Origin: Campylobacterales bacterium
Lineage (GTDB): Bacteria; Campylobacterota; Campylobacteria; Campylobacterales; Sulfurimonadaceae
Length of the DNA: 64,000 nt
Direction of reading: 5' to 3'
Assembly: GCA_016938735.1 (NCBI GenBank)
Contig: JAFGUB010000008.1
Span: 1-64,000, forward strand
Part shown: positions 1-64,000 of the stretch, piece by piece
How the letters are laid out: every line of letters begins with the position of its first letter
How positions within the stretch are numbered: the first letter of the stretch is position 1
Made by a program: the position numbers and the translations under genes
The notes under the pieces: generated by a model
The model's input: only the letters and a program-made list of their open reading frames with translations
Databases searched by the model: none
What the model was told of the DNA's origin: nothing

Positions 1-63
1 AAGCAACTCGCTGGTTATGATTGGATTCTGGAGCAGTGGAATGGTATTAATGGAAATTTATAG
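1..63 (+). CDS. 3' end of an unidentified gene (cut by window edge)
   Basis: An open frame starting at base 1 reads 20 codons and stops at TAG 61-63. The visible peptide ends in DWILEQWNGINGNL and is too short to assign. It converges on the GGDEF/EAL gene, whose stop lies 51 bases further on. It is called because the frame is open from the edge and the composition looks coding; it could still be chance. Confidence 0.45.
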   Translation, partial: KQLAGYDWILEQWNGINGNL

Positions 64-113
64 GCCGTTTTTTGGTTTGGTATAATGAAACGACATTTCC
101 GTATCACCGTATG

Positions 114-2936
114 CTAAAGCGTCCCGCCGTAATGCATCAAATGTCTCAGATTGAGGATCAAAATCTCTTTGAAAGCTTTTAAGCGAGAGTGGGTATCTTC
201 GCTGATACCGGATGGGTCACGACGATACTGATCGATCAACTCCTGCGCCGTCACATGAATCTGTAGATGAACCTTTAAAATTGTGCTATAGGCAGGATGT
301 GCGGAGTAACGTTTGTGGCCTTCTTGCTCGAGCCATAGTCCAAATTGGCACGCCTTTTGATCCATCTGAGGAGGCTCATCGCTTGCCCCCCACAAGTAGT
401 GCTCAAGAGCTTCGACCCAGGCTTTATGGCTCACTTCGGCAAAAAGCAGCGGAAAGTCGTAGGTGCTTACGCTGAGTAGATTCATCCACGTCGCATCGGG
501 ACGCCAACCGCCCGTCCAGACTAAAAAGTCATCCGCACCCATAGGTCTACCGATACCGTAACCCTGCCCGATAGAGCACCCCAGGCGCAGCAGCATCTGG
601 CCGTGCTCCACACTTTCGACCCCCTCGGCAACAATCTCCTTTCTAAAGGCCTGAGCCATCCCGATCACACCTTCTAAAATCGCCAAATCGTCAAGATCAA
701 AGAGCATATCCCGTACAAAACTCTGATCGATCTTGAGCGTTGTGACAGGCAGTTTTTTGAGATAGCTCAGCGAAGAATATCCGGTACCGAAATCGTCTAA
801 CAGTACGTCGATGCCAAGCCGAGCGCACCCCTGAATGGAGCGCACGGCCTGATCGAGATCCTCTAAAGCGCTCGTCTCAAGAATCTCGATCTCCAGCAAA
901 GATGGAGGTACTTGCGGACATTCAGCAAGCAAAAGCAGCAGCCGCTTAACAAAATCATTCTGAAGCAGTTGTTTCGCACCTACATTCACGCTTACCTTGA
1001 AAGTACGCCCCATATGCAGCCATAAACCGATCTGCCGTAGTGCGCTTCGAATCACCCACTCCCCAAGTTCTATCGAGAGCGGATGATCTTCGATCAGCGG
1101 CAGAAAATCAAGCGGCGGAATCATCCCCTTTTGAGGGTGCATCCATCGTATCAACGCCTCGGCACCCAGTACGGAGCCCGTACGCATATTAACCTTGGGC
1201 TGATAGTACAGTACCATCTGCTCCGCATGCAGCGCCTCTTGAATCTGCTGTATGCTCTCAAGGGTTCCCCGAACCGAACGGTCGTGCTCGGAATCGAAAA
1301 GCGCGTAGCGGTTCTTACCGCTCTGCTTGGCCTGATACATCGCATGATCGGCCTGACGCAAAAGCTGATCCGCGTCCACCTCTTCATTTTGCGGATAAAA
1401 AGTGACGCCAAGACTTCCTGAAACCTGCAATTCCAGAGCATCAATCGTAACGGGCTTGGCGATCACCAACAGAAGCCGCCGTAAAAGGGGTATTCCTGCG
1501 GCCGAACACTCTAGATCACCGAGCATCACCGCAAACTCATCACCGCCGATGCGCGCGATCGTATCATCATCACGCAGCATCTGCCGCATCCGCTGCGCCA
1601 ACTCCGTCAACAAACGATCCCCGACAGCGTGCCCGTACCTATCGTTGATCCCTTTGAAGCCATCAAGATCTAAAAAGACCACTGCAAGCCACCGCTTGCG
1701 CCTTACAGCCTGCGCCATCGCCTGTCCAAGACGATCCACCAGCAACACCCGGTTGGGCAAACCGGTGAGGACATCATGATGGGCGATATGGCGAAGATAG
1801 CGTTCATGCTCCCGAAACTGCGTGATGTCAGTAATGAAAGCCACATAATTTTGTACCGTGCCTTGCGCATCATAAACGCCGCTGATGGTCTGCAACTGAT
1901 AAAACTCGCTACCGTCTTTACGCCTGTTGCGCAACTCTCCGTGCCATGAACCCTCGCTGCTTATCTGCGCCCACATCGCTTCGTAAAACGCCTTGTTCTG
2001 ATGGCCGGAACCCAGGATTCTTGGTGTCTTGCCCATGACTTCCTCTTTGTCGTATCCGGTAATAGCGCTAAATGCACCGTTGCAATCAACGATCCGCTCA
2101 TGCGGATCGGTAATCATAATCCCCTCACGCGCATTTTCAAAGACTTTAGCCGCTAACCGAAGCTTCTCTTCGGCCGCTTTACGCCGCGAAATATCGCTAA
2201 AACTACCCATGACACGCACTGCTTTGCCCGCATCGTCACGCTCAACTACACGCCCCCGATCAAGCACCCAAAACACCTCGCCGCTTTTGCGTACCATGCG
2301 GTGTTCTGAGTAGTAGCGCTCACGGGTGCCGCTCAAAACGGCTTCGATTCTCCGCGTTACCAACGATCGATCGTCTGGGTACACAAGTGCGGCAAAGGCT
2401 TCAAACGTCTCCTCAATCTCACCCTCTTCATACCCGAGCGTCACGCTCCACTGGCGGTTGTGCACCACCACTTCAGAGGGCAGATGCCAGTCCCAGATCC
2501 CCTCTTCGGTCGCTTCGAGCACATGCTGCAGACGCTGCTCGCTCTCAACGATCTGCCAGTGCGAATCCACCACATCGGTAATGTCTTGGGCAATGACAAG
2601 AATCTGATCCGCTCCAAAAGCATCCTTGAGCGGTTTTTTGATGGATCGGTAGTGGCGCAGTCTGCCGGTTCGGGCGTCTCGACTCTGCTCTTGAACGATC
2701 TGTGTCTGAGCGCTCGACATAATTTCTATGACGTTCCGGCGAAAATAGTCGCTAAGCTCGGCAGGCACTCCGAAATCACCATCGTCTTTGCCGATCATGG
2801 CTTCAGGTGTCGTGCCGTAAAGCGTCGCTAAGGCTTTGTTGGCAAGCAGAAATTTTCCCTGTGCATCTTTGAGACAGACCGGATCGGCCATCTCATCAAA
2901 CACGATACGAAAGAGATTACCCTCAAACCCATCCAT
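114..2936 (-). CDS. PAS-PAS-PAS-GGDEF-EAL-CZB cyclic-di-GMP protein
   Basis: This predicted cytoplasmic 940-residue protein should make and/or break cyclic di-GMP. Three PAS domains occupy about residues 8-125, 133-255 and 262-378. They are followed by a diguanylate cyclase domain with an intact GGDEF motif at 464-468 and an RxxD inhibitory site at 455-458, then an EAL phosphodiesterase domain (EALIRW, DDFGTGYSSLSYLKKLP, EGVES). The last 110 residues look like a chemoreceptor zinc-binding (CZB) domain (HKAW, then CxFGxWL, a later H and LQIH). No membrane segment is seen. A GGGAGG ribosome site sits just before the ATG. It lies 84 bases downstream of the broken phytochrome on the same strand, so it may have been that photoreceptor's output partner. 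Which of the two activities dominates cannot be read from sequence. Confidence 0.9.
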   Translation of the reverse strand: MDGFEGNLFRIVFDEMADPVCLKDAQGKFLLANKALATLYGTTPEAMIGKDDGDFGVPAELSDYFRRNVIEIMSSAQTQIVQEQSRDARTGRLRHYRSIKKPLKDAFGADQILVIAQDITDVVDSHWQIVESEQRLQHVLEATEEGIWDWHLPSEVVVHNRQWSVTLGYEEGEIEETFEAFAALVYPDDRSLVTRRIEAVLSGTRERYYSEHRMVRKSGEVFWVLDRGRVVERDDAGKAVRVMGSFSDISRRKAAEEKLRLAAKVFENAREGIMITDPHERIVDCNGAFSAITGYDKEEVMGKTPRILGSGHQNKAFYEAMWAQISSEGSWHGELRNRRKDGSEFYQLQTISGVYDAQGTVQNYVAFITDITQFREHERYLRHIAHHDVLTGLPNRVLLVDRLGQAMAQAVRRKRWLAVVFLDLDGFKGINDRYGHAVGDRLLTELAQRMRQMLRDDDTIARIGGDEFAVMLGDLECSAAGIPLLRRLLLVIAKPVTIDALELQVSGSLGVTFYPQNEEVDADQLLRQADHAMYQAKQSGKNRYALFDSEHDRSVRGTLESIQQIQEALHAEQMVLYYQPKVNMRTGSVLGAEALIRWMHPQKGMIPPLDFLPLIEDHPLSIELGEWVIRSALRQIGLWLHMGRTFKVSVNVGAKQLLQNDFVKRLLLLLAECPQVPPSLLEIEILETSALEDLDQAVRSIQGCARLGIDVLLDDFGTGYSSLSYLKKLPVTTLKIDQSFVRDMLFDLDDLAILEGVIGMAQAFRKEIVAEGVESVEHGQMLLRLGCSIGQGYGIGRPMGADDFLVWTGGWRPDATWMNLLSVSTYDFPLLFAEVSHKAWVEALEHYLWGASDEPPQMDQKACQFGLWLEQEGHKRYSAHPAYSTILKVHLQIHVTAQELIDQYRRDPSGISEDTHSRLKAFKEILILNLRHLMHYGGTL

Positions 2937-3005
2937 CTCCTACCTCCCAAAGCATCACATGTACAGCGCATGCGCTTCGTGATGACCAGTTAGCTTAACG
3001 TAACA

Positions 3006-3023
3006 CTGTCTTTAAAGTGTCTA
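3006..3023 (+). promoter_or_regulatory. 11-bp-spaced direct repeat (TGTC-N7-TGTC), operator-like
   Basis: The sequence CTGTCTTTAAAGTGTCTA has two TGTC half sites exactly 11 bases apart, the geometry bound by OmpR/PhoB-type regulators. A copy matching at 16 of 18 positions lies at 5150-5167 on the other strand. This copy overlaps the stop codon of the phytochrome C-terminal piece and lies 70 bases upstream of the GGDEF/EAL start. The function is inferred. Confidence 0.35.
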
Positions 3024-3683
3024 TTCAGAAAGTAAGGGTATCCCCTCGATCAACCCAAACAGTTGTCGATGGAGTTTTTGAAGCTGCTCTTTGGCCTCAT
3101 ACTCGGCGGAAATGTCGCTAAAAGCCACGACGGCACCGGCCATTTGTCCTTGTTTGATCAACGGTGTAGCGATCATGCGCACAAACAATCTGCTTCCGTC
3201 TTTGCGGTAGAGCCACTCCTCTTGTATGTGTTGTCGGTGTTCCCTGACGGTTTGCTGCACCATACACTCATCATACGTCAACGGTCGGTCATCCGCACTA
3301 CGGTTGTGGATCAGATCATGAGCATTGCACCCCACAATCTCATGCTCCGCGTAGCCGAGCATTCTCAGTGCCGCAGGATTGATAAAGTAGCAGATGCCCT
3401 GTGCGTCAACCCCAAAAACCCCCTCCCCCAAAGAGTCTAGCAACAACTCCCGCTCCCGCAGCACTTCGGTACGAATCGTCGATTCGAGCAGCATCTTCTC
3501 TTGAAGCATCTGTTTGGCACGCAACGCTTTGGTTTCGTTATAGAGTTCAAAATGGTGGTGCATCGCCTCAAGCTGATAGGCCAGCCGGGAGAGCGCTTCA
3601 CGGTCTTCACGTTCAAAAGGTCTTGATCTCCCCCGAACAACCTCTTTCCAGCTCTCAAACGAAGCTCTGGGATGAATGCGCAT
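3021..3683 (-). CDS. Bacteriophytochrome C-terminal piece (end of PHY + PAS), cut off by an in-frame stop
   Basis: This 220-residue reading frame begins with the conserved PRxSF segment of the phytochrome PHY 'tongue' (HPRASFESWKE at residues 4-14) followed by VRGRSRPF. A coiled linker and one PAS domain (about 95-205) come next. It carries no kinase or GGDEF domain. It is in the same frame as the gene ending at 3693: the codons are TAA, GAC, AAT, ATT, then ATG 3681-3683, so one nonsense codon separates the two parts. No Shine-Dalgarno sequence precedes the ATG, so it is probably translated only by readthrough or re-initiation, or not at all. A normal phytochrome would carry both pieces in one chain. 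Confidence 0.7.
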   Translation of the reverse strand: MRIHPRASFESWKEVVRGRSRPFEREDREALSRLAYQLEAMHHHFELYNETKALRAKQMLQEKMLLESTIRTEVLRERELLLDSLGEGVFGVDAQGICYFINPAALRMLGYAEHEIVGCNAHDLIHNRSADDRPLTYDECMVQQTVREHRQHIQEEWLYRKDGSRLFVRMIATPLIKQGQMAGAVVAFSDISAEYEAKEQLQKLHRQLFGLIEGIPLLSE

Positions 3684-3692
3684 AATATTGTC

Positions 3693-5039
3693 TTAAAGAA
3701 CAAGCTCTTTTTTTGGTTCGCCGGCCCATTCAATCGTATCGATCTGCTCAAAGCGAAGAAAAAGCAACCGCATCTGCCCCGCCGCCAGCTCAACCGTTGC
3801 CACCCCACCGATGGCCGTAGCCGCATCGTGAAACTGTGGAAAATCGATGCCAAAGGTACTAGAAAGGTAGATACGGTCATGCAGATGAGGCGTAAGCGTC
3901 TCGAGCAAAACGTGGATCGACGTATCGCTCCAGCCACTCATATCGTGTAGCAAATGACCCCGATACCACAACAGCGCCGCGTCACAATCAAGTGTCTTGC
4001 GGTAGAGGTCGAAAACCTTCCCAAACGCCTCTACAAAAGGGAGATCCTGATACCGTCTAAGCGACTCGATCAGCAGTTCACGGCGCAGTTTCAGATAAGA
4101 CAGCTTCTCGTAGTGGATCAGTTCAAGTTTATGGGCGATCTGTATCGAAAAGAGCATACTCAGCTGATGCCACGTCTCAAACTGCTTCAGTGGAATGCGT
4201 CTTGGCCGATCATGGTGACACACCACCAATCCCCAAAGCCGCTCATTGACGATGAGCGAAAGCGACATTGACGCGCCCACTTTCATATTGCGAAGATACT
4301 CAAGATGAATCGAGGAGACACTGCGCGTATAGCAATGACTCATATCCAAAGGTGCGAGCGTGCCGGGGTTGGTAGACGGCAAAAGCGCCGCTGCGGCGGC
4401 ATTGACATCTTCGATCACCCGAAACCTATTTTTGAGATAGAGTGCCCTCGCCTGAGCAGGGATATCCGAAGCCGGAAAACGGTGGTGCAAAAAACTCTCT
4501 TTAAGACGGATCGTCTTCTCAACGACCACCGTTCCGTTATAGTCACTGTCAAACTGATAGATCATGACACGTGCATACCCCGTTTGCTCGAGTACACGCG
4601 ATGCTATATGATCAAGCAGATGCGGCAAATTCATATAGGTTGTCTCTTCAGCCATGAATGTCGAGAGTGTAATATCGTTGCGCATCGTCTGCATCTGGGA
4701 TGATCCGCACTGTTCTATCTCCACCACAATGCACTGCTCCTGCAAATGCACGACACAAAAAAGCCCATCGATATAAAAGTTATCTCGGATACGCCGCTCT
4801 TGACGAAGCCTCTCGACCGTTGTGCCAAGCGCATCCATATACGCACCGCCCATCCATCGCTCAAGCGGACGCATCAATATTTGTTCGGGCGAAGCACCCA
4901 GGAGTTCGAAAATATTCTCACTGCATTGCCAAACATCAAAAACATCGGGTGCGAGGGTTAAAAGAAAAAAACGGCTTTGGATATTCGAGAGGATATGAAT
5001 AGGCTCATCGTCACAGCTCGTTAAAAGGTTTTGGACCAT
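3693..5039 (-). CDS. Bacteriophytochrome N-terminal piece (PAS-GAF-most of PHY), truncated by TAA
   Basis: This is a red/far-red photoreceptor module. The N-terminal segment CDDEPIHI holds Cys9 at the position that binds biliverdin in bacterial phytochromes, followed by a PAS_2 domain. The GAF domain (about 125-310) has PASDIP (Asp192), His245 in SSIHLEYLRNM and CHH at 274-276, all chromophore-pocket residues. The PHY domain runs from about 325 to WAGEPKKE at 438-445, where TAA at 3693-3695 ends the frame; the missing tongue strand is encoded immediately downstream in the same frame. The usual IQPHG motif reads IQSRF here. No heme oxygenase gene for biliverdin is in the window. The upstream 164 bases hold one TTACATGTAA copy and an operator-like repeat. 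Family identity is secure; activity after truncation is doubtful. Confidence 0.88.
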   Translation of the reverse strand: MVQNLLTSCDDEPIHILSNIQSRFFLLTLAPDVFDVWQCSENIFELLGASPEQILMRPLERWMGGAYMDALGTTVERLRQERRIRDNFYIDGLFCVVHLQEQCIVVEIEQCGSSQMQTMRNDITLSTFMAEETTYMNLPHLLDHIASRVLEQTGYARVMIYQFDSDYNGTVVVEKTIRLKESFLHHRFPASDIPAQARALYLKNRFRVIEDVNAAAAALLPSTNPGTLAPLDMSHCYTRSVSSIHLEYLRNMKVGASMSLSLIVNERLWGLVVCHHDRPRRIPLKQFETWHQLSMLFSIQIAHKLELIHYEKLSYLKLRRELLIESLRRYQDLPFVEAFGKVFDLYRKTLDCDAALLWYRGHLLHDMSGWSDTSIHVLLETLTPHLHDRIYLSSTFGIDFPQFHDAATAIGGVATVELAAGQMRLLFLRFEQIDTIEWAGEPKKELVL

Positions 5040-5090
5040 ACAACAGGCTCACATAATAACGTTAAGGTCGTATTGTATCCAGTAAGCGCC

Positions 5091-5100
5091 TTACATGTAA
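5091..5100. repeat. TTACATGTAA iterated palindrome (intergenic copy)
   Basis: This is one of 20 exact copies of the decamer in the window, here 52 bases upstream of the phytochrome start. Nothing else was recognised between 5040 and 5203 apart from the operator-like repeat at 5150-5167. Confidence 0.9.
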
Positions 5101-5149
5101 CCATCTCAAAAACCCAAAAATAGCCTTATTCACGAAATTAACGATCCTT

Positions 5150-5167
5150 TAGACACATTAAAGACAC
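5150..5167 (-). promoter_or_regulatory. Second TGTC-N7-TGTC direct repeat upstream of phytochrome
   Basis: The minus strand reads GTGTCTTTAATGTGTCTA. It matches the element at 3006-3023 at 16 of 18 positions and has the same 11-base half-site spacing. It lies 111 bases upstream of the phytochrome start codon and in the gene's orientation. It resembles a Pho-box-like or other response-regulator site; the regulator is unknown. Confidence 0.35.
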
Positions 5168-5203
5168 TTGAAGGCAGAAGGGCTTTAGAACCGAAAAAAG
5201 AGG

Positions 5204-5697
5204 CTAAAGTGGCACAGCTTGATCGGATCGCGCGACATAGCAGACCGCCGTTCCAGAGAGCAGATCATGCAAAGCGCGCTTGTCTTTGCGAAAGGCCACC
5301 ATTACAAATCCCGCCAGCAGCGGAAGGGTCGAAACGATGTAACCGATGTAGCGGGTGAGAAGCTGACGGTTGCCAAGCGGCGTACCGTCAAGACTGACCA
5401 CCTCGATGCCCATCATCTTTTTACCCGGCGTCGCACCCGCCCAACGTCGCCAAAAGAGGATGATCACCGCCGCCATCAGTAGCTCGAAGATCAGCTCCCA
5501 TGTCATATCGTTTTGAGGCCTTACATGTAAGGCCGCCGTATTACCGCTCGATGCCATGCGGATCGCTTCAAGCGACGCGCCCAGATCCATCCACGCCCCG
5601 TCGCTCAGCACATAGACCACAATACCCAAAGGCAGAGCGATCACCAATGTATCGATCAGCGATGCGACCAAGCGCACCCAAAATCCGGCGTAACGCA

Positions 5698-5698
<1 letters not shown>
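5204..5698 (-). CDS. RDD family membrane protein
   Basis: This 164-residue inner-membrane protein has the RDD family layout. The N-terminal motif AGFWVRLVASLIDTLVI holds the conserved Arg and Asp and the first membrane helix; a second helix lies around 68-86 and a third around 120-138. The conserved segment WAGATPGKKMMGIEVV separates the helices, and the tail carries DKRALHDLLSGT. Its ATG overlaps the guaB stop (ATGA-type junction at 5698), so it is the last gene of the ileS-gatA-guaB run. Some RDD proteins are linked to ion transport or stress, but nothing here fixes a substrate. A TTACATGTAA palindrome sits inside the gene and is read Ala-Leu-His-Val-Arg. Confidence 0.85.
5517..5534. repeat. 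18-bp perfect palindrome GGCC-TTACATGTAA-GGCC
   Basis: This is the longest perfectly symmetrical copy of the iterated palindrome seen here. It lies within the RDD gene. The decamer itself is 5521-5530. Confidence 0.9.
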
Positions 5699-8488
<2,790 letters not shown>

Positions 8489-8492
<4 letters not shown>

Positions 8493-8614
8493 TCTTGCTC
8501 CTTTCGTTTTTTGGCGCGGATCACGGCGGCGATACCGATACCGATCATCACAAAGATCAAAACCACCGTCTCGACCACAAAACTCATCGGCACCGCTTCG
8601 CTCAGGCTAGGCAT
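8489..8614 (-). CDS. 41-residue single-pass membrane protein between ileS and gatA
   Basis: This short frame begins at ATG 8612-8614, eight bases before the end of ileS, and ends at TGA 8489-8491, which overlaps the gatA ATG. The peptide begins [10 protein letters not shown], has a hydrophobic stretch from about residue 11 to 32 ([16 protein letters not shown]) and ends in a basic tail RAKKRKEQE, as expected for a small inner-membrane protein with its C-terminus inside. The tight overlaps with both neighbours imply translational coupling. Its codons AAAGGAGCAAGA also supply the gatA Shine-Dalgarno. No function is known to me. Confidence 0.7.
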
Positions 8615-11366
8615 GCACGACCTCGCCGCAGCGCTTACATGTAACGTCCTCAGAGTCGGCTTTGAACTTCCAGCAGCGGGGGCATTTGTGCGCCTGCGAG
8701 AGGCCGATCACAAAGTGTGCTCCCTCCAGCTCAAAGCGCCCTACTTCGTGCGCTACATGCTCTGTGGAAACTTTAGAGACCACAAACCAATCTTCCGCCT
8801 CCAGCGCGTCGATCTGTGCGATCTGTGCGGCGTCGGTCATAATCTCCAGCTCCAGCGTCGCCTTGATGGTTTTGGCTTTTTTCAGCGCATCGACGATCTC
8901 GGAGAACTTTTCGCGCGCTTCCATCATAAAGAGCTCGGGGAAGATCGACTCAGGAACATCAAGCGGCCTATAAACGATGTCGAAAATATCCTCGGCGTCG
9001 CCTTTAAGCACGCGCGGGGCAAACTCCAAAATCTCATCGGCGGTGTAGGTGAGGATGGGGGCGATGAGTCCCAGCATCGCTCTAGCAATCATCGCAATCG
9101 CGCTTTGGCTGGCGCGGCGGTGCGGATCATTGACTGCGTCGCAGTAGAGGCGGTCTTTGGTGATGTCAATGTAGATGCCGCTGAGGTCATTGACGATAAA
9201 GTGGTTGAGCTGGCTCATGCCGTAGACGAAGTTGTAGGCCTTGAAACTGGCATAGACCTCATCAAAAAGACGCGACGCCTTGGAGACGATCCACTGATCC
9301 AAAATACCCATCTGCTCATAAGGAAGCACGGCGTCCAGATCATCAATATTGGCCAGCATGATGCGGAAGGTGTTGCGCAGTTTGCGGTACTGCTCGGCGA
9401 TCTGCTTGAGGATCTCATCAGAGATTTTCAGATCCGACTGATAATCACTCATCGCCACCCACAGCCGCAGGATCTCGCTGCCAAACTCCTTCATCACCTT
9501 CTCGGGCGCAACCACGTTGCCTTTGGATTTGCTCATCTTCTCGCCCTTGGCATCGACGGTGAAGCCGTGGGTGAGGATCGCTTTATAAGGCGCTTTGTGC
9601 TGCACTGAAGCGCTCAAAAAGAGCGAGCTTTGAAACCACCCTCTATGCTGATCGGAACCTTCAAGGTACAAGTCACACGGGTAGGCTCCGGCGTCGTACA
9701 CACGGCTTTGCAGCACCGCGTTCCACGTCGCGCCGCTGTCAAACCAGACATCAAGAATATCGCCCACCTTCTCTAGCTCCTCAGGCTTGTAGCCGCATCC
9801 CGGATAGAGCAACTCGCTGATCTCGCGGGTATACCACGCATCGCTGCCCTCGCGCTCGAAGATCATCGCTACAAAGTTGAGCACCTTCTCATCCAGCAGC
9901 ACTTCGCCCGTGGCCTTGACGCGGAAAAAAGCGATCGGAACCCCCCAGTCGCGCTGGCGGCTGATACACCAGTCGGGGCGGTTTTCCACCATCGAAGCAA
10001 GGCGTCGGCGTCCGCTCTCGGGATAAAACGTCGTCTGCGCAACCGCCTCTTGAGCGATCTCGCGCAGGGTTTTTGCCTCCCCCTCAGGAGTGCCGTCCAC
10101 CGCGATAAACCACTGCTTGGTCGCGCGGAAAATCAGCGGCGTATGGCTGCGCCAACAGTGCGGGTAGGAGTGGCGGAACTTGCTTACATGTAAGAGCGCA
10201 TCGCCCAAAAGCTCCAAAATCGGTTCATTGGCCTTGAAGATGTGCATTCCCACAAAACGCTCAGGCTCAGGAAGCAGCTTTTCACGCACCACGCTGAGAT
10301 CAAAGCAGCCCGTCTCATCGACCGGCATCACCACTTCAAGGTTGTAGCGTAGTCCCACGCGGTAGTCATCCTCGCCATGGCCCGGCGCAGTATGCACACA
10401 GCCCGAACCGCTGTCCATGAGGACGTGTTCGCCCAGCACCACATGGGAGCTGCGGCCGTTGAGCGGATTGATGGCGTAGAGGTTTTCAAAGACTTTGGCC
10501 TCAAAACGCTGCACGATCTCGCCGCCAAGCACGCCCGCTTCGCGCAGCGCTTCATAGCGCTTGTGCGCGACGATGTAGCCTTCCGAAGTGCGCACATAAA
10601 GCTCTTCGGGGTTAAGCGAGATGCCCGTATTGGCCGGCAGCGTCCAAGGGGTAGTCGTCCAGATCACCAGCGCCGCTTTGCCCTCGATGGAGGCGCGGAT
10701 TTTGGCCTCGTCGGAGAGCTCAAAAGCGACATAGATGGAGTGCGACTCTTTCTCCTCATACTCCACCTCAGCCTCAGCCAGCGCGGTGCGCTCCGCCCAG
10801 CTCCAGTACACCGGCTTGGAGCGCTCGATGAGCAGCCCTTTTTTGGCCACGGCGCAGAGGGTGCGGTAGATGTTGGCCTCGAAGCGGTAATCCATCGTCA
10901 GATAGGGCGCTTCCCAGTCGGCCATGATCCCCATACGCTTGAACTCGTCGCGCTGGATGTCGATAAAGCCCTGCGCGTGTTCGCGACAGAGTCGGCGCAC
11001 CTGCGCGGCGCTGTGTTTCTCTTTTTCGGCCTTGCCGCCGAGCTTTTTCTCTACCTGCTGCTCGATGGGCAGACCATGGCAGTCCCAACCGGGGGTGAAG
11101 CGCACGTCAAAGCCGCTAAAGTAGTGAAACTTGACGATGATATCTTTGAGAATTTTATTCAGCGCGTGACCGATGTGAATGTGCCCGTTGGCATAGGGCG
11201 GACCGTCGTGGAGGGTAAAGCGGGGAGCGCCGTCGCGCAGGCGTTTCATCTTCGCGTAGCACGCTTTGTCATACCACGCTCCGTAGCGCGCAGGCTCGTT
11301 GCTGGCGAGGTTTCCGCGCATCGGAAAGTCGGTTTTGGGCAGTAGCAGCGTCTCTTTATAATCCAT
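8607..11366 (-). CDS. ileS: Isoleucyl-tRNA synthetase
   Basis: This class I enzyme charges tRNA(Ile). The protein of 919 residues has the HIGH motif (NGHIHIGHAL near residue 65), an editing domain, KMSKSKGN near residue 610, an anticodon-binding region and a C-terminal zinc finger with CPRC and CKRC pairs. ATG 11366 is chosen over the in-frame TTG three bases earlier because AAGG lies six bases upstream. That ribosome site is part of a TTACATGTAAGG element. Two more exact TTACATGTAA copies lie inside the gene: one is read Leu-Leu-His-Val-Ser, the other encodes Val-Thr-Cys-Lys with a zinc-ligand Cys. A TATAAT box is upstream at 11403-11408, back to back with the cinA-like gene. Confidence 0.97.
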   Translation of the reverse strand: MDYKETLLLPKTDFPMRGNLASNEPARYGAWYDKACYAKMKRLRDGAPRFTLHDGPPYANGHIHIGHALNKILKDIIVKFHYFSGFDVRFTPGWDCHGLPIEQQVEKKLGGKAEKEKHSAAQVRRLCREHAQGFIDIQRDEFKRMGIMADWEAPYLTMDYRFEANIYRTLCAVAKKGLLIERSKPVYWSWAERTALAEAEVEYEEKESHSIYVAFELSDEAKIRASIEGKAALVIWTTTPWTLPANTGISLNPEELYVRTSEGYIVAHKRYEALREAGVLGGEIVQRFEAKVFENLYAINPLNGRSSHVVLGEHVLMDSGSGCVHTAPGHGEDDYRVGLRYNLEVVMPVDETGCFDLSVVREKLLPEPERFVGMHIFKANEPILELLGDALLHVSKFRHSYPHCWRSHTPLIFRATKQWFIAVDGTPEGEAKTLREIAQEAVAQTTFYPESGRRRLASMVENRPDWCISRQRDWGVPIAFFRVKATGEVLLDEKVLNFVAMIFEREGSDAWYTREISELLYPGCGYKPEELEKVGDILDVWFDSGATWNAVLQSRVYDAGAYPCDLYLEGSDQHRGWFQSSLFLSASVQHKAPYKAILTHGFTVDAKGEKMSKSKGNVVAPEKVMKEFGSEILRLWVAMSDYQSDLKISDEILKQIAEQYRKLRNTFRIMLANIDDLDAVLPYEQMGILDQWIVSKASRLFDEVYASFKAYNFVYGMSQLNHFIVNDLSGIYIDITKDRLYCDAVNDPHRRASQSAIAMIARAMLGLIAPILTYTADEILEFAPRVLKGDAEDIFDIVYRPLDVPESIFPELFMMEAREKFSEIVDALKKAKTIKATLELEIMTDAAQIAQIDALEAEDWFVVSKVSTEHVAHEVGRFELEGAHFVIGLSQAHKCPRCWKFKADSEDVTCKRCGEVVHA

Positions 11367-11374
11367 CAAAAACC

Positions 11375-11384
11375 TTACATGTAA
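11375..11384. repeat. TTACATGTAA iterated palindrome in the ileS leader
   Basis: This exact copy lies between the ileS -10 box and start codon. On the minus strand it continues as TTACATGTAAGG, so the last bases of the palindrome form the AAGG ribosome-binding site six bases from the ileS ATG. Confidence 0.9.
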
Positions 11385-11402
11385 GCTTGTAAAAATTTTT
11401 GC

Positions 11403-11408
11403 ATTATA
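11403..11408 (-). promoter_or_regulatory. -10 box of the ileS promoter
   Basis: The minus strand reads GGCTATAATGC, a perfect TATAAT 37 bases before the ileS ATG. No good -35 hexamer is visible, as is common in this phylum. The predicted leader of roughly 30 bases contains the palindrome. Confidence 0.6.
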
Positions 11409-11441
11409 GCCGTAGGGGCATTAAATAAAGCTTCGCGGCTG

Positions 11442-11450
11442 TGCTATACT
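11442..11450 (+). promoter_or_regulatory. Extended -10 promoter of the CinA-like gene
   Basis: TGCTATACT is an extended -10 element (TGnTATACT) 22 bases before the ATG at 11473. It is divergent from the ileS promoter. Confidence 0.5.
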
Positions 11451-11472
11451 ACCCCAAAAAAGGCGCACTCCC

Positions 11473-12561
11473 ATGAAAACGCATCTGCTCTTCGTCGGCA
11501 ACAAATTCATGCACAACGAACCGCTCAAACAGTACGTTTTACGCCACGTCGGCAAGGCGGTCGAGCGGATCGAGCAGATCCACTTCGTGCAAGATTCCGA
11601 CAACACCCTTTTCTTGACGCTGGAGATGCTTTTTAAAGAGGAGATTCGCCTCATCATCGTCGCCACCCGCCAAAGCTCCGCCATCATCGGCAAACTACTC
11701 TGCACCATTACGATGGACAATCAGGTACTCAAGGAGCAGATGCTCATCCCCTCACGCGCCACCTTGTTTGAGCAGGGCAGCTACCTGCTAGAGCACGACA
11801 AAGCGCAGGCAAACGTCCTTATCGCCCACGAAAACGAGAGCCTTCCCCCTCTGCTCTTTGAGACCGCAGAGCGCAGCGGCATCTTACATGTATTCGGTGA
11901 AAGCAGTGCGTCGCTACGTTCGCTGCTTGATCCGATTGCCCAGAGTTCGGATATCCGTTTTGACCTCACCACCGTCGTGGATGGGTGGATCACGGTGTAC
12001 ATTCAAAGCCGCCGCTACGGCAATATCGCGCAGTTTTTAAGCAGCGCCAAGCAGCTGATGCCCCACAAGGTGATCGCCACCTCCAACCTTATCGGCTACA
12101 TCATCGAGCGGCTCAGCAAACAGGGCAAAAAACTCACCTTCGCCGAGAGCTGCACGGGTGGGCTGCTGGCCTATCACTTCACGGCGCACGGCGGCGCTTC
12201 TGCGGTCTTTGAAGGCGCTCTGGTCACCTACTCCAACGCGCTCAAATCCAACTGGCTGGCGGTCGATGAAACCGCTCTTGAGATGCACGGTGCCGTCAGC
12301 GCCGAAGTGGTGCGCGAAATGAGCGAAGGGGCGCTCAGCGTTACCTACGCCGACTTCGCCCTCGCCGTTAGCGGCGTGGCCGGCCCTGATGGAGGAAGCG
12401 CGCTCAAACCCGTAGGCACCGTCTTCATCTGCGCACGCTCCAAAACCCACCATCACGTCGAACAGCTCCATTTGAGCGGTGACCGCAACTACATCCAAGA
12501 ACAAAGCGCGCTTTACGCCATCAAAATGCTGCTGCAACTGGATAAGGAGCTCTTTTTTTAA
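11473..12561 (+). CDS. CinA-like protein with C-terminal NMN amidohydrolase (PncC) domain
   Basis: The 362-residue protein ends in a clear CinA C-terminal domain (about 205-355): KLTFAESCTGGLLAY, GALVTYSNALK, GAVSAEVVREM and SGVAGPDGGSALKPVGTV. That domain deamidates nicotinamide mononucleotide and recycles the by-product of NAD-dependent DNA ligase. The N-terminal half resembles a degenerate CinA/MoaB-type fold (GNKFMHNEPL at 9-18, similar to the 'GdEl..G' start of CinA) but is poorly conserved; its ADP-ribose pyrophosphatase activity is uncertain. It is transcribed alone from an extended -10 promoter, divergent from ileS. It contains one TTACATGTAT variant. Confidence 0.82.
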   Translation: MKTHLLFVGNKFMHNEPLKQYVLRHVGKAVERIEQIHFVQDSDNTLFLTLEMLFKEEIRLIIVATRQSSAIIGKLLCTITMDNQVLKEQMLIPSRATLFEQGSYLLEHDKAQANVLIAHENESLPPLLFETAERSGILHVFGESSASLRSLLDPIAQSSDIRFDLTTVVDGWITVYIQSRRYGNIAQFLSSAKQLMPHKVIATSNLIGYIIERLSKQGKKLTFAESCTGGLLAYHFTAHGGASAVFEGALVTYSNALKSNWLAVDETALEMHGAVSAEVVREMSEGALSVTYADFALAVSGVAGPDGGSALKPVGTVFICARSKTHHHVEQLHLSGDRNYIQEQSALYAIKMLLQLDKELFF

Positions 12562-12570
12562 AAAGCTCCT
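12545..12570. terminator. Inverted repeat at the end of the CinA-like gene
   Basis: AGGAGCT at 12545-12551 pairs with AGCTCCT at 12564-12570, with T and A runs able to extend the stem inside. It overlaps the stop codon. No U-tract follows on the + strand, so termination is uncertain. Confidence 0.4.
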
Positions 12571-12729
12571 CGAAAACAACCCCATATCACTTAAACATTG
12601 AACAACACAAATAAGATTAATAGTTACTCGTCGATACATCAATTCAAACTTTTCGTCATAAAGAGTCAAATGACACCGGAAAAAAACGAAAAAATGCTAA
12701 GGTTTTCTATCTCAAAATAAAGGCTCTTC

Positions 12730-14928
12730 GTGTTACGCATTGTTAGATTAACATGCTTCATACCGCTGATGGTTGCGGCAGCTTCATGGGACACCTTGCC
12801 ACTACAAAACATCAATATCACAGGATTCACCACTGGCCCAATCGTTGTAGATGACCTCTTTGCCGAGCGTAAAGAGCTTTTAAATACCTTTAAAACAGAG
12901 TTCTGACTGAGCGAAAAGGCGGCCAAGAAAGTAGTGCAGCGTTTGCAAAAGGCGCTACTAGATGACAAAGCCGCGTGGCATACGGTTGATCTGTTCATAG
13001 CAGATACGGCATCAGGGATCGATACAAACACCATCAAAACACCCAACTACGCTTACAGTATCGACTGGACGCAAGGCAAAGCGCAAGCGAGCTATCGACA
13101 CAACGGCAAAACAATATCAGCCGATACCATGCAAACCCTCTTTTTGCAAGACGACGCTTCCAAAGAGGAGCTACGCACGGCCTACCGACAAGCACGCAAA
13201 CAAAATTATGAACAAATCGCCGAACTTTTCAAGCGTTCAGGCGCCTCGGATGCGGCTTATAAACTCGCCACTGCGGCGGCAGAGAATAGACCCTATATCA
13301 CCGTAAAACTCGATGCCAAAACGGTAAGTAGCCTGATGAAAAAAGCCCCTGAAGCACTCACTGCGCTTGACATTCACGACGACTTTGCCCCTGCCGGAGC
13401 CAATCAAGAACCCCACGCAGGAGATAGCACCGACATGGCAGCATGGCGGGCACGATTGGGTAGCTACCTTGACACTACTTATGTCACCCAACATCAAAAC
13501 TTCAACTATACACGATGGGCCGGTACGGATATCGGTATTTACTACTCAGATGTAGAGTGCCCCGCCACCTCCGAAGTTACTGCGCCCGAAGGAATCTACA
13601 CCGGCTATACCCCGATTACGACAGAGCAGTATCAGATTCTCTATCATCTCAACGATCCACTCAATAACGGTAATATTATTGACATCTCTTGTACCAATCA
13701 AAGCACCCTAACAGCTTGCACTTACAATTTGCAAACACATACCAAAATCATTACGGGCATACTCTCCACCGTAGCGCCCGCGGCCAATCTATTGTGCAAA
13801 GGGGCAGAGCTTGACAGCAATGTGTCGTCATATTATGAAAACGTGCTGCCTACCCAAAACGAAATGAGCACCGTATCGATCGAGAGCTACAGTCTCAACC
13901 GTTATACTTCCGCCGGAAGCGACGACTCCAGCCGCAGTTACACCCCTATGGATATGGTCTTTGACAACCATGCGTTTGATTACAATGTGCCTGTTTTTAT
14001 TGCTGCGGCAAATTTTCATAAGGACAACAATCCGGATAACGACGTTGTCTCTCCCGCCAAAGCCTTCAATGTGATAACAGTAGGAAACTATTTACTGGAT
14101 GAAAACGGTTTACCGCTACTGAACACTTCTTCATCCTATCACAACCCGTTGCTAGACGGCAATGCCGATTTAAGCTATCAAAAACCTGAAATCTCGGCAC
14201 CGGGAACTGCCTACCATGCGCTGTATCAAAGATATTCTGACGGAACTATCTATGAATCATTTGAATCAAATGGCACCAGCTTCGCCACACCCTTTACGGC
14301 AGCCATGACGGCTGATCTGATGTCGGCGATTGATCATGAGACCAACACAAGCCACTTCAGGCAAGGCCCTATGTACAAAGCCGCTATGATTGCCCTCGCC
14401 AGAGACCCTGTACAGGTTGCCGACACCCAAGGTTTTGACGAGCGCTACTTTAGAGGTGAAGGCGGTGTAGACCTTTCTGCCCTGCCCTTGTACTTCAAAT
14501 ATGTCAACGCCAACAGCAGGTCTGAGCTTTTTACGGAGCTTGTAGATGGAGATCGATTCTGTTATTCAGGTTGGAACGATATCAATATCAGCGGTTCGCA
14601 ACATGTTCGCTTCGTGATCGCATGGTTCAATCGGCTCTCAACGCATCAGATCACCTCTATTCCCAATAGCTACGCACTAGAAGTGCTAGACCCAAACGGC
14701 GTGATGATTGCCCGTGCCGACACCCCAAATCAAGGCTATCAAGTGGTTGATTTTACCCTGCGAGAGGCTGCTTTAGGTAGCTATACCGCGCGCGTCTGTC
14801 AAACAGGTATTTATGACAACAACAAGGTCCTTTTGGGATTTGGCTCATCCTAGGTCGCCTATACACCACCCCAGCCTCCCGCCCCAGGAGTGATGGAAGC
14901 GATCAACACCTATCTGCTCTTCGATTAA
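12730..14928 (+). pseudogene. Secreted S8 (subtilisin) protease gene with two in-frame stops
   Basis: From GTG 12730-12732 (AAAGG nine bases upstream) the frame encodes a signal peptide (VRLTCFIPLMVAAASW) and 58 codons, then meets TGA at 12904-12906. The same frame stays open from there to TAG 14851-14853 and continues 24 sensible codons (VAYTPPQPPAPG...) to TAA 14926-14928. The long middle part, open from 12907, holds a subtilase domain; numbering from the first in-frame ATG (12934), Asp206 (YYSDVEC), His269 (THT), Asn360 (AAAN) and Ser449 (NGTSFATP) are in place. A C-terminal beta-sandwich region follows. All catalytic residues are intact, so decay is recent, or the stops are read through. 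Base composition is more AT-rich than the neighbours, which hints at transfer. Two small exported proteins follow. Confidence 0.72.
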
Positions 14929-14944
14929 ACAACAAAGGATGAAG

Positions 14945-15397
14945 ATGAAACGTTTGACACTTTTTTTATTACTGGCTTTTGGTTGGCTCCATGCTGCAGA
15001 GTTGCCCAATACGGGGTTGGCACAAAACGAATACGGCTATTACGGCGAAGGGGTGACGTTTGGAGGATATCCGATTGTGGGAGAGTGGTATCTACAAGGA
15101 CATTATAGTTTTCTTCCTGATGGAACCGCCTTGTCCGACGGACATCAAAATGCTGTGAATTATGGCGTGAGTGCAGATGGACTTAGGCTACGGTTAAAAG
15201 ATCCGAATGCACATGCTTCAGAAGCATACGAAATTCGACAAGAAGGTACTTCAGGGTGTTTCTTAAGCGATTATGACTTTTCCCCAGATGACATCATGGG
15301 CTGGACATATCCTTTTAATATCTGCAAAACCACCCACAACAACAAATCCTACGGCCCCAACAGCAACACCGTCACTATCACCGTCGGTGTAGACTAA
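14945..15397 (+). CDS. Small exported protein of unknown function
   Basis: This 150-residue protein starts with a signal peptide (MKRLTLFLLLAFGWLHA, cleavage after Ala likely). ATG 14945 is preferred to ATG 14939 because AAAGG abuts the earlier one. The mature part is rich in Gly, Tyr and Asn, with two Cys near the C-terminus (about 115 and 132) that could form a disulphide. No known domain was recognised. It sits 16 bases after the subtilase pseudogene and 14 bases before another exported protein, so the three may form one unit, perhaps protease and surface substrates. That link is inference. Confidence 0.7.
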   Translation: MKRLTLFLLLAFGWLHAAELPNTGLAQNEYGYYGEGVTFGGYPIVGEWYLQGHYSFLPDGTALSDGHQNAVNYGVSADGLRLRLKDPNAHASEAYEIRQEGTSGCFLSDYDFSPDDIMGWTYPFNICKTTHNNKSYGPNSNTVTITVGVD

Positions 15398-15411
15398 ACA
15401 AAGGAAGACTT

Positions 15412-15780
15412 ATGAAAACACTGATGAAACTGCTTCTGTTTCTGTTTCCTCTTTACATGTACGCCGCCAATGTGACGGTGAGCAATCTTCATCTCACCTC
15501 TGCTGATGATGGCAGACCCAACCCTTCGTTTGCGTGGGATGCGAATCCTGATGCCGATGGTTATGAAGTGAGTTCTGACGGTGGTTTGCACTGGGTGGAT
15601 GTTGGTAATGTCACTGCCTATACCTTTAGCAATCTCTCAAGCGGTAACTACGCTGTGGTTGTACGGGCTTATACATTTGCGGTATCGGTGCCGCTTTTTG
15701 GTGCTGCGGGTGCGCTGTTGTTGGCTCTGTTGTTTGGGGTGGGAGCGCATCGGAGGCTTGGGCGCTCAGAAGCGGTTTAG
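15412..15780 (+). CDS. Exported Fn3-like protein with C-terminal membrane/Arg sorting-type tail
   Basis: This 122-residue protein has an N-terminal signal peptide (LMKLLLFLFPLYMYAA) and a fibronectin type III-like strand pattern (SFAWDANPDADGYEVSSDGG ... YAVVVRAY). It ends with VPLFGAAGALLLALLFGVGAHRR: a short motif, one hydrophobic helix and a basic cluster. This tripartite tail resembles IPTL-CTERM/PEP-CTERM-like sorting signals but does not match one exactly. The gene follows the small exported protein by 14 bases with an AGGAAG ribosome site. A TTACATGTAC variant in the signal peptide is read Tyr-Met-Tyr. The function is unknown. Confidence 0.7.
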   Translation: MKTLMKLLLFLFPLYMYAANVTVSNLHLTSADDGRPNPSFAWDANPDADGYEVSSDGGLHWVDVGNVTAYTFSNLSSGNYAVVVRAYTFAVSVPLFGAAGALLLALLFGVGAHRRLGRSEAV

Positions 15781-15876
15781 AGCACTGCCATCCTCCAAAA
15801 AACCGTTTCGTAATCTTTGCGTAGCGACCCTGTAACACCCCTTTGCGACAATCCGAAAATTTCTTTTCGGAGTTCT

Positions 15877-18159
15877 ATGATGACCCATGCCGCTTTTTCA
15901 CGCATCGCCCTCTCTCTTGTCGCCGCTTCGCTCGCGCTTTCGGCCAACACCCCGGCTCAAGAAGCCCAACTCGGTGCTTACGAGATCGTCGACACCAAAG
16001 AGAAGTTTCGTAACCGCTCCGAGACGATTGCTCCCAACCTGATCTACGACCGCGAATTTTTCGAGCGCTTTGAACCCGTTACCGTGGGCGATATGCTCAA
16101 GCGCGTCCCTGGCGTCACCTTTCAAGGCGACATCGGCGAGTACGATTTCGTACAGTTTCGCGGTCTCTCTCCGGCCTACACCCAAGTGCTCATCAACGGC
16201 AAGCGCGTTCCGGGTACCGGTTCGGATCGCGAGATCAACCTAGACCGTATCCCTGCCGAGATGGTCGATCGCATCGAGATCGTCCGCTCCCCTTCGGCTG
16301 AGCTGGACTCTCAAGGGATGGCCGGAACGATCAACATCATCCTCAAAGACGGCGAATCGCTCAAAGGCGGCTATTACCGCGTCGGCGCAAGCCGCCACAC
16401 CAACGGCGAGGACAACCCCTGGACGGAAGAGAAGTACAAGCCTAACTTCTTCCTCTCCTACAGTGACGATCTGGAGCACCTCAGCTACACCCTCTCAGCC
16501 TATTATCAAGAGCGTTACAACGCCAAGGACAAGATCACCAATGTTTACGAAGAGGGCCATTTCGACAAAGAGAGCTGGGTTGAAAACGAAGATGAATGGG
16601 ACAACCGCGACTCCAAAGACCTCTCGCTCTACGCCAAAGTCGATATTGATGTCACACACTCGGATCGTCTAAGCCTCTCTGCAAACCTTTTTAACACCGA
16701 GCGCAAAGAGGAGCAGTACGAATTCAAGCACAAACGTAAAGCAGTCGCCGATCCTTTCGTGATGAGCGGAATCGACCATCAGATCATGGATATCGATCAG
16801 CAAAGCTACACCATTGATACCGAGTACCGCCACACATTCGAGAGCAACGATGAAGCCGTTGCTGGTGCGACCTTCGATGGATACCATGGCGAACTCGATG
16901 ACTACGAAGCCAAAATCAAGACCAAAGTGCGCGACGACTGGAAGAGCATCAAAAACCTTCGCTCCATCAGCTACGGCGGCGAATTGACCGAAACGGACGA
17001 TGCGGAACTCAAGGGACATCTGGGTTATGTGATGAAGCGCTTCGAAGGTCATACCGTAAAATTCGGTCTGCAAGCCCAAAATAAAACCCGCGAAACGACC
17101 TACAAAACCTATGACGCCGAAGACGGCGTCAAGTCCCCTTATGAACTCGGTAGCATGGGCACACACGACATCGAGGAGCAACGCCTTGACTTCTACGCCG
17201 AAGACGGCTATCAAATCACCCCGGAGCTGAACGTAATGCTAGGGGCTCGTGTCGAAACTACGAATGTCGATCAAAAAGGGAGCGAAGGAGATGTCAGCAA
17301 CGACTACACCCTCTTTAATCCGCTCTTACATGTACGCTACGACCTCACCCAAAACGACCGTGTGCGTCTGAGCCTTGCCCAGACTGTTCGCCGTCCCAAC
17401 TTTGACGAAATGGTCCCTTTTGAAGCCGAAGATTCACCCCAAGACTACGATACCCTTAAGGGCAATCCCGAGCTTGAGCCCGAAACGGCCATCGGGGTAG
17501 ATCTTGGCTATGAGCACTCCTTTGGACGTCAATTCGGTATGGTTGGGGCCAACCTCTTTTACCGCAGCGTTAAAGACAAGATCGAGTACCTCTACCTAAG
17601 TGAAAACCTTGTAGATAATGACGGTGAAATTTTTAAAGGCGGTAACTACACCCTAGACAATGTAGCTGATGGAACGGTTCAAGGTCTTGAACTTGACGCG
17701 AGCTTTCCACTCAGCTTTATCGGCGTCCCTTCCGTGAGCTTCTTTGCCAATTACAGCTATTTTGACTCCAATATCGAAGATCCATTCACCGGCAAAGATC
17801 GTCGCTTCAATGACCAGCCCGACTACGCCTACAACTTTGGCCTGAGCCACACCCTCGCTTCACTGGGTCTAAGCTACGGCTTTAGCTACCAAAAGCGCGG
17901 CGACTCTACCTATGAAGACAGCGTTACGACTGAAAAAACAAGCTACGACGCCAACCTCGAAGCTTACATCGAGTACAAGCCTACCGACGCGCTTACCCTA
18001 CGCCTCACCGGCGACAATCTGCTTGATGCCGACGTGACCGAGAAGATGACCAACTACGAATCGCTTGAAGATAAGATCGCGGGCGAAGTTGACAACTATG
18101 AGACCCAGGTAGAGCGGGCCGGATCGGTCTTTATGCTGACGCTTTCAGGAAAGTTCTAA
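15877..18159 (+). CDS. TonB-dependent outer-membrane receptor (phytase-linked)
   Basis: This outer-membrane beta-barrel transporter has about 760 residues from ATG 15877, chosen because CGGAG precedes it and a signal peptide (ALSLVAASLALSA) follows at once. The plug domain (about 50-165) shows TVGDMLKRVPGV, VQFRGLSPAYTQVLINGKRVPG and the VDRIEIVRSPSAE segment. The barrel ends in a terminal Phe (LSGKF), the BAM signal. A phytase lipoprotein gene follows three bases downstream, so the likely cargo is a phosphorylated compound such as inositol phosphates released by that enzyme. Iron chelates cannot be excluded. Energy is probably supplied by the TonB cluster at 20-24 kb. Confidence 0.9.
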   Translation: MMTHAAFSRIALSLVAASLALSANTPAQEAQLGAYEIVDTKEKFRNRSETIAPNLIYDREFFERFEPVTVGDMLKRVPGVTFQGDIGEYDFVQFRGLSPAYTQVLINGKRVPGTGSDREINLDRIPAEMVDRIEIVRSPSAELDSQGMAGTINIILKDGESLKGGYYRVGASRHTNGEDNPWTEEKYKPNFFLSYSDDLEHLSYTLSAYYQERYNAKDKITNVYEEGHFDKESWVENEDEWDNRDSKDLSLYAKVDIDVTHSDRLSLSANLFNTERKEEQYEFKHKRKAVADPFVMSGIDHQIMDIDQQSYTIDTEYRHTFESNDEAVAGATFDGYHGELDDYEAKIKTKVRDDWKSIKNLRSISYGGELTETDDAELKGHLGYVMKRFEGHTVKFGLQAQNKTRETTYKTYDAEDGVKSPYELGSMGTHDIEEQRLDFYAEDGYQITPELNVMLGARVETTNVDQKGSEGDVSNDYTLFNPLLHVRYDLTQNDRVRLSLAQTVRRPNFDEMVPFEAEDSPQDYDTLKGNPELEPETAIGVDLGYEHSFGRQFGMVGANLFYRSVKDKIEYLYLSENLVDNDGEIFKGGNYTLDNVADGTVQGLELDASFPLSFIGVPSVSFFANYSYFDSNIEDPFTGKDRRFNDQPDYAYNFGLSHTLASLGLSYGFSYQKRGDSTYEDSVTTEKTSYDANLEAYIEYKPTDALTLRLTGDNLLDADVTEKMTNYESLEDKIAGEVDNYETQVERAGSVFMLTLSGKF

Positions 18160-18162
18160 ACC

Positions 18163-19191
18163 ATGAAGACCACCCTGCTTAGCCTCGCGCTTGCTCTGGC
18201 TCTAGGCGGCTGTGCCGAGCATCAGCGCACCTTACATGTAAGCGCCGACGCCCAAACCGAAGCGATGGCCACGCAAGGCGACGTCGCTGATGATCCGGCC
18301 ATCTGGATTCACCCAAATGACCCCTACCAAAGCCTCATCATCGGCACCCACAAAAAAGGCGGCGGGCTTGAAGTGTACGACCTCTCGGGCAAACACCTCC
18401 AAAGCCTACCTGACGGTCGCTTCAACAACGTCGATTTGCGCGACAACGTCCGTATCGGTGAGCAAAGCCTGAGCATCGTCGCCGCCACCAAACGCGACGA
18501 CGACACCTTAGCACTCTACGCGATCAACGCGCAAACGCGTCAGCTCTACCCTATCGCCGCGCGCGCTGTTGAGACGATCAAAGAGAATTACGGACTGTGC
18601 ATGTACCAAGAGGGCGAGCGCACCTATGTTTTTGTGAACAACAAAAACGGCACCGTCGAACAGCTTGAACTCTTTGAGGCTGAAGGCAAAGTCGATGCCA
18701 AACGCGTACGCCTCTTTGAGGTCGGCAGTCAGACTGAGGGCTGCGTCGCGGATGATGAAACGGGCGCACTTTATATCGGGGAAGAGAATGTCGGCATCTG
18801 GCGCTACGATGCAGAGGCCAACGCCCCCACACACCGCGTCCTCATCGACTCTACCGGGAAAAACGGCCACCTTGTCGCCGACGTAGAAGGCTTGGCGCTC
18901 TACGCCCTAGAAGGCGGTGCCGGTTACCTTTTTGCCTCATCGCAAGGTGAACATGCTTACAACGTCTATGACCGCCAAAGCGGCCTCTTCTTGGGTAAAT
19001 TTACTATCGACGACGATGTGATCGACGGCACAGAGGAAACAGACGGTCTCGATGTCACCTCTGCGAGCGTCGGTGTGCTCTACCCCTACGGCTTTTTGGT
19101 CGTCCAAGACGGCCACGCCACCCCCTCCAACACACAAAACTTCAAGCTCATCCGTATCGAAAAGATCCTCGCACCGCTCTCCTCTTTTTAG
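18163..19191 (+). CDS. Beta-propeller phytase, lipoprotein
   Basis: This predicted 3-phytase releases phosphate from inositol hexakisphosphate in a calcium-dependent reaction. It is 342 residues. The signal peptide ends in the lipobox LGGC with Cys17, so the mature enzyme is lipid-anchored, probably at the outer membrane. Family hallmarks are DDPAIWIHP (about 44-52), GGGLEVYDLSGK, RFNNVDLRD and AATKRDDDTLALY, typical of six-bladed beta-propeller phytases. It begins three bases after its TonB-dependent receptor; such receptor-phytase pairs are known from other Proteobacteria. A TTACATGTAA copy just after the lipobox is read Leu-His-Val-Ser. Confidence 0.9.
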   Translation: MKTTLLSLALALALGGCAEHQRTLHVSADAQTEAMATQGDVADDPAIWIHPNDPYQSLIIGTHKKGGGLEVYDLSGKHLQSLPDGRFNNVDLRDNVRIGEQSLSIVAATKRDDDTLALYAINAQTRQLYPIAARAVETIKENYGLCMYQEGERTYVFVNNKNGTVEQLELFEAEGKVDAKRVRLFEVGSQTEGCVADDETGALYIGEENVGIWRYDAEANAPTHRVLIDSTGKNGHLVADVEGLALYALEGGAGYLFASSQGEHAYNVYDRQSGLFLGKFTIDDDVIDGTEETDGLDVTSASVGVLYPYGFLVVQDGHATPSNTQNFKLIRIEKILAPLSSF

Positions 19192-19204
19192 GAGCGCGGA
19201 ACGT

Positions 19205-20380
19205 TCACGACCCCGTCAAAAACTCGATCCACTGCGACGCCGCTTTGGCGTGTTTGGGATCTTTTTTGGCCTCATCAAAGACCGCTTTGGCTTTGAGTGT
19301 CTCGTTTAGCTCAAAGTAGGCAAAGCCCTGCAGCATCAGCAGATCGCCTTTGCCGGCTCTGCCTTGCTTGAGTGCTTTATCAACGGTCTGCACCACTTTG
19401 TCGTATTGATGCTTTCGGGCGTAGAGGTTGGCGATCACGCCGTAGTGTTCCCCTTTTTCACCCTCCAAAGCAGCCAGCTCTTCATAATAGGCAATCGCGC
19501 TCAGATACTCCCGCGCACTCAAAAAGGCTTCGGCAGTGAGCTTCAGATGCTCCGTAGAGCGCGGTAGTTTTTGTGTGCGTAGCGCCTCATCAAGCACCTT
19601 TGATGCGCGATAGGGCTGATCTTGGGAGAGCAGCAGCCGCGCGTATTGCAGGGTTTCAGCTTCGCTAAACTCCATCTTTTGCGCGCGCATCAGCTCCATC
19701 ACGCCCAGCACCTCGCTGTAGCGCTCTTGCATTGCGTAGAGTCCGGCAAGCTGCGCGTAGTAGGTTTTATTCGGTTCAAAGAGCTCAATCATACCATGTA
19801 AGGTCTTTATCGCGTCATTTAAGCGCCCTAACTCATACTCCAGATAAAAACGGGTCTGGTAATGCAGCGCTACTGGCTTGGGGGATTGCGCTATCACCTG
19901 CTTCACCACGCCCAGCGCTTTTTCAAATGCTTTAGACTGCACCAGTGCGCTCACATAGAGCATCCGCTGCTCCGGGCTTACCACTTTGGCGTGTTCCATC
20001 CAGCGCTCAAAACGCGCGATAGCACGCGCATAATCGCCCTCTTGCAGATAGAGTTGCGCAAGATTGTAGAGCAGATTTTGCGTCATTGCCTCATCAAGCA
20101 TCTGCAGCGCAAGTGCCTTTTCAAAGACGACAAGGGCTTTGCTATAGCTCCCCTGCGCGATGTAGAGATAGCCGTAGATGTTGTACATGTAGGCCTGATC
20201 AAAGGGGAGCTTTTCTGATTTGACGAGATGCTCATCAAGCATCTTGGCGGCCTCAGTATACCGCTGCGCCTCCATCATCTCCTGCACCTTGGTGATCGTC
20301 TCGTAGGTCTTCATGCTCATGGTGGGCGCGGCAGCGTACAAAGAGGCGGCCAGCAAAAGCGTTACAATCGATTTGTTCAT
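19205..20380 (-). CDS. Tetratricopeptide-repeat periplasmic protein of the TonB cluster
   Basis: This 391-residue exported protein has a short signal peptide (MNKSIVTLLLAASLYAA) followed by about eight TPR-like helix pairs, for example AYMYNIYGYLYIAQGSYSKALVVFEKAL and NLAQLYLQEGDYARAIARFERWM. It is the last gene of the DUF3450-ExbB-ExbB-ExbD-TonB run. A TPR protein in this position is a known partner of TonB2-type systems, where it appears to assist TonB at the outer membrane. It converges with the phytase gene. A GTACATGTAG variant of the palindrome is read Tyr-Met-Tyr. Confidence 0.85.
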   Translation of the reverse strand: MNKSIVTLLLAASLYAAAPTMSMKTYETITKVQEMMEAQRYTEAAKMLDEHLVKSEKLPFDQAYMYNIYGYLYIAQGSYSKALVVFEKALALQMLDEAMTQNLLYNLAQLYLQEGDYARAIARFERWMEHAKVVSPEQRMLYVSALVQSKAFEKALGVVKQVIAQSPKPVALHYQTRFYLEYELGRLNDAIKTLHGMIELFEPNKTYYAQLAGLYAMQERYSEVLGVMELMRAQKMEFSEAETLQYARLLLSQDQPYRASKVLDEALRTQKLPRSTEHLKLTAEAFLSAREYLSAIAYYEELAALEGEKGEHYGVIANLYARKHQYDKVVQTVDKALKQGRAGKGDLLMLQGFAYFELNETLKAKAVFDEAKKDPKHAKAASQWIEFLTGS

Positions 20381-20389
20381 ACCTCTTCC

Positions 20390-21013
20390 TTACTGACTCA
20401 GACTAAAACGGATCGTCACCACACCGCTGTATTCCATCGCCACGCCGCCTTCGGTTTTGGGGCGGAACTTCCAGCGCATCAGCGTGCGGCTCACACTTGA
20501 ATCAAACTCGCCGGGAGGATCGGATTCGATAATCTCGATCGACTTGGGCTTACCCTCGGTATCGACGATGATTCTGGCCTTGACCGTTCCTTCGATCCCC
20601 AAGCGGCGTGCGCGCGGCGGATACTGCGGATCAATCCGCACCAGCGGGGTAAGCTCCGAATCGCCCTGCATCATGTTCATGGAGAGCGCCGCGCCTTTGG
20701 CAAACGCCCCCTGAGTCGGTAGCGCGGGCACCATGGCGCTGATGGGCGCACTTTGCGTGGGGGTCTGGCTCTGCGTGGCGATCTTTTGGGTCTGAGTGGG
20801 CGGTTGCGGCTTAGGCTTGGGCTCGGGCGGGAGACGCTTTTTCATCTCCGGCTCCGCCTCCTGGCGCTTGACGCGCACAAAGTCGATGCTGCGGCTCTGC
20901 GACGCGCTAAGCCCCACCGCCTCATCAGGGGTGATGAGCATCTGCATCATCCAAAAAAGCCCCACGACACACAACAGCGCCGCAAAAGCCGCCAGGATAT
21001 AGCGTACAAGCAT
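20390..21013 (-). CDS. tonB: Energy transducer TonB
   Basis: TonB carries proton-motive-force energy from ExbB/ExbD to outer-membrane receptors. From ATG 21013 it has about 207 residues: one N-terminal membrane helix (ILAAFAALLCVVGLFWMM), a Pro/Lys/Gln-rich periplasmic spacer (LPPEPKPKPQPPTQTQ) and a C-terminal TonB domain (YPPRARRLGIEGTVKARIIVDTEG ... MRWKFRP). It is short, like TonB2-family proteins. AAGGAC lies about ten bases before the chosen start, overlapping the end of exbD. It is placed between two groups of receptor genes and probably serves them. Confidence 0.9.
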   Translation of the reverse strand: MLVRYILAAFAALLCVVGLFWMMQMLITPDEAVGLSASQSRSIDFVRVKRQEAEPEMKKRLPPEPKPKPQPPTQTQKIATQSQTPTQSAPISAMVPALPTQGAFAKGAALSMNMMQGDSELTPLVRIDPQYPPRARRLGIEGTVKARIIVDTEGKPKSIEIIESDPPGEFDSSVSRTLMRWKFRPKTEGGVAMEYSGVVTIRFSLSQ

Positions 21014-21020
21014 CACGAAC

Positions 21021-21428
21021 TTAGTCCTTACTCGCGGCAAGCGAGACGTTTTCGATCCCTGCCAGACGAATCTGATCCATCACCGACACCAGCACCCCGT
21101 TTTGGGATGCCTTATCCGCCACAATCACCACCGAACCTTCGGGGTTTTGAGCGTGCAGACGCTCGATGTTGGCGCGTACGGCGGCGATCTCGACTAGCCG
21201 CTTATCGATCCACACCTCGCCGTTGGGCTTGATGCCGACCATAATATTGCCGCGCTCCTGACGCTCCGCCGTGTCGGCTTTGGGGCGGTTGACGCTGATG
21301 CCCGACTCTTTGACAAAAGAGGTGGTCACGATAAAAAAGATCAGCATGATAAAGACGATGTCAAGCATCGGCGTCATGTCGATGGCGGTGTCGTCCTCGC
21401 CGTTGTGGTTAAGATAATCGCGTTTCAT
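21021..21428 (-). CDS. exbD: ExbD-type proton channel subunit
   Basis: This subunit of 135 residues has one membrane helix containing the essential Asp (MTPMLDIVFIMLIFFIVT) and a periplasmic domain ending in DQIRLAGIENVSLA. It forms the motor with the ExbB proteins encoded just upstream. The ATG overlaps the ExbB stop codon, and AGGAG lies upstream. An in-frame GTG immediately before is an alternative start. Confidence 0.93.
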   Translation of the reverse strand: MKRDYLNHNGEDDTAIDMTPMLDIVFIMLIFFIVTTSFVKESGISVNRPKADTAERQERGNIMVGIKPNGEVWIDKRLVEIAAVRANIERLHAQNPEGSVVIVADKASQNGVLVSVMDQIRLAGIENVSLAASKD

Positions 21429-21946
21429 CACTTCTCCTGTGCCAGCTTGTCGTCAAAGCGGCTGAGCATTAGCGCGTTGGAGTGCTCCAGCCGCGACACC
21501 AAAAAAATCCCCGCAACCGCCACGACCATGCCCGCCATCGTCGGCACCGTGGCCAGCGATACGCCGTGCGCCATGGCTCTGGCGTTGCCCGTACCGGTCA
21601 CACCCATAATGTCAAAGACGTGAATCATACCGCTCACCGTGCCCAGCAGTCCCAGCATCGGCAGCATCGCCACCAGCACTTTGATAATCGGCATGATTCC
21701 CTGCAGCTCACTACGAAGCTCGGAGATCAGCGCATTGCGAATCTGCTTGGCGTACCATGAACGGTGCTCGCTGCGCTCGTGCCAATCGTGCAACAAGGTC
21801 TCACAACGTTTGGGTGCCTCTCGGTTCAGATACCAAAAACGCTCCAGCAACAGAGCGAACATCAAAAAAGCGACCAAAAAAATCAGCCACAAAATATCCC
21901 CGCCGCGCTCCATAAAGCGCAGTAAATCCTCAAACAGCAGCTCCAT
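21428..21946 (-). CDS. exbB: ExbB/TolQ-type proton channel protein (short)
   Basis: This three-helix MotA/TolQ/ExbB protein of 172 residues has helices at about 15-35, 90-110 and 130-155 with the family motif LLGTVSGMIHVF. It pairs with ExbD downstream and TonB. The gene lies one base after a longer ExbB homologue, an arrangement found in TonB2/TtpC-type systems, where both ExbB-like proteins are needed. Confidence 0.92.
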   Translation of the reverse strand: MELLFEDLLRFMERGGDILWLIFLVAFLMFALLLERFWYLNREAPKRCETLLHDWHERSEHRSWYAKQIRNALISELRSELQGIMPIIKVLVAMLPMLGLLGTVSGMIHVFDIMGVTGTGNARAMAHGVSLATVPTMAGMVVAVAGIFLVSRLEHSNALMLSRFDDKLAQEK

Positions 21947-21947
21947 C

Positions 21948-23267
21948 CTAGCGCCGCTCCATCCGACGTGCGATCAGTCCGGCGCTTTGTTGCGAGAGGA
22001 TCTCGATAATGGCACGTGAACGTGAACGTACCAGCGCGTGGGCAAAGAGCAGCGGCACCGCGACGATCAGACCTTGCATCGTCGTCACCAGCGCCTGAGA
22101 GATCCCTCCGGCCATCAGCTTCGGATCACCCGTACCAAAGAGTGTGATCGCCTGAAAGGTCTCGATCATCCCCACAACCGTTCCCAGAAGCCCCAGCAGC
22201 GGCGCAACGGCGGCAAGCAGCTTAATGAGCGCTTCGCCGCGCGTAATGGAAGGCAACTCTTTTAAAATCGCCTCATCCAGACGGCTCTCAACGATCTCGA
22301 CCGCTTCGGCAGCATTGGATTGATAGACGCTTAAAAGTCGGCCCAGCGGATTATCTGCCTTAGGTACGTCGATGGCCTTGAGCTGAGCAGAAATTTTGGA
22401 GCTGTGTATCAAGAGAATCCCTCCGCGCACCAGCGCGATGAACATTCCCAGAGCACCCAGCGCCAAAATAATGTAACCGATAACTCCACCTTGCGCCATG
22501 CGCTCTGAAGCCGTAGGCAGATCCATAAGCAGCTCCAAAATCGCGCCGCGAGTCGGGTCGATCACCGCGTCGCTGATGCCTGCAGGACGCTCTTGCATTC
22601 GTGAAGCCAGTGCAAGGTAGCGTGATTCAGGCTGACGCGGCAACTCAATGAGCTGCTCTTTTTCAACGTCATAGCGCAAAAATTTGCCCTCGGCTACCAG
22701 CGTAAAAAGTCCTGCGCGCAGTACCTGTGTTTTGCTAGATCTGCCATCGGGATGCACCACCTGCGCCTCAAACGAGGTCGTTTTACCCGACTCGACAATC
22801 TCTTCTAGCATCATCAACCACAGCTTTTGCAGCTCAGCCTCAGAAGGCAAACGCTTACTTTGCGACATTACATGTAAGGTTTCATAACGCCCCGGAATCT
22901 GCGCCGAAACGGCAGAGTTGCGCACCAACGCGGCCATATCGCCCGCGCTTTGGCGCACGACGCCAAAGAGTTCGCCCAGATTACCGGTGCGCTCTTTGAG
23001 GCTCTTTTCGCGTTCAACAATACGCGCTTCATTGGCTTCAAACGCCTCTTGCAAGCGTTTGGTCTCGCGACGCAGCGCTTCAAGCTCCGCTTTGGCCTCG
23101 CGCAGCGCTGCTTCGCGTCCCTCTTTCTCCTTCGCAAAACGCGCTTCACGCGCTTGCAGCTCCTGACTCCATGCGCTGTTTTGCGTTTTGACCTGCTGCA
23201 GCAGCGTATCGAGATCCTGTGCCAAAAGTGCAAGGGTTAGCCCCATCCATAGTGCGATCACTCTCAC
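21948..23267 (-). CDS. Long ExbB-family protein with N-terminal periplasmic coiled coil (TtpC-like)
   Basis: This 439-residue protein has a signal peptide, a strongly charged coiled coil (about 20-100, Glu/Arg/Lys rich), a middle periplasmic region and a C-terminal MotA/TolQ/ExbB channel domain (about 255-430, LLGLLGTVVGMIETFQAI). The domain order matches TtpC of Vibrio TonB2 systems. The start is GTG with AGGAGGTGCAAA upstream and overlaps the DUF3450 gene end by four bases. A TTACATGTAA copy is read Thr-Leu-His-Val. The role is most likely to couple the TonB motor to particular receptors. Confidence 0.88.
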   Translation of the reverse strand: MRVIALWMGLTLALLAQDLDTLLQQVKTQNSAWSQELQAREARFAKEKEGREAALREAKAELEALRRETKRLQEAFEANEARIVEREKSLKERTGNLGELFGVVRQSAGDMAALVRNSAVSAQIPGRYETLHVMSQSKRLPSEAELQKLWLMMLEEIVESGKTTSFEAQVVHPDGRSSKTQVLRAGLFTLVAEGKFLRYDVEKEQLIELPRQPESRYLALASRMQERPAGISDAVIDPTRGAILELLMDLPTASERMAQGGVIGYIILALGALGMFIALVRGGILLIHSSKISAQLKAIDVPKADNPLGRLLSVYQSNAAEAVEIVESRLDEAILKELPSITRGEALIKLLAAVAPLLGLLGTVVGMIETFQAITLFGTGDPKLMAGGISQALVTTMQGLIVAVPLLFAHALVRSRSRAIIEILSQQSAGLIARRMERR

Positions 23268-24010
23268 TTTGCACCTCCTGTTTTGACGATCGGCAAGCGC
23301 ATCAGATCAGGCGCGGCCTGTTTTTTGGCGATCAGCATCGCGCTTTTAAGCGGCCCAGCGTAGTCGTTTGGAAGCGGCTCAAAATGTTTGGTTGCGGGAT
23401 TATAGATGCCGTTTTGCGCTCCGTCGATACTGCGGTAGTAGAGCGCCAAACGACCGATGCGCAGCATATCAACCGTTTTGGTTTCACCGCCAAGGTCCAG
23501 TGCTTCACGATACACCTCAACCGTTCGGGCATATTCGTTCTCGCTCATGTAGGCTTCCATAATCTTGCGGTACTTCTCGCTCATACTAATGGAAGCTTCA
23601 TTCATCATCACTTTAAGCCCCTCTATGCGTTCACGGCGTTCCTGCATCAAAAATGGAGTATCGACGGCAACCATCTCCTCAAGCGTCGCGATCATGCGCT
23701 GCATCAGCGGCAAAAGCGCCTGCGCAGTGTGATCGATCTGCGCGATCTGCTCCTCAAGCGACGTAATCTCACGCTCTTGCGACGCTACCATCTGTGCCAT
23801 CTGTGTATTGTAACCACGAATGCGCTCTTGCTCTTGCAAAACGCTCCGATACTGCTCATAAAGTGCCGCGCTCGCATCATCGAGCGTCTCTACCTTTTGG
23901 GTGGAGGCGCGCTCCTGTATTTGTAGCTTCTGCGCCTCGTCTAACGTACCCTGCACGCTCTGCGCCCCAAGCGTTAGGGCTGCAAGCGCCGATATCGCAA
24001 CCAATTTCAC
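23264..24010 (-). CDS. DUF3450 periplasmic coiled-coil protein
   Basis: This 248-residue exported protein has a signal peptide (LVAISALAALTLGAQS) and a long coiled coil (about 20-110), followed by a globular tail with YYRSIDGAQNGIYNPATKHFEPL. This fits DUF3450, which regularly precedes TtpC-type ExbB genes. It uses a GTG start with AAGGAGCAGAT upstream. It is the first gene of the six-gene TonB operon, divergent from the receptor gene at 24188; the 177 bases between hold a TTACATGTAT variant and presumably both promoters. Confidence 0.85.
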   Translation of the reverse strand: MKLVAISALAALTLGAQSVQGTLDEAQKLQIQERASTQKVETLDDASAALYEQYRSVLQEQERIRGYNTQMAQMVASQEREITSLEEQIAQIDHTAQALLPLMQRMIATLEEMVAVDTPFLMQERRERIEGLKVMMNEASISMSEKYRKIMEAYMSENEYARTVEVYREALDLGGETKTVDMLRIGRLALYYRSIDGAQNGIYNPATKHFEPLPNDYAGPLKSAMLIAKKQAAPDLMRLPIVKTGGAK

Positions 24011-24187
24011 ATCTGCTCCTTAGGCGTGTTATCGAGTTTAAAGTTGGCATCATAACAAGCTAAAGGTTACAAAATGATGGGCCATGCGGTTACATGTATG
24101 TTATTCGACGGCAATATGTTTGTAATCAAATCCGCTTAAGATTGCGCCGTGTCTTCCACAAAATCAATCCAAACAATGGAGTCCTAC

Positions 24188-26353
24188 ATGACCGCAAAAC
24201 GTATGCTTCCGATCGCCGTCATTGCCGCTACGCATTTGATGGCGCTTGCCAATGCCCAGGAGGGGACGGAGCTTGGATCTGTCTCTGTCATCAGCCAAAA
24301 AGAGTCACTGGCCAACAACGTTGTTTCTAGCGACAACATTGCCCAGATGACCCCCATGACCGACGCCATGAACATGATCAACCGCCTTCCCGGCGTCAAT
24401 GTCCAGCAAGGCGACGCCTTCGGTTTTGACGACTGGACCACGCAGATGACTATGCGCGGATTCGATACCGACCAGATCGGCTTCATCATCGATGGCGTGC
24501 CCAACGGCCAGACCAACTACGGCGGCGGTGCCAAACCCAACCGCTTCTTGGAGACTGAAAACCTTGAAGCGATCAGTGTCACTCAGGGTTCTGCGGACAT
24601 CTCTTCTACCTCCAATCAAGCCCTTGGTGGAACCATCAACTACTCAACCGGCATGCCGACTAAAGAGGAGCGTATCAAAGTATCGCGCACTCAAGGCAGC
24701 AACAACATGGAGCGCACCTTTGTTCGCTACGACACGGGTCTCTTTAACAACGATCAAACCTCTGCATTCGTCAGCTTCTCTGATACCTTCGCCAACCGTT
24801 GGATCGGCACAGGCTCCAACGGCAAGTTCGAGCGCACCCACATCGAGGGCAAAATCAAGCACACTTGGGATGCCAACATGATCACGTTACGCGCTTCTTA
24901 CAACGACCGTTATGAGAACGACTACGATTCCGTCAGCCTTGAGGAGTTCGAAACCAATCCTACCACCGACCGTCTCACATGGTTCTGGACAGGTAACCCT
25001 GCGTATGATCAAAACTTCGCCGAGACATGGGCCGGTAAGCGCAAAGACACGATGGTCAGCGCCACAGGCGACTTTATGCTGCCTGCCGAACTGCGCCTTG
25101 TAGCCGTACCTTATTACCACCACCAGCGCGGTGAAGGCCACTGGATGCCACCATACATCATCACTTTCAACCCCGATGGCAGCACCAACAAAGTCTACAC
25201 CGACGAAGAGACCGGCGCGTACACCGCCTCACACCGCACCAGCCACTACGAAAACAACCGCTTCGGTACTACACTGAGAATCGAAAAAGAGCTTGAAAAC
25301 CATCTGCTCGCTGCAGGTATGTGGTATGAGTTCCAAAACCGCGACAACTGGCGTTCATGGTACCATGTGCTTGATGAAGCGACCCACTGGGCATGGGATG
25401 ACACCCCTTACTGGAAACAGTACGACTACAACTACGAAACCACCACTACCATGTTCTACCTCGAAGACAAAATGCACTTCATGAACGATGCACTGCAGGT
25501 CAATGTGGGTCTGAAGATCCACAATGTCGAAACAGATCTGAGTGATGAGATGAACGGCGGTTCATGGACGCAAAAGAGCGAATCGGAGCTGCTGCCGCAG
25601 ATCGGTCTGGTTTACAACGTCGATGCCAATCACCAACTGTTCACCAGCTACTCTCAAGGTTTTAGCGCCAAACCCGACTATCTATTGGGCGAAGATTTCA
25701 AAGATCCCGATCTCAAACCTGAAAAATCGGACAACTTTGACTTGGGATATCGCTACAAAGACAACGCGCTGGCCATCACTTCAGCGCTCTACTATACCAT
25801 CTACCGCGACCGTATCGGTAGCCGCGACCTCACAGCGGACGACACCGGAGATATCTTCTTTGATGAATCACTCACAGGATATTTCAACATCGGCGGTATC
25901 GAATCTTACGGCCTTGAGCTGGGCGCGACCTATCAGATCACCCCGACACTTAACGTCTATGCTTCATACACCTACAACAACTCTGAATACTCAGAGAGCA
26001 ACCCTGCAGAGGGAATCGTAGAGGGCAACAAAGTGGTAGCACAAGCTGAAAACATGGCTGCAATCGATCTGACCTACACCCGCAACGGTTACCTGCTGGG
26101 CATCAACGCCAAATACACCGGCGAGCGCTACAGCAAACTCGACAACTCCGAAAAAGCACCTGATTACACCCTTGTGGGTCTGGTTGCCGGTTACAACAAA
26201 AACCTCAAAGATAGCTTCATCAAGAACCTCAACGCTCAAGTCAACGTCTACAACCTGACTGACGAAGAGTATCTTGCCAGCGTATGGAATCCAGGTTCTT
26301 ACTACCTCGGCGCTCCACGCAACGTCACCTTTACCCTCGGCGGCAGCTTCTAA
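24188..26353 (+). CDS. TonB-dependent outer-membrane receptor
   Basis: This receptor of 721 residues starts at ATG 24188 (GGAG seven bases before; signal peptide MTAKRMLPIAVIAATHLMALANA). The plug has NMINRLPGVNVQQGDAFGFDDWTTQMTMRGFDTDQIGFIIDGVPNG and NQALGGTINY, as in catecholate/FecA-like receptors. The barrel shows AENMAAIDLTYTRNGYLLGINAKYTG and ends GGSF. It is divergent from the TonB operon and followed by a terminator, so it may be a single-gene unit. The substrate is unknown; placement suggests phosphorus compounds or metal chelates. Confidence 0.9.
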   Translation: MTAKRMLPIAVIAATHLMALANAQEGTELGSVSVISQKESLANNVVSSDNIAQMTPMTDAMNMINRLPGVNVQQGDAFGFDDWTTQMTMRGFDTDQIGFIIDGVPNGQTNYGGGAKPNRFLETENLEAISVTQGSADISSTSNQALGGTINYSTGMPTKEERIKVSRTQGSNNMERTFVRYDTGLFNNDQTSAFVSFSDTFANRWIGTGSNGKFERTHIEGKIKHTWDANMITLRASYNDRYENDYDSVSLEEFETNPTTDRLTWFWTGNPAYDQNFAETWAGKRKDTMVSATGDFMLPAELRLVAVPYYHHQRGEGHWMPPYIITFNPDGSTNKVYTDEETGAYTASHRTSHYENNRFGTTLRIEKELENHLLAAGMWYEFQNRDNWRSWYHVLDEATHWAWDDTPYWKQYDYNYETTTTMFYLEDKMHFMNDALQVNVGLKIHNVETDLSDEMNGGSWTQKSESELLPQIGLVYNVDANHQLFTSYSQGFSAKPDYLLGEDFKDPDLKPEKSDNFDLGYRYKDNALAITSALYYTIYRDRIGSRDLTADDTGDIFFDESLTGYFNIGGIESYGLELGATYQITPTLNVYASYTYNNSEYSESNPAEGIVEGNKVVAQAENMAAIDLTYTRNGYLLGINAKYTGERYSKLDNSEKAPDYTLVGLVAGYNKNLKDSFIKNLNAQVNVYNLTDEEYLASVWNPGSYYLGAPRNVTFTLGGSF

Positions 26354-26358
26354 ACCCC

Positions 26359-26389
26359 CTCTCCCCTTACGGGAGAGCCTTTTCTTTTA
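26359..26389 (+). terminator. Rho-independent terminator after receptor gene
   Basis: CTCTCCC pairs with GGGAGAG around a five-base loop and is followed by CCTTTTCTTTT. It lies five bases after the receptor stop codon. Confidence 0.75.
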
Positions 26390-26405
26390 GCCTTACATGT
26401 AAGGC
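26390..26405. repeat. 16-bp palindrome GCC-TTACATGTAA-GGC
   Basis: This exact copy of the iterated palindrome, with three extra symmetrical bases on each side, lies between a terminator and the next receptor gene. Confidence 0.9.
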
Positions 26406-26423
26406 GTGAATAAAAGGCTCCTG

Positions 26424-28112
26424 ATGACCAAAATCGTTCTCTCCTCGCTTTGCGTTGCCGCTATGGCCAATGACGTTTATGAAGTCACCGTGCGTCCGAT
26501 CGGTGGCACGCTGCAAAACCGGATCGACTTTCTTTCGCCCGCACAGCTTCAAAGCAGTGTCATGAATCTGCAGCAATCTTCCCCCTACCTTTACAGCCCC
26601 GTCAAAGAGGGGATGCAAGGCGATGCGCTGCTGCTGAGCACTGAAGGCATACGGCTGACCAACGCCCTCTTTCGCAGCGGATCCAATCAGTATTTCAGCT
26701 TCATCCCCCGCGCTTTTGTACAGGGCATCGAAGAGGACGCCGCTCTGCGCAGCCTGCAAAACAACGGCATCGGCGGCGAGATCAATCAGCGGCTGGGGAT
26801 TGTGCACAGCGGCGTAGGCGGAAGCTATACCCATTACAACCAAGGCATCGACGCCACCGCCGCCTATAAAGAGGAGCACGCCGCGCTAGGCATCAACGCC
26901 ATCACCACCCAAAACCACCATGACACCTTCGGCGAAGTGCCGCATTCAAGCTACAACCAAAAGTCGCTCTACGGTGAAACCACGGCGCTTGACGCACACC
27001 GCCTCATCGCGCTCTATAGCCAAAGCGACGATCTGCCGCGCACCGACAACTACACACGCGGCGTCCCGTATGACTATGAGCTGCAGCGTTATCTACATGT
27101 AAGCGATCACTTCCACTATGGCGACACTGCAGGCACGCTCTCCTATCAGCGTTTTGAAGAGCGTATCGACGCCGACGGCGTACCCACGAAATCGCTTGAT
27201 GATATGTACGGAATTTCGATTTCACAGCCTGTTGGAGACGCACTGCTGCTGAGCTTTAGCGACTACTTTGAGCGCATCGAATACAATGACGCCCGCTTCA
27301 GCCACAACACCCTCACGGCGCAACTGGCCTATCTTGGCTACCTTGGTGACGTGGAGCTGCTCGCGGCCTACAGCTTTGCCAACGCCTCCATCGGCGGCGA
27401 TCTCTCGCGCAGTTTCAACGCGCACGGCGGCAGTGTGCGGCTGGGGTATCGCGGCGTGTTTGGCTTGGTATCGCAAAGCTACCGCTTCCCCTCCATCACC
27501 AACCTCGCCACCGCGATTTTGAGCGAAAAAGGGATCGATCTGCCCAACGACCATCTTCTGCCTGAACGCGCGCTCACCTATGCGCTGGGCTTTGAAGATG
27601 AGCGCATCCTCTTCAAAGTCTACTACCGAGTCCTCGATGATCTGATTCTTAGAATGCCGCTAGAGCAGCAAATCGGGGGCCAGCAAGCCTTTGAGACCGT
27701 CAATGCCGATTCGGGTTTTGCCACCGGAGCGCTCTTACATGTAAACCAAAGCTTCGGTGCACTGCACACCTACGGCACGCTCGAATACACCTACGGCGAA
27801 ACCGACCGCGACTACTTAAGCAAAATCACCCCTTTTCGCGCCACGCTGCTCACCCAATACCGCGACCTCTTCGCCCAGTACGCCTACGCCTACAAAGGGG
27901 TGCACCTCAGCCAATCCGACCAAAAAGATGTGCGCATCGTCGGCCACAATGAGGGGTATAGCCTTCTTGATCTGGGCTACCGCTTCAAAGCCGCAGCACA
28001 CGAAGTCAAAGTCATAGCGCACAACCTTTTTAACACCGAAGGTCGGGTGATGGCCAGCTCGACCGATCTGCCGGGGCGCTCTTTTAGCCTCTCGTACATG
28101 TATACATTTTAA
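26424..28112 (+). CDS. Short TonB-dependent receptor
   Basis: This receptor has 562 residues from ATG 26424, where AAAAGG lies six bases upstream; a GTG at 26406 is an alternative but its ribosome site is too close. A signal peptide (IVLSSLCVAAMA) precedes a reduced plug-like region lacking a clear canonical plug signature (SPAQLQSSVMNLQQSSPYLY, GIRLTNALFRSGSNQYFSF) and a barrel ending SYMYTF. It lies nine bases before the phosphoesterase gene and is probably co-transcribed with it and PhoD, which suggests uptake of products or substrates of those enzymes. It contains one exact palindrome (Leu-Leu-His-Val-Asn) and two variants. Confidence 0.82.
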   Translation: MTKIVLSSLCVAAMANDVYEVTVRPIGGTLQNRIDFLSPAQLQSSVMNLQQSSPYLYSPVKEGMQGDALLLSTEGIRLTNALFRSGSNQYFSFIPRAFVQGIEEDAALRSLQNNGIGGEINQRLGIVHSGVGGSYTHYNQGIDATAAYKEEHAALGINAITTQNHHDTFGEVPHSSYNQKSLYGETTALDAHRLIALYSQSDDLPRTDNYTRGVPYDYELQRYLHVSDHFHYGDTAGTLSYQRFEERIDADGVPTKSLDDMYGISISQPVGDALLLSFSDYFERIEYNDARFSHNTLTAQLAYLGYLGDVELLAAYSFANASIGGDLSRSFNAHGGSVRLGYRGVFGLVSQSYRFPSITNLATAILSEKGIDLPNDHLLPERALTYALGFEDERILFKVYYRVLDDLILRMPLEQQIGGQQAFETVNADSGFATGALLHVNQSFGALHTYGTLEYTYGETDRDYLSKITPFRATLLTQYRDLFAQYAYAYKGVHLSQSDQKDVRIVGHNEGYSLLDLGYRFKAAAHEVKVIAHNLFNTEGRVMASSTDLPGRSFSLSYMYTF

Positions 28113-28121
28113 GGAGATCTC

Positions 28122-30851
28122 ATGCGTTTTTTACCCTTTTTGCTGCTTGGTTGGGCACTCTTCGCCCAAACCCCGCTGCCCACCAACGCCTTCATTACCC
28201 CTGATGCCGCCAAAGGGTCGCACTTTAGCATGCTTGATCCCAAGCTGCCCCACCTTCCGCAGTTTCGCGCCGGTCAAGCGGTCGCTACGGCGCTGAGCCC
28301 CGATGAACGCACCTTGCTGATCCTCACCAGCGGCTTCAACCGTATGAACCAACCTGATGGCACCATCGATCCAAACGCCTCAAACGAGTACCTCTTCGTC
28401 TTTGACACCAGTGTCACGCCCGCACGCCAAAAGCAGGTGCTTCAGTTACCCAACACCTTCTATGGCCTCGCATGGCACCCCAAAGGGGATCGCTTCTATG
28501 TCAGCGGCGGGGTGGATGACACCCTCTATGCGTTTGAACAAAGCGAAGGTCTATGGAACCGAAGCGCCGCGCTCAAGCTGGGTCATAGCGAAGGTTTGGG
28601 CATCGATATGAAGCCGATGGCCGCCGAAATCGCCATCAATACTGAGGGCAACTTAGCCGCCATCACCAACATGATCAACGACTCTCTCACGCTCATTGAC
28701 CTAGAACACTTCAGCATCCTCGATGAGCAAGACCTCAGACCGGGCAAACAAAACGCCGCCATGAAAGGCGTCGCCGGAGGCGAATACCCCTTTGGCGTCG
28801 CTTTTGCGGGGGATAAACTCTATGTCACCAGTATGCGCGACAACGAGATCGTGGTGTTACATGTAAAGAATAAACGTCTTTCCATCACGGCGCGTATCCC
28901 CTCGCCAAGCCAGCCCACAAGGCTCTTGGTGCATGGCCATGAGCTCTTTATAGCGCAAAGCCGCAGCGACACCATCGGCGTGATCGACACCCGCAATGAC
29001 GCCATGATCGGCACCTTCAGCGCCACCGCGCCCTATCATCTGCTGAATCAAACCCACCTCAAAGGTGCCAACCCCAACGCCATGACCCTCTCTGATGACG
29101 CCAACACCCTCTACGTCACCAACGGCGGCATCAATGCCGTTGCCGTGATTGATCTGCGGCGTGAACACGGGCGGGTGCATGGAGAGGTGCGCGGACTGAT
29201 TCCGACCGGATGGTATCCAACGGATCTCAGCCTAAAAGAGAATCGGCTCTACGTCATCAACGCCAAAAGCCCCTCAGGCCCCAATGTGGGCGACTGCCGC
29301 GACAACCTCAGCACCGATAAGAATGCCAGCCTTACATGTAAAGCCAAAAACCTCTACACATGGCAGACCAAAAAAGCAGGATTTTTAGAACTCCCCCTGC
29401 CAAGCACAGAGGAGCTTGAGCGTCTAAGCCTCATCGTCGCGCACAACAACGGCTTTATCCAAAGCGACGCGCACAAAAAGGCGCAAGAGGCCATGAGCTT
29501 TTTGCGCTCCAAGATCGAACATGTGATCTACCTCGTCAAAGAGAACCGCAGCTACGATCAGATCCACGGTGCGATGGAGATCGGCGACGGTAACGCTTCG
29601 CTCTGCCTCTTTCCGGAGCCCGTAACCCCCAACCACCACGCCCTGGCGCGTCACTTCATACTCTTTGACAACTTCCTGGACAGCGGCTCTTCAAGCAACG
29701 ACGGCTGGGTCTGGACGACCGCCGGCCATACCACCGAATACACCGAGAAAAACATCGCCATCCACTATGCCGGGCGTGGGCTTAGCTACGACAACGAAGG
29801 TCAAAACCGCAACCTTAATCTTGGCCTCGCCGATCCGCTTGAACGGACTAAAGAGGATGTGCGCGCGCCGAGTGACCCCGACTTGCTGCCGGGCATCGCC
29901 GACGTGGCCGCGCCTGATGGGCCCAATAGCGCGCCCAACGCCGGTTACATCTGGGACGCCGCTTTGCGCGCCGGACTGGAGGTGCGCAATTACGGCTTTT
30001 ATGTGGATGAAGAGCGCTACTACCTTGACCCCAAACACCCCTCGTTTGTGAAGCTGCATCCGCGTCCCTTTGAGGCCAACATCACCCAGTCCTACCCCAA
30101 CAAAGCCTCATTGCGCGACGTCACCGACCGCTACTTTCACGGCTATGACATGAAATACCCCGATCTGTGGCGCTATGATGAGTGGAAGCGCGAGTTTGAC
30201 GGCTATGTGCAAAAGGGTGCGCTGCCGCAGCTGATGCTGGTACGCTTTCCCCATGACCACTTCGGCGCTTTTGGCGAAGCGGTCGCGGGGGTCAATACGC
30301 CGCTGGCCCAAATGGCCGACAACGACTACGCCACGGGGCTGCTCGTCGAAGCCATTGCGAGAAGCCCCTTTGCGCACAACACCCTCATCTTTATCATCGA
30401 AGATGACGCCCAAGACGGCGCCGATCACGTCGATAGCCACCGCAGCGTCGCCTATATCGTCGGGCCGTACGTCAAGCAAGGCGCGGTGATCAACACCCGC
30501 TACACCACCGTCAGTATGCTGCGCACCATCGAAGAGGTGCTGGGCTTGCAACCGCTGGGCATCAACGACGCTATGGCGCTGCCGATGAGCGAAGCTTTTG
30601 ATCCCAAACAGCAATCATGGAGCTACCAGGCCATCGTTCCTGACGTGCTCTATCATACCGACCTAAGCCTCCCCAAACGCAGCAAGAAAGAGCCGCTGCC
30701 GCCTAAGGATCACGACTACGGCTACTGGGAGCGCGTGATGGCGGGACAAGATTTCAACACCGAAGACAACCTCGACGCCAAAGCCTTCAACAAAGCGCTC
30801 TGGAACGGGCTCAAAAGTGAACCGTTACCCCCACAACTTCAAGGAGAATAG
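28122..30851 (+). CDS. YncE-type beta-propeller / phosphoesterase fusion
   Basis: This secreted protein of 909 residues has a signal peptide (FLPFLLLGWALFAQ). Residues about 35-400 form a YncE-like propeller with repeated strand motifs (TNGGINAVAVIDL, LFIAQSRSDTIGVIDTRND). Residues about 465-880 form an alkaline phosphatase-superfamily phosphoesterase (YLVKENRSYDQI, SGSSSNDGWVWTTAGH, FIIEDDAQDGADHVDSHRSVAY). Such fusions are known; the enzyme likely cleaves phosphate mono- or diesters in the periplasm or at the surface. It is followed directly by the PhoD gene, its stop next to that ATG. Two exact palindromes lie inside, one read Leu-His-Val-Lys, one Leu-Thr-Cys-Lys. Confidence 0.87.
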   Translation: MRFLPFLLLGWALFAQTPLPTNAFITPDAAKGSHFSMLDPKLPHLPQFRAGQAVATALSPDERTLLILTSGFNRMNQPDGTIDPNASNEYLFVFDTSVTPARQKQVLQLPNTFYGLAWHPKGDRFYVSGGVDDTLYAFEQSEGLWNRSAALKLGHSEGLGIDMKPMAAEIAINTEGNLAAITNMINDSLTLIDLEHFSILDEQDLRPGKQNAAMKGVAGGEYPFGVAFAGDKLYVTSMRDNEIVVLHVKNKRLSITARIPSPSQPTRLLVHGHELFIAQSRSDTIGVIDTRNDAMIGTFSATAPYHLLNQTHLKGANPNAMTLSDDANTLYVTNGGINAVAVIDLRREHGRVHGEVRGLIPTGWYPTDLSLKENRLYVINAKSPSGPNVGDCRDNLSTDKNASLTCKAKNLYTWQTKKAGFLELPLPSTEELERLSLIVAHNNGFIQSDAHKKAQEAMSFLRSKIEHVIYLVKENRSYDQIHGAMEIGDGNASLCLFPEPVTPNHHALARHFILFDNFLDSGSSSNDGWVWTTAGHTTEYTEKNIAIHYAGRGLSYDNEGQNRNLNLGLADPLERTKEDVRAPSDPDLLPGIADVAAPDGPNSAPNAGYIWDAALRAGLEVRNYGFYVDEERYYLDPKHPSFVKLHPRPFEANITQSYPNKASLRDVTDRYFHGYDMKYPDLWRYDEWKREFDGYVQKGALPQLMLVRFPHDHFGAFGEAVAGVNTPLAQMADNDYATGLLVEAIARSPFAHNTLIFIIEDDAQDGADHVDSHRSVAYIVGPYVKQGAVINTRYTTVSMLRTIEEVLGLQPLGINDAMALPMSEAFDPKQQSWSYQAIVPDVLYHTDLSLPKRSKKEPLPPKDHDYGYWERVMAGQDFNTEDNLDAKAFNKALWNGLKSEPLPPQLQGE

Positions 30852-31919
30852 ATGAAAACCCTCTTACATGTAAGCCTGCTCGCGCTCTGGTTTCCCCTGC
30901 ACGCCATCGAGACCATCGCCTTTGGCTCTTGCGCCAACCAGTACCACGACCAACCGATCTGGCACACCATTGCCAAACACAAACCCGAATTGATGATCAT
31001 GCTGGGTGATAATGTCTATGCCGACGTGGAAGATGCGTGGATCGAAGAGGCGCGCATCAAAGGGCGCTCCAAAGCGCTCGATGCGAAGGTGACGCGCCAT
31101 ATCCAGACCCAATACGACGCGCTCAGTACCAATGAGGGCTTTAAAGCACTGCGCTCAACGATCCCTTTTGTCACCACATGGGACGATCACGATTTCGGCA
31201 AAGACGATATGGGCGGCGACTTTCCCTTTATCGACCGCTCCAGAGAGATTTTTCTACAATTTTGGCAAGCAGATCAAAATGCCCAAAGCGACGGCGTCTA
31301 CAGCGCTTACATGTACGGCGAAGCGGGCAAACGCGTCCAAGTGATTCTGCTCGATTCGCGCACGATGCGCACGACGCAGTTTCGCGTGGATGAAGCCACC
31401 TACAAAGAGCGCCAGAAACGCCAAATGGGGCCTTATCTCGCCAACCCCGATACGCAGGCGCAGATGCTGGGAGCACAGCAGTGGCGCTGGCTTGAGGAGC
31501 AGCTACGCCAGGAGGCCGATCTGCGCATCATCGGCTTTTCGATTCAGTTTCTCGCCGATTTCACGGGCTGGGAGAGCTGGGCCAATTTTCCCAAAGAGCG
31601 CGAACGTCTGCTCTCGCTCATCGCCTCCACCCGCGCCGAACATGTCGTGATGCTCAGCGGCGACACCCACTGGGCGGAGCTAAGCCACCTGCATGATTCG
31701 CGCAGCTACGGCTTGTGGGAGCTCACCTCCAGCGGCCTTAGCGAAGAGTGGAGCGACGTTTCTCCCAATCAAAACCGTGTCGGAACGCCCTACGCCAAGG
31801 CCAATTTCGGGCTGATCCGCATCGACTGGAAGGCACGCCGCGTCACACTCGAAGTGCGTAATGTAGGCGATGAAGCGATCATCACGCAAAACATCCCTTT
31901 TGAGACCATGGAGTTTTAA
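30852..31919 (+). CDS. PhoD-like alkaline phosphatase/phosphodiesterase
   Basis: This 355-residue exported metallophosphoesterase begins with a signal peptide (MKTLLHVSLLALWFPLHA). Motifs typical of the PhoD family follow: GSCANQYHDQPIW, LMIMLGDNVYAD, TTWDDHDFGKDD, and later HVVMLSGDTHWAEL near residue 265. These residues bind the Fe/Ca-type metal centre. It is shorter than classical PhoD and lacks its N-terminal domain. It is the last gene of the receptor-phosphoesterase-PhoD run and precedes the tRNA promoter. Codons 4-7 are a TTACATGTAA copy inside the signal peptide. Confidence 0.9.
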   Translation: MKTLLHVSLLALWFPLHAIETIAFGSCANQYHDQPIWHTIAKHKPELMIMLGDNVYADVEDAWIEEARIKGRSKALDAKVTRHIQTQYDALSTNEGFKALRSTIPFVTTWDDHDFGKDDMGGDFPFIDRSREIFLQFWQADQNAQSDGVYSAYMYGEAGKRVQVILLDSRTMRTTQFRVDEATYKERQKRQMGPYLANPDTQAQMLGAQQWRWLEEQLRQEADLRIIGFSIQFLADFTGWESWANFPKERERLLSLIASTRAEHVVMLSGDTHWAELSHLHDSRSYGLWELTSSGLSEEWSDVSPNQNRVGTPYAKANFGLIRIDWKARRVTLEVRNVGDEAIITQNIPFETMEF

Positions 31920-31927
31920 AATTTACC

Positions 31928-31956
31928 TTGACAAATCAAAGTACAGCTTGTATAAT
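31928..31956 (+). promoter_or_regulatory. Consensus sigma-70 promoter of the tRNA cluster
   Basis: TTGACA at 31928-31933 and TATAAT at 31951-31956 are separated by 17 bases, a perfect consensus. It starts nine bases after the PhoD gene and lies 34 bases before the first tRNA. This strength fits stable RNA transcription. Confidence 0.9.
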
Positions 31957-31989
31957 TTCGCCTCACAAATATTGTGAAGCGATAAAAAC

Positions 31990-32065
31990 GTCTCGTTAGC
32001 TCAGTTGGTAGAGCACGTCACTTTTAATGATGTGGTCGATGGTTCGAGTCCATCACGGGACACCA
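31990..32065 (+). tRNA. tRNA-Lys (anticodon TTT)
   Basis: This 76-base cloverleaf has acceptor GTCTCGT pairing with ACGGGAC, loop CTTTTAA with anticodon TTT, a T-arm GGTTCGAGTCC and an encoded CCA end. It is the first gene of a six-tRNA cluster. Confidence 0.96.
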
Positions 32066-32081
32066 CAAAGTCCGAAATTTC

Positions 32082-32157
32082 GGGCGCTTAGCTCAGTTGG
32101 TAGAGCGCTACCCTTACAAGGTAGATGTCACAGGTTCGAGTCCTGTAGCGCCCACCA
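32082..32157 (+). tRNA. tRNA-Val (anticodon TAC), copy 1
   Basis: This 76-base cloverleaf has acceptor GGGCGCT pairing with AGCGCCC, anticodon loop CTTACAA and an encoded CCA. It is identical to the copy at 32357-32432. Confidence 0.96.
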
Positions 32158-32166
32158 TAAATACAT

Positions 32167-32243
32167 GCGGTGGTAGTTCAGTTGGTTAGAATACCTGCCT
32201 GTCACGTAGGGGGTCGCGGGTTCGAGTCCCGTCCACCGCGCCA
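32167..32243 (+). tRNA. tRNA-Asp (anticodon GTC), copy 1
   Basis: This 77-base cloverleaf has acceptor GCGGTGG pairing with CCACCGC, loop CTGTCAC and an encoded CCA. It differs from copy 2 only in the anticodon stem, where a G-U pair replaces G-C. Confidence 0.96.
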
Positions 32244-32261
32244 TGTTTTACTGTTGATGCT

Positions 32262-32337
32262 GACCCTTTCGTCTAGTGGCCAAGGACACTATCACTTCAT
32301 GGTAGGGACAGAGGTTCAAATCCTTTAGGGGTCGCCA
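32262..32337 (+). tRNA. tRNA-Glu (anticodon TTC)
   Basis: This 76-base gene has acceptor GACCCTT pairing with AGGGGTC and an anticodon arm CTATC-ACTTCAT-GGTAG, giving anticodon TTC. The base before the anticodon is C rather than the nearly invariant T33. CCA is encoded. Confidence 0.93.
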
Positions 32338-32356
32338 AACTCTTGAAGAAAATTTC

Positions 32357-32432
32357 GGGCGCTTAGCTCAGTTGGTAGAGCGCTACCCTTACAAGGTAGA
32401 TGTCACAGGTTCGAGTCCTGTAGCGCCCACCA
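32357..32432 (+). tRNA. tRNA-Val (anticodon TAC), copy 2
   Basis: All 76 bases are identical to copy 1, and the preceding AATTTC and the following tRNA-Asp are shared too, so the Val-Asp pair looks duplicated in tandem around tRNA-Glu. Confidence 0.96.
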
Positions 32433-32481
32433 TGACTTGCTTTTAAGTCAAGTTCATTACAATGTCACTCTTTTTAAATGC

Positions 32482-32558
32482 GCGGTGGTAGTTCAGTTGG
32501 TTAGAATACCTGCCTGTCACGCAGGGGGTCGCGGGTTCGAGTCCCGTCCACCGCGCCA
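32482..32558 (+). tRNA. tRNA-Asp (anticodon GTC), copy 2
   Basis: This 77-base gene differs from copy 1 by one base in the anticodon stem (GCAGG instead of GTAGG). It is the last gene of the cluster. Confidence 0.96.
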
Positions 32559-32601
32559 GCCTCTTTTGTTCTCCTAAATCTTTATTTCATGACTCAATCG
32601 C

Positions 32602-32607
32602 TATAAT
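32602..32607 (+). promoter_or_regulatory. -10 box upstream of the small Cys-rich gene
   Basis: A perfect TATAAT lies 39 bases before the ATG at 32647. No convincing -35 hexamer is seen. Confidence 0.5.
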
Positions 32608-32625
32608 CCCGCTTCTTTATTATCT

Positions 32626-32635
32626 TTACATGTAA
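32626..32635. repeat. TTACATGTAA iterated palindrome at a ribosome site
   Basis: The exact copy continues as TTACATGTAAGGA, so its right arm forms the likely Shine-Dalgarno (AAGGA) ten bases before the ATG at 32647. This repeats the arrangement seen at ileS. Confidence 0.9.
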
Positions 32636-32646
32636 GGATTTATTCC

Positions 32647-32838
32647 ATGGGTTGGACCTGCCAACACGACCATCAAGGCCAGTGCAAACTGCTCGCTCAG
32701 CCCTGTATCCCCGGAACCAAAGGTTGTACGATCAACAAAAACGCAGAAGGGATCGTCTTTAGCCAACCGCTGCACTTCGGGTACGAAGAAAAGCCCCGAG
32801 AGCCGATCGACTACACCACCCTCTCACGGAGCCACTAA
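32647..32838 (+). CDS. Small four-cysteine, probably metal-binding protein
   Basis: This 63-residue protein has Cys at 5, 13, 20 and 27 and His at 7 and 9 in its N-terminal half (CQHDHQGQC ... CIPGTKGC), a spacing that suggests a zinc or iron site. No signal peptide or membrane helix is seen. A -10 box and AAGGA ribosome site precede it, and its TAA abuts the ATG of the ParA-like gene, so both are one operon. I do not recognise the family. Confidence 0.7.
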   Translation: MGWTCQHDHQGQCKLLAQPCIPGTKGCTINKNAEGIVFSQPLHFGYEEKPREPIDYTTLSRSH

Positions 32839-33417
32839 ATGGCCAAAATTGCCATCGCATCCACCAAAGGCGGAGTGGGTAAGACCTCCATCGCTTTCTC
32901 TCTTGCCAAAGACCTCGACTACCGCTACATCACCAACGATATGTCGATTGTGCTCAACAAATACAAAAAAGCGAAATACTTCCCGCGCAACATACCGCTT
33001 TATGATGACACCGTCTATGACTTCGGCGGCTTTGTGGATGCGCACGCCGATGAGATTCTCAACCAAGTCGATCTGATCTTGCTGCCCACCATCAACGATC
33101 TCAACTCCATTATGAAGAGCCAAATCCTCATCAAGCAATTCAAGCACAAAACCATCCTTGTTTTTGCCAATATGATCGAAAACGAACGTGACTACGAAGT
33201 GATCAAAGAGGAGATCCACCGCTACTTTCCGGGCCTTGCTTTTACCCACATGCGCCGCACCAAACTGCTCAAAAACGCTCTAGAGACCGGTATGAGCGCC
33301 ACAGAGCTCTTTTACTCCAACCCCCAAGCCCAATATGTCTACCGCAACGCTTTTGAAGAGTACAACCGTCTACTCGATCTCTTCAAGCGAGATGTTGGCG
33401 CGTCACAAAATCTCTAA
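32839..33417 (+). CDS. Orphan ParA-like ATPase
   Basis: This 192-residue protein starts with a deviant Walker A motif (STKGGVGKTSIAFSLAKDL) typical of ParA/MinD ATPases that position cargo. The Walker B-like segment is DLILLPTINDL. It is shorter than chromosomal ParA (encoded separately at 62100-62885) and has no ParB next to it. It follows the small Cys-rich gene without a gap. Its last 35 bases overlap the 3' end of the convergent ABC transporter gene. The cargo is unknown. Confidence 0.82.
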   Translation: MAKIAIASTKGGVGKTSIAFSLAKDLDYRYITNDMSIVLNKYKKAKYFPRNIPLYDDTVYDFGGFVDAHADEILNQVDLILLPTINDLNSIMKSQILIKQFKHKTILVFANMIENERDYEVIKEEIHRYFPGLAFTHMRRTKLLKNALETGMSATELFYSNPQAQYVYRNAFEEYNRLLDLFKRDVGASQNL

Positions 33418-35152
33418 AATAGCCCTCTTCACGCTCCAGCGCTTCGGGGCTGCCCGATTGCACCACACGTCCGTTTTCAAGCGCGTAGATCCAGTCAGCG
33501 TGGCGGATGGTACTGAGCCTGTGGGCGATCACGATCATGGTTTTGCCCTTTAGATGCGCACGCAATGCCTCAAAGAGATTCGTCTCGGTCTGCACGTCCA
33601 GAGCCGAGGTGGACTCATCCAGAATCACGATATTGGGTTCATGCACCAGCATTCGGGCGATGGCAAGGCGCTGACGCTCTCCGCCGCTAAGCCGAATCCC
33701 CTCTTTGCCGATACGGCTCTCAAGGCCGTCGCTGAGCCTAAGCACCACATGCTCAAACTGGGCGATCCGCAGCGCCTCCCAAAGCCGCTCATCTTCTATC
33801 TCACGACCGAAGGTGAGGTTATGGCGTAAGGTGTCGTTAAAGAGGCGCGGCGATTGCAACACCAGCGCAATATGATCACGCAGCAACCCCAAACCGATCT
33901 CACGAATCGAGATACCATCAATCAGAATGTCGCCTTGCTTGATCGCATAGAGTCCCAAAATTACCTGTGAGAGCGTTGTTTTGCCGCTGCCGCTCGCCCC
34001 TAAAAGCGCCACCGTCTTGCCCTGTGGAATCACCATATCGATCCCATGCAGCACCTCTTTGACGCCATAGGCAAACGAGACGCCGCGCAGCTCTACGGAG
34101 TTGGTAAAACGCCCCTCAAAGGGGTTATGCAGCGTCTCGTAGCACGGCTCCTGCTCCAGCGCCATAATCTCCTCTAGCCGCCATATAGCCGCTTTAGCAT
34201 TTTGAAACGAGAAGATGATCCCGATGAGCTCCTGCAGCGGCGTGATCATAAACCACAGATAGCCCATGATCGCAAACATCTCTCCGATGCTGATCTCGTC
34301 CCACAGCACCATCACCATCGACGAAGCGCGCAGCAGCTCAAACCCCGCTAGAAAGATCACCCCCGAAAGCTGTGAAGAGGCTTCGCTCTTCCAGCCGAAA
34401 TTGCCCGAGGCTTCACGAATGGCGCGGGCATTCTCGATCATCCGCTCGATGTAGCGCCGTTCCTGATTGTGTGCACGGATCTGGATAAAGTGCTCCAGCG
34501 TCTCAGAGAGCGCGTTTTGAAAACGCTCGATGGTCAGGTTCTCTGTTTTTTTGAGCTCCCGCACCTTCCGCCCCAGCATCGTCGTAAGCGTTACGACGGT
34601 GGGGTTAAGGGTGAGCAGGATCAGCGCCAACTGCCAGTTGAGATAGAACAAAATTGCGCTGATACCGATCAGCGAGAGCGAAGAGATCAGAAACTTGGAA
34701 ATCCCCGTAGCGATAAAGGTATCGAGCGTGTTGATATCGGTCACCATCTTTGCGCTCACCCCGCCGCCGCCGAGCGACTCGTACTGCGCCACGGAGACCC
34801 GCTCGAGATGGCGCAAGAGCTTCTGTCTCAGCGTAAAGACGATTGCTTTTGAGATCTTCGTAAAAAGCCGGGTTTGCAAAACGTTGAGGAGAAAAAAGGC
34901 AATGCGCAGCGCCAAAGTGACCCCAAAAACAATGATGATATAGTCCATCGGATCGCTTGGCACATAAAGCCGATCAATGGATGAGGTGATGGTGCCTCCT
35001 TGCGCCAGAAGCACCTCATCGATCAGCAGCGGAAAGAGCAGGGGCACGGGCAGACTCACCAAAACTGCCAAAAGTGCGATCACCTGTCCCAGCATAATGC
35101 GCTTGCGATGGGGCCGCAACATCGCCAATAATCCCCTCCAGCCGATATCCAT
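33383..35152 (-). CDS. ABC exporter, MsbA/lipid-flippase type (fused membrane and ATPase domains)
   Basis: This half-transporter of about 589 residues has six predicted membrane helices in residues about 15-310 and a nucleotide-binding domain with Walker A (GASGSGKTT), Q-loop (VLQSPRLF), signature LSGGERQRLAIAR and Walker B (IVILDESTSALD) plus H-loop IAHRLST. It should dimerise in the inner membrane and export lipids, peptides or drugs; the substrate is not evident. ATG 35152 is chosen because GAGGAGG lies five bases upstream; TATAAT at 35178-35183 fits a promoter. The 3' end overlaps the ParA-like gene. Confidence 0.88.
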   Translation of the reverse strand: MDIGWRGLLAMLRPHRKRIMLGQVIALLAVLVSLPVPLLFPLLIDEVLLAQGGTITSSIDRLYVPSDPMDYIIIVFGVTLALRIAFFLLNVLQTRLFTKISKAIVFTLRQKLLRHLERVSVAQYESLGGGGVSAKMVTDINTLDTFIATGISKFLISSLSLIGISAILFYLNWQLALILLTLNPTVVTLTTMLGRKVRELKKTENLTIERFQNALSETLEHFIQIRAHNQERRYIERMIENARAIREASGNFGWKSEASSQLSGVIFLAGFELLRASSMVMVLWDEISIGEMFAIMGYLWFMITPLQELIGIIFSFQNAKAAIWRLEEIMALEQEPCYETLHNPFEGRFTNSVELRGVSFAYGVKEVLHGIDMVIPQGKTVALLGASGSGKTTLSQVILGLYAIKQGDILIDGISIREIGLGLLRDHIALVLQSPRLFNDTLRHNLTFGREIEDERLWEALRIAQFEHVVLRLSDGLESRIGKEGIRLSGGERQRLAIARMLVHEPNIVILDESTSALDVQTETNLFEALRAHLKGKTMIVIAHRLSTIRHADWIYALENGRVVQSGSPEALEREEGYFRDFVTRQHLA

Positions 35153-35177
35153 CACCGCCTCCTCAATTTGAGGCTCC

Positions 35178-35183
35178 ATTATA
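35178..35183 (-). promoter_or_regulatory. -10 box of the ABC exporter gene
   Basis: The minus strand reads CGGTATAATGG, a TATAAT 26 bases before the chosen ATG at 35152. Confidence 0.45.
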
Positions 35184-35272
35184 CCGACTCGCAAGGTAGG
35201 CTATAATCACGAAAAGCCAAAGGATCGCCATGTTTGCCCTTTTTGCATCTCTTCAGGCTCTATGGCGCGCTC

Positions 35273-36502
35273 ATGCCGCGTAAAATCGCCATCGTGGGCG
35301 GCGGTGCGGCAGGACTTATGGCGGCGATCACCGCCGCCGAAGCGGGCGGCGATGTGTGGCTATTTGAGCGCAACAGCGAAGTAGGCCGCAAAATTCTCGC
35401 TTCGGGCAACGGCCGTTGCAACATCTCCAACACCACCCTTCATGCCGGCAACTTCTTCGGCCAGAACCGAAGCTTCGTGAGCGACGCCCTGCACGCCTTC
35501 AACTTTCATCACTTTCAAAAATTCTGCCGCAGTATCGGACTCTTTTTGCAGATTCAGCCCGATGGCAGGGTCTATCCGCTGACCAATGAAGCCAAAAGCG
35601 TCAAGATGCTCTTTGAAGAGCGCTGCGAAACTTTACATGTAAAGATATGTTGCGACGCTCCGATCACCCGAATCGACACCGTGGCCAACACCTACACCCT
35701 CCACACCCAAACGCAGGAGTTTGAAGGGTTTGAGGCGCTCATCATCGCCACCGGCAGCGAAGCGGCTCCACAGCTTGGCGGCTGCGACGACGGAATGCGC
35801 TTTGCCAAGGCCTTTGGGCATGAGATCCTGCCCACCTACCCCTCCTTGGTCGGGCTGCATCTCGCATCACCCTACCCCCAAGCCCTCTCAGGCGTCAAAA
35901 CCACCGCAGAGCTGACTTTGTGGATCGATCGAGAAGCACACGGAACGAGCGGCGGCGATCTGCTCTTTACCGCTTACGGCATTTCGGGTTTTGCGGCCCT
36001 TGATCTCTCACAGGGCGCCGCCTATGCCCTGATGCAAGGCCGATCGGTTGGCGTCTCGATCAACCTGCTGCCGCAGTTTCAAACCCAGGAACTCGCATCA
36101 CAACTGGGCAAACTGACTGCATCGATGCGTGAACGCACCATCTACGCCCTGCTTTGCGGCCTCATCAGCTCCAAAATCGCCCCCCATCTACTCCAGAGTT
36201 GCCGGATCGATCCCGCCACACCCTGCGCCGGAATCGGCACCAAGACGCTCAAGCATCTGCTGCACACCCTACGCGAATGGCGCTTTGAGGTGACGCAGAC
36301 GCACGGCTTCAAACATGCCGAGGTGAGTGGCGGCGGCGTTTCGACGGAGATGATCGATCCTCAGACCATGGCCTCCAAACGTCACAAAGGACTCTATTTC
36401 GCGGGCGAACTGCTCGACGTGGTCGGCGAACGGGGCGGCTACAATCTCCACTTCGCCTGGGCCAGCGGCTATCTTGCCGCCAAAGCCGCTAGCCGATCAT
36501 AA
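35273..36502 (+). CDS. HI0933-family NAD(P)/FAD-dependent oxidoreductase
   Basis: This flavoprotein has about 409 residues. The N-terminal dinucleotide motif IAIVGGGAAGLMAAITAAEAG binds FAD, followed by GRKILASGNGRCNISN, characteristic of the HI0933/YhiN family. The C-terminal end has GGVSTEMIDPQTMASK and LYFAGELLDVVGERGGYNLHFAWASGYLAA. The reaction is unknown. The family usually starts a few residues before KIAIVGGG, so ATG 35273 is chosen; it has no clear ribosome site and lies inside an 18-codon leader frame (35230-35283) that does. A TTACATGTAA copy is read Leu-His-Val-Lys. Confidence 0.88.
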   Translation: MPRKIAIVGGGAAGLMAAITAAEAGGDVWLFERNSEVGRKILASGNGRCNISNTTLHAGNFFGQNRSFVSDALHAFNFHHFQKFCRSIGLFLQIQPDGRVYPLTNEAKSVKMLFEERCETLHVKICCDAPITRIDTVANTYTLHTQTQEFEGFEALIIATGSEAAPQLGGCDDGMRFAKAFGHEILPTYPSLVGLHLASPYPQALSGVKTTAELTLWIDREAHGTSGGDLLFTAYGISGFAALDLSQGAAYALMQGRSVGVSINLLPQFQTQELASQLGKLTASMRERTIYALLCGLISSKIAPHLLQSCRIDPATPCAGIGTKTLKHLLHTLREWRFEVTQTHGFKHAEVSGGGVSTEMIDPQTMASKRHKGLYFAGELLDVVGERGGYNLHFAWASGYLAAKAASRS

Positions 36503-37946
36503 TCGTAAAGCAGGCACCCTTTTCAAGATTATGGACACTGATCGTTCCTCCTAAATGGCGCTCGACGATCATCTTGGCCATGTACAGACCCAAGCCGGTT
36601 CCGTTTTTGCCTTTGGTGCTGAAATAGGGTTCAAAAATACGATCGATAATCGCATCATCTATCCCACCTCCACTGTCAGAGACTTCCACGCTTACCCGTC
36701 CATTCTCGTTTCGTTTGCAAGTGATGGTGATTTTCTTCTCCCCTTCGGGATGCAGCAGTATCGCATCGACCGCATTGTTGATGACGTTCATGATGATTTG
36801 GACCAACTCATTGAAATAGCTCTTGACCCGTATTCCCTCGGCGCAGAGATATACCATCTCGACGCCGGAACTCTTCATGCGCGCCGCCATAAACTGCATT
36901 GCCCGCTCGATCACCTCATCGATGTTGCACTCCTTCATCTCCTTGTCAGGTTTGAAGTAGGTTTGAAAGTCATCAACGGTCTGCGAGAGGTAGCTCATCG
37001 TATCGGAGATCGTATCAAGTATCTCTTCATAACCCTCAAGGTTTTTGCCGGCAAGCATCGCTTTGAGCTTGTAGTTGGCAATCAGCAGACTACTTGTTGA
37101 GAGCGGTTGACGCCACTGATGCGCCACCATACTCATCATCTCCCCCATCGCCGCCAGCCTCGATTGCGCGATGAGCATCTTCTCTTGCTCTTGGACTTCA
37201 AGAATCTTCGACTCCAAAGCAACCGTACGCTCATGCACCTTCTGTTCAAGCGTCTGATTCATCATCTCCAACATCCGGCTGTGCTCACGGATGCGATCCG
37301 TCATATCGGCAAGGGCATTTTGGATAATACCCGCCTCGTCTTCACGCAGGGTATGCGGAAAGCGACCAATGCCGTCAAGCGGACTGAAAGAGCGAATTTT
37401 TCTGACCAAGCGCTGCATCGGCTCAAAACTTTTACCTAACAAAAAGAAGATTAAAAGCAGCATCAGCGCCATCGAAGCGATATACTGGAGCGTAAAATAG
37501 GTATGTTTTTTGCGCATCTGCTCAAAAAACTGATTTGAAAAGCTCACCTCCAAGATCCCTAAAGGCGCTTCACCGACGCGGTCTGCTATCGATATGGAAA
37601 GCGTATGCGCCTGGACTCCTGCACCATATTTCACATAGTTTTGATTGCCATAGCGGTAAAGAACGGCTTCTCGAGGATCCCTCAAAACAATTGAGAGAAT
37701 ATTCGGTTTGTCTTGAGCGATGGTCTCAAGATAGTCCCGATTTGAATCGATCAGCCCAAAAGCGAGATTGGTCTGAACCACCGGTACCATGGTCTGCAAC
37801 AACAGTGTATTTCTCGCACTTTCAGCCTCAAGAATCGTTTGGTTGACGGAGTGGTTGTGCCAATACTAATGCAAAACGAAGGTGGCGCCAACCAGCAGTG
37901 CAAAGAGCAAGACGATTTTGTTCTTGAGGTTCAAGATGTTCCTCAC
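36489..37946 (-). pseudogene. Membrane sensor histidine kinase interrupted by in-frame TAG
   Basis: The natural start is GTG 37944-37946 with AAGGAG seven bases upstream. It encodes a first membrane helix (NKIVLLFALLVGATFVLH) and then TAG at 37866-37868. The same frame continues without break (YWHNHSVNQTILEAESARN) through a periplasmic sensor domain, a second helix (IASMALMLLLIFFLL), a HAMP-like linker, a coiled coil and a kinase domain with H-box HQWRQPLS, N-box NVINNAVDA and G boxes SDSGGGIDD and GKNGTGLGLYMAK. Everything after the stop is well preserved. No response regulator gene is adjacent. A shorter product could start at TTG 37800-37802 but would lack the first helix. Confidence 0.72.
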
Positions 37947-38057
37947 CGATGCTCCTTCACGTCGCGAAGATTCTATTGTAGCGTCACATATAGAAAAAAA
38001 AGCTTTCAAATCGCCTTCCTGCGCTACAATGTAACCATCTTTTTTTTGGAGTGTGCC

Positions 38058-38612
38058 ATGACTGCTTTAATCATTGCGGCTGTCGTCGTCTTGATTCTGG
38101 TGCTGATGTATAACAGCCTTGTGGGGAAAAAAAATCAGGTCGAAAATATCTTTGGAGGAATCGATACTCAGCTTAAAAAGCGCTACGATCTGATTCCCAA
38201 TCTTGTTGCCAGTGTGCAGCAATATATGCAGCACGAACGCACACTGCTTGAAAAGGTGACCGAACTGCGCACTCAAGCGATGAACCCGCGCCTGAGTGAC
38301 GAAAAGAAGATGGCGCTTGATCATCAAATTTCGGGAATGCTGGGCTCCATTATGGTTGCCGTCGAAAACTACCCCGAGCTCAAAGCCAACGAAAACGTCA
38401 TGCACCTGCAGCAAACCCTCCATGAGGTCGAAGAGCAGATTGCCGCCGCCAGACGCGCCTACAACCAGGCCGTCACCGACTACAACAACGCCATCGAAAT
38501 GGTTCCCACCAACTTCATGGCGCAGTGGATGGGCTATACGCGTAAACCGGTCTTCGAGATCAGCGAAACGCAGCGTGAAGCGGTAGACGTTAAGGCGCTT
38601 TTTGATCGCTGA
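38058..38612 (+). CDS. LemA family protein
   Basis: This protein has about 184 residues with one N-terminal membrane helix (LIIAAVVVLILVLMYNSLVG) and a helical-bundle domain with the LemA signature (KKNQVENIFGGIDTQLKKRYDLIPNLVASVQQYMQHE). ATG 38058 has GGAG seven bases upstream. It begins a three-gene set with a DUF3137 gene and an EI24 gene. LemA proteins are widespread membrane proteins of unclear role. Confidence 0.92.
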   Translation: MTALIIAAVVVLILVLMYNSLVGKKNQVENIFGGIDTQLKKRYDLIPNLVASVQQYMQHERTLLEKVTELRTQAMNPRLSDEKKMALDHQISGMLGSIMVAVENYPELKANENVMHLQQTLHEVEEQIAAARRAYNQAVTDYNNAIEMVPTNFMAQWMGYTRKPVFEISETQREAVDVKALFDR

Positions 38613-38614
38613 GC

Positions 38615-39580
38615 ATGAAATCTACCAGTGAGCTGACCGATTTTTATTACAAAACCCTCTACCCTGATCTCAAAACCATCGAAGAGGAGCGGTTGCGGCT
38701 CAAAAGCAAGCTGACCACAACCTTCGCCTTCATCGGGCTGATCGCTGCCATCGTCATGTACGGTATTTACGATGCTACGGGGACGCTTAACGACGGTATC
38801 TTTATTATTGGCTTCATTGCCGTAGCCATCGGTGGTGTCGTCTACAAAATGACCGTACGCGACTACACACAAACCTTCAAACAAAAGGTGATCCGACCCC
38901 TTGTTAGAGCGATCGACGAACAGCTCAGCTATCAGCCTGAAGGCATGGTCGGCCAAATGCGCTTTGAACGCTCAGGTCTCTTTCGCCGCTCGATCGACCG
39001 CTACGGCGGGAACGATTATGTTCGCGGCGAGATCGACGGAGTACCTATCGAGTTTTCCGACCTGCACGCACAGTATCAGACCAAAGACTCCAAGGGCAAC
39101 ACCCACTGGCACACCATCTTCCAAGGACTCTTTATTGTCTCGGAGTTTAACAAACACTTCAAAGGCACCACCTATGTCCTGCCCGACAGCGCTCAAAAGA
39201 GCTTCGGAACCCTCATCGGGCAATGGCTGCAATCGACGACGGGTTCACACGGGGAGCTGGTCAAGATGGACGATCCCGAATTTGAAAAGCACTTCGTCGT
39301 CTACGCCTCCGATCAGATCGAAGCGCGCTATATCCTGACCCCTTCGTTGATGGAGCGGCTCAACCGTATCCGTAAACGCTCCAAAGCGGAACTCTACATC
39401 GCCTTCGTCTCTTCGCATCTCTATCTTGGCATCTCGACAAAGCGCGACCTCTTCGAGCCGAGCGTCTTTCAATCGTTGCTGCGTCTGGAGCAGGCGATGG
39501 AGTATATCGGCTATCTCCATCTGGCTATCGGTATGGTCGAAGAGCTCAAACTCAACCAGAAACTCTGGAGCAAATCATGA
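38615..39580 (+). CDS. DUF3137 domain membrane protein
   Basis: This 321-residue protein has two membrane helices (about 30-50 and 56-75) and a large cytoplasmic domain of the DUF3137 type, including FKGTTYVLPDSAQKSFG and LYIAFVSSHLYLGIS. It starts two bases after LemA, a pairing that is common in bacteria, and overlaps the next gene by four bases. No function is established. Confidence 0.85.
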   Translation: MKSTSELTDFYYKTLYPDLKTIEEERLRLKSKLTTTFAFIGLIAAIVMYGIYDATGTLNDGIFIIGFIAVAIGGVVYKMTVRDYTQTFKQKVIRPLVRAIDEQLSYQPEGMVGQMRFERSGLFRRSIDRYGGNDYVRGEIDGVPIEFSDLHAQYQTKDSKGNTHWHTIFQGLFIVSEFNKHFKGTTYVLPDSAQKSFGTLIGQWLQSTTGSHGELVKMDDPEFEKHFVVYASDQIEARYILTPSLMERLNRIRKRSKAELYIAFVSSHLYLGISTKRDLFEPSVFQSLLRLEQAMEYIGYLHLAIGMVEELKLNQKLWSKS

Positions 39581-40332
39581 ACCCACCCCCTTCGCTCTTA
39601 CATGTAAGCCTCGAAGACTTCTTCACCTTTGAAGTACTGAAGCTTGCCGTAGTGCCGCTTCTCGTCACAATGATCGTGCTCTATCTTCTCTTTTTTTCTA
39701 CCGCCGACGTTTTGCTCACCCAGATACATCAGATCGAGCTTGAAGCGCAAAACCCAAGCGGAGGCGAAGAGGGGTTGCTGGCATGGGCGCTGCGCTACTC
39801 GCTCACATCGTGGCTTGCCGGTATCTTACTCTACACGGTCGGGATTGTGGCGGTGATGTACCTCTCGATTTTCACGACCCTGCTGATCGTCGGCTTTATG
39901 ACCCCTTGGCTGGTTGAGATCGTACGACGACGCCACTATCCGCAAGAGCAGACGCACGGATTTGGCAGTGTCGGCTCGGTGTTGTGGCACTTCATCGTCA
40001 CCTTTGGGGTGATGATACTGCTCTTCTTGCTTCTACTGCCGCTCTATTTTATCCCGCTGCTTGGACTGCTGGTGATTCATCTCCCCTTTTACTACCTTTT
40101 TCATCGTCTGCTCAACTACGACGTCGCTTCGACGATCTGCTCCAAAGAGGAGTTTGCGCTGCGAATGCGCACGCAAGGCGCGACCATCAGAGTGCACACC
40201 CTATGGATGTACCTTACGACGCTCATTCCCTTTGGGGCGCTCTTTGCGATGCTCTTTTATGTGCTTTTTCTTGCACACTTCTATTTCAGAGCCCGTCTGC
40301 AGCCTACGGCTTTGATCGAAGCAGCAGCGTAA
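39577..40332 (+). CDS. EI24 domain-containing membrane protein
   Basis: This inner-membrane protein of 251 residues has about six hydrophobic helices, for example LAVVPLLVTMIVLYLLFF and FGVMILLFLLLLPLYFIPLLGL, and a conserved NYDVAST segment. This pattern fits the EI24/CysZ-like family, in which CysZ transports sulfate, but a sulfate role is not supported by neighbours here. Its ATG overlaps the DUF3137 stop. Its last 29 bases overlap the convergent GGDEF/EAL gene. Codons 8-11 contain a TTACATGTAA copy. Confidence 0.8.
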   Translation: MNPPPSLLHVSLEDFFTFEVLKLAVVPLLVTMIVLYLLFFSTADVLLTQIHQIELEAQNPSGGEEGLLAWALRYSLTSWLAGILLYTVGIVAVMYLSIFTTLLIVGFMTPWLVEIVRRRHYPQEQTHGFGSVGSVLWHFIVTFGVMILLFLLLLPLYFIPLLGLLVIHLPFYYLFHRLLNYDVASTICSKEEFALRMRTQGATIRVHTLWMYLTTLIPFGALFAMLFYVLFLAHFYFRARLQPTALIEAAA

Positions 40333-43042
40333 TCTGCTCGGCACTTTGCGGTTTGGCATAGAGAAAACCTTGAATTTTATTGCATCCGTGGGTGAGCAAA
40401 AACTCTTTTTGACGCAGCGTCTCAACCCCTTCGGCAATCACTTCGAGATGCATGTGACGGGCAAGGTCAATGATCGTACATGTAATCGCTTCATCCTCTT
40501 CGTCTCCGGGAATATCCCGAATGAACGAAGCATCGATTTTGAGCTTATGAATCGGCAAACGCTTTAACAAAGAGAGTGAAGAGTAGCCGGTGCCAAAATC
40601 ATCCATTGCCAGTGAAATACCCGTACTTCGGATCTCCCGCAGCCTGTTGATCGCCTCATCAGGATGCTCCATCACATACCCCTCCGTCACCTCCAGTTCG
40701 ATCCATTCAGGTGAACAAAAACGCTCTTTGATGATGGTGCGAATCGATTCAAGAAGATTTTTTTGGCGCAACTGCTTCACAGAAAGATTGACGGCGATAC
40801 GTCCTGGGTTCAGCTCCTGCGATCGCCACAAAGCGGCCTGAGCGGCTGAGAGCTCGAGCACCCTCTCGCCCAAAGGCACGATCAATCCCGTCTCTTCGGC
40901 AAGCGGGATAAATTGCGCCGGGCTGATGCGACCCAGTTTCGGGTGCATCCAGCGCACCAAAGCCTCCATACCGATAAGGGTGTTGTCTCTGCAATCATAT
41001 TGCGGTTGATACTCCAAAAAGAACTCATCATTTTGCAGCCCCTTGCGCATGGCTGATTCCATAACCACCCGCTCCATCGCCCGCTCCGTCATATCGGCCG
41101 TGTAGAACTGATAGGTGTTACGCCCCTCCTCTTTGGCCCGATACATCGCCGCATCCGCGTTGCGCAGCAGCTCTTCGGCACTCAGCCCGTCATAAGGATA
41201 GATACTGATCCCGACACTTGCCGAAGTGTATAACACCTGATCGCGATAGAAAATCGGTGAGGCCACCTGTTCTAACAGCTTCTCCACAATATCAATCACG
41301 TCGTTTTGAGAGCTGCACGCCTCAAGCAAGATCGTAAACTCATCACCCCCCAGACGCGCCACCGTATCAACACTGCGCACGCAGTGTCCAAGCCGATTGG
41401 CCACCTGCACGAGCAGCTCGTCTCCGGCACCGTGTCCCAAAGAGTCGTTGATCTGCTTGAAGCGGTCAAGATCCAAAAAAAGTACGCTGACACAACTTTG
41501 ATCACGCTGTGCGCGAAGTATGGCATGTTCTAGTCGATCCATCAACAAAGCACGATTAGGCAGTGCAGTGAGGGGATCGTGGTGTGCCATATAATCCAAA
41601 CTCTCTTTTTGTTCGCGTAATTGGTTCTGTGCCATCAAATGAGAGGTCACGTCATGCCCTACTTCGATAATGGCACGAACCGCTCCATGCTCATCAAAGA
41701 GCGGCGTTGCGGTCAATTCATAGTAGTGCGTCCCGCCGCGTACGCGATGCTCATGCAAAACAGTCGATCCGACACGATTGTGCAACACTTCATGTAAAGG
41801 GCAAGGATGCGCCAAGCCGTCACACGGTGTTGTGCGGTGATGGGAGACCTCATAACATTTGGGCAGATGCGGATCGGCGATAAAATCGGCATCGTAGTGT
41901 TCTTTGGCTACTTTATTCATCAGCACGACGTTGTAAGTGGCATCGATCACCATCACCGATTCGCTGACCCCGTCAATCACCTCCTGCAAAAAGCGGTGTT
42001 GTCGGTCCAGGGCTCTGGTCTTCTCCTCGACTTGAAGGCTTAAAGCCTCGTTAAACTGCTCAATATGACGACTCTGACGCCTCGTGTATAGAGCAAACCC
42101 CAGCATCGCCACCATCCAGTAAAAAATGGTGATGGTGATCAGCAGATCGCGCCGACGTTTTTCGATACGGGAAAAATCAAGCTGATCATAAGGAATGAAG
42201 AGCAGAAAATGGGCCATCGGACCGCCGCCGGGATCATCCATGTGATGTAACGCCAGCAGCTCACGGCGCTTTGGTAGATCGACAAAAAGACGCTGATCCG
42301 CCAATAATTTCTCATAGTCGATACTGCGCAGATAATCCAGATGCGGATGCGAAGCATTCAAATTGACCACATAGTAGCCGCCGACAAAGAGCTTGGAGAA
42401 GGGAAAACGGATTTGCTCATAGTAGCGTTTGTCGGCCAAAAAGATCGGCATCACCCCTTGCGCCGCAACCTTTTCTGCCACAGAGTTGAACTTCGAGACG
42501 ATCTCAAACATTCCGATCAGCTTCCCCTCGTGATAGATTGGAACGGTCGATTTAAAGGTCATGTCAAAAAGTCCGACACTGATACTGCTTTGCGCCTTGC
42601 CGCTTTGCAGCATTGCGGCAAGATCGCTGCGGAAAGAAAGTAGATTGTCCCCGGTCTTATGCGTCCAACTGCGATAAACGCTTACCCCGTTGCGATCGAT
42701 CACCTGCATCCAAAGATACTTCAGCGGTGTCTGCTCACGCAGCATGGAGGCCATCGGCTGCAGATCAATCTGCTCCGTATGACCGCTTAGCAGCGCTTGC
42801 TTGATTGATTCATCACCGGAGAGCGCTAGGGCAAGCTGAAAGACCGATTCGGCCTTGGCGTCGATATAGAGCTGCACCTGACTCTTGATCTGATGGGCAT
42901 GCTCTCGGTAGAGCTCCGTACGCAACCCCGTTACGTAACGTTCGATGATACCGTATCCGATCCCCAGCACAACCATGTAGATCAAAAGCGACCAAAGGGT
43001 GTAACGCCCAAAAAGCGCATTTTTGCGATACGGCGTACTCAA
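40304..43042 (-). CDS. Membrane Cache-PAS-GGDEF-EAL cyclic-di-GMP protein
   Basis: This 912-residue protein has an N-terminal membrane helix (about 14-32), a periplasmic Cache-like sensor (about 35-285), a second helix (LITITIFYWMVAMLGFALY), a PAS domain with three Cys (KCYE, TPCDGLAHPC), a GGDEF domain with ARLGGDEF and an upstream RxxD inhibitory site, and an EAL domain (EALVRW, DDFGTGYSSLSLLKRLP, EGVET). Both catalytic motifs look intact. The start appears to be TTG 43042 with AAAGG six to seven bases upstream. It should link an external ligand to cyclic di-GMP levels. The 3' end overlaps the EI24 gene. Confidence 0.9.
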   Translation of the reverse strand: MSTPYRKNALFGRYTLWSLLIYMVVLGIGYGIIERYVTGLRTELYREHAHQIKSQVQLYIDAKAESVFQLALALSGDESIKQALLSGHTEQIDLQPMASMLREQTPLKYLWMQVIDRNGVSVYRSWTHKTGDNLLSFRSDLAAMLQSGKAQSSISVGLFDMTFKSTVPIYHEGKLIGMFEIVSKFNSVAEKVAAQGVMPIFLADKRYYEQIRFPFSKLFVGGYYVVNLNASHPHLDYLRSIDYEKLLADQRLFVDLPKRRELLALHHMDDPGGGPMAHFLLFIPYDQLDFSRIEKRRRDLLITITIFYWMVAMLGFALYTRRQSRHIEQFNEALSLQVEEKTRALDRQHRFLQEVIDGVSESVMVIDATYNVVLMNKVAKEHYDADFIADPHLPKCYEVSHHRTTPCDGLAHPCPLHEVLHNRVGSTVLHEHRVRGGTHYYELTATPLFDEHGAVRAIIEVGHDVTSHLMAQNQLREQKESLDYMAHHDPLTALPNRALLMDRLEHAILRAQRDQSCVSVLFLDLDRFKQINDSLGHGAGDELLVQVANRLGHCVRSVDTVARLGGDEFTILLEACSSQNDVIDIVEKLLEQVASPIFYRDQVLYTSASVGISIYPYDGLSAEELLRNADAAMYRAKEEGRNTYQFYTADMTERAMERVVMESAMRKGLQNDEFFLEYQPQYDCRDNTLIGMEALVRWMHPKLGRISPAQFIPLAEETGLIVPLGERVLELSAAQAALWRSQELNPGRIAVNLSVKQLRQKNLLESIRTIIKERFCSPEWIELEVTEGYVMEHPDEAINRLREIRSTGISLAMDDFGTGYSSLSLLKRLPIHKLKIDASFIRDIPGDEEDEAITCTIIDLARHMHLEVIAEGVETLRQKEFLLTHGCNKIQGFLYAKPQSAEQITLLLRSKP

Positions 43043-43102
43043 GTCAATCCTTTAAGATTGCGATATAAAAAGCTATTATACATGACCGGCAAAATTTCAC
43101 CT

Positions 43103-43687
43103 CTAAGCACCCTCTTCTACCTCGACAATTCGTTGCAGTGTTGCCAAAATACCCACCTTTTGCGCGGCGCTTACATGTAAGTGCCAGCGCACCCATAAAG
43201 CTTCAAACTCCTTGCTCACAACGTGTGCGCCGCCTTGGACTATGGCGTACTCCACCCTACCCGTATGCATATACGGTGCGCGCAGCACCAGCAATTCGCG
43301 TTTTTCATACGGCAGCATGAGCGCCGTCTCCACGACGGCGTTGACGGCGTCGCCGTAGGCGCGCACCAAGCCGCCCGTGCCAAGCTTGATCCCTCCGAAA
43401 TAGCGCACCACAATCACCCCAACAAGGATCAGATCATGCCCTTGGAGTACATGTAAAGCCGGTTTACCCGACGTACCGCGCGGTTCGCCGTCGTCGCTGC
43501 TCCCCTCGACAATCTGATCATGCTCGTTGAGGGTGCGAAAAGCGGTGACGAAATGACGCGCCTTGGGATGCTCGGCGCGCAGGCGCTCAAGCACTCCGCT
43601 CATCTGCGCATACGGCATCAGATGGGCGATAAATTTGGATTGTTTGACGTCAATCGTCTGTGAAAAGTGGTCGTTACATGTAAACAT
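43103..43687 (-). CDS. YigZ/IMPACT family protein
   Basis: This 194-residue protein has the YigZ N-terminal domain with SKFIAHLMPY, EGSSDDGEPRGTSGKPAL and VRYFGGIKLGTGGLVRAYGDA, and a C-terminal DUF1949-like domain. The family is implicated in translation-related regulation in other organisms. ATG 43687 is used because homology starts there. The gene is divergent from mutY by 53 bases. It carries two exact palindromes and one variant; one copy overlaps codons 2-5, directly after the start. Confidence 0.88.
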   Translation of the reverse strand: MFTCNDHFSQTIDVKQSKFIAHLMPYAQMSGVLERLRAEHPKARHFVTAFRTLNEHDQIVEGSSDDGEPRGTSGKPALHVLQGHDLILVGVIVVRYFGGIKLGTGGLVRAYGDAVNAVVETALMLPYEKRELLVLRAPYMHTGRVEYAIVQGGAHVVSKEFEALWVRWHLHVSAAQKVGILATLQRIVEVEEGA

Positions 43688-43740
43688 CGGCCTGCATTTT
43701 ATCTTAGTGTTCCTACAATAGCGAAAAAAGAAGGAGCGCC

Positions 43741-44697
43741 ATGTACAGCGCCATTCACGACGCCATCGCCGCGTGGTACGGCGCACACGGCCGCCGCGAT
43801 CTACCCTGGCGTACCCACCGCGACCCCTACCGCATCTGGATCAGCGAAATTATGCTGCAGCAGACGCAGGTTAAAACGGTGCTTGAACGCTTCTATTTTC
43901 CCTTTCTCGAAGCCTTCCCTGCTCTGGCGGATTTGGCAGCAGCAGACCTCGACGATGTGCTGAAAAGATGGGAAGGCTTAGGCTATTACACCAGAGCCCG
44001 CAACCTCCACCGCGCCGCAAAGCTCTGCGTAACCTCTCTGCCCCAAGAGGCCGCCGCACTCGAAGCGCTGCCGGGAATCGGGCGCAGTACGGCCCACGCT
44101 ATCGCCGCTTTTGCCCATGACGCGCCCCTGCCCGTGCTCGATGCCAACGTGAAGCGGGTTTTGTCACGTTTTTTTGCCAGAGAGGAGCGCGATGAGCGCA
44201 TCTTGTGGCAAGACGCCTACGCCCTGCTCGACACCCGAAGACCTTACATGTACAATCAGGCGATGATGGATATCGGCGCGATGCTCTGCCAAAGCAGAAA
44301 CGTTACATGTAACGCCTGTCCTTTGCAGAGCGGCTGCCAAGGTCAAAACGACGCGCTGCGCTACGGCCGCGCCAAGGCCAAAAAGAGCGTCCCTTCGCGC
44401 CACCGCGCCTTGCTGGTGCTGTGGCGCGAAGGCAAACTCGGACTGATCCGCAGCGAGGAGCGTTTTTTGCACGGATTGTGGGGCTTTATGCAGTCTCCCC
44501 TGCCCCTTGAGGGCAGAGCTTTGGGCAGCTTCGTCCACCGCTACACCCACTTTCATCTCCACGCCACCGTTTACGAGCCCGCCGACGCCCCCGACGACGA
44601 ACGACTCGTCTGGTTTGATCGCAGCGAGATCGCTACGCTCTCACTGAGCACCGCCGATCACAAAGCGCTCGCGCTGCTCGATGCGTTGTCGTCATAG
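43741..44697 (+). CDS. mutY: Adenine DNA glycosylase MutY
   Basis: MutY removes adenine opposite 8-oxoguanine. The 318-residue protein has the helix-hairpin-helix motif LEALPGIGRSTAHAIAAFA with the catalytic region (VLDANVKRVLSRFF), and the [4Fe-4S] loop CQSRNVTCNACPLQSGC. A C-terminal NUDIX-like domain recognises 8-oxoG. A GGAG ribosome site lies before the ATG. A TTACATGTAA copy encodes the Val-Thr-Cys-Asn of the iron-sulfur loop, including one cluster-ligand Cys. The 3' end overlaps the ChaN-like gene by 40 bases. Confidence 0.95.
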   Translation: MYSAIHDAIAAWYGAHGRRDLPWRTHRDPYRIWISEIMLQQTQVKTVLERFYFPFLEAFPALADLAAADLDDVLKRWEGLGYYTRARNLHRAAKLCVTSLPQEAAALEALPGIGRSTAHAIAAFAHDAPLPVLDANVKRVLSRFFAREERDERILWQDAYALLDTRRPYMYNQAMMDIGAMLCQSRNVTCNACPLQSGCQGQNDALRYGRAKAKKSVPSRHRALLVLWREGKLGLIRSEERFLHGLWGFMQSPLPLEGRALGSFVHRYTHFHLHATVYEPADAPDDERLVWFDRSEIATLSLSTADHKALALLDALSS

Positions 44698-45545
44698 AGA
44701 TAGAGCATATCGGCATATCCTATCTCGTAGCCCTCTTTGGAGCGCGGCATCGGCAAGAGGGTAATGCTGCTACACGGGCTCACTCTGGCAAAGTGCAGGT
44801 TAATCCCCAGATGATAGGCCATGTGCATCGAGCCGGCAAAGACGATGAGCCGATCTTGAGCGCCCGAACCTTCCGCAATCTTTGAGACTTCTTGCGCCAT
44901 ATACTGATCCCACGCCGCCTGCACGCGGTACATCCGTGCTTCGCACCCTTGCGCACCCTCGCAGTGCTGCATATACGGCGCAACCAGCGCACGATGAGCG
45001 CCGATACCCAGATCCAGCCCCTCGTAAAAACGGCGCAGCGCTTCGTCCATGCCGGAGAGATTTGCATCGCGGATCGACTGACGCTGCGCTTTGGAGAGGT
45101 TGATCCCATAGAGTGTTCCGCCGCTCTTTTTGACCGCATCATAGATCCGTCCAAAACTCTCAAATCCAAAACCGACCCGCGCGCTCCACCCTATCGCCTC
45201 TTGTAACGCCTGCGCGTCGATGGCGCCTGCCACATAACGTGCCAAAAGTTCGTTATCGCCCGGCGTAAACCATTCATTGGCGAGCACCACCCGATAACCT
45301 CGTCGGTGCAACGCCTCCACCAACCGCGCCACCTCGGCATGCCAGCGTGCCTGATCGTGATGGTCGCCGACAAAGATCACCTCATAACGCGCCAAGCGCT
45401 CAGCCGCCGTTTCGAGCGTCAAACACTGCTCCCTCTTCAGATCATAGTAGTGCAGACACTGAGTCTGATGGCGCAAAGGGGGCGTTTTGGATGCACAGCC
45501 CACGAGCACCAAAGCGACCAAGGCCAAAACCCAAACCCTCTTCAT
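44658..45545 (-). CDS. ChaN-like lipoprotein
   Basis: This protein of 295 residues has a lipoprotein signal (MKRVWVLALVALVLVGC, Cys17) and a ChaN-type domain: VIFVGDHHDQARWHAEV, VLANEWFTPGDNELL and, near the end, FAGSMHMAYHLGINLHF. Homologues bind haem or are linked to iron uptake. ATG 45545 has GGAGGAAGC just upstream. It overlaps the end of mutY and is divergent from the next gene. Membrane anchoring is predicted; haem binding is inference from the family. Confidence 0.85.
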   Translation of the reverse strand: MKRVWVLALVALVLVGCASKTPPLRHQTQCLHYYDLKREQCLTLETAAERLARYEVIFVGDHHDQARWHAEVARLVEALHRRGYRVVLANEWFTPGDNELLARYVAGAIDAQALQEAIGWSARVGFGFESFGRIYDAVKKSGGTLYGINLSKAQRQSIRDANLSGMDEALRRFYEGLDLGIGAHRALVAPYMQHCEGAQGCEARMYRVQAAWDQYMAQEVSKIAEGSGAQDRLIVFAGSMHMAYHLGINLHFARVSPCSSITLLPMPRSKEGYEIGYADMLYLYDDNASSSASAL

Positions 45546-45592
45546 GCTTCCTCCAAAGTGGTATAATGACGCCAAAAAGAGCAGATGACGCC

Positions 45593-46054
45593 ATGACGAT
45601 TTTACAAAAAGTGCGCAACCATTTTATCAACGCATTTCGTGAACTCTTTTTGTATCACCACAGTTCGCTCGAATTCCGCGCCAAGCTCTTTGCCGCCATT
45701 ATCGCCGCCAATCCGAGTGCAGGCGAATGTGAATATGCCGTCGTGGCCAAAGCAGGACTACAGATCTACGATGATCCCGACCGAAGCAACTCTCTGCTGC
45801 TCACCGTACACGAGTATGTCGATAAAGTCACCAAAAATAATGGATTAGATCTCGATACGCTGCTAGCAGACATTGTACGCGATCTACGTGATCTACCCCG
45901 CTACAGCCAGAAAATCAACGTCCTCCAACTGCGTCCGCTGCTTGATTGCCACCATGACGAAGAGAACCGAATCTATCAAGAACGGATGCTCGAACTGTTT
46001 ACGAATTTACGCGAAGAGTATATGAACGGCGCTCAATCTTTCGAAGGCCGATAA
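45593..46054 (+). CDS. Conserved-looking protein of unknown function
   Basis: This helical, soluble protein of 153 residues has no signal peptide and no recognised domain. It begins MTILQKVRNHFINAFREL and contains HEYVDKVTKNNGLDLDTLL and ERMLELFTNLREEY. ATG 45593 is the likely start because the sequence upstream in the frame is the shadow of the divergent ChaN gene. Its last 22 bases overlap the convergent rhodanese gene. Confidence 0.7.
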   Translation: MTILQKVRNHFINAFRELFLYHHSSLEFRAKLFAAIIAANPSAGECEYAVVAKAGLQIYDDPDRSNSLLLTVHEYVDKVTKNNGLDLDTLLADIVRDLRDLPRYSQKINVLQLRPLLDCHHDEENRIYQERMLELFTNLREEYMNGAQSFEGR

Positions 46055-46386
46055 GGCACTAGTTCGTACCCTTCACCCAACAGCTTCATCACGCCGCCCG
46101 CAAGGTTTTTGACATTGTACCCCTGCTGCGCCATAAAATGGGCCACCTGAGAGGTGCGCGACCCCGTGCGGCAGATGAGCCCGATGAGCTGCTCTTTACC
46201 GCCGAGTGCGTCCATTTTTTGCAAAAAACTTTCCGCATCATAGCTGCCGTCTAGCTCAAAAAAAGTGATACAGTGCGATCCTTTGACAATCCCCGTCTGA
46301 CGCCACTCCGGGGCCGTGCGGATATCGACCACCACCATTTCAGAACCCTCCAGCATCGCTTGATCGGGATAGACGTTAATACTCAT
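46033..46386 (-). CDS. Single-domain rhodanese-like sulfurtransferase
   Basis: This 117-residue protein is one rhodanese domain: VVVDIRTAPEWRQTGIVKGSH near the N-terminus and the active-site loop ICRTGSRT with the catalytic Cys. It should move sulfane sulfur in the cytoplasm. It is the last gene of the long minus-strand run and follows the TtcA-like gene by 39 bases, a sensible partner because TtcA-type enzymes need a sulfur donor. One palindrome copy lies between the two. Confidence 0.9.
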   Translation of the reverse strand: MSINVYPDQAMLEGSEMVVVDIRTAPEWRQTGIVKGSHCITFFELDGSYDAESFLQKMDALGGKEQLIGLICRTGSRTSQVAHFMAQQGYNVKNLAGGVMKLLGEGYELVPYRPSKD

Positions 46387-46415
46387 TGTGACACCTTTTT
46401 TTATGGATTAAATGC

Positions 46416-46425
46416 TTACATGTAA
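46416..46425. repeat. TTACATGTAA iterated palindrome between ttcA-like and rhodanese genes
   Basis: This exact copy ends directly at the stop codon of the TtcA-like gene and lies 30 bases upstream of the rhodanese start. Confidence 0.9.
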
Positions 46426-47181
46426 CTACAGACGAAAACGTTCTTCATCAAAAAAAGTCTCATCGGAGATGTTGGAAAAGGCCGCATTAATCGAGACAAA
46501 AAGATCGGGATAGGTCGATTCCATCTGCGAAAGCGTCGTTTTCATGCTCGCTCTGGCATGAGGCATCTTGACATCAAAACGCATCGCGGGACACGCCTCG
46601 TCGCCGATGGTGGGCATTGCATGCTCCCTCGCCGCCGCCGCAAGCTGGCGCTCACGCATCTGAATCAGCGGACGAATCACGATCACGCCGTTCTCGGCGC
46701 GGTATTTGGGCGCGAGTGAGCGCATCTGGCCGTTGTAGATCAGATTCATAAAAAAGCTCTCCGCCGCATCATCAAGATGATGTCCAAGCGCAAGCTTGTT
46801 GCAGCCGTAGTGCTGCGCCGCCGTGTAGAGATAACCGCGCCGCATCCTTGAGAAGAAGCTACAAAAAGAGGAATTTTCACGTATCTTCTCACCGGCGACG
46901 TCGTAAATGTTGGTGGCGTAGACCTCATGGGGGATCTCATGCTCCGCGCAGTGTGCGCGCAGCGCGTCGAAGTTTTCGCCCATACCGTAATCGATCGTCA
47001 CCGCCAAAAACTCAAAACGAAACGGAGCGCGACGCTGCATCAGCTTGAGTGCATGTACCAGCGTCAAAGAGTCTTTGCCGCCACTAAGCCCCACCAACAC
47101 CTTGTCGCCCTCTTCGATCAGGTTGAAACGTGCATTGGTGCGCCCAAGCTGGCGCATAATCTTTTTACTGAGCGAGATCAT
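46426..47181 (-). CDS. TtcA-like tRNA thiolation/PP-loop ATPase
   Basis: This 251-residue PP-loop protein has the ATP motif VGLSGGKDSLTLVHAL and GHHLDDAAESFFMNL, matching the tRNA 2-thiocytidine synthase family. In TtcA a CxxC pair plus a distal Cys hold an iron-sulfur cluster; here the first pair reads CSFF, with the second Cys replaced by Phe, while the distal Cys is present (EACPAM). Cluster binding may therefore differ. ATG 47181 is used rather than the in-frame TTG before it. It overlaps the nucleosidase gene by 17 bases and is followed by a rhodanese gene. Confidence 0.8.
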   Translation of the reverse strand: MISLSKKIMRQLGRTNARFNLIEEGDKVLVGLSGGKDSLTLVHALKLMQRRAPFRFEFLAVTIDYGMGENFDALRAHCAEHEIPHEVYATNIYDVAGEKIRENSSFCSFFSRMRRGYLYTAAQHYGCNKLALGHHLDDAAESFFMNLIYNGQMRSLAPKYRAENGVIVIRPLIQMRERQLAAAAREHAMPTIGDEACPAMRFDVKMPHARASMKTTLSQMESTYPDLFVSINAAFSNISDETFFDEERFRL

Positions 47182-47908
47182 CAACGATTTTATCTAGCAT
47201 CCCCATCACAAAACTGCTGCTGCGCTGCGACGAGTGCTTCAAAAAGGCATCAAAATCAAAGGTCGCGTCCATATCGGCGCTGTCGCTAATGGAGCGCATC
47301 ACGAAAAAAGGAACGTCCAGCGCGTCACAAACCACCGCAACCGCCGCGCCCTCCATCTCGATCGCATCGGCGTCAAAAGTCGCTTTGATCCAGCTCTTTT
47401 TGGCTTCATCGGCGATAAACTGATCGCCCGTCGCAATGATCCCTTTTTTCAGATCGATTCCCTTCTCATCCGCAACCGCCTTGGCAATACGCAGTAGCTT
47501 CGCATCGGGCTTAACAAAGACCGCCCCCTCAGGCACATAGCCGTGGGGATGACCGAACGCCGTGATGTCCAGATCGTGCTGACACAGTTGCGTCGCCGCA
47601 ACCAGATCACCGATCTTGAACTCAGGATTGACACCCCCCGCCACTCCGGTAAAAAGCAGCATCTGTGCGCCGAATTTTTCTATCATTGTGCTTGCGGTGA
47701 GCGCCGCATTCACCTTACCGATCTTGCTGTACGCCAGCACGATATCTACACCTTTGTACTTCGCTTCGTGATAGAGGTTGCCGCCGTAGCGCACATCATT
47801 GTGTTTTTTGAAAAAGGCAAGCAGCGGCTCGCGCTCGTCAGGTGCCAAAAAAGGCTCCACCTCTTCTAGCATGGCACCCATTATCGCTATTTTGACTGTT
47901 TTACTCAT
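47165..47908 (-). CDS. mtnN: 5'-methylthioadenosine/S-adenosylhomocysteine (aminofutalosine) nucleosidase
   Basis: This 247-residue enzyme cleaves the N-glycosidic bond of MTA and SAH and, in this phylum, 6-amino-6-deoxyfutalosine for menaquinone synthesis. It has MGAMLEEVEPF at the N-terminus, FTGVAGGVNPEFKIGDLV, EMEGAAVAVVC with the substrate-binding Met/Glu and MRSISDSADMDA with the catalytic Asp. Lengths and motifs are normal. It overlaps the neighbours on both sides (eight bases with the nitrilase gene, 17 with the TtcA-like gene). Confidence 0.94.
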   Translation of the reverse strand: MSKTVKIAIMGAMLEEVEPFLAPDEREPLLAFFKKHNDVRYGGNLYHEAKYKGVDIVLAYSKIGKVNAALTASTMIEKFGAQMLLFTGVAGGVNPEFKIGDLVAATQLCQHDLDITAFGHPHGYVPEGAVFVKPDAKLLRIAKAVADEKGIDLKKGIIATGDQFIADEAKKSWIKATFDADAIEMEGAAVAVVCDALDVPFFVMRSISDSADMDATFDFDAFLKHSSQRSSSFVMGMLDKIVDDLAQ

Positions 47909-48662
47909 CTCGTTTGATCATCCATTTTTGTACTTTATGCAGGTGCGCACCCAGCGTCGCTTCAAGCACACCCTCTTCAAAATTATTCAGCCGATACTCT
48001 ACCGCTCCGCGCGGCGTAATCACCCGACTGCCGCCCCAAAAGCCCACGCCGTCTTCAAAACCGACACGATTGGCCATCAGAACATAGACCCCGCACAAAA
48101 TGGCCGCTGCCTTAGCCAGCGCATCCCACTGTTTCTCTATCCCTAAGCCCTCTTCACTAAAATCACGCGCCGGTGAGGCTACAAGCAAAAAAAGCAGATC
48201 GATCTTTAGCTCAGATAGACGCGTAAGCGTCTGCGCGCGCCACAAATCCTCACATACCACCATCGCGGCGCGACCGAAACGGCTCTCAAACGCCTCGATC
48301 TCATGACCTTTGCTAAAGTAGCGCGCCTCTTCAAACATCCCGTAGTTGGGCAGATGCATTTTGCGATGAATATGCACGCAACGTCCCTGCGCAAAATAGA
48401 GCGCAGCGTTATAGATCTGCCCCGACTCTCGAATCGCCGCTCCGATCACAATCTCTACATGTAAGCTCGCTTTGGCAATCATCGAAAGCTCTTCAAGCGC
48501 CCATGCATCCTCAAAGAGCTTATCTTGCAGCATATAACCGCTCAACGCCAACTCGGGAAAAAGGAGTAGATCACAGTGTGCATACTGTTCGATAATCTCC
48601 AAAACCGCCTGAAGATTGCGGCGGTGCAGCGCGGGTGCGGATTGAATCAGTGCTACCTTCAT
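47901..48662 (-). CDS. Carbon-nitrogen hydrolase (nitrilase superfamily)
   Basis: This protein has 253 residues with the Glu-Lys-Cys triad of the superfamily: Glu in LLLFPELALSGY, Lys in HRKMHLPNYGMFEE and Cys in MVVCEDLWR. The last motif resembles the glutaminase domain of NAD synthetase. The substrate is an amide or nitrile but not identifiable. Its start overlaps the fabD stop (ATGA). A CTACATGTAA variant is read Leu-His-Val-Glu. Confidence 0.88.
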   Translation of the reverse strand: MKVALIQSAPALHRRNLQAVLEIIEQYAHCDLLLFPELALSGYMLQDKLFEDAWALEELSMIAKASLHVEIVIGAAIRESGQIYNAALYFAQGRCVHIHRKMHLPNYGMFEEARYFSKGHEIEAFESRFGRAAMVVCEDLWRAQTLTRLSELKIDLLFLLVASPARDFSEEGLGIEKQWDALAKAAAILCGVYVLMANRVGFEDGVGFWGGSRVITPRGAVEYRLNNFEEGVLEATLGAHLHKVQKWMIKRDE

Positions 48663-49591
48663 GAAAGCGCTTGCAATGCCTTTTCGAGTGACTCCATATC
48701 AAACACGTTCAAGGTTTCGCACTCCGGGGCGATTTTACGGTTGAGTCCGCTGAGCACCTTGCCGTTACCAAACTCGATCATCAGATCAAGTTGCGGTGCC
48801 ACGGCGGCTATCGAGTGCTTATAGCGCACGGGCTTAATCAGTTGATCGCTCAACAGCTCCAGCGCTTCGGCTTTGCTTTGATAAGGCTGCGCCGTGACGT
48901 TTGAGATCACCGGAGCGCAAAAACTGTCGCGCAATAGAGACTCCATCTCCGCCCTAAGCGGAGCCTGCGCTTGTGATAGAAGCGGACAGTGGCTCGCTAC
49001 CGACATATTGAGCAGCATCGCGCGCTTCGCACCAGCAGCCTTGAAAACGCTCTCCATCGCAACCAAATCGGACTTCAGCCCGGCAACCACAATCTGGCCC
49101 TCTTGGTTGTAATTGGCCGGCCATACCTTCTTGCCCTCACGCAGTGCTTCAGCGCAAAGCGCTTCTACCTTCGCATCATCAAGACCCAACAGCACCATCA
49201 TCCCAGCATCTACCCCATCGCAAGCCGACTGCATCAAAGCGCCTCGGCGATGCACCAAGGCCACGGCATCGATCACATCGATAGCGCCGGCGGCGGCAAT
49301 AGCGCTAAACTCACCCAGAGAGTGCCCTAAAAAGAGAGACGGAATGATCGGTTTAGCCTGCTGGAAAAGGGTATAAGCCATCATTGAGACCAGTAAAATC
49401 GCTGGTTGCGTGTAGGCCGTTTCGTTGATTCGCTCATTTTCTTCAAACAGTAGCGCTTCAAAATCAAAGCCTAAGCGCACTGATGCGGCTTGAACAAGGG
49501 CTTTTGCCTCCGCAGAGTGTTCTACAAAACTTCGTCCCATCCCAATACTTTGGCTTCCCTGACCGGGAAAAATTATGCCAATTTTTTGCAT
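48659..49591 (-). CDS. fabD: Malonyl-CoA:ACP transacylase
   Basis: FabD transfers malonyl groups to acyl carrier protein in fatty-acid synthesis. The 310-residue protein shows IFPGQGSQSIGMG at the N-terminus, the nucleophile motif GHSLGEFSA, NYNQEGQIVVAG and SVASHCPLL. It lies 12 bases after the Fis-type HTH gene. This is the last gene before the sequence becomes markedly more AT-rich upstream in the operon. Confidence 0.96.
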   Translation of the reverse strand: MQKIGIIFPGQGSQSIGMGRSFVEHSAEAKALVQAASVRLGFDFEALLFEENERINETAYTQPAILLVSMMAYTLFQQAKPIIPSLFLGHSLGEFSAIAAAGAIDVIDAVALVHRRGALMQSACDGVDAGMMVLLGLDDAKVEALCAEALREGKKVWPANYNQEGQIVVAGLKSDLVAMESVFKAAGAKRAMLLNMSVASHCPLLSQAQAPLRAEMESLLRDSFCAPVISNVTAQPYQSKAEALELLSDQLIKPVRYKHSIAAVAPQLDLMIEFGNGKVLSGLNRKIAPECETLNVFDMESLEKALQALS

Positions 49592-49603
49592 TCACTTCCT
49601 TTT

Positions 49604-50359
49604 TTAAATCTCTAAATCAAATGCGTCATACTCTGCAATTTTTTTGCGCAAGGTATTTCTGTTGAGTCCCAGCCGCTCGGCAAGTTGCAATTGTGATTTA
49701 AACCTCTTCATACCCGCCCTGATCAGTGGCACTTCGTACAGATGAAGAAAATCACGATAATCATTGTTGGAGCCGAGCTTGTCTATCAAAAAAGACTCCA
49801 TTACCCCCATCAATTCACTTTCGTTAATATCACTCAGCAAATAATGTATCGTAATTTGACGACGAAGGGAGTAGGCATTGTTTGAGAGATCCGGTACGAT
49901 AGCGGTAGACTCAAAATCCTTGTTGACACCAAATATACTCTTAGCCTCTTCAATAAACTTCTTTTGAAGCAGTGTAACATCTTCCGGTCGCTCACGCAGA
50001 GAAGGAAGCTGCAAGCGAATCGAAAAAAATTCATCCCCAATTTGCATCAGATTTGAAGTTGTCGCTACGACACGTGTTTTATGCTCCTCAAGCAGATCAT
50101 ATAAGCGTGTAAGATTAGGCGATTTTTCTATGTGAGTGATTATGAGCACATTCGTTGTCGGCAATGCAGCTAAGATAACATCAAAATTTCGCGCGTCAAA
50201 CACTGGAGCTTCTGGAAGGATAAAACAAGCAAGAGCGGTTTTACCCGTTCCATGTTCGCCGCCTATGAGTGCATTGACACTTAGGCTTTTTAGGAGATTG
50301 GCAGTTTTGTAAGCCTCTTTCGAGGCATCAGAAGCAGTTAAAAAACTAGTGGCAACCAC
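49604..50359 (-). CDS. AAA-type/Fis-HTH protein lacking the sigma-54 contact motif
   Basis: This protein of about 251 residues resembles a reduced NtrC-like regulator. It has a Walker A GGEHGTGKTAL, a short degenerate ATPase core (ITHIEKSPNLTRLYDLLEEH, LRERPEDVTLL) and a C-terminal Fis-type helix-turn-helix (SQLQLAERLGLNRNTLRKKIAEY). The GAFTGA loop that touches sigma-54 is not visible, so it may regulate without sigma-54. The start is uncertain: the frame is open into slyD and lacks a good ATG; GTG 50357-50359 inside the slyD end is chosen. Genes of this type sit between slyD and fabD in related genomes. Confidence 0.68.
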   Translation of the reverse strand: MVATSFLTASDASKEAYKTANLLKSLSVNALIGGEHGTGKTALACFILPEAPVFDARNFDVILAALPTTNVLIITHIEKSPNLTRLYDLLEEHKTRVVATTSNLMQIGDEFFSIRLQLPSLRERPEDVTLLQKKFIEEAKSIFGVNKDFESTAIVPDLSNNAYSLRRQITIHYLLSDINESELMGVMESFLIDKLGSNNDYRDFLHLYEVPLIRAGMKRFKSQLQLAERLGLNRNTLRKKIAEYDAFDLEI

Positions 50360-50864
50360 AGCTGTGACCACCGCTCCCGCAACAACCTGAATCACTCATT
50401 CTGTTTTCTGCGGGAATACCGGTCATTGCTTCCTCAGCCGAAGCATCACGCACGCTGTTGAGCGTAACGCTGAACATCAAATCTTTGCCTGCCAGAGGGT
50501 GATTGAAGTCGATCACAACAGCCTCATCGCTAATCTCTTTAACGATGACCTGCACCGTACCGCCATCTTCGCCCTGTCCATAAAGCGTCATTCCGACGTT
50601 AAGATCAATGCCGGCGAATTGCTCTCTTGGAAGTTCTTGGAGCGCTTCATCGTTATAAGTGCCATAAGCATCCTCAGATTTCACTAATACGTCTGCACGC
50701 TCACCAATAGAAAGTGTTGCAATCCCTTTTTCTAGACCGGGAATAATTTGACCTTTGCCAAACATAAACACAAGAGGCTCTCCACCCAAATTACTATCGA
50801 TAACGGTACTGCCGTCACGTACTTCATACTGGATGGATACGATTTGATTTGTTTCAATTGCCAT
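50346..50864 (-). CDS. slyD: FKBP-type peptidyl-prolyl isomerase, SlyD-like
   Basis: This 172-residue protein catalyses proline isomerisation and acts as a chaperone. The FKBP half-domains flank an insert-in-flap region (SEDAYGTYNDEALQELPREQF), with FDFNHPLAGKDL-type motif (DFNHPLAGKDLMF) closing the fold. The tail CCGSGGHSCGCH is a metal-binding (nickel) end typical of SlyD. It follows cpoB by about 70 bases with its own ribosome site, and its end overlaps the Fis-type gene. Confidence 0.94.
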   Translation of the reverse strand: MAIETNQIVSIQYEVRDGSTVIDSNLGGEPLVFMFGKGQIIPGLEKGIATLSIGERADVLVKSEDAYGTYNDEALQELPREQFAGIDLNVGMTLYGQGEDGGTVQVIVKEISDEAVVIDFNHPLAGKDLMFSVTLNSVRDASAEEAMTGIPAENRMSDSGCCGSGGHSCGCH

Positions 50865-50934
50865 GATAAGTTGCCTTCATTTTTCGGGGATTGTATCATA
50901 GTTTCCTATGTAAATGCTGAAAACTATCTGCTAG

Positions 50935-51837
50935 CTATGGGAGCTTATTCAGGCGTACTTGAGCATCAGAAGCGAGTTTGTCGGAGGGGTAGTTGGCAAT
51001 AATGGCTTCCAAAAATCGTTTTGCGTTTTCTACATCACCTGTCTTTTCCATGCAAACCGCACTGTGCATCATCAGCGTCGGCATGTAGTCAGCCTTGTCG
51101 AATAACTTGGCACTTTCTTTAAAATATCCGAGTGCTTTAGCATATTCACTTTTATAGTAGTAGATTTCACCGATCATATAGTGAGCTCTAGCCGGTTTGT
51201 AATTTTTTTGGATTAGATGGGTATACAAAGCGATTGCTTTATCATACTCTTTCTTCTTGTAATGCGCGAAAGCTTTATTTGATATTTCAAGGCTGCTCGC
51301 AGACGTACCCTCAACCGTTGAGGCAGTCCCGACTTTTAGGCTCTTACCTACGGTGCTTTTAAATTGATTGACGTCATTAATAAGGCGATTGAGTTCGTCT
51401 TTAGTAACATAGTTTGTATTAATGGCATCAATCAACTGTGTCAGCTCTTTGAGAACCGTTTTAATTTGAACGACTTGGGCTTCGCTAACGGCAATTCGCT
51501 CTTCGAGCTTGATGAATCTTTGACTCATTTCACTCTCGCTCATATCACGGGCGCTTTGAAGCTGTTTGAGTTCTAGAGTTTGTACTTGACTTTTTTCATT
51601 GAGACCTTCGACAATAGACTGCAAGCCGTCCATACGTTCCTGAATAGACTCTACGCGGCTAAGTTGACTAAAGGTTTTCTCTTCGATGGTGTCAATTGCT
51701 TTTTTTGTCGAGAGAATCTGTTTTTCCGTCTCAGTCAACCCATAAGGGTTTGGACTGTCAAGCTTGCCTGCACCGAACGCTGAGGGTTCGGCTGCGAACA
51801 GCAAAGAAGGCATGAGCAGAAAAACGATTCGTAACAT
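50935..51837 (-). CDS. cpoB: Tol-Pal coordinator CpoB (YbgF)
   Basis: This 300-residue periplasmic protein has a signal peptide (IVFLLMPSLLFAA), a coiled coil (about 35-150) and three C-terminal TPR repeats (AFAHYKKKEYDKAIALYTHLI, AHYMIGEIYYYKSEYAKALGYF). This is the normal CpoB layout. It starts two bases after pal in a tolQ-tolR-tolA-tolB-pal-cpoB operon and links outer-membrane constriction with peptidoglycan synthesis. Confidence 0.92.
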   Translation of the reverse strand: MLRIVFLLMPSLLFAAEPSAFGAGKLDSPNPYGLTETEKQILSTKKAIDTIEEKTFSQLSRVESIQERMDGLQSIVEGLNEKSQVQTLELKQLQSARDMSESEMSQRFIKLEERIAVSEAQVVQIKTVLKELTQLIDAINTNYVTKDELNRLINDVNQFKSTVGKSLKVGTASTVEGTSASSLEISNKAFAHYKKKEYDKAIALYTHLIQKNYKPARAHYMIGEIYYYKSEYAKALGYFKESAKLFDKADYMPTLMMHSAVCMEKTGDVENAKRFLEAIIANYPSDKLASDAQVRLNKLP

Positions 51838-51839
51838 TA

Positions 51840-52382
51840 TTAGGGAAGAAGTTTAAAATCGACGCGGCGATTTTGTGCCCAACACTCTTTAGTCTTATCG
51901 TTGCAGACAGGATTGCTCTCACCGTAGCTAACCATAGAGATGCGCTCGGCATTGATTCCTTGATTGACAAGAGAAGCTTTAACGGTGTTGGCACGCTTCA
52001 AACCAAGTGCGTAGTTATACTCATCGCTACCCCACTCATCACAGTTACCTTCGACTTTAACAGAGTAACTGTTCGCATCAGCTTTAACCATATCCGCGTT
52101 ACCGACTACTTTGGTCTGCATATCGTCGGTTAGCTCAAATTTATCGAATGCGAAATGAACACTTTGAAGCTTAGACTCAAGCCCGCTCATACTCATTTCG
52201 TTACTATCCGTGCCTGTAACTTGAGCATCGACGCCAGAATTAGCACTAATCGTCTCACCTGAACCTACACCGCTTTGTCCAGCGTTTGCATCGCGGGTCG
52301 CATCGATTGATGGATCTTTTGAACTACAACCAGAAAAAATCAAAGCCGCCAAAACCGCACTAGTGAGTAACACTTTTTTCAT
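51840..52382 (-). CDS. pal: Peptidoglycan-associated lipoprotein Pal
   Basis: This 180-residue outer-membrane lipoprotein has the lipobox FSGC with Cys19. The C-terminal OmpA-like domain has VHFAFDKFELTDDM, VEGNCDEWGSDEYNYALGLKRANTVK and YGESNPVCNDKTKECWAQNRRVDF, with the peptidoglycan-binding Asp and Arg. It works with TolB and TolA upstream. Confidence 0.96.
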   Translation of the reverse strand: MKKVLLTSAVLAALIFSGCSSKDPSIDATRDANAGQSGVGSGETISANSGVDAQVTGTDSNEMSMSGLESKLQSVHFAFDKFELTDDMQTKVVGNADMVKADANSYSVKVEGNCDEWGSDEYNYALGLKRANTVKASLVNQGINAERISMVSYGESNPVCNDKTKECWAQNRRVDFKLLP

Positions 52383-52443
52383 CGCCTACACCTTTTTTGA
52401 AAAATCTTGGAATTATATAATAAATTCCTTTGCAAAACATAAA

Positions 52444-53688
52444 TCACCAATCTAGTGACTGAATTTTTCCACCTTTTAGAGGAAAAAGAAAATTCTTATT
52501 TTGAACCAAACGAATAATACCGATAGAGCTTTGACTTTGATAGTTTTTAATGAATAAAAGCGCCGAACCATCACGAGAAAAACGTGGAAATTCATTGACT
52601 CCGGTAGCCGTTAATCGTCGGATAAAGTCGGTCTTCATGGAGATTAAATGAAGATTAAAAGTGTTGGCTGAAAATGCATTGGAGGTTTCTCGTGACTTAT
52701 AAACTATATAGTCACCATGGACTGTACAAGCCACATTACTTTTCCCATAATAAACCAATTGCTCTACACTTTTAGAATCAATTTTTTTTGTAAAGACGTT
52801 TGGATAGCCCAAACGGTTGGAAATAAATACGATGCCGTCAGTACCGAGGAATTGCCCGCCAACATCAATCCCGCTGTAAAAAGTAAGCTGTTTATAACGA
52901 CCATTACGTACCTGATATAAATAGATATCAGGTTGACCGTTCGGCGCCATGGTCAACAATAAACGCTCTCCATCGTCACTCACATCAGAGCAAACCATCA
53001 TTCCGTCAGAGTCAAGTATCTTTCGCTTAGCACCTGTTTTGGTATCAACTCGATAGAGCGTGGGGCGCTTTTCGTTCAATGATGTATAGTAGATGACATC
53101 CTGTTCTTTATTTCCCCATTGCGGAAATATGTTATTTCCGCCTTTAACAACCGTATACTGATACGTTAAAGTAAAATCGGAGATAACGATTTCGCTCGTA
53201 TTACCAGCCGTCATACGTGCAAAAACGACCTTCCGTTTCATCCACTCAACAGGTGCTTCGCCCATACGTTCATTGACATCAAAAGCAATCGCGTGTGCGA
53301 TGAAAATCAAAAGCTCTTGCTGACGTATAGAATAACGTTTTTGTAAGATCATTCGACCTTTTTCAAAAAATTTGATATCTGTTAAATAAGTATCATCTTC
53401 TAATGCTACACGATAGCGCAAAACATACTCTTTATTTCTGTTCTCGGGTGCTGGATCATCGTTATAGTCTACATGTAATGCATCACGATCGACATTGAAT
53501 AAACTTAAGACATTCATATCGCTGATCACTATACGTGCAAACTTCAATCCTAGGGCTTGCTCACTCGAAGGGGTTGCATTTTCAACTGACAGATGGGGAA
53601 GTACATCTGTCTTTTTTATCACTTCAATCGTTGCATCAGAACCGAACGCCGCAATGGCAAAACACCATATCCAGAATAAAAAACGCAT
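52444..53688 (-). CDS. tolB: Tol-Pal system beta-propeller protein TolB
   Basis: This 414-residue periplasmic protein has a signal peptide (FLFWIWCFAIAAFG), an N-terminal alpha/beta domain and a C-terminal beta-propeller with repeats such as DVSDDGERLLLTMAPNGQPDIYLY and FPRFSRDGSALLF. It is part of the Tol-Pal envelope system. Its ATG lies one base after the tolA stop. A CTACATGTAA variant is read Leu-His-Val-Asp. Confidence 0.93.
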   Translation of the reverse strand: MRFLFWIWCFAIAAFGSDATIEVIKKTDVLPHLSVENATPSSEQALGLKFARIVISDMNVLSLFNVDRDALHVDYNDDPAPENRNKEYVLRYRVALEDDTYLTDIKFFEKGRMILQKRYSIRQQELLIFIAHAIAFDVNERMGEAPVEWMKRKVVFARMTAGNTSEIVISDFTLTYQYTVVKGGNNIFPQWGNKEQDVIYYTSLNEKRPTLYRVDTKTGAKRKILDSDGMMVCSDVSDDGERLLLTMAPNGQPDIYLYQVRNGRYKQLTFYSGIDVGGQFLGTDGIVFISNRLGYPNVFTKKIDSKSVEQLVYYGKSNVACTVHGDYIVYKSRETSNAFSANTFNLHLISMKTDFIRRLTATGVNEFPRFSRDGSALLFIKNYQSQSSIGIIRLVQNKNFLFPLKGGKIQSLDW

Positions 53689-53689
53689 G

Positions 53690-54430
53690 TTACTCCTTAG
53701 CTACAAGTTTAATGTCAATAGACATTGAAATCCCCTTGGGGTTTTTTGGAAATGCAATAGTAGTAATTCGAGACTCAATACGATCCACCTCTTGATTAAA
53801 AAAAGTATTACCGGCGTATGAGATAACACGCCAATCCTTCAACTTACCATTAGCATCAACCCAAATCCTTACTATTGCCACCTGCCCCTCCGTATTGGGC
53901 GGCGGGAAAAAACGCTCATATACTATCGCTTGAATTTCAGCCATATACGCATCAACTTCATCCGCCGATGATGCAGACGGCTTACCCCCAGAAGGTGCCG
54001 TAGCCTTCTCCAATGAGTCTATTTTATCAGAGAGCGTCGATTCCCTTTTTTGGGTTGGCTGTATTCTCTTTTGTATCTGTGCAAGCTGTCTATCATCAAT
54101 AGTTTTAGCAGGCGCTTCCTTTTTGTAAACGATCTTTTGCGCCGATACATTAGAAAAGAGAGATGAAATATCAGCCTTGGAGGCCTCAGGCTTTGATACG
54201 CTTTTTGCCTCTTGTTTCGGAGGCATAGGCTGTGTCATATCTTTGTGAGATTTACTTGGGGTCGGCGAAATCATCTCAAGTGAAACAGAGACAAATTGAT
54301 CCTTCTTGAGACCATAACTTTTCGTCTCTTTTTGTGCCAGCAGGACATTAAAAAAGAGTGTCATGAGCAACAAAAAGAATGATATTGAAAAAAAACCGCT
54401 TATGTAAAAAAAGGTTTCGTTTTTATCCAT
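53690..54430 (-). CDS. tolA: TolA-like/TonB C-terminal domain protein
   Basis: This protein of 246 residues spans the periplasm: one N-terminal membrane helix (FFYISGFFSISFFLLLMTLFF), a Lys/Pro/Gln-rich spacer and a C-terminal TonB/TolA-type domain (IVRIWVDANGKLKDWRVISYAGN). ATG 54430 overlaps the tolR stop. Its position between tolR and tolB identifies it as the TolA of this Tol-Pal system, though it is much shorter than the E. coli protein. Confidence 0.88.
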   Translation of the reverse strand: MDKNETFFYISGFFSISFFLLLMTLFFNVLLAQKETKSYGLKKDQFVSVSLEMISPTPSKSHKDMTQPMPPKQEAKSVSKPEASKADISSLFSNVSAQKIVYKKEAPAKTIDDRQLAQIQKRIQPTQKRESTLSDKIDSLEKATAPSGGKPSASSADEVDAYMAEIQAIVYERFFPPPNTEGQVAIVRIWVDANGKLKDWRVISYAGNTFFNQEVDRIESRITTIAFPKNPKGISMSIDIKLVAKE

Positions 54431-54815
54431 CAGTAGCCAAAGAGACCTCACTGAAGCCTGCGCGTTTGACCGAAGCAAGCACCATCATAACAAGACCGTA
54501 TTCGAGGCTTTTATCCGCTCTTATCATGACACTAGATTGTTTGTCCATTTGCTGTGCATAGTTGAAAAAATTGTCGCCAAAAGAGGCAAACTCAAAATAA
54601 TTACTATTGACTTTGATCTCTTTTCGTGCGTTGATCGAAATGTCGATCGGCTTTTTCTGCATACTCTGCTTTTGTGCGGATCCTTGAGGAAGCCGAATCA
54701 GCTCTTCGTAAACAATATTGGGCGCAATGACCATCAATATAGCCAAAAGAACCAACATCACGTCGACAAGCGGCGTAATGTTCAATTCCGGTTTCTCTTC
54801 CCAATCATACTGCAT
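54423..54815 (-). CDS. tolR: TolR/ExbD-type proton channel subunit
   Basis: This 130-residue protein has one membrane helix with the essential Asp (LNITPLVDVMLVLLAILMVI) and a periplasmic domain ending GLVMMVLASVKRAGFSEVSL. ATG 54815 is preferred over the in-frame TTG before it. It works with TolQ, encoded six bases upstream. Confidence 0.93.
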   Translation of the reverse strand: MQYDWEEKPELNITPLVDVMLVLLAILMVIAPNIVYEELIRLPQGSAQKQSMQKKPIDISINARKEIKVNSNYFEFASFGDNFFNYAQQMDKQSSVMIRADKSLEYGLVMMVLASVKRAGFSEVSLATDG

Positions 54816-54821
54816 CAAACA

Positions 54822-55382
54822 CTACCTTGCTATCAAGGCATCAGCTTGCATCCGGATCAGTCCAATCAACTCAAAAGATTGGCGTTTGAGGATCTGATGA
54901 TAGGTGTAAGCAAAAATCGCCACAAAAATACCAGCAGCTGTTGCAATGAGCGCATCGGATACACCTGCGGCGATGACGCTCATAGATCCTGAAGCTTGTC
55001 CTATATCTGTGAATGTATCTAGAATAGAGACAACAGTTCCAAAAAGACCGATAAACGGTCCAGTCGATGCAACAATCGAAATAAAAGAAAGACCCTTAGT
55101 AGCATCCTTGGTTGCAGCATAATGCGCAAGATCAAAAATCTCTTTAGAATACCTAGATGTTATTTTTAAAAAATGGCTCAAATAAGAGCGTTCCGAAACA
55201 TTTTGAGCGCCCATCAGCAACCCCTCAAGGGAAGCGCTCTCTTTTTCGCGCCATTGATGCAGTACCAGCAGTCGATACAAAAAAATCCAATTGATAAAGA
55301 CGAAATAGAGAGAAAGCAATCCCAACACAACAAGTGTGACGGGATGACTTTTAAGATAAAAATCTATCAACGAATCAAACAT
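54822..55382 (-). CDS. tolQ: TolQ/ExbB-type proton channel subunit
   Basis: This 186-residue, three-helix MotA/TolQ/ExbB protein has helices at about 15-36, 100-122 and 135-160, with the motif PFIGLFGTVVSILDTF. It starts at the last base of the atpC stop, so the Tol-Pal operon is a continuation of the ATP synthase operon. Confidence 0.93.
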   Translation of the reverse strand: MFDSLIDFYLKSHPVTLVVLGLLSLYFVFINWIFLYRLLVLHQWREKESASLEGLLMGAQNVSERSYLSHFLKITSRYSKEIFDLAHYAATKDATKGLSFISIVASTGPFIGLFGTVVSILDTFTDIGQASGSMSVIAAGVSDALIATAAGIFVAIFAYTYHQILKRQSFELIGLIRMQADALIAR

Positions 55383-55777
55383 TAATAAATCAGTTTTTGG
55401 GCAGCGCCCTCAATTTTTGCTGCGACTGATGCGATCGCAATATTAGAATCAGAGACATCACGGAGCAGCGTCTTAGCGTCATCAAGCGCTTTTGCAATTT
55501 CACTCTCATTTTCACCCCGAATGGCAACCGCTCCATCAACTAAAACGACGACTTTCTCTTCATCAACCTGCACTACACCCCAGTTGACAACAACAGACTC
55601 TACCGTTTTGTTCTCTTTTTCTATATCAATGACACCGGCTTTAAGCAGTGTGGTTAAAGTGGCATGCTTTGGCAAAACACCGAACTCACCCTCTTCACCC
55701 GGCAGTGTTACGCTCAAGGCAGATCCGTTATAAATCAATCCGCTTGGCGTAATCACCTCAAGTTTTAGCGTTTCCAT
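55382..55777 (-). CDS. atpC: ATP synthase F1 epsilon subunit
   Basis: This 131-residue subunit has the beta-sandwich domain (LKLEVITPSGLIYNGSALSVTLPGEEGEFGVLPKHATLTTLLKAG region) and a C-terminal helical pair that can inhibit ATP hydrolysis. It is the last atp gene and its stop overlaps the tolQ start by one base. Confidence 0.95.
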   Translation of the reverse strand: METLKLEVITPSGLIYNGSALSVTLPGEEGEFGVLPKHATLTTLLKAGVIDIEKENKTVESVVVNWGVVQVDEEKVVVLVDGAVAIRGENESEIAKALDDAKTLLRDVSDSNIAIASVAAKIEGAAQKLIY

Positions 55778-55797
55778 AGTTGTCCTTCGTTTAGCAA

Positions 55798-58100
<2,303 letters not shown>

Positions 58101-58108
58101 AAGAGTCC

Positions 58109-59626
58109 TTATTTAGCTACGAAAGTTGTCTTGAACTCTTCAATAGCTTTCTTCATCAATGCGCTGGTATCGTCATCAATCTTAGAGGAGCTTCTAATAT
58201 TCTCAAGAATTTGTGGGTAAGAAGCCTCTACAAACGGATAAAGCTCAGCTTCAAAACGTACAACGTTGCTAGCGGCTATGTCATCAAGATATCCTTGGTT
58301 ACCTGCAAAAATGACAAGAGCTTGCTTTTCTGCAGTTAAGGGCGAATATGGAGGCTGCTTCAGCACTTCAACCATACGCTGGCCACGCTCGAGTTGTTTT
58401 CGGCTGACTTCGTCAAGATCTGATGCGAATTGTGCAAAGGCTTGCAACTCACGATACTGAGCCAAATCTAGACGCAATGTTCCCGCAACTTGCTTGGTTG
58501 CCTTAATCTGGGCCGCACCACCGACACGTGACACAGAAAGACCTACGTTGATCGCAGGACGAATCCCTGAGTTAAAAAGGTCGGTTTCCAAAAAGATTTG
58601 ACCGTCAGTAATTGAAATAACGTTCGTCGGAATATATGCCGCGACGTCTCCAGCCTGAGTTTCAATAATCGGAAGCGCCGTCAGTGAGCCTGCACCCATC
58701 TCGTCGTTCAGCTTAGCTGCACGCTCGAGCAGACGAGAGTGTAGATAAAAGACATCCCCTGGGTACGCTTCGCGGCCTGGAGGGCGGCGGAGAATCAAAG
58801 ACATTTCACGATAAGCAACGGCATGCTTGGAAAGATCATCATAAACGATAAGTGCATGACGAGCATTATCGCGGAAATATTCTCCCATTGTTACACCCGC
58901 ATATGGTGCCAAAAACTGCAGTGCAGCAGATTCAGCAGCAGTAGCGGAAACAATGATCGTATACTCCATGGCACCATGCTCTTCAAGACGACGAATAACC
59001 TGAGCGACTGTCGACTGCTTTTGACCTACTGCAACATAAATACAGACAACACCGTTACCTTTTTGATTGATAATAGTGTCGAGCGCAACCGTAGTTTTTC
59101 CGGTCTGGCGATCTCCAATAATCAACTCTCGCTGACCGCGGCCAATCGGCACAAGTGCATCAATCGACTTAATACCCGTAGCCATCGGTTCGTGAACAGA
59201 TTTACGGGCCATAATACCGGGAGCCTTCTCTTCTACGAAGCGAAGCTCACTTGCCTCAACAGGACCCTTTCCATCAATAGGCTCTCCAAGAGAGTTGACA
59301 ACACGGCCAAGCAGCGCATCGCCTACAGGTACGCGAAGTAGCTTGCCAAGTCTGCGGACTGACATACCTTCGCGAAGGTTTTCACCCTTACCAAGAACAA
59401 CGATACCTACACTGCTCTCCTCTAGGTTCATTGCGAGACCTTGAGTGCCCTCTTCAAACTCTACCATCTCACCAGCCATAACATTGGCCAACCCGTACAC
59501 CTGTGCTATACCGTCACCGTATGTGACAATTTTTCCCGTTTCATTGATATCAACATTCAATTCAAAGTTTTCAATACGCTCTTTGATGATTGAACTGATC
59601 TCATCTGCTTGTATTTTTGCTACCAC
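58109..59626 (-). CDS. atpA: ATP synthase F1 alpha subunit
   Basis: This non-catalytic nucleotide-binding subunit has 505 residues with [27 protein letters not shown] and the [20 protein letters not shown] segment. The start codon is GTG (AGGAGATAGGTA before it). It has the normal length and order in the operon. Confidence 0.98.
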
Positions 59627-59646
59627 TACCTATCTCCTCTCATAAT

Positions 59647-60180
59647 TTAAATTGCTTTAAGAATGTGTTCGATCAATTGCGAATTAAGACGATTTTTAGA
59701 AAAATTAACCTCAATTCCTAAATCTTCAACTTCCACCTTGACACCATCAAAATCATTCTTTACAAATTCAAGCGTGATGATCGCGCCCATCTTTTTGTGC
59801 AGATTGAACGCCAAACTATCTATAATGGAGGCGTCGATTACCGTATCGGAATAGACTCTGCCGCTAAAGCTATTTTTTTCTTTGGCAAGTGCTTTTTTCA
59901 TTTCGACTGCCATAGAAGGAATCAAATCGATTCGTCTTTTTTCAGCCAACAGACTTAACAAATTTTGTAGCTTCTGCTGAGCGGTATGATCAATCAAAGA
60001 GCTTAAAAGCTTCTGCTTTTCGGCTGCACCGATACTTGGGTTGCGCAGAACGGCTTTAAATTTAGCGATTTCAAATGCATCAGCAAGCGCATCCATGATA
60101 TACGACATTTCTTCAAATGAAGCCAAGTCTACGGACGCTCGCAAAGCCTTGACATAACGTTTTGCAATCAATTCCTGCAT
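59647..60180 (-). CDS. atpH: ATP synthase F1 delta subunit
   Basis: This 177-residue stator subunit has the family N-terminal six-helix domain (AKRYVKALRASVDLASFEEM) and the C-terminal GVKVEVEDLGIEVNFSKNRL segment. Its ATG lies directly after the atpF stop. Confidence 0.95.
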   Translation of the reverse strand: MQELIAKRYVKALRASVDLASFEEMSYIMDALADAFEIAKFKAVLRNPSIGAAEKQKLLSSLIDHTAQQKLQNLLSLLAEKRRIDLIPSMAVEMKKALAKEKNSFSGRVYSDTVIDASIIDSLAFNLHKKMGAIITLEFVKNDFDGVKVEVEDLGIEVNFSKNRLNSQLIEHILKAI

Positions 60181-60693
60181 TTAAGCCACCTTCTTCAGCA
60201 CAATCTGAGCCATAGCATCTTTATCGAAACCATCGCTCTCTTGTTGTAGCAGATCGCGCATAACCGTATCGACGACGGTACGTACCATTTTACGCTGTTC
60301 TAAATCCATCAACGAGTGATGTTGTTTGGTGATATTTTCAATATCAGCCTCACACTGGCGTACGATTTGCTCACTCAAAATTTTGTTCTCTTTTTTTGAT
60401 GTTTCAAGCAGATCTGCAGCAACTTTTTGAGCCTCATCAACTTTTTTGAGCGCACGCTCTTTTGTTAATTTGGACTCTTTTAGCTTCTCTTGCACCCGCT
60501 CTAATTCAGCTGCAATACCTGCACTTCTTCCCTTAAAAAAACTCTTGACAGGATTGGCAAGAAGGTAATACAAAATACCGACAAAGATCAAAAAGTTGAA
60601 TGTTCTCCAAACAATATCGGTACCCCCCTCACCGCCGGAAGCCATAGCATAACCCGACAGAACTGTCAGAGAAAGCAATATTTTAATCATCAT
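60181..60693 (-). CDS. atpF: ATP synthase F0 b subunit
   Basis: This 170-residue protein has a signal-like hydrophobic N-terminus, a membrane helix (TFNFLIFVGILYYLLANPVKSFF) and a long charged helix that forms the peripheral stalk with b'. It follows the b' gene by nine bases. The presence of two b-type genes is typical of Campylobacterota. Confidence 0.94.
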   Translation of the reverse strand: MMIKILLSLTVLSGYAMASGGEGGTDIVWRTFNFLIFVGILYYLLANPVKSFFKGRSAGIAAELERVQEKLKESKLTKERALKKVDEAQKVAADLLETSKKENKILSEQIVRQCEADIENITKQHHSLMDLEQRKMVRTVVDTVMRDLLQQESDGFDKDAMAQIVLKKVA

Positions 60694-60702
60694 TCCTCCT
60701 CA

Positions 60703-61125
60703 CTAGATCTGTGCAAATTTTGCTTTAACCGCTTCTTTGAAAAGCGGTAGTTGAGACAGTAATGCATTTCTCAACTGTTCTCTTTGAAGGCCCAAAGAGG
60801 CCTCAAATTCATCATAGGCTTTAGCCAGTTCGGCACGTTTTGCTTCTACTTTACCCTCTGCCAGTTCTTTAGCGTCAGCTATCACCTTCTCACGCAATGC
60901 GGCCGCTTCCAGTTTAGCATCATTTACAATCTTCTGCGCCTTAGCTTCCAAAGCGGCGATTTCAGCATCGTTGTTGCCAACTTCACTCAAATCGCGTGCA
61001 ATATCCGCATCTCGCTTTTCCATGTATGAAAAAAGTGGATTGTATAGCCAACTGTTAAGAAGCGCAATGAGAGCCAGAAATACGACAATCGTACTGCCGA
61101 GCAGTATCGGACTAATATCTAACAT
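60703..61125 (-). CDS. ATP synthase F0 b' subunit
   Basis: This 140-residue homologue of the b subunit has one N-terminal membrane helix (ILLGSTIVVFLALIALLNSWLY) and a charged coiled coil (about 35-135). It is the first gene of the atp operon. AGGAGGTG lies three bases before the ATG and a TATAAT -10 box is at 61147-61152. The a and c subunits of F0 are not encoded here, as is usual for this phylum. Confidence 0.94.
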   Translation of the reverse strand: MLDISPILLGSTIVVFLALIALLNSWLYNPLFSYMEKRDADIARDLSEVGNNDAEIAALEAKAQKIVNDAKLEAAALREKVIADAKELAEGKVEAKRAELAKAYDEFEASLGLQREQLRNALLSQLPLFKEAVKAKFAQI

Positions 61126-61146
61126 ATCACCTCCTAAAGTTGCGAG

Positions 61147-61152
61147 ATTATA
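61147..61152 (-). promoter_or_regulatory. -10 box of the atp operon
   Basis: The minus strand reads ACTGTATAATCTCG, a perfect TATAAT 21 bases before the first ATG. No clear -35 is seen. Three TGTCTA repeats lie 50-95 bases further upstream (61202, 61218 and 61236). Confidence 0.6.
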
Positions 61153-61245
61153 CAGTTTCTTATTTGAAGCAACAGTTAAAGATTAGGGAGAAAGTTAAAG
61201 TTAGACAGGAAGCTATTTAGACAGTAACCGAACTGTAGACATTAA

Positions 61246-62094
61246 TCAGCTTTCAACAAGCGCTAAAAAACGCTCAACTTCTGCCTGGTCTTTAAAATCA
61301 ATCGTCAATTTACTTCCTTGGGCCTTACATGTAAAGCCAAACATATTGATGCGCTCTCTCATCTTTGCAAGATCAAGCATCACCATGACACTAACCTCTT
61401 TTTTTGACTCCGACGAAGGCTCTTTAATGCTTTTAACCATACTTTCTACGTCGCGAACGCTCAACTTTTGCCCGATGATAGAGTTGGTCATGACAATTTG
61501 ATCTTTATCCGAAAGACCAATCATCACCTTGGCATGTCCCATCGTAATCGCCTCATCAAGCAACGCTTTTTGTACTTTTTTATTAAGTTGCAATAACCGT
61601 AATGTATTCGTAATATGGGTTCTGCTTTTATGGAGTGTCTGCGCTAGTTGCTCATGGGTTAAATCGTGCATTTTGATCAACTCTTCATACGCTTGTGCCA
61701 GCTCGATGATATTAAGTGACTCACGCTGAATATTCTCAATAAGGGCATGCTCACGCATCTGCTCTTGAGTAATAGAAACCACAATAGCCTTGATTGTTTT
61801 CGTCTTGGCCAGCTTGCAGGCACGCCAACGACGCTCGCCTGCTACCAGTGTAAACCTGTCACCGTCTCGCACCACGATAATAGGCTGTAGCAAACCATGA
61901 TCTCGAATAGAATCAGCAAGCTCTGCCAAACCCTCCGGATCAAATGTTTTTCGGGGTTGATAAGGGTTTGGGCGAATATCGCCTAATGCAATCTCTTTAA
62001 TATCACCGCGTTTTTGTGGCATCTCATTGGCATACGCCTCTTCTATCTCTCCCAGTAGAGCTCCAAGACCGCGCCCCAATGCTTCTTTTGCCAT
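61246..62094 (-). CDS. parB: Chromosome partitioning protein ParB
   Basis: This 282-residue CTP-dependent DNA clamp has the ParB domain (IRPNPYQPRKTFDPEGLAELADSI, VAGERRWRACKLAK with the GERRW motif, EHALIENIQRESLNIIE) and a helix-turn-helix (LTHEQLAQTLHKSRTHITNTLRLL). It loads at parS sites; none was found in this window. It lies five bases after parA. A TTACATGTAA copy near the 3' end is read Phe-Thr-Cys-Lys. Confidence 0.96.
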   Translation of the reverse strand: MAKEALGRGLGALLGEIEEAYANEMPQKRGDIKEIALGDIRPNPYQPRKTFDPEGLAELADSIRDHGLLQPIIVVRDGDRFTLVAGERRWRACKLAKTKTIKAIVVSITQEQMREHALIENIQRESLNIIELAQAYEELIKMHDLTHEQLAQTLHKSRTHITNTLRLLQLNKKVQKALLDEAITMGHAKVMIGLSDKDQIVMTNSIIGQKLSVRDVESMVKSIKEPSSESKKEVSVMVMLDLAKMRERINMFGFTCKAQGSKLTIDFKDQAEVERFLALVES

Positions 62095-62099
62095 CGTGC

Positions 62100-62885
62100 T
62101 CAGGCCAAAATCGTATGTGCAAGATTTTGATAGGCCGTGGAACCGCTCGACTTGACATCGTAGAGGATAATCGGCTTACCAAAACTAGGACTTTCAGCCA
62201 ACTTCACGTTGCGTGGAATGACGATAAACTCATCATCAAGATCCTTAAAGAGTTTGCCCTGAAAATGCTGCCGAAGATCGGCAAAAACTTGTCTCGACAG
62301 ATTATTTTGACTGCTGTACATCGTTGGTAAGAAGCCTTTGATGGCCAGCTTTGGGTTGATCGTTTTTCGCACAAGTTTTACCGTATTGAGCAACTGAGCC
62401 AACCCTTCAAGAGCGAAAAACTCACACTGAATAGGGATAATTACCGAATTGGATGCGGAGAGGGCATTGATCGTCATTGGTCCTAGCGCCGGAGGAGAGT
62501 CGATGATGATATAGTCGTAATCATTTTTGATCGGCGCAATCGCGCGCTTGAGAATCAACTCACGACCTTTGCTGTTACCAGCATCATAATACTCTTTTTC
62601 AATCCCCACTAAACCGATATTTGACGGCGCTATGTGCAAAGTCGGAAGCGTGGTTTTTAAAATAACATCGCTGAGTTTTTTGGTACCGATAAGCACATGA
62701 TAGATATTGAACTCGTAATCGTTTCGATGATATCCCAACGATGTCGTCGCATTGGCTTGCGGGTCCGCATCGATGAGCAATACCTTTTTCTCGGCAACCG
62801 CCAAAGATGCTGCTAAATTAACCGCTGTAGTCGTTTTACCGACACCGCCTTTTTGATTGGCTATGACAATGACTTCGTTATTCAT
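62100..62885 (-). CDS. parA: Chromosome partitioning ATPase ParA (Soj)
   Basis: This 261-residue ATPase has the deviant Walker A (NQKGGVGKTTTAVNLAASLA), DADPQANATTSLGYH and DYIIIDSPPALGPMTINAL. It works with ParB, encoded next, in origin segregation. Its start overlaps the birA stop by four bases. Confidence 0.97.
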   Translation of the reverse strand: MNNEVIVIANQKGGVGKTTTAVNLAASLAVAEKKVLLIDADPQANATTSLGYHRNDYEFNIYHVLIGTKKLSDVILKTTLPTLHIAPSNIGLVGIEKEYYDAGNSKGRELILKRAIAPIKNDYDYIIIDSPPALGPMTINALSASNSVIIPIQCEFFALEGLAQLLNTVKLVRKTINPKLAIKGFLPTMYSSQNNLSRQVFADLRQHFQGKLFKDLDDEFIVIPRNVKLAESPSFGKPIILYDVKSSGSTAYQNLAHTILA

Positions 62886-63535
62886 CGCTGACTGTATATC
62901 CTTCCGCCTTGACTCATCAATGAGCCGTCTTCCATCATCACGGCATCAGCAAATAATATTTTATTATCTTTTGTGTATGCTTTATGACCTCTGTAGAACT
63001 CAAATTCTAACTGATACTTTATAAAAACTTGCTTCCAGAGAATATATTGTAGTAGTTTTTCTTGGTAGGCTTCGAGCAACTCATCAGGCCCGCAATCAAC
63101 ATCCACCACACCAAACCCCTCCGGTGCCGATGCAAGGTTCACACCGATACCGCAAACGACCGCATCACCTGCAAGCGTTGTGATACAACCACCTACTTTC
63201 AACTCTTCAAGATAGAGATCGTTAGGCCACTTAAGCCAAACTTTAGAGCCTCGCTCTTTTAATACGCGCTGCATCTGATACATAAAATAGATCGATGCAG
63301 ATTCCAATTTAAGATCAAACGGCAGACGCTCGCGCGCAACTGCAATAGAGAAAAAGAGATTGCCAGGTACCGAGATCCAAGAGTTCCCACGACTTCCCAT
63401 CCCCGAGTGCTGCCGCTTTGCAGCAATACAGACGGGTGGCAACAATTCAGTGCTTCTAAGCGCGTTAAGAAGATATTTTTGAGTGGAGTCAACCGACTCA
63501 AGCCAATAGGTCTGCAACCTTAAGCCTTGCCCCAT
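62882..63535 (-). CDS. birA: Biotin-protein ligase (class I, no DNA-binding domain)
   Basis: This 217-residue enzyme attaches biotin to carboxylase carrier domains. It lacks the N-terminal helix-turn-helix of BirA repressors and starts with the catalytic domain: YWLESVDSTQKYLLN, KRQHSGMGSRGNSWIS (the GxGRxG-like biotinyl-AMP motif) and WLKWPNDLYLEELKVGG. Its start overlaps the fmt end by 38 bases. Confidence 0.93.
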   Translation of the reverse strand: MGQGLRLQTYWLESVDSTQKYLLNALRSTELLPPVCIAAKRQHSGMGSRGNSWISVPGNLFFSIAVARERLPFDLKLESASIYFMYQMQRVLKERGSKVWLKWPNDLYLEELKVGGCITTLAGDAVVCGIGVNLASAPEGFGVVDVDCGPDELLEAYQEKLLQYILWKQVFIKYQLEFEFYRGHKAYTKDNKILFADAVMMEDGSLMSQGGRIYSQR

Positions 63536-64000
63536 TGATATAGTCTACACTGCTCATCTCTTTTTTTGAAGGCGGTTGTAGTGTAAAAATGCGTAAAGCC
63601 CCGCAAGGTGTCCCGACTATAATACTCCCATGGTCTACATGTAAAATTTCACCGCTTCTCCTGCAGCTTGGAAATTCAGGTGCCGGCGCAATTTTTTTGA
63701 GCTTCAAACCGTTTTTAAGAAAGATTCCCGGCCATGGCGTAAAAGCGCGATAGCGATTATAAACACCCAATGCATTGTCAAAACACACCTCTCCGTCACT
63801 TTTGACGATCTTTTTGCAGTAGGTTGCCTCGGCATCCACTTGTGCCGTCGGGGTGAGTGTCGCAAAGATACCCAGCACTTCCGGAGTCATTCGTGCCGCT
63901 AGGCGGGTCAAGCGTTCAAAAAGCGACTCAGCCGTCTCATCCGGACCAATCGCAATGCGCTCGATAAGAAGTACCGCGCCGGTATCAAGCCCTTCATCCA
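63498..64000 (-). CDS. fmt: Methionyl-tRNA formyltransferase, C-terminal part (cut by window edge)
   Basis: The frame is open to the window end, so only about 166 C-terminal residues are seen. DEGLDTGAVLLIERIAI corresponds to the end of the formyltransferase catalytic domain, and FTPWPGIFLKNGLKLKKI ... DYINGARL to the C-terminal tRNA-binding domain. It formylates initiator Met-tRNA. The gene order fmt-birA-parA-parB is usual in Campylobacterota. A CTACATGTAA variant is read Leu-His-Val-Asp. Confidence 0.92.
   Translation of the reverse strand, partial: DEGLDTGAVLLIERIAIGPDETAESLFERLTRLAARMTPEVLGIFATLTPTAQVDAEATYCKKIVKSDGEVCFDNALGVYNRYRAFTPWPGIFLKNGLKLKKIAPAPEFPSCRRSGEILHVDHGSIIVGTPCGALRIFTLQPPSKKEMSSVDYINGARLKVADLLA

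Follow-up and report, generated by a model that had tools for sequence, protein, structure and literature searches.

The window (the whole 64,000-nucleotide stretch analysed here, positions 1-64,000 of contig JAFGUB010000008.1) comes from a 2.85 Mb genome assembled in 62 contigs, whose host is a sulfur-cave bacterium related to Campylobacter, a Sulfuricurvum-like member of the Sulfurimonadaceae (Campylobacterota). The block that concerns us consists of three transcription units: a TonB-dependent receptor (TBDR1) and a phytase on the plus strand, a TonB2-type operon on the minus strand, and, again on the plus strand, TBDR2, TBDR3, a propeller/phosphoesterase fusion and a PhoD-like phosphatase. 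The TonB2-type operon and the TBDR2 unit diverge from one 177-bp intergenic region, and a tRNA cluster at 31990 forms the far boundary of the block. Profile searches recovered every gene that an earlier note on this DNA had named, close to where it had placed them, including the full, linked TonB2-type motor, whose six-gene operon they confirmed. The note's proposal that the enzymes are exported or lipid-anchored is likewise supported, with a signal peptide on the PhoD-like protein and the LGGC lipobox of the phytase. The features are given below; promoter ranks are among the 57 oriented upstream regions of the 64-kb window, scored with an 18-bp matrix trained on pstS promoters.

15809-15852, plus strand: Pho-box-like array upstream of TBDR1, CGTAATCTTTG CGTAGCGACCC TGTAACACCCC TTTGCGACAAT; repeats phased at 11 bp, -10-like GACAAT (score 8.9, rank 2 of 57)
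15877-18159, plus strand: TBDR1, TonB-dependent receptor paired with the phytase (Pfam Plug 64.8 bits, barrel 140.9 bits; TIGR01782 208 bits)
18163-19191, plus strand: beta-propeller phytase lipoprotein, LGGC lipobox (PF02333, 298 bits, residues 4-336)
19205-20380, minus strand: TPR protein, TtpD-like, last operon gene (TPR Pfam; position as ttpD2 in Vibrio, PMC6957404)
20390-21040, minus strand: TonB (PF03544, 71 bits)
21021-21431, minus strand: ExbD (PF02472, 103 bits)
21428-21946, minus strand: ExbB2-like protein (PF01618, 69 bits)
21948-23267, minus strand: TtpC-like protein, DUF3450-like N-terminus and MotA/ExbB domain (PF01618 94 bits, PF11932 26 bits)
23264-24010, minus strand: DUF3450 protein, TtpB-like, first operon gene (PF11932, 262 bits)
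24065-24082, minus strand: Pho-box-like site in the ttpB operon promoter, GCCCATCATTTTGTAACC (score 10.6, rank 1 of 57)
24110-24143, plus strand: Pho-box-like site upstream of TBDR2, GGCAATATGTTTGTAATC, -10-like TAAGAT (score 8.2, rank 3 of 57)
24188-26353, plus strand: TBDR2, TonB-dependent receptor with siderophore-type barrel (Pfam Plug and barrel profiles)
26424-28112, plus strand: TBDR3, short divergent receptor (hhalign to TBDR barrel, E 6e-6)
28122-30851, plus strand: YncE-like beta-propeller fused to a phosphoesterase (PF04185 41.5 bits, propeller matches)
30852-31919, plus strand: PhoD-like phosphatase with signal peptide (PF09423 96 bits; PDB 2yeq, E 7e-13)

The phytase, the receptors and the other hydrolases

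The family profile PF02333 spans nearly the whole phytase, and the best relatives among solved structures are the Bacillus phytases (PDB 1poo/3amr, E 2e-66). The core residues D55, K76, R122, Y159, K179, E211, E227, D258 and E260 are conserved, as are Q279, D308 and D314; we take these residues to be catalytic or calcium-binding, as in the Bacillus enzyme, and, judged by sequence, the active site is intact. Phytases are rare in the Sulfurimonadaceae (5 of 228 genomes, 3 of 18 genera). The Sulfuricurvum sp. MAG SulCav_PC08-66, which is labelled Sulfurimonadaceae in our phytase tree, encodes one that is 90% identical to that of the window. In this 36-row tree the four Sulfurimonadaceae rows cluster (support 75/84), and the gene may therefore have entered the family a single time; a recent gain by the host species alone was considered and rejected, given this clustering and the recurrence of the linkage described below.

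Orthologues of TBDR1 adjoin a phytase in four other genomes (G001, the closest relative of the host and a member of its genus, G017, G382 and G500). Outside the Campylobacterota, TBDR1-like receptors adjoin the phytase at 21 of 32 phytase loci, mostly in Alphaproteobacteria, and motor genes were found within 10 kb at none of the 32 (both by tblastn, E 1e-8). The receptor-phytase pair is, then, of a kind already known elsewhere: a TBDT-phytase pair has been published for Citromicrobium (PMC3400609) and the PhoB regulon of Caulobacter includes TBDRs and a phytase (PMC11208175), such that the likeness to the Alphaproteobacteria lies in a receptor adjoining a beta-propeller phytase and, in Caulobacter, in phosphate-starvation control. 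The accessible text on Flavobacterium johnsoniae (PMC8115612) describes a TBDT beside a PF02333 phytase, as in the window, the pair being induced by Pi depletion only, and also PUS loci in which TBDTs lie beside PhoX and phosphodiesterases. No TonB/ExbB/ExbD operon is reported with the pair in that text, and the transporters described there are of the SusCD type, whereas the window block has none: no SusD-like partner, the mark of PusCD, was detected among the block proteins scanned by profiles.

The remaining receptors differ in how readily they can be classified. A relative of TBDR2 pairs with a YncE-phosphoesterase in G047. TBDR3, whose plug the earlier note had read as reduced, matches no Pfam family, Plug included; its barrel half resembles TBDRs by profile comparison only, approximately 108 residues separate the signal peptide from the barrel, and a structure model built from a three-sequence alignment was discarded at a pLDDT of 36. 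The earlier note had suggested that TBDR3 may be specific for products of the phosphoesterase genes behind it, and the relatives lend this pairing no support: a TBDR3 relative (34% identical) follows PhoX in G047, and it is with TBDR2-type receptors that YncE-phosphoesterases pair (twice in G047 and in G498). The other hits that TBDR3 gave within the phylum are weak (E 1e-4 to 1e-6), look like generic barrel matches, and were set aside. The profile scores of the phosphoesterase and the PhoD-like protein are modest; the latter is called PhoD-like because it falls in superfamily PF09423 but scores 43.7 bits against the PhoD equivalog NF058638, for which the cut-off is 1000 bits.

The motor and its neighbours in relatives

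TonB motors are usually regarded as machinery for iron, vitamin B12 or glycans. The window operon is complete in the order ttpB-ttpC-exbB-exbD-tonB-ttpD, with gene content and order identical to those of Vibrio TonB2/TonB3; the Vibrio TonB2 operon is linked to Fur, its ttpB and ttpD genes are both essential, and iron is the nutrient with which TonB2 systems are chiefly associated (PMC6957404). Might the window motor be an iron system too? The TonB2 operon together with TBDR2 and TBDR3 could serve siderophore or heme iron under Fur, with the phosphorus enzymes as chance neighbours, or TBDR1 could take up ferric phytate mainly for its iron. That ttpB/ttpD-bearing operons are iron systems in Vibrio and that TBDR2 scores with siderophore receptor models speak for such a reading, which we nonetheless consider highly improbable in light of the gene neighbourhoods and the promoters; TBDR1 may all the same import ferric phytate.

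We searched the DUF3450 protein of the window against 228 Sulfurimonadaceae genomes (E < 1e-20) and read the neighbourhoods of all matches. This DUF3450/TonB2 subtype is present in 13 genomes, and in 10 of them, the host included, phosphorus enzymes adjoin it, a recurrence that argues against an iron system. The enzymes beside the motor come in swappable combinations of phytase, PhoX, PC-phospholipase C, YncE-phosphoesterase, GDPD, PhoA and PhoD:

G017 and G382: PhoX, a heme-protein-like (cyt) gene, TBDR1, phytase
G500: the TBDR1-phytase pair (63% and 58% identity to its window counterparts), immediately upstream of the motor
G047: PhoX, TBDR3 relative
G498: TBDR, YncE-phosphoesterase
G499, G583 and G529: PhoX, PC-phospholipase C, TBDR
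G531: GDPD, TBDR, phosphodiesterase-superfamily protein, PhoA
The other three carriers: PPK2 at a contig end (G012); locus cut off (G558); receptor only (G397)

The earlier note had named the presence of the block in relatives as a check, and the linkage of motor and phosphorus enzymes indeed recurs in at least four Sulfurimonadaceae genera, for which reason we do not regard it as chance. Read from gene content, the locus in the Sulfurimonadaceae is a modular cassette in which one TonB2 motor subtype is combined with interchangeable receptor/hydrolase modules. In another family, f9 (ten genomes), the operon lies mostly beside receptors and a protein of approximately 525 aa that looks PepSY-like from its N-terminus; these loci gave no match to references for phytase, PhoX, PhoD, YncE-phosphoesterase and PPK2, a set without PhoA, GDPD and phospholipase C.

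Promoter motifs

A Pho-box matrix was derived from the pstS upstream regions of 15 other genomes by an unsupervised Gibbs search, with 12 kept in the final matrix. The motif is an 11-bp direct repeat, TGTAAYC-N4-TGTAACC, before a -10 element, and has Pho-box geometry. The three block promoters take the first three ranks in the window, which speaks against iron control; when upstream stretches are cut at neighbouring genes they rank 1, 2 and 4 of 33, and with a 33-34-bp matrix that adds the -10 element, which is less discriminating than the 18-bp version, the block ranks at a width of 33 bp are 2, 4 and 6-8. The window sites are weaker (8-11 bits) than the pstS sites (14-23 bits, leave-one-out). 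Among relatives, G017 (18.8), G382 (14.9) and G500 (8.1) have their top match at the TBDR1-phytase promoter, and in G047, G498, G499, G529 and G531, too, a block promoter leads. Overall, a block promoter is on top in 9 of 11 loci against 1.6 expected (P ~8e-7, an optimistic value because the species share ancestry and true promoters have an advantage over gene starts inside operons). Since the window sites are weaker than those of pstS, Pho control is suggestive for the window, and the motif evidence for it is stronger for the family.

The Fur box gives the opposite picture. At the three window promoters the best matches to the 19-bp Fur consensus reach 9-10 of 19 positions, no better than shuffles, for which 10 is the mean. 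Control by iron and not phosphate, which the earlier note had held would tell against its proposal, is thus the reverse of what the sequence points to, with Pho-box-like sites present and a Fur box absent at the block promoters. Fur matches of 14-16 of 19 do occur at the operons of G397, G402 and several members of f9, and those of f9 and G397, with their PepSY-like or TBDR neighbours, lend the iron reading some weight; these counts are themselves suggestive only, because the genomes are AT-rich and the shuffles covered the window promoters only. At such Fur-type operons the Pho matrix finds mostly nothing notable, the exception being G402, where two receptor promoters lead the list with low scores. 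The window thus departs from the Fur- and iron-linked Vibrio TonB2 operon in its Pho-box-like sites, its phosphorus enzymes and the lack of a detected Fur box at its promoters.

A probable phosphorus locus with its own motor

Synteny in relatives, the Pho-box ranking and the predicted active site of the phytase agree with the earlier note that the block serves phosphorus, and we think it likely that this is a phosphate-starvation-induced locus for organophosphate utilisation with its own TonB2-type motor. At low phosphate, a PhoB-like regulator would bind the 11-bp repeats at the three block promoters (TBDR1, ttpB, TBDR2). Proton-driven TtpC/ExbB/ExbD/TonB, with TtpB and TtpD, would energise the receptors, as expected from family function, and through the receptors phytate and other organophosphates, intact or already hydrolysed in part, would reach the periplasm. 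Three enzymes, the phytase lipoprotein, the propeller-phosphoesterase and the PhoD-like protein, are predicted to free phosphate in that compartment or at the outer membrane, and this phosphate could then enter via PiT permeases. The genome has two of these, one behind a Pho-box-like site (11.7); no PstS or PhoU, and no PstC above cut-off, was found in the 62-contig assembly.

Where hydrolysis takes place bears on what the receptors carry. Enzymes at the cell surface could release orthophosphate that alone enters via porins, leaving the receptors and motor for other cargo; the phytase is a lipoprotein that may face inward or outward, and elsewhere phytases lie beside a receptor with no TonB operon inside 10 kb. 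In most loci, however, the hydrolase is preceded by a receptor and shares its promoter, an arrangement that would be pointless if phosphate alone crossed, and we judge surface hydrolysis unlikely. The earlier note had pictured cleavage first, with the products then taken up by the receptors; we lean towards organophosphates being imported whole or after partial cleavage and hydrolysed in the periplasm, because free phosphate would need no receptor.

Which organophosphates are imported is a separate question. The phytase homologue and the receptors might act on phospholipids, DNA or sugar phosphates, with phytate irrelevant in a sulfidic habitat. Substrates do seem to vary, since in relatives the same motor and kinds of receptor occur together with phospholipase C, GDPD and PhoX, and the genome implies no plant source of phytate; yet the PF02333 active-site core is conserved and the TBDR1-phytase pair is retained in G500 at 58-63% identity, and we give this reading some credence while doubting it.

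Taken together, synteny, regulation and the intact phytase site lead us to suggest that an iron-type TonB2 motor appears to have been recruited to the Pho regulon. The block motor is not the only one in the genome: a second, diverged TonB2-type operon lies on another contig (C37) and a further TonB on a third (C1). Upstream of the second operon is a consensus-like Pho box, TGTAACCATTATGTAACC (21.2), and downstream is a gene for a PhoB-like regulator; its counterpart adjoins pst genes in G043 and G006, and in G043 also phoU and a phoBR-like pair. It seems probable to us that in the Sulfurimonadaceae a TonB2 motor moved from Fur to PhoB control and became the engine of a modular locus with exchanged receptor-hydrolase modules (phytase, PhoX, phospholipase C, YncE-phosphoesterase, GDPD, PhoA), and that the second operon did likewise, giving two phosphorus-dedicated motors. 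Counting against dedication, the other two TonB proteins of the genome could serve the block receptors.

Phosphate acquisition in the Campylobacterota is usually pictured as Pst plus PhoX. The closest published parallel within the phylum is Campylobacter jejuni, with its phosphate-responsive phosphatase system of PhoX and PhosS/PhosR; the paper mentions neither TonB nor phytase (PMC3197622). The novelty that the earlier note had sensed thus appears to lie in the dedicated TonB2 motor and in its occurrence in Campylobacterota: in a literature search of limited scope, and so as weak evidence, we found no paper on phytase, or on organophosphate uptake coupled to TonB, in this phylum, and no report of an iron-type TonB2 motor put to phosphorus use. 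If this account is true, a promoter switch can re-assign whole TonB systems to another nutrient, and the use of organophosphates or phytate extends to chemolithotrophic Campylobacterota of sulfidic waters. The Pho-box and Fur-box versions of one operon would also offer a clean comparative case for TonB specificity.

A final observation concerns the surroundings of the second TonB2 operon, which is flanked by a large receptor and a repeat lipoprotein of approximately 750 aa; the two recall, as a resemblance only, the TBDT and FII lipoprotein that the accessible text on F. johnsoniae places in its phoBR cluster.

Second TonB2 operon and its neighbours

The genome from which the window derives carries, on another contig, a second and diverged TonB2-type operon with a DUF3450 gene, and a predicted Pho-box at -96, TGTAACCATTATGTAACC, scores as strong there. 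The locus comprises:

G000:C37:1-15305 (L088), second DUF3450-TonB2 operon
Same locus, beside the operon, receptor of ~1076 aa with a CarbopepD domain
Same locus, beside the operon, PhoB-like regulator

The counterparts of this operon in G043 (L166) and G006 (L180) are adjoined by pst genes. Behind Pho boxes, and adjoining the second operon, lie lipoproteins of ~750 aa with two internal repeats:

L166:10330-12597
L180:6265-8562
L089:4414-6609

Pfam and NCBIfam profiles returned no family over cut-off for these three proteins, which are possibly akin to Flavobacterium's low-Pi FI/FII lipoproteins and, again possibly, to ElpS of Caulobacter.

Phosphate transport and PhoX-like genes

A flanking gene marked by M[HY]VERLS..LDA is common to the source genome (L212, G000:C3) and its same-genus relative (L214, G001:C242); it adjoins pst genes in the relative and a PiT permease in the source genome, as if Pst had been swapped for PiT at this site in the latter. 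In F. johnsoniae, a MauG-like gene adjoins PhoX. Most PhoX-like genes of the Sulfurimonadaceae are adjoined by a conserved protein of 468-565 aa with a weak cytochrome P460 match:

L076:13088-14491
L152:6596-7993
L205:7756-9450

Relatives and the rest of the window

In G500 (L198), a hybrid sensor kinase (15751-19983) whose periplasmic domain is of the phosphonate-binding type (PF12974) lies 3 kb away from the TBDR1-phytase-TonB2 operon. The receptor and YncE-phosphoesterase are duplicated in tandem in G047 (C136, L082), the phosphoesterase copies showing 56% and 49% identity to the window protein.

Upstream of the block, at window positions 12934-15780, lie the genes for a subtilase and for two secreted proteins of small size. 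The second of these two (15412-15780) has a hydrophobic segment and a basic tail at its end, VPLFGAAGALLLALLFGVGAHRR, which looks like a C-terminal sorting signal. G+C is 41-46% at 50000-64000 vs 49-57% elsewhere in the window, and ORF sizes at 55382-59626 suggest a putative ATP synthase operon.
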